Notes under the pieces: model-generated | Database searches by the model: none | Told to the model about the DNA's origin: nothing | Seen by the model: the letters and a program-made list of their open reading frames with translations, nothing else | Source of the DNA: a virus | IMG/VR virus record: IMGVR_UViG_3300033148_003042 | Coordinates: 1-20,191 of that record | DNA: 20,191 nucleotides | Reading direction: 5' to 3' (one strand) | In this document: positions 1-20,191 of the stretch, piece by piece | Layout of the letters: each line of letters opens with the position of its first letter | Position numbering within the stretch: position 1 is the first letter of the stretch | Made by a program: the position numbers and the translations under genes

Positions 1-226
1 GAACGTGTTTAACAAATGTTGTTAGTCCATCCTTTTTACTAAAACACACTGGGCAAGTAAAAACTTGTCCGGGCATTTCCAACTCGTTTCCATCCTTATC
101 AACTAAAACAGCCAATCCTCCTTTTATAAGGGCATCCGCATCGGTAACGTCAATAACGTCACCTATTTTCATGTCTAGATTTTCTGATGGATTCCAATTT
201 TCTGAAGTTTTTTTAACTAATGTCAT
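1..226 (-). CDS. Partial small protein with a CPVC zinc-finger start
   Basis: An open frame begins at the ATG at 226 and runs off the window edge with no stop. It reads MTLVKKTSENWNP, then a short acidic region, then VFTCPVCFSKKDGLTTFVKH just before the edge. The CxxC pair followed by a His 14 residues later looks like the first half of a C2H2-type zinc finger; the last ligand would lie outside the window. It overlaps the upstream gene by ATGA (stop 223-225), so it is probably translationally coupled to it. No family was recognised. It resembles the zinc-finger protein at 12509-12781 in layout only. Confidence 0.7.
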   Translation of the reverse strand, partial: MTLVKKTSENWNPSENLDMKIGDVIDVTDADALIKGGLAVLVDKDGNELEMPGQVFTCPVCFSKKDGLTTFVKHV

Positions 227-426
227 TTATCTGTCACCACCTTCTCTGTCTGGGTTTTCCTTACTGTGTCTAAACCCGAATTTTTTAATAACTGTTTCCA
301 TATTTGTCCAGCATGTTCTGGTGCCATAAAATGTTGTGACACGGCTATTTCTAAAGCTTTTGCCAACCGAAGCATCTCTTGTGGAACAGAAGGTATTGAT
401 GGTTTTCGTACCGGTAAAGATTTCAT
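223..426 (-). CDS. Small hypothetical protein (67 aa)
   Basis: A 67-residue basic protein that I do not recognise. It has a Pro-rich start (RKPSIPSVPQEM), a helical middle (LRLAKALEIAVSQHF) and a Thr/Lys-rich tail. The start lies one base after the stop of the zinc-ribbon gene (428) and its own stop overlaps the next start as ATGA, so it belongs to a tightly packed operon of three small genes downstream of the glycosyltransferase. A weak GGGAAA lies about 8 nt before the ATG. There are no Cys pairs and no membrane segment. Confidence 0.65.
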   Translation of the reverse strand: MKSLPVRKPSIPSVPQEMLRLAKALEIAVSQHFMAPEHAGQIWKQLLKNSGLDTVRKTQTEKVVTDK

Positions 427-427
427 T

Positions 428-625
428 TTAAAATTTCCCTAAATCACGCTTTGGTCTATCCATTGGACCAGAGCCACTGCCCCTATACCTTTTTAAATAT
501 TTGCTTTTTTCAGAACAAATACGACTACAATATTGTGGTTTAGTATCTCGAAGGTCTCTCAAAATTACTTCTTTTCCACACGCTGGGCATTTACCCTTGG
601 TTCTAGATATTGCTGTATTTTGCAT
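428..625 (-). CDS. Small zinc-ribbon protein (65 aa)
   Basis: The protein reads KGKCPACGKEVILRD near its start and QYCSRICSEKSKYLKRYR in the middle. This is two CxxC-type pairs about 20 residues apart, the pattern of a small treble-clef or zinc-ribbon domain. The C-terminus is basic. It starts inside the stop of the glycosyltransferase gene (TAATG, shared base 625) and has a strong ribosome site, AAAGGAGA, 5-6 nt before the ATG, so it is translated well independently of coupling. Function is unknown; nucleic-acid binding is a guess from the fold. Confidence 0.8.
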   Translation of the reverse strand: MQNTAISRTKGKCPACGKEVILRDLRDTKPQYCSRICSEKSKYLKRYRGSGSGPMDRPKRDLGKF

Positions 626-3132
626 TATATCTCCTTTCTTATTAACATCTCGGGATTTTGAAGATGTACTCTAAATAATTGGTCCCAGTTGAAGGCCACC
701 CTTTCCCAGGTAAAGAAGTCCTTCGCCCATTTCATCATTGGGATTCTAATTTTTTCTTGTTTTTCTTCATCTTTCAACAGGTCAACAAGAGCCTCAATAT
801 ATTCTTTTTGAACATCTTTTTCTGTGATATCAGCATCTATCTTAATTCCATTTTTAACAGTCTCATTTAAAGCAGCTAAAGTAGTAGTAACAGGAATGGT
901 TCCAAGAATTTGTGCTTTCATAGCTGTGATACATGAAATCTCTGTAAAGTCTGTTGGATATGCCCATACACCAGCACCCTTAAGTGCTTCATGTAGTTCA
1001 TCATGTCCAACTCTACCGTGGTGTATAATCCCAGGTTGCTTCAACATCTCTAACATTCCATCTTTCCACTTCATCATCGCAGGATTATCCCTATGTAGAA
1101 CATCGAAAGTATTGAACCCATAATAAACATCCAAAGATGCGTCTGGGACTTCCTTTTTAATCTCTGGCCACATCTTAAGTAAGTGAATAAGACCTCTGTC
1201 TGGAGAAGAAGAATATATCATCTTCTTAGAGTCTCTCTTGTTCTTCTTTGTTGGTGGCTTAAGCTCGAAAGTTCCGTTTTCAGTCAAGAATGTCTTATTT
1301 TTAGGCATCTCTTCGTATGTACCATCCTTTTTAAGCACTCTCAGTAGTCCTCTATGGTATTCTGACAAAACCGCAATCTTATTAACCTTATCAACTCTTT
1401 CTTCTGTAAAGTCTGCATTATTAGGAACATCATGCAACCAGACCATTGTGAATTTAGCTTTTGGCTCTAAATCAACAAACCCTATATTTCTCCACAAGAT
1501 AAGAACATTAAATTCGTCCTTAACATTAATTTCATGATACTCTTTATAAGTTATTCCATTAAAGTCCCCAGCTTCCGCTCCTGGAGCAGCATATACTGTT
1601 ACTTTCCACCCCAGCTTCTTAAGCTCTTGAGATAGGTACACAACAGCTTCCTCAGACCCACCTAGGCCAGTCTTAACTGACTTTGGTGTCCATGGCTCAA
1701 CTCCAGCACCACAAAGGATGGTAATTTCGTTTTCTCCCCACTTTCTTGATGGTAAAAATCTATGTTTCATTTCTGAAGCAAATCTCTCACCATCCATATC
1801 TGATGGTATTGATTTTGCTAAGTATTCTAGTTTTTTCTCATTCTTCCCTTGTGCTTCTAAATACTTACCTAAGAAAACAAGAGACTGAGCCGCCTTATTC
1901 CCAGACATTGCTCCTCGTGTGCTCTTCAGCCTATCATCAATACTTTTCTCCTTTGGCAACATTTCCTTAAGTGCTTCTAAGTCCTGAATAGCTTCCTCAA
2001 ATTTTCCTTCCCTGAATTTAATAAAGAAATCTGTTTCTAAAGCCCTGCTCTTCATGTCTCTAGGAGTTGTAATTAAGGTTGTGTCTGGAGTATCAAAAGA
2101 TGTTGCCAACTGCAACCAGTGTTTCGCCTTTGCAAAATCTTTTGAGTCTCCTGTTAAGGTATAAGCCATAGCCAAATTTACATAGTGCTGTGGGTATAGA
2201 GGAGATTCTTCGATGGCATTCTGGAAAGCCTCAACAGCTATTGATGGTGCCTTCTGGACAATTGCCATTTCCCCAATATGACTCCAGGCAATAGCTCTCT
2301 CTTCTGGCCAACCAGATGGAGCAATATAATCTTTCTCTCCCGGAGTTCCCTTGCCCTCTAAATATGTATGAAACAATCTTAATGCTCGGTCCCACCAAGC
2401 CTGTCTTTTGGTAGCATCATCCTTATCCATCTTACCCTTATCAAAATAAGCCCTGGCTAAATACACCAAGGTCCTAGGGTCCTTGCCCTTATCCTCCACT
2501 GCTTGTTTTTCTAAAATACGGATATTTCTTTCAATATTTGCATCTTCTCTGTCTTCACTTGTATTTGCATGAATAACAATACATTCCTTCATGGCGACCT
2601 TCATAACATTCTCAACTCTCTGCTCAATCAATGTTTCATGAAGCATTCCAATCCACTTGAAAGTATCATCATTCCTAATGATTCTCTCTCTTTTGTGATT
2701 AACTAAAATGTTGGTAATATTTCCTTCTTTATCATAGTCACATTTATACCAGTAGTCAAAGAAAACAGCAGCCCACTTCATTCTATAGGCTTCTTCTGCA
2801 ATTCCCCTAAGTTTTTCGGCACCCCTCAAGACATCGTCTGCATCTTGCCAGTAAAAGTATATATTTTCACCCTTTGGCATCTGAGACATGGCAAAATTTC
2901 GCGCCTTAGCAAAATCATCTACCCACTTAAAGAAAGAAACCTCACACCCCATCTTCTTCAACATCTTAACTAAAGGATGTCTATCGGTTGGTTCTTTATC
3001 TCCATATGTCACAACAATATAAGCCCCATCCATGTGGGGTAATACTGATTGAATTGAATCTTTAACGATTTTTGTGGGTTCGTCTTCTTTCAAAATCATT
3101 GAAAGAAAGAGTTTTGCTTTGTTTTGTTTCAT
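625..3132 (-). CDS. Two-domain glycosyltransferase (GT2-like + TPR + GT-B)
   Basis: An 835-residue protein with three parts. Residues 1-190 look like a GT-A/GT2 transferase: a KEDEP start, WVDDFAKARNFAM (70-82) and the metal-binding DADD at 97-100. Residues 215-440 are helical TPR-like repeats (for example AVEAFQNAIEESPLYPQHYV near 299-318). Residues 468-830 look like a GT-B/GT4 transferase, with GLGGSEEAVVYL (489-500), SSSPDRGL (641-648) and the sugar-nucleotide loop PTDFTEISCITAMKA (726-740). It sits directly downstream of capsid-region genes, so it most likely adds a glycan to a virion or host surface component; the substrate cannot be read from sequence. No ribosome site is visible before the ATG at 3132; a small hairpin lies at 3148-3165. 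The two catalytic domains on one chain suggest addition of two sugars in series. Confidence 0.85.
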   Translation of the reverse strand: MKQNKAKLFLSMILKEDEPTKIVKDSIQSVLPHMDGAYIVVTYGDKEPTDRHPLVKMLKKMGCEVSFFKWVDDFAKARNFAMSQMPKGENIYFYWQDADDVLRGAEKLRGIAEEAYRMKWAAVFFDYWYKCDYDKEGNITNILVNHKRERIIRNDDTFKWIGMLHETLIEQRVENVMKVAMKECIVIHANTSEDREDANIERNIRILEKQAVEDKGKDPRTLVYLARAYFDKGKMDKDDATKRQAWWDRALRLFHTYLEGKGTPGEKDYIAPSGWPEERAIAWSHIGEMAIVQKAPSIAVEAFQNAIEESPLYPQHYVNLAMAYTLTGDSKDFAKAKHWLQLATSFDTPDTTLITTPRDMKSRALETDFFIKFREGKFEEAIQDLEALKEMLPKEKSIDDRLKSTRGAMSGNKAAQSLVFLGKYLEAQGKNEKKLEYLAKSIPSDMDGERFASEMKHRFLPSRKWGENEITILCGAGVEPWTPKSVKTGLGGSEEAVVYLSQELKKLGWKVTVYAAPGAEAGDFNGITYKEYHEINVKDEFNVLILWRNIGFVDLEPKAKFTMVWLHDVPNNADFTEERVDKVNKIAVLSEYHRGLLRVLKKDGTYEEMPKNKTFLTENGTFELKPPTKKNKRDSKKMIYSSSPDRGLIHLLKMWPEIKKEVPDASLDVYYGFNTFDVLHRDNPAMMKWKDGMLEMLKQPGIIHHGRVGHDELHEALKGAGVWAYPTDFTEISCITAMKAQILGTIPVTTTLAALNETVKNGIKIDADITEKDVQKEYIEALVDLLKDEEKQEKIRIPMMKWAKDFFTWERVAFNWDQLFRVHLQNPEMLIRKEI

Positions 3133-3147
3133 ATATGTAACTAAAGA

Positions 3148-3165
3148 TAGTGGTCAAACCTACTA
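3148..3165 (-). other. Hairpin in the glycosyltransferase leader
   Basis: On the transcribed strand TAGT-A-GGT, loop TTG, then ACC-ACTA forms a 7-bp stem with one bulged A, 15 nt before the ATG at 3132. There is no T-tract, so it is not a terminator. It may affect translation of a gene that has no visible Shine-Dalgarno site. Confidence 0.4.
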
Positions 3166-3192
3166 CCTATGGTCCAATATTTAATTTTTAAC

Positions 3193-3480
3193 TTATACTA
3201 GCTTTTTGTGGTCTGAGCCGGCTTTTGTGCTTACTCTACCTGGAAGTCTAGATACTTTTTGTAATTTAGCTGATGAGCTGTCTGTAACACCTTTCTCATT
3301 AGTTAAATTGACTGATTGTCCAAAAGGAGCTTTATCCATTGCATAAGACTGGTCTGCCTTAATAGGAGCATTATTATCGTCTCCTTGCTGGAAACCTCTC
3401 TTGCTAAAAGGTTTTTTCTCAGACGTCTTTACCATTGGTTTTAAATTTTTATCGTAATCTGTTGTTGGGTTGTTTTTCAT
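3193..3480 (-). CDS. Hypothetical basic, disordered-looking protein (95 aa)
   Basis: A Lys/Ser/Asp-rich protein with no hydrophobic core, ending in a basic stretch (RLPGRVSTKAGSDHKKLV). It is probably unfolded on its own. It lies in the structural region between a small virion-region gene and the glycosyltransferase. It has a good ribosome site (AAGGCGGTG, 11 nt before the ATG) and a TTGACA box just after the upstream stop, so it seems to have its own expression signals. A minor virion or assembly protein is possible, but no family was recognised. Confidence 0.75.
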   Translation of the reverse strand: MKNNPTTDYDKNLKPMVKTSEKKPFSKRGFQQGDDNNAPIKADQSYAMDKAPFGQSVNLTNEKGVTDSSSAKLQKVSRLPGRVSTKAGSDHKKLV

Positions 3481-3519
3481 GAATATATTTCACCGCCTTC
3501 TAAGAGTAACTAACTAATA

Positions 3520-3548
3520 ATTTCAACATACTAAACATAATTTGTCAA
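3520..3548 (-). promoter_or_regulatory. Candidate promoter for the 3193-3480 gene
   Basis: TTGACA (3543-3548), a 17-bp spacer, then TGAAAT (3520-3525, a weak -10). The -35 lies 2 nt after the stop of the upstream gene. Unlike the leaderless promoters elsewhere in the window, this one leaves a leader of about 30 nt holding a ribosome site. Confidence 0.5.
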
Positions 3549-3550
3549 TA

Positions 3551-3862
3551 CTATGCATTTAAATAGTATCTAGCTTTGTTTTCGTTGATGTATTTTGAGG
3601 GAGTTTCCCCTATTGAAATAACTGCTTCTTTCCACAGTGTAGAATTATCTGCTCCGACAGAAGGAGTGTCTCCACCATCTATTATAACTTGCTTAAGCCA
3701 TAAATCCTCTAGGGAACCAACTGACGTGTAATGAGATGGGTCTACTGTAATTTGAGATAGATAAAAAACCTTTCTGAGTTGATTGTGTGGAGTCTGTGCT
3801 GTAGCTCCAGTAACATTCTCCAACATAAAAGTTCGTTCTATAGCGGTTAAGTTTATAGCCAT
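3551..3862 (-). CDS. Hypothetical small virion-region protein (103 aa)
   Basis: A compact mixed protein (MAINLTAIERTFMLENVTG...) with many Thr/Ser/Tyr residues and the end ISIGETPSKYINENKARYY. It lies two genes downstream of the major capsid protein, where head-completion or decoration proteins often sit, but no family is recognised. The start is the ATG at 3862, 17 nt after the upstream stop. There is no Shine-Dalgarno site. TATAAC lies 6 nt before the ATG, which resembles the leaderless starts elsewhere, but the matching -35 is poor. Confidence 0.75.
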   Translation of the reverse strand: MAINLTAIERTFMLENVTGATAQTPHNQLRKVFYLSQITVDPSHYTSVGSLEDLWLKQVIIDGGDTPSVGADNSTLWKEAVISIGETPSKYINENKARYYLNA

Positions 3863-3879
3863 ATCTATGTTATATCAGA

Positions 3880-4266
3880 CTAAGCCTTCTCTGCGATAGC
3901 AAATTGTGGGTACTTCTTTAAAAATGTCCTATAAAATTTTTTGTCCATAGGAAGCTGGTCTGCCTTATATTGTGTTCTTATAAGTAACTGTAAACTCATA
4001 GGAAAAATTAAAGTGGCTCTTCTCTCCATATCCTTTCCCCCTTTTGTCTGTCCAAACTTCTTATCATAAAGTGTTTCCCTCTGTTCAGAAATATCTATTT
4101 TTAACGCCTCGACCTCTTCCGGCGCTTTTTTCTGCCATGCTTTAACTAGCTCATCAATAACCAGCCACGGGTCTTTCTTTTTTCGAAGCTCATCAATCCT
4201 CTCAGCTAGTTCATAGCTGTCTGAATTTACGATTCTTCCTGTTTCTGTAACAATTAATTTACTCAT
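3880..4266 (-). CDS. Hypothetical protein downstream of the capsid gene (128 aa)
   Basis: I place the start at the ATG at 4266 (MSKLIVTETGRIVNS). The frame stays open up to a TTG at 4350, but that stretch reads through two hairpins and looks non-coding. The protein is rich in charged helices (SYELAERIDELRKKKDPWLV, then VKAWQKKAPEEVEALKI) and ends in a basic region with KKYPQFAIAEKA. No family is recognised; its position just after the capsid gene suggests a virion or head-assembly role. No clear ribosome site precedes it, and a strong GC hairpin ends 22 nt upstream. Confidence 0.75.
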   Translation of the reverse strand: MSKLIVTETGRIVNSDSYELAERIDELRKKKDPWLVIDELVKAWQKKAPEEVEALKIDISEQRETLYDKKFGQTKGGKDMERRATLIFPMSLQLLIRTQYKADQLPMDKKFYRTFLKKYPQFAIAEKA

Positions 4267-4445
4267 ATATTTTTCAATAGGTTCGGAGGGGAGTAAAACT
4301 CCCCCCGTCGCCCTGTTGTTTGTATTTGGCAATCTGTGTGCCAGTCCCAAATACTGTTTTCAAACTTGTCGGTGGGTAGCGGGAGTGAAAAGCCCCCGGT
4401 TCTGTACGCCCCCCTAGCTAAAGTCAGAAGACTAAAAAGTTAGAT
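4267..4445 (-). other. Structured intergenic region after the capsid gene
   Basis: This 179-nt spacer is far more GC-rich than its surroundings. On the transcribed strand it holds GGGGAGT-TTT-ACTCCCC (4288-4304, perfect 7-bp stem), GTATTTGG paired with CCAAATAC (4322-4329 with 4347-4354, perfect 8-bp stem with a 17-nt loop), and a G-run/C-run segment at about 4368-4413 (GGGGGGCG..., CGGGGGC...CTCCCG) that can pair in several ways. None is followed by a T-tract, so it does not look like an intrinsic terminator. It may stabilise the capsid mRNA or limit readthrough expression downstream. Confidence 0.6.
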
Positions 4446-5354
4446 TTAACCGTTTTGGTTATATCCTGTTCTCTTTAAGTCTGCTCTTTCTTCAAGAACT
4501 TCTAGTGTGAACTCTGTCACCCATTGACCTCTGTCAGCGTCACCAATCTTGCTAATCTCTTGGAAAAGAGGTTTGTCAAGGTAGGCAATTTTGTGCATTT
4601 CTTCTCTTAGACCGTAGACGGTAGTTGTACCGGCGGTGTTCTGAACGTCTCTGTGATGCATGATTCTATGTGAACCAACAGCTGAGTCGTAAACGAGAAC
4701 GTCTTTAATAAGACGTCTGTCTGAAGCGTCAATATATCTAGTAGAGTTACCTGAGAATCCAGCAATTGCTTGCTTAATTTTCACGGTACAAAGAACCATA
4801 TCGAAGACCTTGTCAGCTGACACCGCAGTGTAAGCATCGGAAGCCATGTCGTTTAGTTCTGCCTCTGAGAATGAAGTACCGGAATTTCGAGCGGTAGCAT
4901 TAGTCGTAATGAAGGCGTTTATTCCTGTCATTGTCCTAGCGGTACCGGATGAACCGGAAGCCTTTGTTGAGTTAAGAATGGCATATTCCATCTTTAACTT
5001 TAACTGACGTAAACCGTCAGACTTCTGGAACGCGTATGGGTCGCCGATAGCGGCAACGTTAACTCGTCTCTCTGTTCTGGAAACTTGAATAGATTGTGGG
5101 ATGATATGCGTGATGTTACTCTCTCTGGAAGGTGCAGTAAGGTCTGCGAATTCAGCATCCGCTCCTTCAGCAGCTGAACTTGTTGACGCAGGTCGTGAAA
5201 TGTTATATTTCAACCACTCGTGTAAAGTTCCTCTGGCTGTGCTTGTTCCAAAAAGCGTCATCAACGGTGTCTCATCTGGACTCACGTCCGCGAGGACGTC
5301 CATTAAATCTTCTCTTCTAGAAGTATCTTGGTATGTAATTAAACCCCAAGCCAT
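4446..5354 (-). CDS. Major capsid protein (SU10/DUF5309-like)
   Basis: A 302-residue protein starting MAWGLITYQDTSRREDLMDV. The early DVSPDETPLMTLFG, the ADAEFADLTAPSR stretch, SIQVSRTERRVNVAAIGDPY and the end VTEFTLEVLEERADLKRTG match my memory of the HK97-fold capsid group once called DUF5309 (SU10-type). It would assemble the icosahedral head. The frame is open to an ATG at 5396, but that codon lies inside a perfect hairpin; I chose 5354 because AGGGGGAGGTG precedes it, although the spacing to the ATG is long (about 14 nt). The gene follows the scaffold gene directly, the usual head order. Family assignment is from motif recognition, not a search. Confidence 0.85.
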   Translation of the reverse strand: MAWGLITYQDTSRREDLMDVLADVSPDETPLMTLFGTSTARGTLHEWLKYNISRPASTSSAAEGADAEFADLTAPSRESNITHIIPQSIQVSRTERRVNVAAIGDPYAFQKSDGLRQLKLKMEYAILNSTKASGSSGTARTMTGINAFITTNATARNSGTSFSEAELNDMASDAYTAVSADKVFDMVLCTVKIKQAIAGFSGNSTRYIDASDRRLIKDVLVYDSAVGSHRIMHHRDVQNTAGTTTVYGLREEMHKIAYLDKPLFQEISKIGDADRGQWVTEFTLEVLEERADLKRTGYNQNG

Positions 5355-5392
5355 GTTATATTTATTTTCACCTCCCCCTAATAAATGTTTAT

Positions 5393-5428
5393 CCATATCA
5401 TTTTAATCCCAGTAATGGGATGATATGG
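5393..5428 (-). other. Strong hairpin before the capsid gene
   Basis: On the transcribed strand CCATATC pairs with GATATGG and, inside it, ATCCCA-TTAC-TGGGAT forms a second perfect stem, with a 6-nt bulge between the two. The structure fills the scaffold/capsid junction and ends 38 nt before the capsid ATG. There is no T-tract. Likely roles are mRNA stability or a processing site that lets capsid be made in excess of scaffold. Confidence 0.6.
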
Positions 5429-5436
5429 AATCCACA

Positions 5437-6405
5437 CTATGGGGTTGTCGTAGTCTTTTCTCCAACGTGGTCAGTATTCGCAAGTCTCCTTGCAATAGCT
5501 TCTAGATTTCCCTCTCGAGATAATCTAACAAGCCTTTCTCTGTCTTCTGTTGGTTCAGACTGTGGTCGAGCCGGTGGTTGTTGTCCTGCCGTATCGGCAG
5601 CCGCCTGTTCTTTCAGTGCTTGAGCAGCATCAACTGGTGTTGTTGCGTCTCCTGCGACTGGTGTAGCGGGAGCTCCTTCTGGAGCCGCTGTTGTTGTAGT
5701 TGGTTCAGTCACGTCTGTTTTGACTTCTTTAGATGATTGCGCGTTTTTAACGTAGTCGGCTGCTTCTTTGAAATGCATTGGTCTCCCACCGTAGTCTTCT
5801 GGTGATGTCATAGAATCAATCAGAACTGACCTAACTTGTCTGTGAAATTCTTTATCATGAGTATCTGACTGAGGATTCAGTTCAGGATACGTAGAGAAAG
5901 TCTCTCTGTTTTGTCGGTCAATATCTTTTGCTTCTGACGTTTTGATGTAGCTCTGTACCGCTCTTTGAGCGTTGGTTGCTTGTGTATTAAGGGCCTCAAT
6001 CTTATCTTTAAGTTTGATTTCATTAATAAACTTTTGACCTGTTACAGGGTCTATCTCAACAAAATCCTCTGGATTTACTTTATCTTGAGCTTGAGACTGT
6101 ACTGGTGGTTGGTTCAATGGACTAACTTGTTCGTTTGCTTCTTCTCTCCTCTGTTGAGCATCCAATAGAGACTTATTTGCCTCCATTAGTTCTTTATTAG
6201 AATCAAGCAGTTTGTCAAACTGTTCTGTCGTCCTTTTATTTTCTGTATTTATTGTTGGCTTACTAGGTGCTGCCGGTGCTGGTGTAGCTGAAACTGCTGG
6301 TGCCGCTGGTGTAGCTGGTACCGCAGGAGCTGTTTTAGCTGGAGCAGGAATAGTAGCTGCCTTTTTAGAAGCGTCCTTTACGGGCGCGTTATCTTTGGTT
6401 GCCAA
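5437..6405 (-). CDS. Scaffolding protein
   Basis: A 322-residue protein with a low-complexity Ala/Pro/Thr N-terminus (about residues 5-50), a charged helical middle rich in Gln/Glu (EQFDKLLDSNKELMEANKSL, likely coiled coil), a second Ala/Thr/Pro linker near 245-285, and a charged end (EDRERLVRLSREGNLEAIA). This composition and its place directly before the capsid gene are typical of phage scaffolds, which guide head assembly and then leave. The start is a TTG at 6405: AAGGAGGTG lies 7 nt before it and no ATG fits. The family was not matched by a specific motif; the call relies on composition and context. Confidence 0.8.
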   Translation of the reverse strand: MATKDNAPVKDASKKAATIPAPAKTAPAVPATPAAPAVSATPAPAAPSKPTINTENKRTTEQFDKLLDSNKELMEANKSLLDAQQRREEANEQVSPLNQPPVQSQAQDKVNPEDFVEIDPVTGQKFINEIKLKDKIEALNTQATNAQRAVQSYIKTSEAKDIDRQNRETFSTYPELNPQSDTHDKEFHRQVRSVLIDSMTSPEDYGGRPMHFKEAADYVKNAQSSKEVKTDVTEPTTTTAAPEGAPATPVAGDATTPVDAAQALKEQAAADTAGQQPPARPQSEPTEDRERLVRLSREGNLEAIARRLANTDHVGEKTTTTP

Positions 6406-6513
6406 GTGTTTTCACCTCCTTCTTGTCGTGTCCAGTTGTTTTCGGGAGCTCGGACATCTCTCCCATACGGATGTGTGGTTTTCCGTACACATTGGCTAAT
6501 TTTTAAAAATGTG
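6406..6513 (-). promoter_or_regulatory. Structured leader and ribosome site of the scaffold gene
   Basis: The 108-nt spacer holds two stems on the transcribed strand: TACGGA/TCCGTA (6482-6487 with 6466-6471, 10-nt loop) and GGGAG/CTCCC (6460-6464 with 6444-6448, 11-nt loop). A rival pairing, TGTG with CACA, overlaps the first stem. A strong ribosome site, AAGGAGGTG, follows just before the TTG start. No promoter is evident. Confidence 0.5.
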
Positions 6514-6795
6514 CTAAAATCCTATGGCCTTTCCTTTCGAAAATAATTTGCCATCACGGATTTCCAAGTCTTTGCCAGTAAGGCCGAAATGGCACTTCTG
6601 ACATCTAACGCCACCTGGCGCAGTTTTAAAATTATGTTCGCATTTTTTATGTGGTAAAACTTCTTCACGATTGAGTTCGTTATCACCCCAGTAGTCAGCA
6701 GATTTAACTTTGTAGAAATTATCTTTTGAATTCCACTGTAAACTTTGCGGGTCTGATTTAGGAAGTGGCGGTAATACTTTATCATTTGGTGACAT
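6514..6795 (-). CDS. Small zinc-binding protein in the head operon (93 aa)
   Basis: The protein starts MSPNDKVLPPLPKSDPQSL and carries CEHNFKTAPGGVRCQKCHFG near residues 52-71, a C-H...C-x2-C-H pattern expected to bind one zinc, followed by LTGKDLEIRDGKLF. Another open frame overlaps the same span on the same strand but lacks this coherent motif and is rejected. The gene lies between the portal-linked gene and the scaffold. No ribosome site is visible before the ATG at 6795. A minor role in head assembly is possible; no family name is certain. Confidence 0.8.
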   Translation of the reverse strand: MSPNDKVLPPLPKSDPQSLQWNSKDNFYKVKSADYWGDNELNREEVLPHKKCEHNFKTAPGGVRCQKCHFGLTGKDLEIRDGKLFSKGKAIGF

Positions 6796-6802
6796 TTGCT
6801 AT

Positions 6803-6822
6803 GTACTGGGTTAGCCTATAAG
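6803..6822 (-). other. Small hairpin in the 6795/6823 spacer
   Basis: The 27-nt spacer reads TTAGC-TTATAG-GCTAA on the transcribed strand, a perfect 5-bp stem, in front of a start with no Shine-Dalgarno site. Confidence 0.3.
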
Positions 6823-7167
6823 CTAAATCCTCATTGTCTTCCTTTGTAACTCACCAGAACGTACTTTGTCAAGATACTCCGCCTTTTCTATGATTTCTTG
6901 AATACCATTTAACAGCTCTTTTGCGTTATTAGCAGCGTGAAACCCGTTAAGTTCTCTCCATTCCCAATCGTCCCTGTTGTCAACCTCTCTTGGGTCAACC
7001 CAGCTATGGTATGCTGCTTTTTCTAATTGTTTGACTACAATCTTCCAGCCCGCAGTCTTAGTCATCTCGTAGACAGCCTGTGCATCTCTTAGTTCTTCAA
7101 CTTCTTGTGGTTTTAATGGGTTTTTGACCTCAGCGGCTTCTTTTTGGTCCTTTTTCGAATTAGACAT
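6823..7167 (-). CDS. Hypothetical helical protein between portal and scaffold (114 aa)
   Basis: A charged, mostly helical protein: a Lys/Glu-rich N-terminus, then QAVYEMTKTAGWKIVVKQLE, then a Trp-rich centre (SWVDPREVDNRDDWEWRELN), then a long helix to the end (LLNGIQEIIEKAEYLDKVRS). It begins 14 nt after the portal stop and has no ribosome site, so coupling to portal translation is likely. Proteins of this size and helical style after the portal gene are common in phages, but the function is not known to me. Confidence 0.75.
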   Translation of the reverse strand: MSNSKKDQKEAAEVKNPLKPQEVEELRDAQAVYEMTKTAGWKIVVKQLEKAAYHSWVDPREVDNRDDWEWRELNGFHAANNAKELLNGIQEIIEKAEYLDKVRSGELQRKTMRI

Positions 7168-7181
7168 ATTTAAATTAATTA

Positions 7182-9350
7182 TTAACCAGTAGGACTTTTA
7201 CTATATTGGTCCTGTATCTGTTTTAAATATTTTGGATTTGGTTGACCAAGATTCTGGTCTTTTGGCTCATCTGGTTTACTTAATCCAGGCATAGTTTTCG
7301 CTAATTGATTAGCACCCTGTCCATCTCCCATTTCTTGAGATTCACCCTGTCCTTTTCCACCAAACATACTCATAATATCTTGTTCTTGACCTGGTGCTCC
7401 ACCTGGTGCTCCACCTGATGTTTCCTCGAAGTATTTTCCAGCGTCACCGAAACCAAGGTCTTCCAACCATGTGACAAATAGCTCTTTAAATTTAGGTTTA
7501 ACTCCCTCTTGTTGTAATAGGGCCAATAAATTGGGATTAGACACAAGTAGGGAAACAGCAGTTTGTCGACCCTGTCTCTTTTCCTCATCTGCACTTACAG
7601 TCATAGACTCAACATCAACTGAAAAGTCGAAGTTACCTCTTAAATCCTCTGGTTCAATATGAAGTTCACCATATAGACCATCATCCTCTTTTTTAAACTT
7701 TGGTATCAAATTAATATTACCATCTTTACTATTGTTTACAGGATACTTAGGAATGGTTAAACCCTTTCCTTCTGTAGCTTCGGACAACTCCTTAAGGTCA
7801 AGTCCAAGAATCTCAGACTGTTTCTTTAATAGTTGTACGGTAACATCTTCTATTTCTTCATCTCCAAGTCCTTTTCCTATAAAATAATCCAAAGCATCTT
7901 TCCCAACTATTCGAATCGTATAAAACTTCTTCTCTGGGTCTGTAAAGATAAGCTTTTGATTCATCATGTGCCACAACATCATCTGTCTCTTAATAGCGTC
8001 TGCCAACATTAATTGATTATAATTGTCTCTAGCGTTCCTCTGTAGTTGCAAGGCTTTAACCTCTGTAGCGGTCTTATCCTGTGAAAATGGTCTCATGTTT
8101 GAAACACCTAGAGATGTTTCTCCCAGGGCGTTCATCATAGCCGCGACCAAAACAGAATAAGTGTTATTGAAGTATTGAGCAGCGTTTGACTTTGATTCAA
8201 CCAGTCTAAAGTCAGTTAAAGGGTTGCTCATTATCCATCGAGCACCCTTACCCCACTCAAGCGTATGTTGTTTCACTCCTGGACCAACAGCAATAGGAGA
8301 ATACAGATTTTGATTAATTTCATCGACATATTGACATAAAAGAGCGTTAATAGCCTTCTGAAGACCCTTAACTGGCTCAATTTCTGATAAACCATACAAA
8401 TCATCATCTATCACATAGTATCTAAGCATTACTATAGGCAGTTCGTAGTTTTCGTATGGATTTGGAATGTCTCTCAAGATAATTCCGTGTTGGGGAGCAA
8501 AAGTAATCCATCTATCCTTCCTATATTCAGTACAAATCTCAACAGTTTTAAAAACAAGGTCTTTAGACATTGGGTCACTCTCTAAGCCAGAAATTTCTCT
8601 ATTCTTTGACCTCCAATTAGTATCTCTTGAATCTCCGGTACCACCCTTTTCAGACTCTGTTCCTATGGAATCCCTTAAGGTAGCAATGTTTTTATAAATT
8701 GGCTTTTCTCTCGCATGGTCGTTAACTCTTTCTAGTTCTTGCATGGTGACATATTTCCTCACCTGAATCCAATTACAGCTTTCTATAGATGTAGCCGTCA
8801 TGTCGTGCGCAACATCCCTATTATTCAAAATCTCCATGTCTGGACCATCAAAAACAACCTTGCCTTTTCCGTCCAACTCATATCTCCATTTATGCAAAGC
8901 AAATGATGCCCCATATTTGCGAGCATTAATATCCATCAGCGCCCACTTCTGCAACATGGTTCCACCACGAGTAGCATTGTCCCACTGATAATCTAGTAAA
9001 GCATTGTTAACTTTTGCGGCCAACATATCTCCGCCTTCCCTAGGAATAAGTCTTCCCTTAGGTTTACTAGCAATCAAACGTGAAGTTTTCTCAAAAATGA
9101 AAGTGAAAATACGTGGGTCAAATAAAAGAGCATCATATGGCCAACTGTCTTCATCCAAATGAGACCTAAATAATTCATCAGCCTCATCAAATGAAATTGA
9201 ACCTATTCTACCAGAACCGGTAGCCCTTCTCTCTGTCTCATCAAAACCATCTTGGTAATGTCTATGAGCTTCGTCCCAAGCCAACTCTTCTTTTCTCTTT
9301 GTTGCAGAAAGGTCAGCGTCTATTTGTTTTTTTGTCTTTTTCTTTGCCAT
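7182..9350 (-). CDS. Portal protein
   Basis: A 722-residue protein forming, by inference, the dodecameric DNA channel at one vertex of the head. It has a basic start (MAKKKTKKQID), a conserved-looking early region (LLFDPRIFTFIFEKTSRLIA), a central stem/wing region with PNPYENYELPIVMLRYYVID and KGLQKAINALLCQYVDEINQ, and a Gly/Pro/Gln-rich low-complexity tail with tandem GGAPGGAPG near residue 653. Length and layout fit the large portals of podovirus- or SU10-like phages. It lies downstream of terminase and upstream of scaffold, the usual order. The ATG at 9350 has no Shine-Dalgarno site; the 46-nt spacer before it is AT-rich. Confidence 0.85.
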   Translation of the reverse strand: MAKKKTKKQIDADLSATKRKEELAWDEAHRHYQDGFDETERRATGSGRIGSISFDEADELFRSHLDEDSWPYDALLFDPRIFTFIFEKTSRLIASKPKGRLIPREGGDMLAAKVNNALLDYQWDNATRGGTMLQKWALMDINARKYGASFALHKWRYELDGKGKVVFDGPDMEILNNRDVAHDMTATSIESCNWIQVRKYVTMQELERVNDHAREKPIYKNIATLRDSIGTESEKGGTGDSRDTNWRSKNREISGLESDPMSKDLVFKTVEICTEYRKDRWITFAPQHGIILRDIPNPYENYELPIVMLRYYVIDDDLYGLSEIEPVKGLQKAINALLCQYVDEINQNLYSPIAVGPGVKQHTLEWGKGARWIMSNPLTDFRLVESKSNAAQYFNNTYSVLVAAMMNALGETSLGVSNMRPFSQDKTATEVKALQLQRNARDNYNQLMLADAIKRQMMLWHMMNQKLIFTDPEKKFYTIRIVGKDALDYFIGKGLGDEEIEDVTVQLLKKQSEILGLDLKELSEATEGKGLTIPKYPVNNSKDGNINLIPKFKKEDDGLYGELHIEPEDLRGNFDFSVDVESMTVSADEEKRQGRQTAVSLLVSNPNLLALLQQEGVKPKFKELFVTWLEDLGFGDAGKYFEETSGGAPGGAPGQEQDIMSMFGGKGQGESQEMGDGQGANQLAKTMPGLSKPDEPKDQNLGQPNPKYLKQIQDQYSKSPTG

Positions 9351-9396
9351 GGTCTATTGTTCTAGGTTATCAAGCTAATTGGTATGTAGTCTAGGG

Positions 9397-9759
9397 TTAC
9401 TTTTGTAATGCCTTTTTTAAAGTTTCTTCTGGACGTTGTAAAATTACATTTTCGTTCATCTTGGTAGCTTCTTCTCCACGAACAAAAGCTACTACTCCAT
9501 CCTGTACTTCAACAGTCACTTTTCCATACCTACTTCCCATTGACAGGTTATGTAAATGTCTTATAACCTGGAAAAGAACCAAATAATTTACTCTGGTCTT
9601 TTCTAAGAGCTCCATGAGAACATATATTTCAGGACGTATTTGTTTAATAATATCTGAAAATACCCTTACGTTATTTTCCTCTTCAATATCGTATTCAGAC
9701 TTCCCAGCCTTTTGCTTCTTAAATTGTTCTTTCTGTTTCTTTGTATGTTTCTTTTTCAT
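9397..9759 (-). CDS. Hypothetical protein between terminase and portal (120 aa)
   Basis: A strongly basic N-terminus (MKKKHTKKQKEQFKKQKAGK) leads to a helical domain (FSDIIKQIRPEIYVLMELLE, then VNYLVLFQVIRHLHNLS) and a beta-like segment (YGKVTVEVQDGVVAFVRG). It starts 1 nt after the stop of the terminase nuclease gene and has a GGAGAT ribosome site 11-12 nt upstream, inside the end of that gene. No family is recognised. Its place suggests a packaging or head-vertex accessory role. Confidence 0.75.
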   Translation of the reverse strand: MKKKHTKKQKEQFKKQKAGKSEYDIEEENNVRVFSDIIKQIRPEIYVLMELLEKTRVNYLVLFQVIRHLHNLSMGSRYGKVTVEVQDGVVAFVRGEEATKMNENVILQRPEETLKKALQK

Positions 9760-9760
9760 T

Positions 9761-10456
9761 CTATTTAAATCTCCATTTTTCTCTATGAGCCCTCATTCTT
9801 TCTGGTTCAAACTCACCAAAGTCGGTATCTGGAGTAACTTGAGCTATTTGCCAAGCCCCCGCGCTCGCCATAACCAAGTCATCATGTCTCTTAGCTTTCG
9901 CCTGCGCGCGACCTTTAACTATCACAAATGATTTTAACTGACCAATTTGCTCTTTGTCGTACATTTTTAACTTACCCTGTTTAATAGCTAGAGCCAAGTC
10001 GTCAAGCATTTTTCGTCTTGTACCCTTTAATTCTCCTCCAGAGATGTGTCCTGTAGTAACCCAACCGATTTGTCCCTTCTCATGGGTTTGTCCAGAAGCG
10101 AAGTCAACCATTCTAAACATGTCTGGATAATTATTTTGTTGTAGCACAAAGATTGTAGCCTGACCAGTGTTTCTTTCGACCGCAAGTTTAGGCCACAAGT
10201 TGGTCCTTGTTTGAACATATTTGCCTATGTTATGAAGTTCATATCCAAACTGAGAAGATTCCATCACCTCATTAAATACTATAGGAAAATCAAAATGCTT
10301 CTTGCTAAAACAAACCGCAGCACAGAAATCCTGAGAATCAGCTGGGTCAGCAAACATCACTAGCTGTTCATTTATATCTAGCTTACGATATACCCTGCAC
10401 GGATATTTCTCACTCGCTACGTATGGATTTATTATGTCTTCTTTTTTATCTGTCAT
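9761..10456 (-). CDS. terL: Terminase large subunit, nuclease part (separate gene)
   Basis: A 231-residue protein matching the C-terminal RuvC/RNase H-like nuclease of large terminases, which cuts the DNA concatemer during packaging. Visible motifs are LVMFADPADSQDF (first acidic residue D37), KLAVERNTGQA (E94) and KRHDDLVMASAGAW (D192/D193). It is not fused to the ATPase: the ATPase gene stops at 10453 and this one starts at 10456 (ATGA). The N-terminal 30 residues look like linker, so the nuclease domain seems whole. There is no separate ribosome site, so it likely relies on re-initiation after the ATPase stop. Confidence 0.85.
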   Translation of the reverse strand: MTDKKEDIINPYVASEKYPCRVYRKLDINEQLVMFADPADSQDFCAAVCFSKKHFDFPIVFNEVMESSQFGYELHNIGKYVQTRTNLWPKLAVERNTGQATIFVLQQNNYPDMFRMVDFASGQTHEKGQIGWVTTGHISGGELKGTRRKMLDDLALAIKQGKLKMYDKEQIGQLKSFVIVKGRAQAKAKRHDDLVMASAGAWQIAQVTPDTDFGEFEPERMRAHREKWRFK

Positions 10457-11346
10457 CGTGCTGAGGTCTGGAACGAAAAGTGTCCATCTGGTAATATGAT
10501 TCCGAATTCTTCCGGTATAGTGGCATCTTTTAACATTTTGTTTAACTTGGCTACATCAAAGTAAGGAGAGCCAGACGTGATAAACGCCTCTTCTGGGGTA
10601 CTTGGATACTCCTGCATCCACATCTGGTCTGTTGGGAACTCCAGTCTCTTCTTCTCCACCCATTCTTTTGTGTAAAATTCTTGCCATCCAAAGAACCTTG
10701 TAGTATAAGAGCTTTTCCCCTCTTCAGCCCTAAGCCACTCTGAATGATAAAAATTACCCTCACCATTAGCAGTAGATTCAATAAAAATCATTCCCCTATC
10801 TTGGGGAACCTGCTGTGAAGTGGCCAAGATGATTTCCTCCGCAGTAATAAGCTCAGTGTCTTGGTAAAAGGCGCCCTCAGAGAAATGGACGTTCCTGGCA
10901 GAACCACCACGACCTCCGACCTTAGTACCAGCCGTACCAATGTAGAACATTGCGTTATTGGTAGCGTTTTCTAACATGTTTTTACTATCGGTCTTTAAAA
11001 GCTTATCCATGTCCAACCCGTTCTTTTCGCAATAGGACTCCAAATAAAACTTTACTTTCTTAAATAAAAGTTCTGTAGCATCTTTCCTATGGGATATACA
11101 GATGGAGATAGAATATGGTCTGAACAAAAAATCTACCGCAAAGAGGGCCAAGATAAGAGAAGAAAAACCTTGCTGTCTGGCTTTTAAAATAATATCACGA
11201 ATACCATCCATGTGCGGTGTCTCTTTAAGTAAAACTTTCATGTATTTCTTCTGCACCTTATTTAACTTAAATGGAACAGGAACCTGATTCTCACGGTCCA
11301 ATACCTCAAAATTTTCTTCTATGAAATTAACGTAATCAATCTTCAT
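10453..11346 (-). CDS. terL: Terminase large subunit, ATPase part (separate gene)
   Basis: A 297-residue protein with the packaging-motor ATPase domain only. It shows an adenine/Walker A region (KARQQGFSSLILALFAVD, residues 55-72), a Walker B-like RNVHFSEGAF (151-160) and a coupling motif IFIESTANGEGNFY (187-200), then EYPSTPEEAFITSGSPYFD, which ends the ATPase domain in fused terminases. The protein stops soon after, where the nuclease would begin; that part is the next gene. Start: ATG at 11346 with GAGAGG upstream, overlapping the TerS gene by 11 nt. Each half has its expected motifs, so this looks like a functional split rather than decay. Confidence 0.88.
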   Translation of the reverse strand: MKIDYVNFIEENFEVLDRENQVPVPFKLNKVQKKYMKVLLKETPHMDGIRDIILKARQQGFSSLILALFAVDFLFRPYSISICISHRKDATELLFKKVKFYLESYCEKNGLDMDKLLKTDSKNMLENATNNAMFYIGTAGTKVGGRGGSARNVHFSEGAFYQDTELITAEEIILATSQQVPQDRGMIFIESTANGEGNFYHSEWLRAEEGKSSYTTRFFGWQEFYTKEWVEKKRLEFPTDQMWMQEYPSTPEEAFITSGSPYFDVAKLNKMLKDATIPEEFGIILPDGHFSFQTSAR

Positions 11347-11869
11347 CTACAACCTCTCCCTCGATTGCATCGTCATCGAGAACATACTTCTCTAACATCT
11401 TCTGTTGTCCACCAATAATCTGAACAATTCCCGGATTGATTTGGTTCTTCTCATCTTTAACAGGATTATTGTGTCCAGCAATTGCCATTAGCCTATCCCA
11501 CCAATCAGTATTCTTAGACTTTTCCATGTTTTGCACGGCGACATCAAGTAATTTTCCATAACCAACATTTTTACTCTCTAAATAAATTCTCCCAACCTCT
11601 TTTGCTTGCTTAAGCATTCTACTTCCCATCACTGCCGCACTCGCGCGTGTAGATGGATTAAAAACAATCATTGCCGCCTCTGTGGCGTTACCACCATTCT
11701 TTAAATATTCTTCTAAAAATAGGTCAACTTTCTTAAACTCTCTTAGCTTAAGTTCTTTCGTCTTTCTCTTCTCAACAGCCTTTTTACCAGACTTAGCCTT
11801 GTCTATTGTCGCCGGTAACTTAGCTTTCTTAGTTATCTCTGGTATTTTATTTTTTTTCTTACTAGGCAT
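11336..11869 (-). CDS. terS: Terminase small subunit
   Basis: A 177-residue protein with a very basic N-terminal third and then a helix-turn-helix region, EYLKNGGNATEAAMIVFNPS followed by VMGSRMLKQAKEVGRIYL, the usual DNA-recognition signature of small terminases. The C-terminus is acidic (DDDAIEGEVVDED), suited to contact with the large subunit. It would bind the packaging site and load the motor. The gene lies directly before the ATPase gene (11-nt overlap) and overlaps the previous gene by 8 nt. Confidence 0.8.
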   Translation of the reverse strand: MPSKKKNKIPEITKKAKLPATIDKAKSGKKAVEKRKTKELKLREFKKVDLFLEEYLKNGGNATEAAMIVFNPSTRASAAVMGSRMLKQAKEVGRIYLESKNVGYGKLLDVAVQNMEKSKNTDWWDRLMAIAGHNNPVKDEKNQINPGIVQIIGGQQKMLEKYVLDDDAIEGEVVDED

Positions 11870-12272
11870 TGGCTATAGCTGGAACATCATGAGGAAGTGG
11901 GGCCCTGACTGGAATCCCATCAATCATCTTAGTTGGAGAAACCTCTTCTTTTCCCCATTTAGAAATCACAAAGGTTTCATCACCCCATGTGTGTCTAACT
12001 GTTCCAAACTCTGACGCTCTATTAAAAAGTTCATCCATTACTGTCTCATTACTTCCAAGCACCTCACTTATTCTAATTTCTCCAGAATATCTATCCTGTA
12101 ATATTATTGTGGTAACTCCAAACAAAGCCTTTTCTGATATTGGACCAGTTAAGTTAGCTAATATCTGATGGTCAAGCCTTGGCTTGGCATATGTTTTTAC
12201 AATTGCTTCCCAAGATTTAGTTAAAGGAGCCCTTTTTTTCTTTTGAAGCCTTGATTTTATTTTTTTGAACAT
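11862..12272 (-). CDS. Hypothetical protein before terminase (136 aa)
   Basis: A mixed alpha/beta protein with a basic start (MFKKIKSRLQKKKRAPLTKS) and a central region HQILANLTGPISEKALFGV, then IILQDRYSGEIRISEVLGSN. I do not recognise the family. Its start overlaps the end of the ribbon-helix-helix gene by 56 nt, an unusually long overlap; a later in-frame start cannot be excluded, as no ribosome site marks 12272. It overlaps TerS by 8 nt at its end. It may be an early operon or packaging accessory. Confidence 0.7.
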   Translation of the reverse strand: MFKKIKSRLQKKKRAPLTKSWEAIVKTYAKPRLDHQILANLTGPISEKALFGVTTIILQDRYSGEIRISEVLGSNETVMDELFNRASEFGTVRHTWGDETFVISKWGKEEVSPTKMIDGIPVRAPLPHDVPAIANA

Positions 12273-12405
12273 TGTTTATTGGTTCATTAATAATGCGCCG
12301 AACCGCGTGACGAATGAACTCCGAACGATTGTAAGAATTTATCTTACAAAAGGAGTCTATCTCTGCCAACAATAAATCGGGAAGGCTGATAATAATTTTT
12401 GCCAT
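12217..12405 (-). CDS. Ribbon-helix-helix DNA-binding protein (62 aa)
   Basis: From the ATG at 12405 the protein reads MAKIIISLPDLLLAEIDSFC, then INSYNRSEFIRHAVRRII: one short beta strand followed by two helices, the classic Arc/CopG/MetJ ribbon-helix-helix pattern. It should bind DNA as a dimer through the paired strands and act as a repressor. The frame extends upstream to 12462, but that part would overlap the promoter and has no ribosome site. It is the first gene behind a strong promoter that precedes the packaging and head genes, next to a tandem 9-bp repeat and a 20-bp palindrome, so it may control its own operon. The Lys-rich tail overlaps the next gene. Confidence 0.85.
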   Translation of the reverse strand: MAKIIISLPDLLLAEIDSFCKINSYNRSEFIRHAVRRIINEPINNVQKNKIKASKEKKGSFN

Positions 12406-12411
12406 ACATAA

Positions 12412-12441
12412 ACTATATATAGCTAAAACATCATTTGTCAA
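12412..12441 (-). promoter_or_regulatory. Leaderless promoter of the RHH/morphogenesis operon
   Basis: TTGACA (12436-12441), 18-bp spacer, TATAGT (12412-12417); TATATA at 12414-12419 with a 16-bp spacer is an alternative. Six bases separate TATAGT from the ATG at 12405, so the usual +1 position falls on the A of the start codon. Confidence 0.75.
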
Positions 12442-12443
12442 TA

Positions 12444-12461
12444 CAAAGCCCACAAAGCCCA
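12444..12461 (-). repeat. Tandem 9-bp repeat upstream of the -35 box
   Basis: Two perfect, adjacent copies of TGGGCTTTG (transcribed strand) end 2 bp before the TTGACA of the RHH promoter. Spacing and position fit an operator for a dimeric ribbon-helix-helix protein, which often binds tandem direct repeats. Confidence 0.6.
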
Positions 12462-12483
12462 CCGCGCGTGCAAGAAAAGAAGC

Positions 12484-12503
12484 TTTGTTAATTAATTAAC
12501 AAA
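12484..12503. promoter_or_regulatory. Perfect 20-bp palindrome
   Basis: TTTGTTAATT followed by AATTAACAAA, fully self-complementary, lies between the stop at 12509 and the RHH promoter. It could be an operator or, less likely, a weak AT-rich terminator; the base run after it is not a clean T-tract. Confidence 0.5.
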
Positions 12504-12508
12504 CGGCG

Positions 12509-12781
12509 CTAGCATTCCTCGTACCCAGGATGGGTTTTCTGGGCTCTTTTTTCTTCAATATTGACAATTATCTTTGCAACTGCAATCAACATGTTGTTGA
12601 AGACAGAATCTTTTCTTTCCTCCATGGTTTCATCATCCATGTTAATAATAGAAGATACAATTTTTTTCATAAGTTTACCAGCCGGGCTCTTTTCATTCAA
12701 GTGATTAAAGATGTGATGCATTACTCTATCAGTAACATCAGGTGTTTTCTTTTCACAGAGTGGGCAGGTTATTTCTTTCAT
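12509..12781 (-). CDS. Zinc-finger protein (90 aa)
   Basis: Starts MKEITCPLCEKKTPDVTDRV, then MHHIFNHLNEKSP: CxxC followed by paired His residues in a helix, the C2H2 zinc-finger pattern. The rest is helical and charged (DDETMEERKDSVFNNMLIAV). It likely binds nucleic acid or a protein partner. It stands alone between two promoters: its own, which would give a leaderless mRNA, and the one for the RHH operon. No ribosome site precedes the ATG at 12781. Confidence 0.8.
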   Translation of the reverse strand: MKEITCPLCEKKTPDVTDRVMHHIFNHLNEKSPAGKLMKKIVSSIINMDDETMEERKDSVFNNMLIAVAKIIVNIEEKRAQKTHPGYEEC

Positions 12782-12787
12782 AGTTAT

Positions 12788-12816
12788 AATTTACCACTAA
12801 CTACAAGCCATGTCAA
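12788..12816 (-). promoter_or_regulatory. Leaderless promoter of the zinc-finger gene
   Basis: TTGACA (12811-12816) begins directly after the upstream stop codon; 17-bp spacer, then TAAATT (12788-12793, 4 of 6 consensus). Six bases separate it from the ATG at 12781. Confidence 0.6.
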
Positions 12817-12999
12817 CTATCTGTTGTAGTCATACCAAATAATAAACTCTATAGTATCTTTTGCCTTCCTCATATCCAAGTTCCTATTTTTTCTATTTTC
12901 GAACTTCAGCTTATAATTATGAATGGTTCTTCTGTCTACCATAAAATATTCAGCTATTTCTGTTAGACTAATTCTCTTTACTCTTTGCACATCTTTCAT
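12817..12999 (-). CDS. Small HTH protein (60 aa)
   Basis: Residues 9-35 (RISLTEIAEYFMVDRRTIHN and following YKLKF) form a clear helix-turn-helix: a first helix, a turn with VDRR, and a recognition helix TIHNYKLKFE. The rest is charged and ends FIIWYDYNR. It resembles small phage regulators or the DNA-binding part of small terminases. It overlaps the HExxH gene by ATGA (12996-12999) and is co-transcribed with it. The next gene has its own promoter starting at the base after this stop. Confidence 0.75.
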   Translation of the reverse strand: MKDVQRVKRISLTEIAEYFMVDRRTIHNYKLKFENRKNRNLDMRKAKDTIEFIIWYDYNR

Positions 13000-13385
13000 T
13001 TCTTCTTTTTTATAGTTTTTAATATCTCCTCAAACCACCACATCTGGGTCATAGCTATCATCTCTTGATTTTTAATACTAAAGTCAATAGCATAATAATC
13101 AAATATTTCTGCGGTTAAATGTAAACATTCATGTAAAATAATATAGTGGTCCGGTTTCTCAAGCCACATGTGATAATGTGTTGAATGTTTAGATGAATCC
13201 ATATTACTTGGAGGTATAAGCATCCCACTTGCATAACTAGAACTACTTCTTACATCATCAGATGCTCCATTTTTCTTCAGGTATCCAAGGAAAGCCTTTC
13301 TATCAGAACCCACAACCACAGTTAAGGTACTCTCTAATGGCCCACCAGACTCTATCTTATATATATTTAACTTAGTTGAAGTCAT
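12996..13385 (-). CDS. HExxH metallopeptidase-like protein (129 aa)
   Basis: HECLH at residues 85-89 sits in a hydrophobic helix (YIILHECLHLTAEIFDYY), the zincin zinc-binding motif; E108 in NQEMIAM could be the third ligand. The upstream half has a SSSSYASGMLIPPS loop. It could be a small zinc protease or a relic of one; substrate unknown. It overlaps the zinc-ribbon gene by 14 nt and the HTH gene by 4 nt, so the three form an operon behind the promoter at 13588-13616. Confidence 0.75.
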   Translation of the reverse strand: MTSTKLNIYKIESGGPLESTLTVVVGSDRKAFLGYLKKNGASDDVRSSSSYASGMLIPPSNMDSSKHSTHYHMWLEKPDHYIILHECLHLTAEIFDYYAIDFSIKNQEMIAMTQMWWFEEILKTIKKKK

Positions 13386-13581
13386 GTTGACTTATGGACT
13401 GGCTGACCTGCAAAGGGCTCACGCCACAGTGAGGGCAAGTTCCTTGGTGAGCCACGGTTCCTTTCTCGAAAAACTGCATAAAAGACTTACGACAATTCAA
13501 ACAGATATACTTCATGGAATATTTGTTGTCGCCGCAGAATTCATCTGCTAGGTGTTGGGGGAGGGTTCCGTCTATAAGCAT
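13372..13581 (-). CDS. Small zinc-ribbon protein (69 aa)
   Basis: YICLNCRKSFMQFF and GTCPHCGVSPLQ give two CxxC pairs about 21 residues apart, a four-Cys zinc ribbon. I place the start at the ATG at 13581 (MLIDGTLPQHLADEF). The frame is open to an ATG at 13605, but that codon lies between the -35 and -10 boxes of the promoter, so transcripts would not include it. It is the first gene of a three-gene unit with the HExxH and HTH proteins. Confidence 0.75.
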   Translation of the reverse strand: MLIDGTLPQHLADEFCGDNKYSMKYICLNCRKSFMQFFEKGTVAHQGTCPHCGVSPLQVSQSISQHDFN

Positions 13582-13587
13582 ATCTAG

Positions 13588-13616
13588 AGTATATCCTACA
13601 GACATATTAATGTCAA
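13588..13616 (-). promoter_or_regulatory. Leaderless promoter of the zinc-ribbon/HExxH/HTH unit
   Basis: TTGACA (13611-13616), 17-bp spacer, TATACT (13588-13593), then 6 nt to the ATG at 13581. The TGA stop of the upstream membrane gene is embedded in the TTGACA box. Confidence 0.75.
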
Positions 13617-13780
13617 GTCGTCAAAAACAAGCCAATTGCCAACCAAGCCATTCCTATCCAAAACATCTTAACACCAAAATTAAACTTAAAATCAGAATCT
13701 ACTCCACAAGCAATAGCCAATAACCAAATAAAACAAAAAACAAGATAACTGATGTGAACAAATTCTTTAGTTACTATCAT
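13613..13780 (-). CDS. Small two-span membrane protein (55 aa)
   Basis: Reads MIVTKEFVHISYLVFCFIWL and continues LAIACGVDSDFKF, then a second hydrophobic span (MFWIGMAWLAIGLFLTT). Two transmembrane helices joined by a short charged loop are evident. It starts within the end of the preceding gene (14-nt overlap) and its TGA forms part of the next promoter's TTGACA. Unknown function; a holin-like or inner-membrane role is only a possibility. Confidence 0.65.
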   Translation of the reverse strand: MIVTKEFVHISYLVFCFIWLLAIACGVDSDFKFNFGVKMFWIGMAWLAIGLFLTT

Positions 13781-13964
13781 TTTCTTTATTCAGTTTTTCA
13801 GCTTCTTTCTTAATCTTCTCAACATCAGACTTTTTGGTGGCAATCCAGTATTTGACCACGAAAGGGCTGTCAAAATAATCCTTCATACCCCTTTTTTCCA
13901 CCATGCTAGCTGGATTTTCAATTAATGCCCCATCCCGGTGTAAGTAAAAAAATGTTTTTTTCAT
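13767..13964 (-). CDS. Hypothetical protein (65 aa)
   Basis: From the ATG at 13964 the protein reads MKKTFFYLHRDGALIENPAS, then a charged middle (KRGMKDYFDSPFVVKYWIAT) and a Lys/Glu helix at the end. I chose this start because it overlaps the stop of the preceding membrane gene as TAATG, while an earlier ATG at 13994 would sit inside that gene. No family is recognised. It is co-transcribed with the membrane proteins on both sides. Confidence 0.65.
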   Translation of the reverse strand: MKKTFFYLHRDGALIENPASMVEKRGMKDYFDSPFVVKYWIATKKSDVEKIKKEAEKLNKENDSN

Positions 13965-14065
13965 TAGTATAGTTTTCCAATTATCCACCCGCATATAAAC
14001 ATAAATCCCATTAACGAGAAGAGCTCTTTTTGACTTTCACCTATGTCTGTAAAAAATTTATTCAT
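13964..14065 (-). CDS. Tiny single-span membrane protein (33 aa)
   Basis: Reads MNKFFTDIGESQKELFSLMG then FMFICGWIIGKLY: a short polar start and one hydrophobic span. Support comes from its promoter (-10 exactly 6 nt before the ATG, as for its neighbours) and from the TAATG junction with the next gene. No ribosome site is present, consistent with a leaderless mRNA. Function unknown. Confidence 0.6.
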   Translation of the reverse strand: MNKFFTDIGESQKELFSLMGFMFICGWIIGKLY

Positions 14066-14071
14066 GCTTCT

Positions 14072-14100
14072 ATTTTGTCACATTTACTGCTTTTTGTCAA
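14072..14100 (-). promoter_or_regulatory. Leaderless promoter of the 14065 operon
   Basis: TTGACA (14095-14100), 17-bp spacer, CAAAAT (14072-14077, 4 of 6 consensus), then 6 nt to the ATG at 14065. Confidence 0.55.
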
Positions 14101-14107
14101 TATCTTA

Positions 14108-14317
14108 TTAAAAGTCGTCAAGAGCTGGTGCCTCTAGGTCAAGTGGAGGTGGAGCTATCATTTCTTCAATCACACCAAGGATATCTAAACATCCTTTTAC
14201 ATAATTAACATCTATGTGGTCAGCGTTGGCAAGCGTTTCCTTCCTCAGCTCAGCAATATTATATCTTAACTGGGCTATTGGGGCCTCTACACCCTTTCCT
14301 ATTTCTTTTAAATTCAT
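14108..14317 (-). CDS. Hypothetical acidic-tailed protein (69 aa)
   Basis: Helical N-terminal part (MNLKEIGKGVEAPIAQLRYN, then IAELRKETLANADHI) followed by an acidic, proline-rich tail (PPPLDLEAPALDDF) like the tails that contact partner proteins. No family is recognised. It has its own promoter with a -10 box 6 nt before the ATG and no ribosome site; its -35 overlaps the stop of the metallophosphoesterase gene. Confidence 0.7.
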   Translation of the reverse strand: MNLKEIGKGVEAPIAQLRYNIAELRKETLANADHIDVNYVKGCLDILGVIEEMIAPPPLDLEAPALDDF

Positions 14318-14323
14318 AAACCA

Positions 14324-14352
14324 ATACTACTACAAACTAAATCCTCTGTCAA
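14324..14352 (-). promoter_or_regulatory. Leaderless promoter of the 14108-14317 gene
   Basis: TTGACA (14347-14352) contains the TGA stop of the upstream gene; 17-bp spacer; TAGTAT (14324-14329, 4 of 6 consensus); 6 nt to the ATG at 14317. Confidence 0.6.
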
Positions 14353-15332
14353 GACTTGTTCCATCGGTCCATCTCTTCTCCAGCTCTCAAAATATTATGT
14401 TGGTAAACCACTTCATTCCTATCCGGCATCAATAGTACACTAGCACCGAACATCTCTTCCGGTTGTTGTTCTACCCAGCCGTGTTTACGACTATAATCAT
14501 CTTGGCTTTTATATGGGCCTAATGCTAAGTAGTGAACTTGGTGTCTCTTGTTCCCAAATGCTTTTACCGTATCTCTAGAGTAACCTTTCTTATGATTATG
14601 GGCTGAAACTACGATATTACTTCCAAATGCTCCACCATGCCTATTAACAGCTCTCATTTGAGGGTGAGTATTATTATAAATACTTGAGCCGGGCAACTGA
14701 TGAGCCATTGTTATGTTATAAGTCTGTTCTCCTACATAAAGCGTTAAATAAGACATTCCTTGCATGTAATGTGCTCCATAAGTGTCAGCAAACTCTGAAT
14801 ATGGGTTTACACCCATCTTTTTTGCCCACAAATCATGGTCTCCACCCACGGCAGCCAATAATCGCTTATCTTCCGCAACGTGTTTCAACATAGCCTTCAT
14901 ATACTTCAATTGTTCAGGTGTTTGCTCCATTTGTTCCATTTGAGCGCTATTGAAGAAGAAAGCATCCATAAGGTCACCCATAAAGACGATATATGAGTTA
15001 GGTGTACCTATAATGACATCTATTTCCTGTTCTATCCTGTCATAGTCAACAAAACCACTACCAACGTGTAAATCGGGAATAAAATTGATGCAGTTTACCT
15101 CATCTGGTAATCTTATCTCTACATGATTGGTTGGTACTTCAAAGTTTTCCTTGAATTGCTCAGCTCTCTGTCTAAATCTAGGTGAATGGTAATCTTTAAA
15201 TCCTCGCTCCAGAGGGAGTGGTGTAATAAACTCCGGTTCTGGTAATTCTCCTCTCAACGCATACTCCTTTCGAATCTGTGCATCTGAAGAAAAATCCTTC
15301 TCATCTGGTCCTCTATACAATCCTTTTTCCAT
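14349..15332 (-). CDS. Calcineurin-like metallophosphoesterase
   Basis: A 327-residue protein with all signature motifs of the superfamily: FIPDLHVGSG (D87/H89), FMGDLMDAFF (G119-D123), AAVGGDHDLWA (GDHD at 164-167, a GNHD variant), H211 in MAHQLPG, and VVSAHNHKKG (H245/H247). These bind two metals and cleave phosphomono- or diesters. The first 80 residues are an extra, charged extension. The phage substrate is unknown; DNA ends, cyclic nucleotides and RNA 5' ends are all possible. There is no ribosome site; the 72-nt spacer before it is AT-rich with no clear promoter. Confidence 0.88.
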   Translation of the reverse strand: MEKGLYRGPDEKDFSSDAQIRKEYALRGELPEPEFITPLPLERGFKDYHSPRFRQRAEQFKENFEVPTNHVEIRLPDEVNCINFIPDLHVGSGFVDYDRIEQEIDVIIGTPNSYIVFMGDLMDAFFFNSAQMEQMEQTPEQLKYMKAMLKHVAEDKRLLAAVGGDHDLWAKKMGVNPYSEFADTYGAHYMQGMSYLTLYVGEQTYNITMAHQLPGSSIYNNTHPQMRAVNRHGGAFGSNIVVSAHNHKKGYSRDTVKAFGNKRHQVHYLALGPYKSQDDYSRKHGWVEQQPEEMFGASVLLMPDRNEVVYQHNILRAGEEMDRWNKS

Positions 15333-15404
15333 TAACTTAATGGTACCTAACTACAGGCTAAAGAGCAATGGTTATTTTGGGTATGCTTTGTATATATTAA
15401 ACTT

Positions 15405-15530
15405 CTAGACAATCCCCAAGAGAGCAAAAAAGCCTCCTATAAGTAAGATGCCTATAATCACTCCCAGCTGAATCGTTATGGTGTCTAATCTATCACATGC
15501 CTCTTCAAGCATTTCATCTCTTTTTGTCAT
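15405..15530 (-). CDS. Tiny membrane protein with charged N-terminus (41 aa)
   Basis: Reads MTKRDEMLEEACDRLDTITI then QLGVIIGILLIGGFFALLGI: a charged helix followed by one hydrophobic span. It starts inside the preceding gene (17-nt overlap) with AAAGAAAAG upstream. The layout, charged amphipathic start then one span, recalls small phage holins or haemolysin-XhlA-like proteins, but no motif proves it. Confidence 0.6.
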   Translation of the reverse strand: MTKRDEMLEEACDRLDTITIQLGVIIGILLIGGFFALLGIV

Positions 15531-15612
15531 ACTTTTCTTTAACTAATTCAATAATTGTACAAATCCCTATAAAAGCCATAAAAGCCAATAAGCATTTGCT
15601 GGTTAGTATCAT
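15514..15612 (-). CDS. Tiny membrane protein (32 aa)
   Basis: Reads MILTSKCLLAFMAFIGICTI then a basic end (IELVKEKYDKKR). One hydrophobic span with positive residues after it. It starts one base after the stop of the preceding membrane gene (TAA, A, ATG), so coupling is likely. It is the second of three consecutive small membrane genes. Confidence 0.5.
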   Translation of the reverse strand: MILTSKCLLAFMAFIGICTIIELVKEKYDKKR

Positions 15613-15613
15613 T

Positions 15614-15796
15614 TTAAAATATCAAAGCAAGAATTATCCAAACAATACCAACCGGAACCAATATCGGACTTATTATAAAAATCAAGATAGATAAGAGAAA
15701 TAGCGCTAGAATAAAAAATAGCAACATTAAAAACGGTAAAATAAATATACAGGCCAACAAATGAGCTAGAAATGGTGTTTTTTCTTTTGTTTTCAT
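15614..15796 (-). CDS. Small hydrophobic membrane protein (60 aa)
   Basis: After MKTKEKTPFLAHLL the sequence is almost wholly hydrophobic (LPFLMLLFFILALFLLSILI and on to IVWIILALIF), giving two spans. The ATG at 15796 lies 6 nt after the T-tract of a strong terminator and has no ribosome site, so expression would depend on readthrough or another promoter. It leads a row of three tiny membrane genes, a possible lysis module, though no endolysin is visible in the window. Confidence 0.6.
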   Translation of the reverse strand: MKTKEKTPFLAHLLACIFILPFLMLLFFILALFLLSILIFIISPILVPVGIVWIILALIF

Positions 15797-15802
15797 TGTT
15801 CT

Positions 15803-15899
15803 AAAAAAAGCGAGGCGGAGATGAATTAAATGTGTGGGATACGAGTAGGGGTTTAAGCCTACAGAGTTATCACCTCCTTTGGTGTGTTTTGTCCGCCTC
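15803..15899 (-). ncRNA. Candidate small RNA with super-Shine-Dalgarno
   Basis: A perfect promoter would start transcription near 15899, exactly at the 5' arm of a 9-bp stem (CGAGGCGGA/TCCGCCTCG, 15892-15900 with 15811-15819) whose 3' arm is followed by seven T's. The result would be a ~97-nt RNA closed end to end by its terminator helix. Inside are AAAGGAGGTGAT (15869-15880), fully complementary to the 16S tail ATCACCTCCTTT, and GTAGG/CCTAC, a second stem. The super-SD lies in a short CACC/GGTG hairpin with AAAGGA in the loop. No ATG, GTG or TTG follows at a usable distance. It matches no RNA family known to me; it could also be an attenuator leader for 15614-15796. Confidence 0.6.
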
Positions 15900-15900
15900 G
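15803..15900 (-). terminator. Intrinsic terminator with a distant 5' arm
   Basis: The GC-rich 9-bp stem is followed by C and seven T's (15803-15809). The two arms are 72 nt apart, which is long for a classic terminator, and the 5' arm coincides with the predicted transcription start. Confidence 0.65.
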
Positions 15901-15905
15901 TCTTG

Positions 15906-15935
15906 ATTATAATATAATACAGATGGTTTTGTCAA
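15906..15935 (-). promoter_or_regulatory. Consensus sigma70 promoter
   Basis: TTGACA (15930-15935), 18-bp spacer, TATAAT (15906-15911): both boxes perfect. It lies one base after the stop of the DUF5320-like gene and drives the candidate small RNA. Confidence 0.85.
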
Positions 15936-15936
15936 G

Positions 15937-16080
15937 TTACTTTTTTTTCTTCCCTCTTAATCTTCCCAGTCCTTTTTTAAATCTATCTCCGAACTTTTGT
16001 CCTAATTTCTTGCAAGGACCGAAACCCCTACCTGTTAATGGTCCTTTTCCTTTTGGACCTGTTTTGTTTTGTTTTGGCAT
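15937..16080 (-). CDS. DUF5320-like small Gly/Lys-rich protein (47 aa)
   Basis: Reads MPKQNKTGPKGKGPLTGRGF then GPCKKLGQKFGDRFKKGLGR and a poly-Lys end. The GPxGxGPxTGRGxGxC pattern near the start is the one I know from DUF5320-type proteins of archaea and uncultured bacteria. It is highly basic and may bind nucleic acid or a metal. It has a strong ribosome site (AAAGGGGTG, 8 nt before the ATG) and its own promoter, so it is probably well expressed. The short length fits the family; function is unknown in general. Confidence 0.75.
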   Translation of the reverse strand: MPKQNKTGPKGKGPLTGRGFGPCKKLGQKFGDRFKKGLGRLRGKKKK

Positions 16081-16127
16081 ATCTATTCACCCCTTTCTCG
16101 AAAACTAATTATTATGAATATGTATGC

Positions 16128-16156
16128 ACTATACCACCATAACAAAATGTTATCAA
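16128..16156 (-). promoter_or_regulatory. Promoter of the DUF5320-like gene with internal dyad
   Basis: TTGATA (16151-16156), 17-bp spacer, TATAGT (16128-16133). Between the boxes, ATAACA-TTT-TGTTAT (16139-16153) is a perfect inverted repeat partly overlapping the -35, in the place expected of a repressor operator. The leader of about 40 nt carries the ribosome site. Confidence 0.7.
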
Positions 16157-16161
16157 GGAGC

Positions 16162-16254
16162 TTACTTGCTTTTACAAAACAAAAAAAAGAACATTAAGGT
16201 TGTGATAAGCCCCAGTAGTGTTCCCGCCAATAAAATTTGCCAAAAATAGGTCAT
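16162..16254 (-). CDS. Tiny membrane protein (30 aa)
   Basis: Reads MTYFWQILLAGTLLGLITTL then MFFFLFCKSK: a single hydrophobic span with a basic end. The ATG follows directly on the TAA of the preceding gene (GATAAATG) and uses the repeated cassette (copy with AAAAGAT, a weaker ribosome site). Function unknown. Confidence 0.6.
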   Translation of the reverse strand: MTYFWQILLAGTLLGLITTLMFFFLFCKSK

Positions 16255-16488
16255 TTATCTTTTGTGTTTAGTAATTTTAATATCTAACATTTTTCCTCTT
16301 TCTACAAGGTCAGACCTGCAAAACTTGTCATACTCAGCTAAAGACTTTCCAACAGATTTTTTAATCTTTCCATCTTCAAAACCAAACAACCAAGATAATG
16401 AATTCTTTGTTTTCATACCAAGTTTCTTCTCAAGTACATCTAAGCAGTTAATTAAGTCTATTGTTTCTGATAGTGTTAATTTCTTCAT
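16255..16488 (-). CDS. Hypothetical protein (77 aa)
   Basis: Reads MKKLTLSETIDLINCLDVLE then a charged centre (SWLFGFEDGKIKKSVGKSL) and ends ITKHKR, which is encoded by the repeat cassette. It looks like a small soluble alpha/beta protein; no family is recognised. Its start uses a cassette copy, and its own end forms the next one. Confidence 0.7.
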   Translation of the reverse strand: MKKLTLSETIDLINCLDVLEKKLGMKTKNSLSWLFGFEDGKIKKSVGKSLAEYDKFCRSDLVERGKMLDIKITKHKR

Positions 16489-16501
16489 CTATCTTTTGTG
16501 T

Positions 16502-16888
16502 TTAGTAATTCCTTATTCTCGTGCTGTCTTTATAAATATTGCCGATTATTTCAAACTTTCCTCTACTCATTCCTTTGTGTAATTTCCAAGAACCCCAGTC
16601 TTTATCCCATTTGACAACACAAGTCGTTTTAATAGGTCTGTTTCGGTAATAAGCCCCTCCATTATCAGGACAGATAAATTCCTTCTTAATCCAAGTATTT
16701 GTTAAAATATCCCCCTCGTATATCTCCTTACCATTCTTGTCCTTTAAGCCTGTGTATTGTAAAAATACAACATATTCGCTTTCTTCTAATAACTCATTTA
16801 GTCCTTCAGTATTTCCCTCAAGTGGTCGGTTGCAACCAATCATCTCCTTACTCTTTTTTAACCAAGCTTTGAATTTAATTTGTTTCAT
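16502..16888 (-). CDS. YopX-family protein (128 aa)
   Basis: Carries the family signature VFLQYTGLKDKNGKEIYEGD (residues 41-60) and TCVVKWDKDWGSWKL, followed by FEIIGNIYKD, all typical of the YopX group found in Firmicutes phages. Its biochemical role is unknown in the family. Start from a cassette copy with the good AAAGGAT site. The N-terminus MKQIKFKAWLKKSKEMIG also fits, as family members usually begin with a FRAWD-like segment. It ends RIRNY at the TAA inside the next cassette copy. Confidence 0.85.
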   Translation of the reverse strand: MKQIKFKAWLKKSKEMIGCNRPLEGNTEGLNELLEESEYVVFLQYTGLKDKNGKEIYEGDILTNTWIKKEFICPDNGGAYYRNRPIKTTCVVKWDKDWGSWKLHKGMSRGKFEIIGNIYKDSTRIRNY

Positions 16889-17053
16889 CTATCCTTTGTG
16901 TTTAGTAATAGGTTTTTTATTTTGTAACCATTTTTTTATATTCTCACGACCTCTTTCAAGGTTCTTTTGGCAATTCTTACAATCACGGTGATTTTCAGCT
17001 ATCAAATGTTGTGGATACCATCTAGTGTGTGCTAAACATCCGTTTATGCTCAT
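16889..17053 (-). CDS. Small Cys/His protein (54 aa)
   Basis: Reads MSINGCLAHTRWYPQHLIAE then NHRDCKNCQKNLERGRENIK and ends KPITKHKG, encoded by the repeat. C6/H9 and CKNC at 25-28 could bind one zinc. It overlaps the upstream gene as ATGA and starts from the shortened cassette copy. Function unknown. Confidence 0.65.
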   Translation of the reverse strand: MSINGCLAHTRWYPQHLIAENHRDCKNCQKNLERGRENIKKWLQNKKPITKHKG

Positions 17054-17226
17054 CTATCCTTTGTGTTTAACCATTCAATAAAAGTTTCTATGTCTGTGTT
17101 CTTATGTAAATGACCCCACCTTTCTCCCGTTTTCTCGTATTCCTTTGCACACCACTTGATACTTGAGTCATTGTCTTCGTTTGTTTCTTTGACAAACTTC
17201 TTAAATAGTTTGATTAAGTCTTTCAT
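17050..17226 (-). CDS. Hypothetical protein (58 aa)
   Basis: Reads MKDLIKLFKKFVKETNEDND then SSIKWCAKEYEKTGERWGHL and ends EWLNTKDR. The end is encoded by the shortened cassette read in a different frame from its neighbours, with TGA overlapping the next ATG. Soluble and charged; no family recognised. Start from a cassette copy with AAAGGAT. Confidence 0.65.
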   Translation of the reverse strand: MKDLIKLFKKFVKETNEDNDSSIKWCAKEYEKTGERWGHLHKNTDIETFIEWLNTKDR

Positions 17227-17239
17227 TTATCCTTTGTGT

Positions 17240-17398
17240 TTAGTAATCATCTTTTCCAATTATATATCCGAGAAACGCAGGGAGAATAAACAACAACATC
17301 ATCACGAACTTAATCCACAGTTCATCTGGTTTTGTAGTTACAGAAAAGAACATTGTTGTTATGAACACTGTTAATATTATTATTGCTGTTATCTTCAT
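17240..17398 (-). CDS. Small two-span membrane protein (52 aa)
   Basis: Reads MKITAIIILTVFITTMFFSV then a short polar loop (TTKPDELWIKF) and a second span (VMMLLFILPAFLGYIIGKDD). Two transmembrane helices. It ends at the TAA inside the next cassette copy and starts from the first copy. Function unknown. Confidence 0.65.
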   Translation of the reverse strand: MKITAIIILTVFITTMFFSVTTKPDELWIKFVMMLLFILPAFLGYIIGKDDY

Positions 17399-17419
17399 CT
17401 ATCCTTTGTGTTTAGTAAT

Positions 17420-17923
17420 TTAGTATTCTTTACCTGATAATTGCATTATTCTATTACCCTCTCTTTGTTTTCCATCTCTAAATCCTGTAGCCATGCCTTC
17501 TTTTTTACCATCATTAAACCCTCGTTGATATTCGGAGGTTGATTGTAAGTTAGAACCAGTGGTAGAAGTAGTTTGGATACTGGAAGTGGGTATTTCTTTT
17601 TTTTCCATCTCTAGTTCCACTTCCTTCCGTGTATCTTGCTTGGTTTGGGAGAGGGCTTTGGTAAATTCACTCACAACTACCTCTAAAGCTCTATCTGCTC
17701 CTGACTCTTTGGGTATCGTTTGCTGTTCAATTCTTAGTCTAACCGAGTTAAGTAATTTTCTAAACTCCTCCACTCTAGCCTCAACGCTAGTTGTGGTACG
17801 TTTAGGACAATCTAAAGCGTGAACATTATCTCTTGGGTACATACTCTTACCCACACAACACTTCCTCTCCTTTGTTTTATGTAATTTAGTAGTCTGGTTA
17901 CTGTTTTGCATAGATTTGGTCAT
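17420..17923 (-). CDS. Hypothetical protein with shared QTKQDTR segment (167 aa)
   Basis: N-terminal Cys/His region (KERKCCVGKSMYPRDNVHAL then DCPKR), a helical centre (VEEFRKLLNSVRLRIEQQTI), LSQTKQDTRKEVELEMEKKE near 91-110, a Ser/Thr-rich linker, and a Gly/Asp/Lys-rich end with two copies of a GF-x-DGK pattern (QRGFNDGKKEGMATGFRDGK). The QTKQDTR-x-EV segment also occurs in the 18047-18316 protein. No family recognised. It overlaps the small Cys-rich gene before it as ATGA. Confidence 0.7.
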   Translation of the reverse strand: MTKSMQNSNQTTKLHKTKERKCCVGKSMYPRDNVHALDCPKRTTTSVEARVEEFRKLLNSVRLRIEQQTIPKESGADRALEVVVSEFTKALSQTKQDTRKEVELEMEKKEIPTSSIQTTSTTGSNLQSTSEYQRGFNDGKKEGMATGFRDGKQREGNRIMQLSGKEY

Positions 17924-18054
17924 TTTAGTATAGATTTACAATGCCTACATATTTTCATTGGGTTAGTATCACTACCTCCGCTATAATGTAAGTAGGGTTC
18001 ATGTTGATAACAGGTTAGTTTCTCCTTTTTTTTCCTCTTCTTTTTTTTAGTCAT
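17920..18054 (-). CDS. Small Lys-rich Cys/His protein (44 aa)
   Basis: Starts MTKKKKRKKKEKLTCYQHEP and ends MKICRHCKSILK. C15 with H19, and CRHC near 36-39, suggest one zinc site; the Lys-rich start would favour nucleic-acid binding. It overlaps the preceding gene by 8 nt and the next by ATGA, which supports it as a real gene in spite of its length. Two runs of eight A's in its start make it slippage-prone. Confidence 0.6.
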   Translation of the reverse strand: MTKKKKRKKKEKLTCYQHEPYLHYSGGSDTNPMKICRHCKSILK

Positions 18055-18316
18055 TCTTTAGTAATTTATCTAATCTAATTCCCAACTCAATCGGGTCATA
18101 CAATTTTTTGTTTAATTTTCTTATCTCTCTCAACACTTCCATCCTAGTATCTTGCTTGGTTTGTTTCTCTACCTTTTTACATAAATCATATAAACCCTTT
18201 TTGCTTAATCCACACATAAGACAACTTCTTCCTCTATATTTTAAGGAGATAAGACTATTCCATTTTTCAATTTCTTCCTCCCACTTCACCCTACTCTGTA
18301 TGGTCTTGTATTTCAT
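18047..18316 (-). CDS. Hypothetical protein with CxxC motif (89 aa)
   Basis: Reads MKYKTIQSRVKWEEEIEKWN, then RGRSCLMCGLSKKGLYDLCK (CxxC plus a third Cys), then KQTKQDTRMEVLREIRKLNK, and a helical end. The QTKQDTR segment is shared with the 17420-17923 protein, including 17 identical bases. The start lies 9 nt after a TATAAT box, so the mRNA has almost no leader and no ribosome site. Function unknown. Confidence 0.7.
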   Translation of the reverse strand: MKYKTIQSRVKWEEEIEKWNSLISLKYRGRSCLMCGLSKKGLYDLCKKVEKQTKQDTRMEVLREIRKLNKKLYDPIELGIRLDKLLKND

Positions 18317-18325
18317 TTTAACTAT

Positions 18326-18355
18326 ATTATATTACGAAATAGGGATATTTATCAA
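18326..18355 (-). promoter_or_regulatory. Promoter with near-zero leader
   Basis: TTGATA (18350-18355), 18-bp spacer, perfect TATAAT (18326-18331), then 9 nt to the ATG at 18316. The -35 lies in the end of the upstream gene. Confidence 0.65.
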
Positions 18356-18523
18356 ATTAGCTTCTTGAGAAGAATCCGGCCTTAGTTGAATAAACTCCCC
18401 CCTTTCAGTATCAAAATATACCGTAACTGGACCATGCATGCCCTCTAGAAATGCTTCTAGCGTTTTTTGGTCGGGCATTACTTTAATTATACTATCCCGT
18501 GGTGTGGTTTCTTTCTCTTTCAT
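18332..18523 (-). CDS. Hypothetical protein (63 aa)
   Basis: Reads MKEKETTPRDSIIKVMPDQK then TLEAFLEGMHGPVTVYFDTE and a beta-like end (GEFIQLRPDSSQEANLINIP). Small soluble protein; no family recognised. It starts 9 nt after the stop of the upstream gene, with CAAGAA as the only possible ribosome site. Its end holds the -35 box of the next promoter. Confidence 0.65.
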   Translation of the reverse strand: MKEKETTPRDSIIKVMPDQKTLEAFLEGMHGPVTVYFDTERGEFIQLRPDSSQEANLINIPIS

Positions 18524-18532
18524 TTTTCTTGG

Positions 18533-18826
18533 TCACAAGTCTCCAAATACCTTAAAAAAGTCTTCTATGTTAAAAGCCGGTAATGCCGGTAATCGCGGTG
18601 AAAGCGTTTTATCCACCTCTAAATCTTTAATCTCCTGGGCTAACTCGTCAAATCGTATTTCCAGAACTGCCTTTTCTAATGACCTTATAAATTCCTCCCC
18701 ACTTTTTACATGAACCAATCTTTCTCTTTTTTCTATAAAGTCTAGTATGTCAGAAAATAAGACACCATCTTTATTAAACTCCTTCTCAAACTCTTCTCTA
18801 GTGGACTTACAGTGTTTATTTATCAT
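18533..18826 (-). CDS. Hypothetical helical protein (97 aa)
   Basis: From the ATG at 18826 the protein reads MINKHCKSTREEFEKEFNKD, then LFSDILDFIEKRERLVHVKS and a long charged helix, with a Pro-rich segment (LSPRLPALPAFN) before the end. An ATG at 18835 is also in frame but overlaps the -10 box. No family recognised. The promoter geometry argues for a leaderless mRNA starting at or next to 18826. Confidence 0.7.
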   Translation of the reverse strand: MINKHCKSTREEFEKEFNKDGVLFSDILDFIEKRERLVHVKSGEEFIRSLEKAVLEIRFDELAQEIKDLEVDKTLSPRLPALPAFNIEDFFKVFGDL

Positions 18827-18833
18827 ATCTTGC

Positions 18834-18861
18834 ATTATACACTCATTAACAGTAATGTCAA
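18834..18861 (-). promoter_or_regulatory. Leaderless promoter of the 18533-18826 gene
   Basis: TTGACA (18856-18861), 16-bp spacer, perfect TATAAT (18834-18839), then 7 nt to the ATG at 18826. The -35 lies 2 nt after the HNH gene stop. Confidence 0.7.
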
Positions 18862-18863
18862 CA

Positions 18864-19265
18864 CTACCTTTGTTGTCGCTTCTGAGCCCTTCTAATAGCC
18901 TTTAAACGCCCCTTGCGTCTCTTTTTGGTACGTAGGGGAGTACTTATGGTACGTGAGGCATCAGGGACAACATCTTTTATCCTCTCCTCGTTTGTAACCA
19001 TCATTCCCTTTAGTTGTTTTCTTACTTGAACTAACCGATGCGATGTGGTGGCATCCTTCTCGTTGTGGTGTTTTTCACACAAAGCCTGTAAGTTCATGGG
19101 GTCGTTTAACTGTTCTTGCGTCCAACCCAGTTCCTTAGCTATACACTTAGGAGTATGGTGGTCCACAGTCAATCTTTTGGTCTCCGTACACCCTCCCATC
19201 TCTTTCGGATGTTGACAGTGCTTATCTCTCTTGAGAACAAAATCTTTGTATTCTGGTCTTGCCAT
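18864..19265 (-). CDS. HNH endonuclease (133 aa)
   Basis: Motifs in order: KRDKHCQHPKEMGGC (C17, C26), RLTVDHHTPKC (D35-H37), NLQALCEKHHNEKD (N58, C63, H66/H67). This is the beta-beta-alpha metal nuclease with a Cys-rich zinc site, found in free-standing phage nucleases and packaging-linked HNH proteins. The end is strongly basic (KKRRKGRLKAIRRAQKRQQR), suited to DNA binding. It is not near terminase, so a homing or DNA-damage role is as likely as packaging. Start: ATG at 19265, exactly 6 nt after a TATTAT box; no ribosome site, although GAGGG lies immediately before the ATG. Confidence 0.85.
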   Translation of the reverse strand: MARPEYKDFVLKRDKHCQHPKEMGGCTETKRLTVDHHTPKCIAKELGWTQEQLNDPMNLQALCEKHHNEKDATTSHRLVQVRKQLKGMMVTNEERIKDVVPDASRTISTPLRTKKRRKGRLKAIRRAQKRQQR

Positions 19266-19271
19266 ACCCTC

Positions 19272-19300
19272 ATAATATCCAAATAATGAATTTTTGTCAA
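19272..19300 (-). promoter_or_regulatory. Leaderless promoter of the HNH gene
   Basis: TTGACA (19295-19300) begins directly after the upstream TAA; 17-bp spacer; TATTAT (19272-19277); 6 nt to the ATG at 19265. Confidence 0.75.
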
Positions 19301-19687
19301 TTAGATACCAACTATTCCAGCATATGCATCAGAAAAATCAACTATATTACCATACAGGTCAGAAGAAAGGTCTTCAGCAAGTCCTCTACCATACATAAAC
19401 GCGGCTGTCCTGTTTTTTGACTTAAATGACTTATACTGGTTTCCATAGGCTTCCAGCTCTTGTTTTAGCCTAAAGCTATCATCCTTGACATATTTATCCC
19501 ACCACGCTTCTGGATTACCAGCTTGTTGTCTAGAATGGGTTTTCTCGTGTGTCATCAGTTCCGGAGAAATAACTATGTTGTCAGGATTATATATCTTTTC
19601 TCCATAAGAAAATATTACTCCTGAACGGAGGGTAAACTTTTTTCTAATGTCTTCTATGTTCGGTGGGAATCCTTTTACTATTTTCAT
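19301..19687 (-). CDS. HExxH metallopeptidase-like protein (128 aa)
   Basis: From the ATG at 19687: ISPELMTHEKTHSRQQ carries HEKTH at residues 47-51, with a possible third ligand in LKQELEAYGNQY (E77 or E79). The spacing of about 26-28 residues fits zincins. The rest is small and aromatic. A GTG at 19690 is also a possible start; the upstream stop overlaps as TGATG. AGAGG lies close to the start. It could be a small phage protease or a degenerate family member; a similar HECLH protein is encoded at 12996-13385 but shares no obvious sequence beyond the motif. Confidence 0.75.
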   Translation of the reverse strand: MKIVKGFPPNIEDIRKKFTLRSGVIFSYGEKIYNPDNIVISPELMTHEKTHSRQQAGNPEAWWDKYVKDDSFRLKQELEAYGNQYKSFKSKNRTAAFMYGRGLAEDLSSDLYGNIVDFSDAYAGIVGI

Positions 19688-20022
19688 CACCTCTTGGTCT
19701 TATTCCATTCCTCTCTGCTAACCGAATTATTTATCCTCTTCACCTTCACATTCACCTTAGCCAGTTTTACATCACAGTCGTCAAAAGCTATGTCCACATC
19801 TCCATCACCCTTCACTCTCACCTCAAATGGCTCTAGCCCCAACTTCTCCCCCCATCTCTTAGCCCAGTCAATACCACTGCCAGACCATATAATCATGTCA
19901 TTGCCCATAGCTTGAAACCACTTGTATATAGCTATAACATCGTAATTGGGTGTTATCTCTCGTCTCTCAAGAGCTATGCCAGGAATTATTAGTGTGTCAT
20001 CTACGTCGAATGCTATTTTCAT
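19687..20022 (-). CDS. HAD-like phosphatase (111 aa)
   Basis: Reads MKIAFDVDDTLIIPG: D6 and D8 are the nucleophile and acid of the HAD fold. DMIIWSGSG (S47) is motif II, the Lys in RVKGDG (K71) may be motif III, and IAFDDCD (D81/D82) is motif IV. At 111 residues it is minimal, lacking a cap domain, like phage nucleotidases or the phosphatase half of polynucleotide kinases. Substrate unknown; DNA or RNA 3' ends or nucleotides are plausible. No ribosome site; a 13-codon frame upstream ends in its ATG as ATGA. Confidence 0.8.
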   Translation of the reverse strand: MKIAFDVDDTLIIPGIALERREITPNYDVIAIYKWFQAMGNDMIIWSGSGIDWAKRWGEKLGLEPFEVRVKGDGDVDIAFDDCDVKLAKVNVKVKRINNSVSREEWNKTKR

Positions 20023-20191
20023 ATAAAGAAGTCAATGAGATAGACAGTTTGGTGCATCATACGGTGACTAACTTCCGTTGTGCCTGAGCATTACAGCCCG
20101 TCGGGTTCTCAACCGTGGTGTTACAGCCGAGTCGTCAACTCATTCTGGATAGTCTTAAACCAACTATCGTGTGTCTACCTCATTCAATTCT
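20023..20191 (-). other. Non-coding segment with repeats at the window edge
   Basis: No gene is supported. TTGA-x6-GGCTGTAA and TTGA-x9-GGCTGTAA (transcribed strand, about 20121-20136 and 20091-20111) are two imperfect copies of one unit, and GATAGT/ACTATC (20148-20168) is a 6-bp stem. A 13-codon frame (MMHQTVYLIDFFI, 20019-20060) overlaps the HAD start and might be a leader peptide. Confidence 0.4.

Follow-up and report, generated by a model that had tools for sequence, protein, structure and literature searches.

A short noncoding RNA of ~97 nt, whose first bases would pair with its last, is predicted on the minus strand of the window, by which we mean the whole stretch of viral DNA analysed (20,191 nucleotides; positions 1 to 20,191 of IMG/VR record IMGVR_UViG_3300033148_003042). 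An end-paired, discrete RNA of this length is the best reading of the signals at the locus, and we regard it with moderate confidence as the product of an orphan phage small-RNA gene of a kind already known. If the RNA is made, it would add a clear example of an sRNA gene from a virus infecting uncultured bacteria, with a terminator that is at the same time the closing helix of the RNA.

The window comes from the genome of a tailed phage that encodes an SU10-type capsid protein (Pfam PF17236), a terminase and a portal protein, and all recognisable genes of the window lie on the minus strand. A 46-kb IMG/VR contig (IMGVR_UViG_3300033143_002284) represents the same virus, with 99.9-100% identity over the aligned parts, and the RNA region is unchanged between the two assemblies. 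A host search with the capsid protein against 84,980 genomes gave distant matches only.

Promoter, closing helix and terminator signals delimit a predicted short RNA

The features of the locus and its flanking genes, all on the minus strand, are listed in the direction of transcription.

15937-16080 (-), gene for a 47-aa DUF5320 protein (MPKQNKTGPKGKGPLTGRGFGPC...), upstream of the RNA and with an SD
15930-15935 (-), -35 hexamer TTGACA (promoter scan)
15906-15911 (-), -10 hexamer TATAAT, 18-nt spacer (promoter scan)
15803-15899 (-), predicted discrete RNA of ~97 nt (start placed by promoter spacing; fold z = -3.9)
15892-15900 (-), 5' arm of the closing helix, CGAGGCGGA (fold)
15871-15884 (-), small hairpin CACC-AAAGGA-GGTG that leaves the SD partly exposed (in one of two folds of nearly equal energy)
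15869-15880 (-), AAAGGAGGTGAT, perfect complement of the typical 16S 3' tail (exact sequence match)
15859-15864 (-), CTG-TAG start-stop, the sole ATG-like near-start at SD distance, 8 nt (sequence)
15845-15862 (-), hairpin GTAGG-CTTAAACC-CCTAC (fold)
15811-15819 (-), 3' arm of the closing helix and terminator, TCCGCCTCG (fold)
15803-15809 (-), T7 tract of the intrinsic terminator (sequence)
15614-15796 (-), 60-aa hydrophobic ORF, candidate read-through gene (ATG 6 nt past the T tract; lacks its own SD and promoter)

The promoter, TTGACA-18-TATAAT, is perfect, as the original prediction had it, matching at 12 of 12 positions, and is one of two such sites within the window. The predicted start (~15899) coincides with the first bases of CGAGGCGGA, which is perfectly complementary to TCCGCCTCG, and the two arms form a 9-bp GC-rich helix closing a 72-nt loop. 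This helix doubles as the terminator and is followed directly by a C and seven T's (15810-15803); all parts of the predicted arrangement, with the start on the first arm and the T tract behind the second, are thus present. Promoter and closing helix (with the T tract) scored 25 together at this site, compared to a best score of 22 in 300 order-1 Markov shuffles of the window. Large-loop helices without a promoter were not clearly rarer in shuffles at the same score, and therefore only the combination of promoter and helix is significant. The fold energy of the RNA is -26.6 kcal/mol (z = -3.9), better than in 200 of 200 shuffles. A promoter and terminator of its own, together with the lack of a translatable ORF at SD distance, are properties expected of a phage intergenic sRNA, and these signals support well the earlier proposal of a discrete small RNA.

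From the signals, the fold and the synteny described below, we infer transcription, stability and a possible function as follows. The consensus promoter would start an RNA of ~97 nt with its first bases pairing with its last, and the closing helix with U7 would act as terminator, leaving the RNA short, noncoding and protected at both ends. It would most likely be a trans-acting small RNA, either regulatory or protein-binding, encoded in an accessory-gene region whose content appears to turn over rapidly. The SD-like 12-mer would be a copy of the ordinary ribosome-binding site (RBS) word of the virus family, and the conserved purpose of the RNA is probably something other than ribosome pairing. 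The 60-aa membrane ORF, which begins 6 nt downstream, may be expressed through some read-through.

A similar architecture lies beside the exonuclease gene in two relatives

The neighbouring exonuclease is common to three relatives (85-87% identity). Two of them, L004 and L005 (= L037), in which its identity to the window is 85%, carry a promoter (TTGACA-17-TAAAAC) and a terminator-closed RNA upstream of the exonuclease (L037 9280-9185, minus strand; fold z -3.8). The sequence of this syntenic RNA could not be aligned with that of the window RNA, and AAAGGAGGTGAT is absent from it; in the third relative no similar RNA was found in the 1.5 kb at hand. Because the RNAs of the two relatives are identical to each other, the syntenic support amounts to one independent case. 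The original prediction had proposed conservation of helix and SD as a check. The architecture recurs at the locus in this one case and the SD does not, which suggests that the architecture, and not 30S capture, is the conserved thing, if any.

An ATG is located 5 nt past the T tract of the syntenic RNA, nearly the same distance as in the window (6 nt). Such spacing bears on a simpler option, in which the RNA is the attenuator leader of the downstream small membrane genes, where the closing helix would end most transcripts and an event in the loop (a 30S subunit at the SD, or a ligand) would permit read-through. An ORF lacking a clear SD lies 5-6 nt past the T tract both in this virus and at the syntenic RNA of its two relatives, the frame of the 60-aa ORF stays open back through the leader, and the SD can pair with the start of the 3' arm in an alternative helix of 8 bp. 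However, the resulting fold is less stable by 3 kcal/mol and retains most of the closing helix, the downstream genes in the two cases are not recognisably related, and compact phage genomes place ATGs beside terminators anyway. The locus shares with attenuator leaders the order of promoter, structured leader, terminator and ORF, but differs from them in its 72-nt terminator loop, the apparent lack of a competitive antiterminator and a downstream gene that is not conserved. We consider attenuation unlikely.

The 60-aa membrane ORF was also compared to the membrane ORF beside the relatives' RNA. Their identity is 35%, but shuffling the hydrophobic part gave at least as good a score in 95 of 2000 cases, and we do not claim homology.

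The Shine-Dalgarno word is common to the virus family

The 12-nt super-SD claimed for the enclosed loop is exact, with a chance expectation for AAAGGAGGTGAT of 0.01 per shuffled window. Its complementarity holds for the last 12 bases of 16S rRNA in typical bacteria, which may differ from those of the host. The SD had also been placed within a small hairpin, and this was confirmed in part. The CACC-AAAGGA-GGTG hairpin forms in a fold of -26.5 kcal/mol, but a rival fold in which GGTGAT pairs elsewhere is almost equal (-26.6 kcal/mol). AAAGGA is mostly open, and GG and the G of GGTG are paired in both folds. Opening the 12-mer costs ~7 kcal/mol, compared to ~-19 kcal/mol gained by pairing with the 16S tail of typical bacteria (that of the host may differ), and net pairing with such a tail is still favourable despite the partial folding.

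As had been noted earlier, no start codon follows the SD at a useful distance. No ATG, GTG or TTG occurs 0-15 nt past GGAGG in the RNA, and the only near-start is a CTG 8 nt past the SD with TAG directly after it.

In the virus family, 42 non-redundant copies of AAGGAGGTGA were counted, 35 of them directly before an ORF of at least 30 codons. The remaining seven are the copy in the RNA studied here, about four in leaders of capsid genes (where the spacer is longer or the gene interrupted), one at a terminase gene and one where a holin-like ORF begins. The RNA thus holds the only copy without any gene, the others being at or near gene starts. By this distribution AAGGAGGTGA is the ordinary ribosome-binding word of the phage family, and its presence in the RNA therefore needs no special explanation. 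Pairing of AAGGAGGTGA with 16S rRNA is thereby possible, but the copies show the sequence to be shared throughout the virus group.

A word of this kind could also be left over, along with promoter and terminator, from a small gene since lost, which would make the locus a non-functional remnant. The identity of the 12-mer with the family's RBS word and the fast-changing set of tiny genes in this region are consistent with such decay, but every signal is intact, the two arms are perfectly complementary, the frames after the SD contain no obvious decayed gene, and a similar RNA is found at the same place in relatives. This makes a remnant quite unlikely.

Leaderless genes and the proposed capture of 30S subunits

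The phage was predicted to use leaderless mRNAs, and rightly so: six promoters that match at 10 of 12 positions or better (TTGACA-16/18-TAnnnT) lie 6-7 nt before an ATG.

Near 12405, 12781, 13581, 14317, 18826 and 19265 of the window (-), starts of leaderless genes (promoter spacing to ATG)

The original prediction went on to suggest that a super-SD without a start codon could capture 30S subunits or otherwise retune translation, which would favour the leaderless phage mRNAs. The exact 12-mer with its favourable duplex energy, the six strong leaderless promoters and the lack of a usable start other than CTG-TAG agree with this proposal. In the remaining evidence it found no support: the syntenic RNA lacks the super-SD, the 12-mer is partly paired and its opening must be paid for, the word is the family's standard RBS, and no other viral contig has a super-SD in a noncoding RNA, so far as the scans of IMG/VR made here go (for the helix scan, among the matches listed). 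The virus's own late genes begin with almost the same strong SD, and a 30S trap would therefore tax them as well. The stoichiometry of an RNA decoy against the ribosome pool is also demanding. We find a decoy of this kind very unlikely, and the present evidence does not call for 30S capture. Its most specific form, in which an end-protecting helix and a maximal SD with a CUG-UAG start-stop would hold initiating 30S subunits and shift translation to leaderless mRNAs, is likewise very unlikely. Capture of 30S subunits, if real, would be a translation-takeover device made of RNA only, in a virus with both leaderless and SD-led genes.

Homologue searches and known parallels

Rfam gave no match at the gathering score, and a relaxed search gave chance-level matches only. 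Near and distant DNA searches of phages and plasmids found no homologue of the RNA. Across these searches and the scans that follow, no homologue turned up beyond the virus itself. Motif scans of 2.9 million viral contigs (IMG/VR), run with the core, with the helix and with the combination of promoter, SD and T tract, found no second noncoding RNA of the same kind (for the helix, among the matches listed). Other matches to the exact core CCAAAGGAGGTGATAAC look coding or unrelated, those to the same terminal helix with a variable loop were, among the matches listed, chance matches, and those to TATAAT with a super-SD and T6 resemble either coding sequence or the usual leaders of genes. In a search for antisense targets on the 46-kb contig, three ten-mer matches were found compared to a shuffled mean of 4.4, which is below chance.

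The nearest known parallels to the putative orphan sRNA are two ncRNAs of phage PhiKZ and, for a coding-poor RNA with an SD that ties up translation, the bar minigenes of phage lambda. Lambda bar contains an AUG with a two-codon ORF and acts via peptidyl-tRNA, whereas the RNA described here has CUG-UAG after its SD and no AUG. Bar RNAs (Hernandez-Sanchez 1998 and Ontiveros 1997, as cited in PMC8012679) are likewise short phage RNAs that carry an SD and almost no coding sequence, and either could in principle tie up translation. The PhiKZ ncRNAs were recovered by Grad-seq, one intergenic (~100 nt, PHIKZ298/297) and the other from the p40 5'UTR, the latter thought to stop short of the next gene's start codon and found partly in 30S fractions (PMC8545117). 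Like the RNA described here, they are about 100-180 nt long, intergenic or 5'-UTR, with two-stem folds and no ORF behind a strong SD. They differ in that their transcripts have been detected, whereas ours is predicted from sequence signals, and in that the passages of PMC8545117 devoted to them report no super-SD and describe no closing helix. DicF and c4 type sRNAs are likewise small phage-derived noncoding RNAs, and DicF has a terminator-like structure, but both pair with known mRNAs (reviewed in PMC12197685), and for the RNA described here the target search found none.

Other RNA and gene-junction features

A second RNA hairpin of ~100 nt was observed at 12430-12562 (-) of the window, 12489-12592 (-) of relative L050 and 5964-6070 (-) of L037, between the gene at 12509-12781 and the gene for an RHH protein. 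Its fold z values in the three relatives are -3.8, -6.6 and -5.8; the arm sequences differ yet pair, and the ACGC side is kept. This hairpin is better conserved than the ~97-nt RNA.

Six copies of TTACTAAACACAAAGGATAGATG, with up to 3 mismatches, are located at gene junctions in the window (16252-17418, minus strand), where each ends one gene and starts the next. A different junction sequence, AAAATTAAGAGCTTATGAA, is repeated in four copies in L050. The arrangement is similar in principle to that of start-associated sequences in cluster K mycobacteriophages (PMC3203893).

Three stretches of the window (9075-9391, 2418-2567 and 2944-2992) are absent from the otherwise identical 46-kb contig. 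They lie within or beside the portal and glycosyltransferase genes and represent an assembly gap or a strain difference.

The large terminase of the window (9761-11346, minus strand) is split into two overlapping ORFs, an ATPase part and a nuclease part, and both parts are found across the virus family. Among the relatives, the terminase gene is interrupted by inserts in L038, L052 and L056, and the capsid gene in L041, L049, L050 and L057. The inserts are roughly 0.7-1.3 kb long, and some have a leaderless ORF of their own; those that were searched for Rfam introns gave no match.

In L073, at 12813-12930 (+), a promoter is followed by interleaved perfect helices of 9 bp and 13 bp (AACCGTCAG/CTGACGGTT and ACACAAAACCCAT/ATGGGTTTTGTGT), forming a pseudoknot-like RNA.

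Follow-up and report, generated by a model that had tools for sequence, protein, structure and literature searches.

A stop/start junction repeated at six small-gene starts of a phage appears to derive from the 3′ end of a YopX-family gene

Phages have been known since 2011 to carry start-associated repeats, and we know of no explanation for their origin or role. In cluster K mycobacteriophages, the start-associated sequence is a 13-bp element, GGGATAGGAGCCC; most of the genes that have it are preceded by a spacer of more than 50 bp, and some sites also carry inverted repeats (the extended, 17-bp form) and putative promoters (PMC3203893, PMC11373665). Citrobacter phage Mordin has a 26-bp repeat, ATCCTAAACTGGAGAATCTAAA, located directly before the starts of small genes in one arm of the genome (PMC4611695, KT363872). 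Two other kinds of short junction sequence are relevant here. In lambdoid phages, short conserved DNA at gene boundaries has been proposed to serve module exchange (PMC3029335, citing Clark 2001; Susskind and Botstein 1978). In ATGA-type overlapping gene pairs, the stop codon lies on or abuts the next start, and the two genes are expected to be coupled by termination–reinitiation (PMC6728339, PMC10666635).

Here, we describe a start-associated repeat in a 20,191-nt stretch of viral DNA (IMG/VR record IMGVR_UViG_3300033148_003042, positions 1 to 20,191), hereafter ‘the window’. Between positions 16252 and 17419, the minus strand carries six copies of a 24-nt cassette with the consensus ATTACTAAACACAAAGGATAGATG, start codon included. 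All copies are on this strand, and each terminates in the ATG of one of six consecutive small ORFs (Table 1). The copies were searched with the 18-mer pattern TACTAAACACAAAGGATA, allowing up to 3 mismatches, against a background of dinucleotide shuffles; the chance expectation was 0.03 copies, and six were never reached in the shuffles. This confirms the central claim of the first-pass annotation, namely that a 24-bp sequence occurs six times in 1.2 kb, each time at a gene start. Over the 18-mer, three copies are exact, two (at 16490 and 16256) have AAAAGA instead of AAAGGA, and the copy at 17055 has a divergent left end, with GGTTAAACAC replacing TACTAAACAC. Identity between copies ends abruptly at both edges, which are ATTAC on the left and ATGA on the right. 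Upstream of the copies, neither a conserved sequence nor an inverted repeat was found, the flanking gene sequence is not duplicated along with them, and an Rfam search of the cassette gave no match. The six downstream proteins have no mutual similarity; only the 128-aa protein has a family match (YopX), and the 58- and 77-aa proteins have no homologs among phage records. A near-identical 46-kb contig, G001, contains the same six copies and no further ones.

Table 1. Cassette copies, genes of the block and its edges in the window
Feature	Positions	Strand	Remarks
Conserved gene, HAD-like by sequence motif	19687..20022	minus	Bounds the variable block on its upstream side; L011 version 88% identical
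Gene preceding the array, 167 aa	17420..17923	minus	Stop just ahead of copy 1
Cassette copy 1, ATTACTAAACACAAAGGATAGATG	17396..17419	minus	Start of 52-aa gene
Small gene 1, 52 aa, hydrophobic	17240..17398	minus	Without family match
Cassette copy 2, ..GGATAAATG	17224..17247	minus	Start of 58-aa gene; 52-aa gene stops inside (TAC TAA)
Small gene 2, 58 aa	17050..17226	minus	Without homolog in phage collection
Cassette copy 3, altered left end ATGGTTAAACACAAAGGATAGATG	17051..17074	minus	Start of 54-aa gene; 58-aa gene reads through to EWLNTKDR-stop, stop = TGA of ATGA
Small gene 3, 54 aa	16889..17053	minus	Without family match
Cassette copy 4	16886..16909	minus	Start of YopX gene; 54-aa gene ends ..ITKHKG-stop (TAG abutting ATG)
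YopX-family gene, 128 aa	16502..16888	minus	Pfam PF09643 (E 1.7e-16), phrog_98; frameshifted tail GNIYKDSTRIRNY-stop
Putative relict YopX C-terminus, ENKELLNTKDR-stop	16485..16520	minus	Frame ending at ATGA stop
Cassette copy 5, AAAAGA variant	16486..16509	minus	Opens 77-aa gene immediately behind YopX; putative source
Small gene 5, 77 aa	16255..16488	minus	Without homolog in phage collection
Cassette copy 6, AAAAGATAAATG	16252..16275	minus	Opens 30-aa ORF; 77-aa gene ends ..ITKHKR-stop (TAA abutting ATG)
Small gene 6, 30 aa, hydrophobic, MTYFWQILLAGTLLGLITTLMFFFLFCKSK-stop	16162..16254	minus	
Conserved phosphoesterase/exonuclease-like gene	14349..15332	minus	Downstream edge; 85–87% identical in L009, L010 and L011

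The cassette resembles the cluster K sequence in that it is a short asymmetric repeat placed directly before the starts of several unrelated small non-structural genes, in a single orientation, with conservation that extends past the SD. It differs in sequence, as had been noted in the first pass (ATTACTAAACACAAAGGATAGATG versus GGGATAGGAGCCC), overlaps the stop of the upstream gene, and is accompanied by neither a spacer of more than 50 bp nor 17-bp inverted repeats upstream; it also appears to be derived from a gene 3′ end. Mordin repeats lie in intergenic gaps of ~60–140 nt (from the record annotation) and have a stronger SD, whereas the cassette sits on the upstream stop. Unlike lambdoid boundary sequences, proposed to be common to exchanging genomes, the cassette is one junction repeated within one genome; unlike ATGA pairs, the whole 24-nt junction is copied and is usable from any upstream frame. 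In one frame, the cassette reads as the conserved C-terminus of the YopX family (PF09643), ENxELL plus a tail, both in the window phage and in a distant relative, G005, but five of the six copies no longer belong to a YopX gene. A gene-end origin is not reported in the papers on cluster K and Mordin repeats consulted here. In the present case, in two phages that are distantly related and whose cassettes differ, a start repeat seems traceable to the coding end of a gene family next to it. This suggests a concrete and testable route by which phages may add small genes without disturbing operon translation; it also lends itself to the design of an intercistronic linker that works in any frame.

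Conservation past the SD, as in cluster K (PMC3203893), would also be expected of a binding site for a regulator, either protein or RNA, a function suggested for the cluster K sequences. We regard such a site as very improbable here: YopX codons account for the left half of the cassette, there is no inverted repeat and no Rfam match, and the fixed spacing to the ATG fits translation.

The upstream ORFs enter the cassette in all three frames. (i) The first frame closes at the TAA of TACTAA and is used by the genes at 17240 and 16502 (ending in DDY-stop and RNY-stop). (ii) The second closes directly before the ATG, as AAA GGA TAG or AGA TAA, and is used by the genes at 16889 and 16255. (iii) The third closes at the TGA of ATGA (GAT AGA TGA) and is used by the gene at 17050; all six cassette starts are ATGA. 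Since upstream ORFs use all three frames, the cassette is conserved as DNA, and the earlier statements that upstream genes end on it in different frames and that conservation is not at the protein level both held. The accompanying claim of stops in three frames is correct if the TGA formed by the ATG and the next A is counted; otherwise, two frames are closed. Three-frame closure is useful but not rare, being present in 17% of same-composition shuffles and at 12 of the 166 ATGA sites on the minus strand (the six cassettes among the 12). With 17% of shuffles having it, we rejected three-frame closure alone as proof of design.

The distances from the upstream stop to the cassette ATG are 21, 13, −4, 0, 13, and 0 nt, from the first copy to the sixth; elsewhere in the window, such distances are widely spread. 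Thus, three of six junctions (−4, 0, and 0 nt) have the overlapping or near-start stop of coupled genes, two are at 13 nt, and one is at 21 nt. For the junctions at −4 to 0 nt, termination–reinitiation is expected from published work (PMC10666635). A gap of ~20 nt almost abolishes translational coupling (PMC10666635); gaps of 13 and 21 nt are long for coupling, and direct initiation would matter more at those junctions.

The ribosome site ascribed to the cassette stands in part. AAAGGA is present, but it is weak, lies close to the ATG, and is changed to AAAAGA in two copies. At −9 to −4, it is nearer to the ATG than the strong sites of the window, for instance, AAGGAGGTGAAAACAC-TTG. With such an SD, the cassette is not simply a strong ribosome site. 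The predicted unpaired probability at −14 to −4 is above that of 33 other window starts of similar AT content (one-sided p ~3e-4).

A leader of this kind might represent a generic start-site consensus of the host and not a repeat at all. A scan of genome contigs with the 18-mer returned seven single-copy matches and no array. In two unrelated bacterial genomes, one from Arcobacter and one from the Gastranaerophilales (two sites in the latter), the 18-mer immediately precedes an ATG; such a leader can therefore stand at a gene start elsewhere. Similarly, A-rich, SD-less leaders, e.g., TTAATTAATAAAACAAA-ATG, recur at a dozen genes of the leftward operon of G001 (L030, positions 1–11400 of that contig, minus strand), in contrast to the rightward operon. 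We consider a host consensus extremely improbable, given that the window has 33 other rightward starts, none of them similar to the cassette. A gapped scan for the layout ATTACTAAA..AAARG..ATGAA gave, outside this species, only single matches among those listed, which we read as chance. A search of genome contigs with the terminase, aimed at a host or prophage, yielded none.

Copy 5 lies directly behind the YopX gene. We surveyed 92 YopX homologs from 79 loci of other phages, which were also scanned for repeated pre-start sequences. Nearly all of the 92 have a C-terminus consisting of GNIYENPELL and a short tail. The window protein diverges right after GNIY (KDSTRIRNY-stop), with a frameshift just ahead of copy 5. 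In the alternative frame, copy 5 reads HENKELLNTKDR-stop, which is the best match to a YopX tail in ~94,570 positions. HENKELL at this copy is the sole match at its score in the 94,570 frame positions of the window, L030, and L031 (G001 32000–46144), and it is found 11 nt past GNIY; the 11 nt at 16521–16531 displace the relict C-terminus from the YopX frame. Neither this match to the YopX 3′ end nor the different cassettes of relatives in the same slot had been noticed in the first-pass annotation.

Among these loci, the scan for pre-start repeats turned up a second phage that has the same arrangement with another sequence. G005 (IMGVR_UViG_3300030493_000068), whose terminase is 32% identical to that of the window, carries TTACTAAATAGCGAAA five times, at the starts of five consecutive genes that include its YopX gene. 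The copy behind YopX (copy 4) is read in frame as GNIYDNPELLNSERE-stop, with the tail DNPELLNSERE-stop, so that an ENxELL tail occurs at the expected distance after GNIY in both phages, in frame in G005 and in the alternative frame in the window. The window and G005 cassettes share the beginning (A)TTACTAAA because YopX proteins end in GNIYENPELL.

A flank test was carried out with only the sequence outside the cassette and a profile built from independent YopX homologs of other phages. In the window, ENKE before LL gave a p of ~1e-4 at copy 5, and the remaining copies gave 0.10 or worse; in G005, DNPE gave a p of 1.7e-4 at the YopX-adjacent copy, and the other four gave 0.03 or worse. For the other five window copies, YopX homology did not extend significantly into the upstream flank in this test, and YopX-like sequence beyond the 24-mer is therefore a property of the YopX-adjacent copy and not of all copies. 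Because only that copy has a YopX-like flank, in the window as in G005, it is the likely source, and the restriction of the flank to one copy fits copying from it. The cassette is thus very probably the 3′ end of a YopX-family gene, apparently copied five times. The simplest reading, and a likely one, is that the YopX-adjacent copy is the source and that the others were copied from its last codons together with the overlapping next start. Independent capture of several YopX tails is a possible alternative to copying, the direction of which is read from flank homology.

YopX paralogs adjoin each other in several loci, and genes 1 and 3 of G005 share a YopX-like N-terminus (MKEIKFK and MREIKFR). 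The copies could accordingly be the remains of a tandem YopX array, each being the surviving 3′ end of a paralog that has otherwise been deleted or replaced. We judge this unlikely, since a significant YopX-like flank is present at the YopX-adjacent copy only, in both phages, and the other window genes contain no remnants of a YopX body.

The survey also bears on the right half of the cassette. Of the 92 YopX genes, 40 overlap a start as ATGA or GTGA, and in 45 the final six codons include an SD-like core; a YopX gene-end origin would, on these figures, account for the SD-like stretch in the cassette. YopX 3′ ends recur at least twice in their own locus more often than other ORF ends do (8.7% versus 2.5%, p 0.006), a comparison to which paralog arrays of YopX and low-complexity tails contribute as confounders; no recurrence was found in the cultivated phages FNU4, Abouo, and Davies. 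A start repeat, AAATAATGGAGGTGGAGT-ATG/GTG, occurs 4–5 times in another YopX-bearing phage, IMGVR_UViG_3300017991_000208 (L088, L134). Within the coding sequence of the window YopX gene (~16565–16590, minus strand), AATTACACAAAGGAATGAG is similar to the cassette apart from two short deletions, a likeness that may be due to chance.

We think it probable that the 24-mer is a stop/start junction from a YopX gene end, copied within the small-gene block and acting at translation. In general terms, the process can be rationalized into two stages. (i) Origin and spread: the last YopX codons (..E-LL-N-T-K-D-R-stop) would have overlapped, as ATGA, the start of the gene behind, and copies of this junction would then have come to lie at five further gene boundaries within the block of small early genes. 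(ii) Use: an upstream ORF in any frame would be terminated ~0–13 nt from the next ATG (one junction, at 21 nt, has an independent stop); an unstructured A-rich leader and the short SD-like AAAGGA would present that ATG, and ribosomes finishing one small gene could start the next. Such a junction may also be of benefit in the gain and loss of genes.

The exact cassette is confined to one viral species, so the copying events cannot be placed on a tree. This confinement, the near identity of the copies, and the degraded SD-like core of two of them are features that neutral recent duplication, with no selected role, would also leave behind. We find this quite improbable, as every copy is exactly at a gene start in a single orientation, no flanking gene is duplicated, and distant phages have the same arrangement with other sequences.

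Comparison with close relatives revealed a slot that is hypervariable. In L009, L010, and L011, the terminase ATPase is 91–93% identical to that of the window, and the 24-mer is absent. The interval from the HAD-like gene to the phosphoesterase gene measures 4.3 kb in the window and 1.35 kb in L011, where it is filled with unrelated small genes. An exact 24-mer scan of viral contigs found it in the same species only, near-identical contigs do not differ at the cassette, and no relative with the same 24-mer but a different gene set was present in the collections searched. In the proposed check, a search of related phages for the 24-mer followed by a comparison of gene content, the block genes do differ in L011, but L009–L011 have no 24-mer to compare. 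Diverged copies in a fixed gene order, which had been named as the sign of a duplication with no role, were not seen; L011 has other genes and no 24-mer.

These data bear on the first-pass proposal of an active recombination joint, in which 24-bp identity is kept for gaining, losing, and swapping small genes. The completely different gene content between conserved flanks in L011, the entry of upstream ORFs in three frames, and the replaced left end of copy 3 are all consistent with it, and the conserved boundary sequences of lambdoid phages are a precedent for the idea (PMC3029335). We hold an active joint to be plausible but less likely than not: no strain pair with breakpoints in the cassette was found, near-identical contigs are identical there, and the relatives lack the 24-mer, so their differences cannot stem from crossover within it.

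Close relatives seem to use joints of their own. L009 (positions 712–1081) has a different one, TTAAGAGCTTATGA, in three exact copies and one with two mismatches (chance 0.2), which upstream ORFs read as ..KSL-stop, with the stop overlapping ATGA; not every ATG of this joint opens a long ORF. The same joint occurs once in L011 (192–214), and the sole L009 copy with extended homology to L011 ends a DGYNQ gene. The divergent L009 copy differs by no more than two synonymous changes within KSL; for this joint, conservation could thus be at the protein level. Nine loci from a scan for a second cassette (L019, L020, L022–L025, and L027–L029) were dismissed as chance matches; they encode no relative of the window proteins. 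L011 also has a non-coding region (490–720) ahead of the HAD-like gene; it contains repeated motifs similar to TATAGTGGTTTACAG as well as inverted ones and may be an early control region.

Tentatively, and with some reservation, the YopX case can be extended to a general model in which phages assemble accessory small-gene arrays with a frame-independent stop/start adaptor, copied from the 3′ terminus of a coupled gene that they already carry. Start-associated repeats would then be recycled gene ends, with an adaptor of its own in each lineage; the donors would be YopX in two phages and perhaps a DGYNQ-type gene in a third.

Outside the small-gene block, the large terminase consists of two ORFs overlapping by ATGA (window 9761–10456 and 10453–11346, minus strand), as it does in L009–L011; in G005, it is a single 555-aa ORF. 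A 317-bp segment of the window (9075–9391), which includes the start of the portal gene, is absent from the otherwise 99.99% identical G001 and present in L036; its absence reflects either a deletion or an assembly error in G001. At the right end of G001 (L031), a long row of apparent glycosyltransferase and methyltransferase genes was found, a run unusual for a phage of such size.
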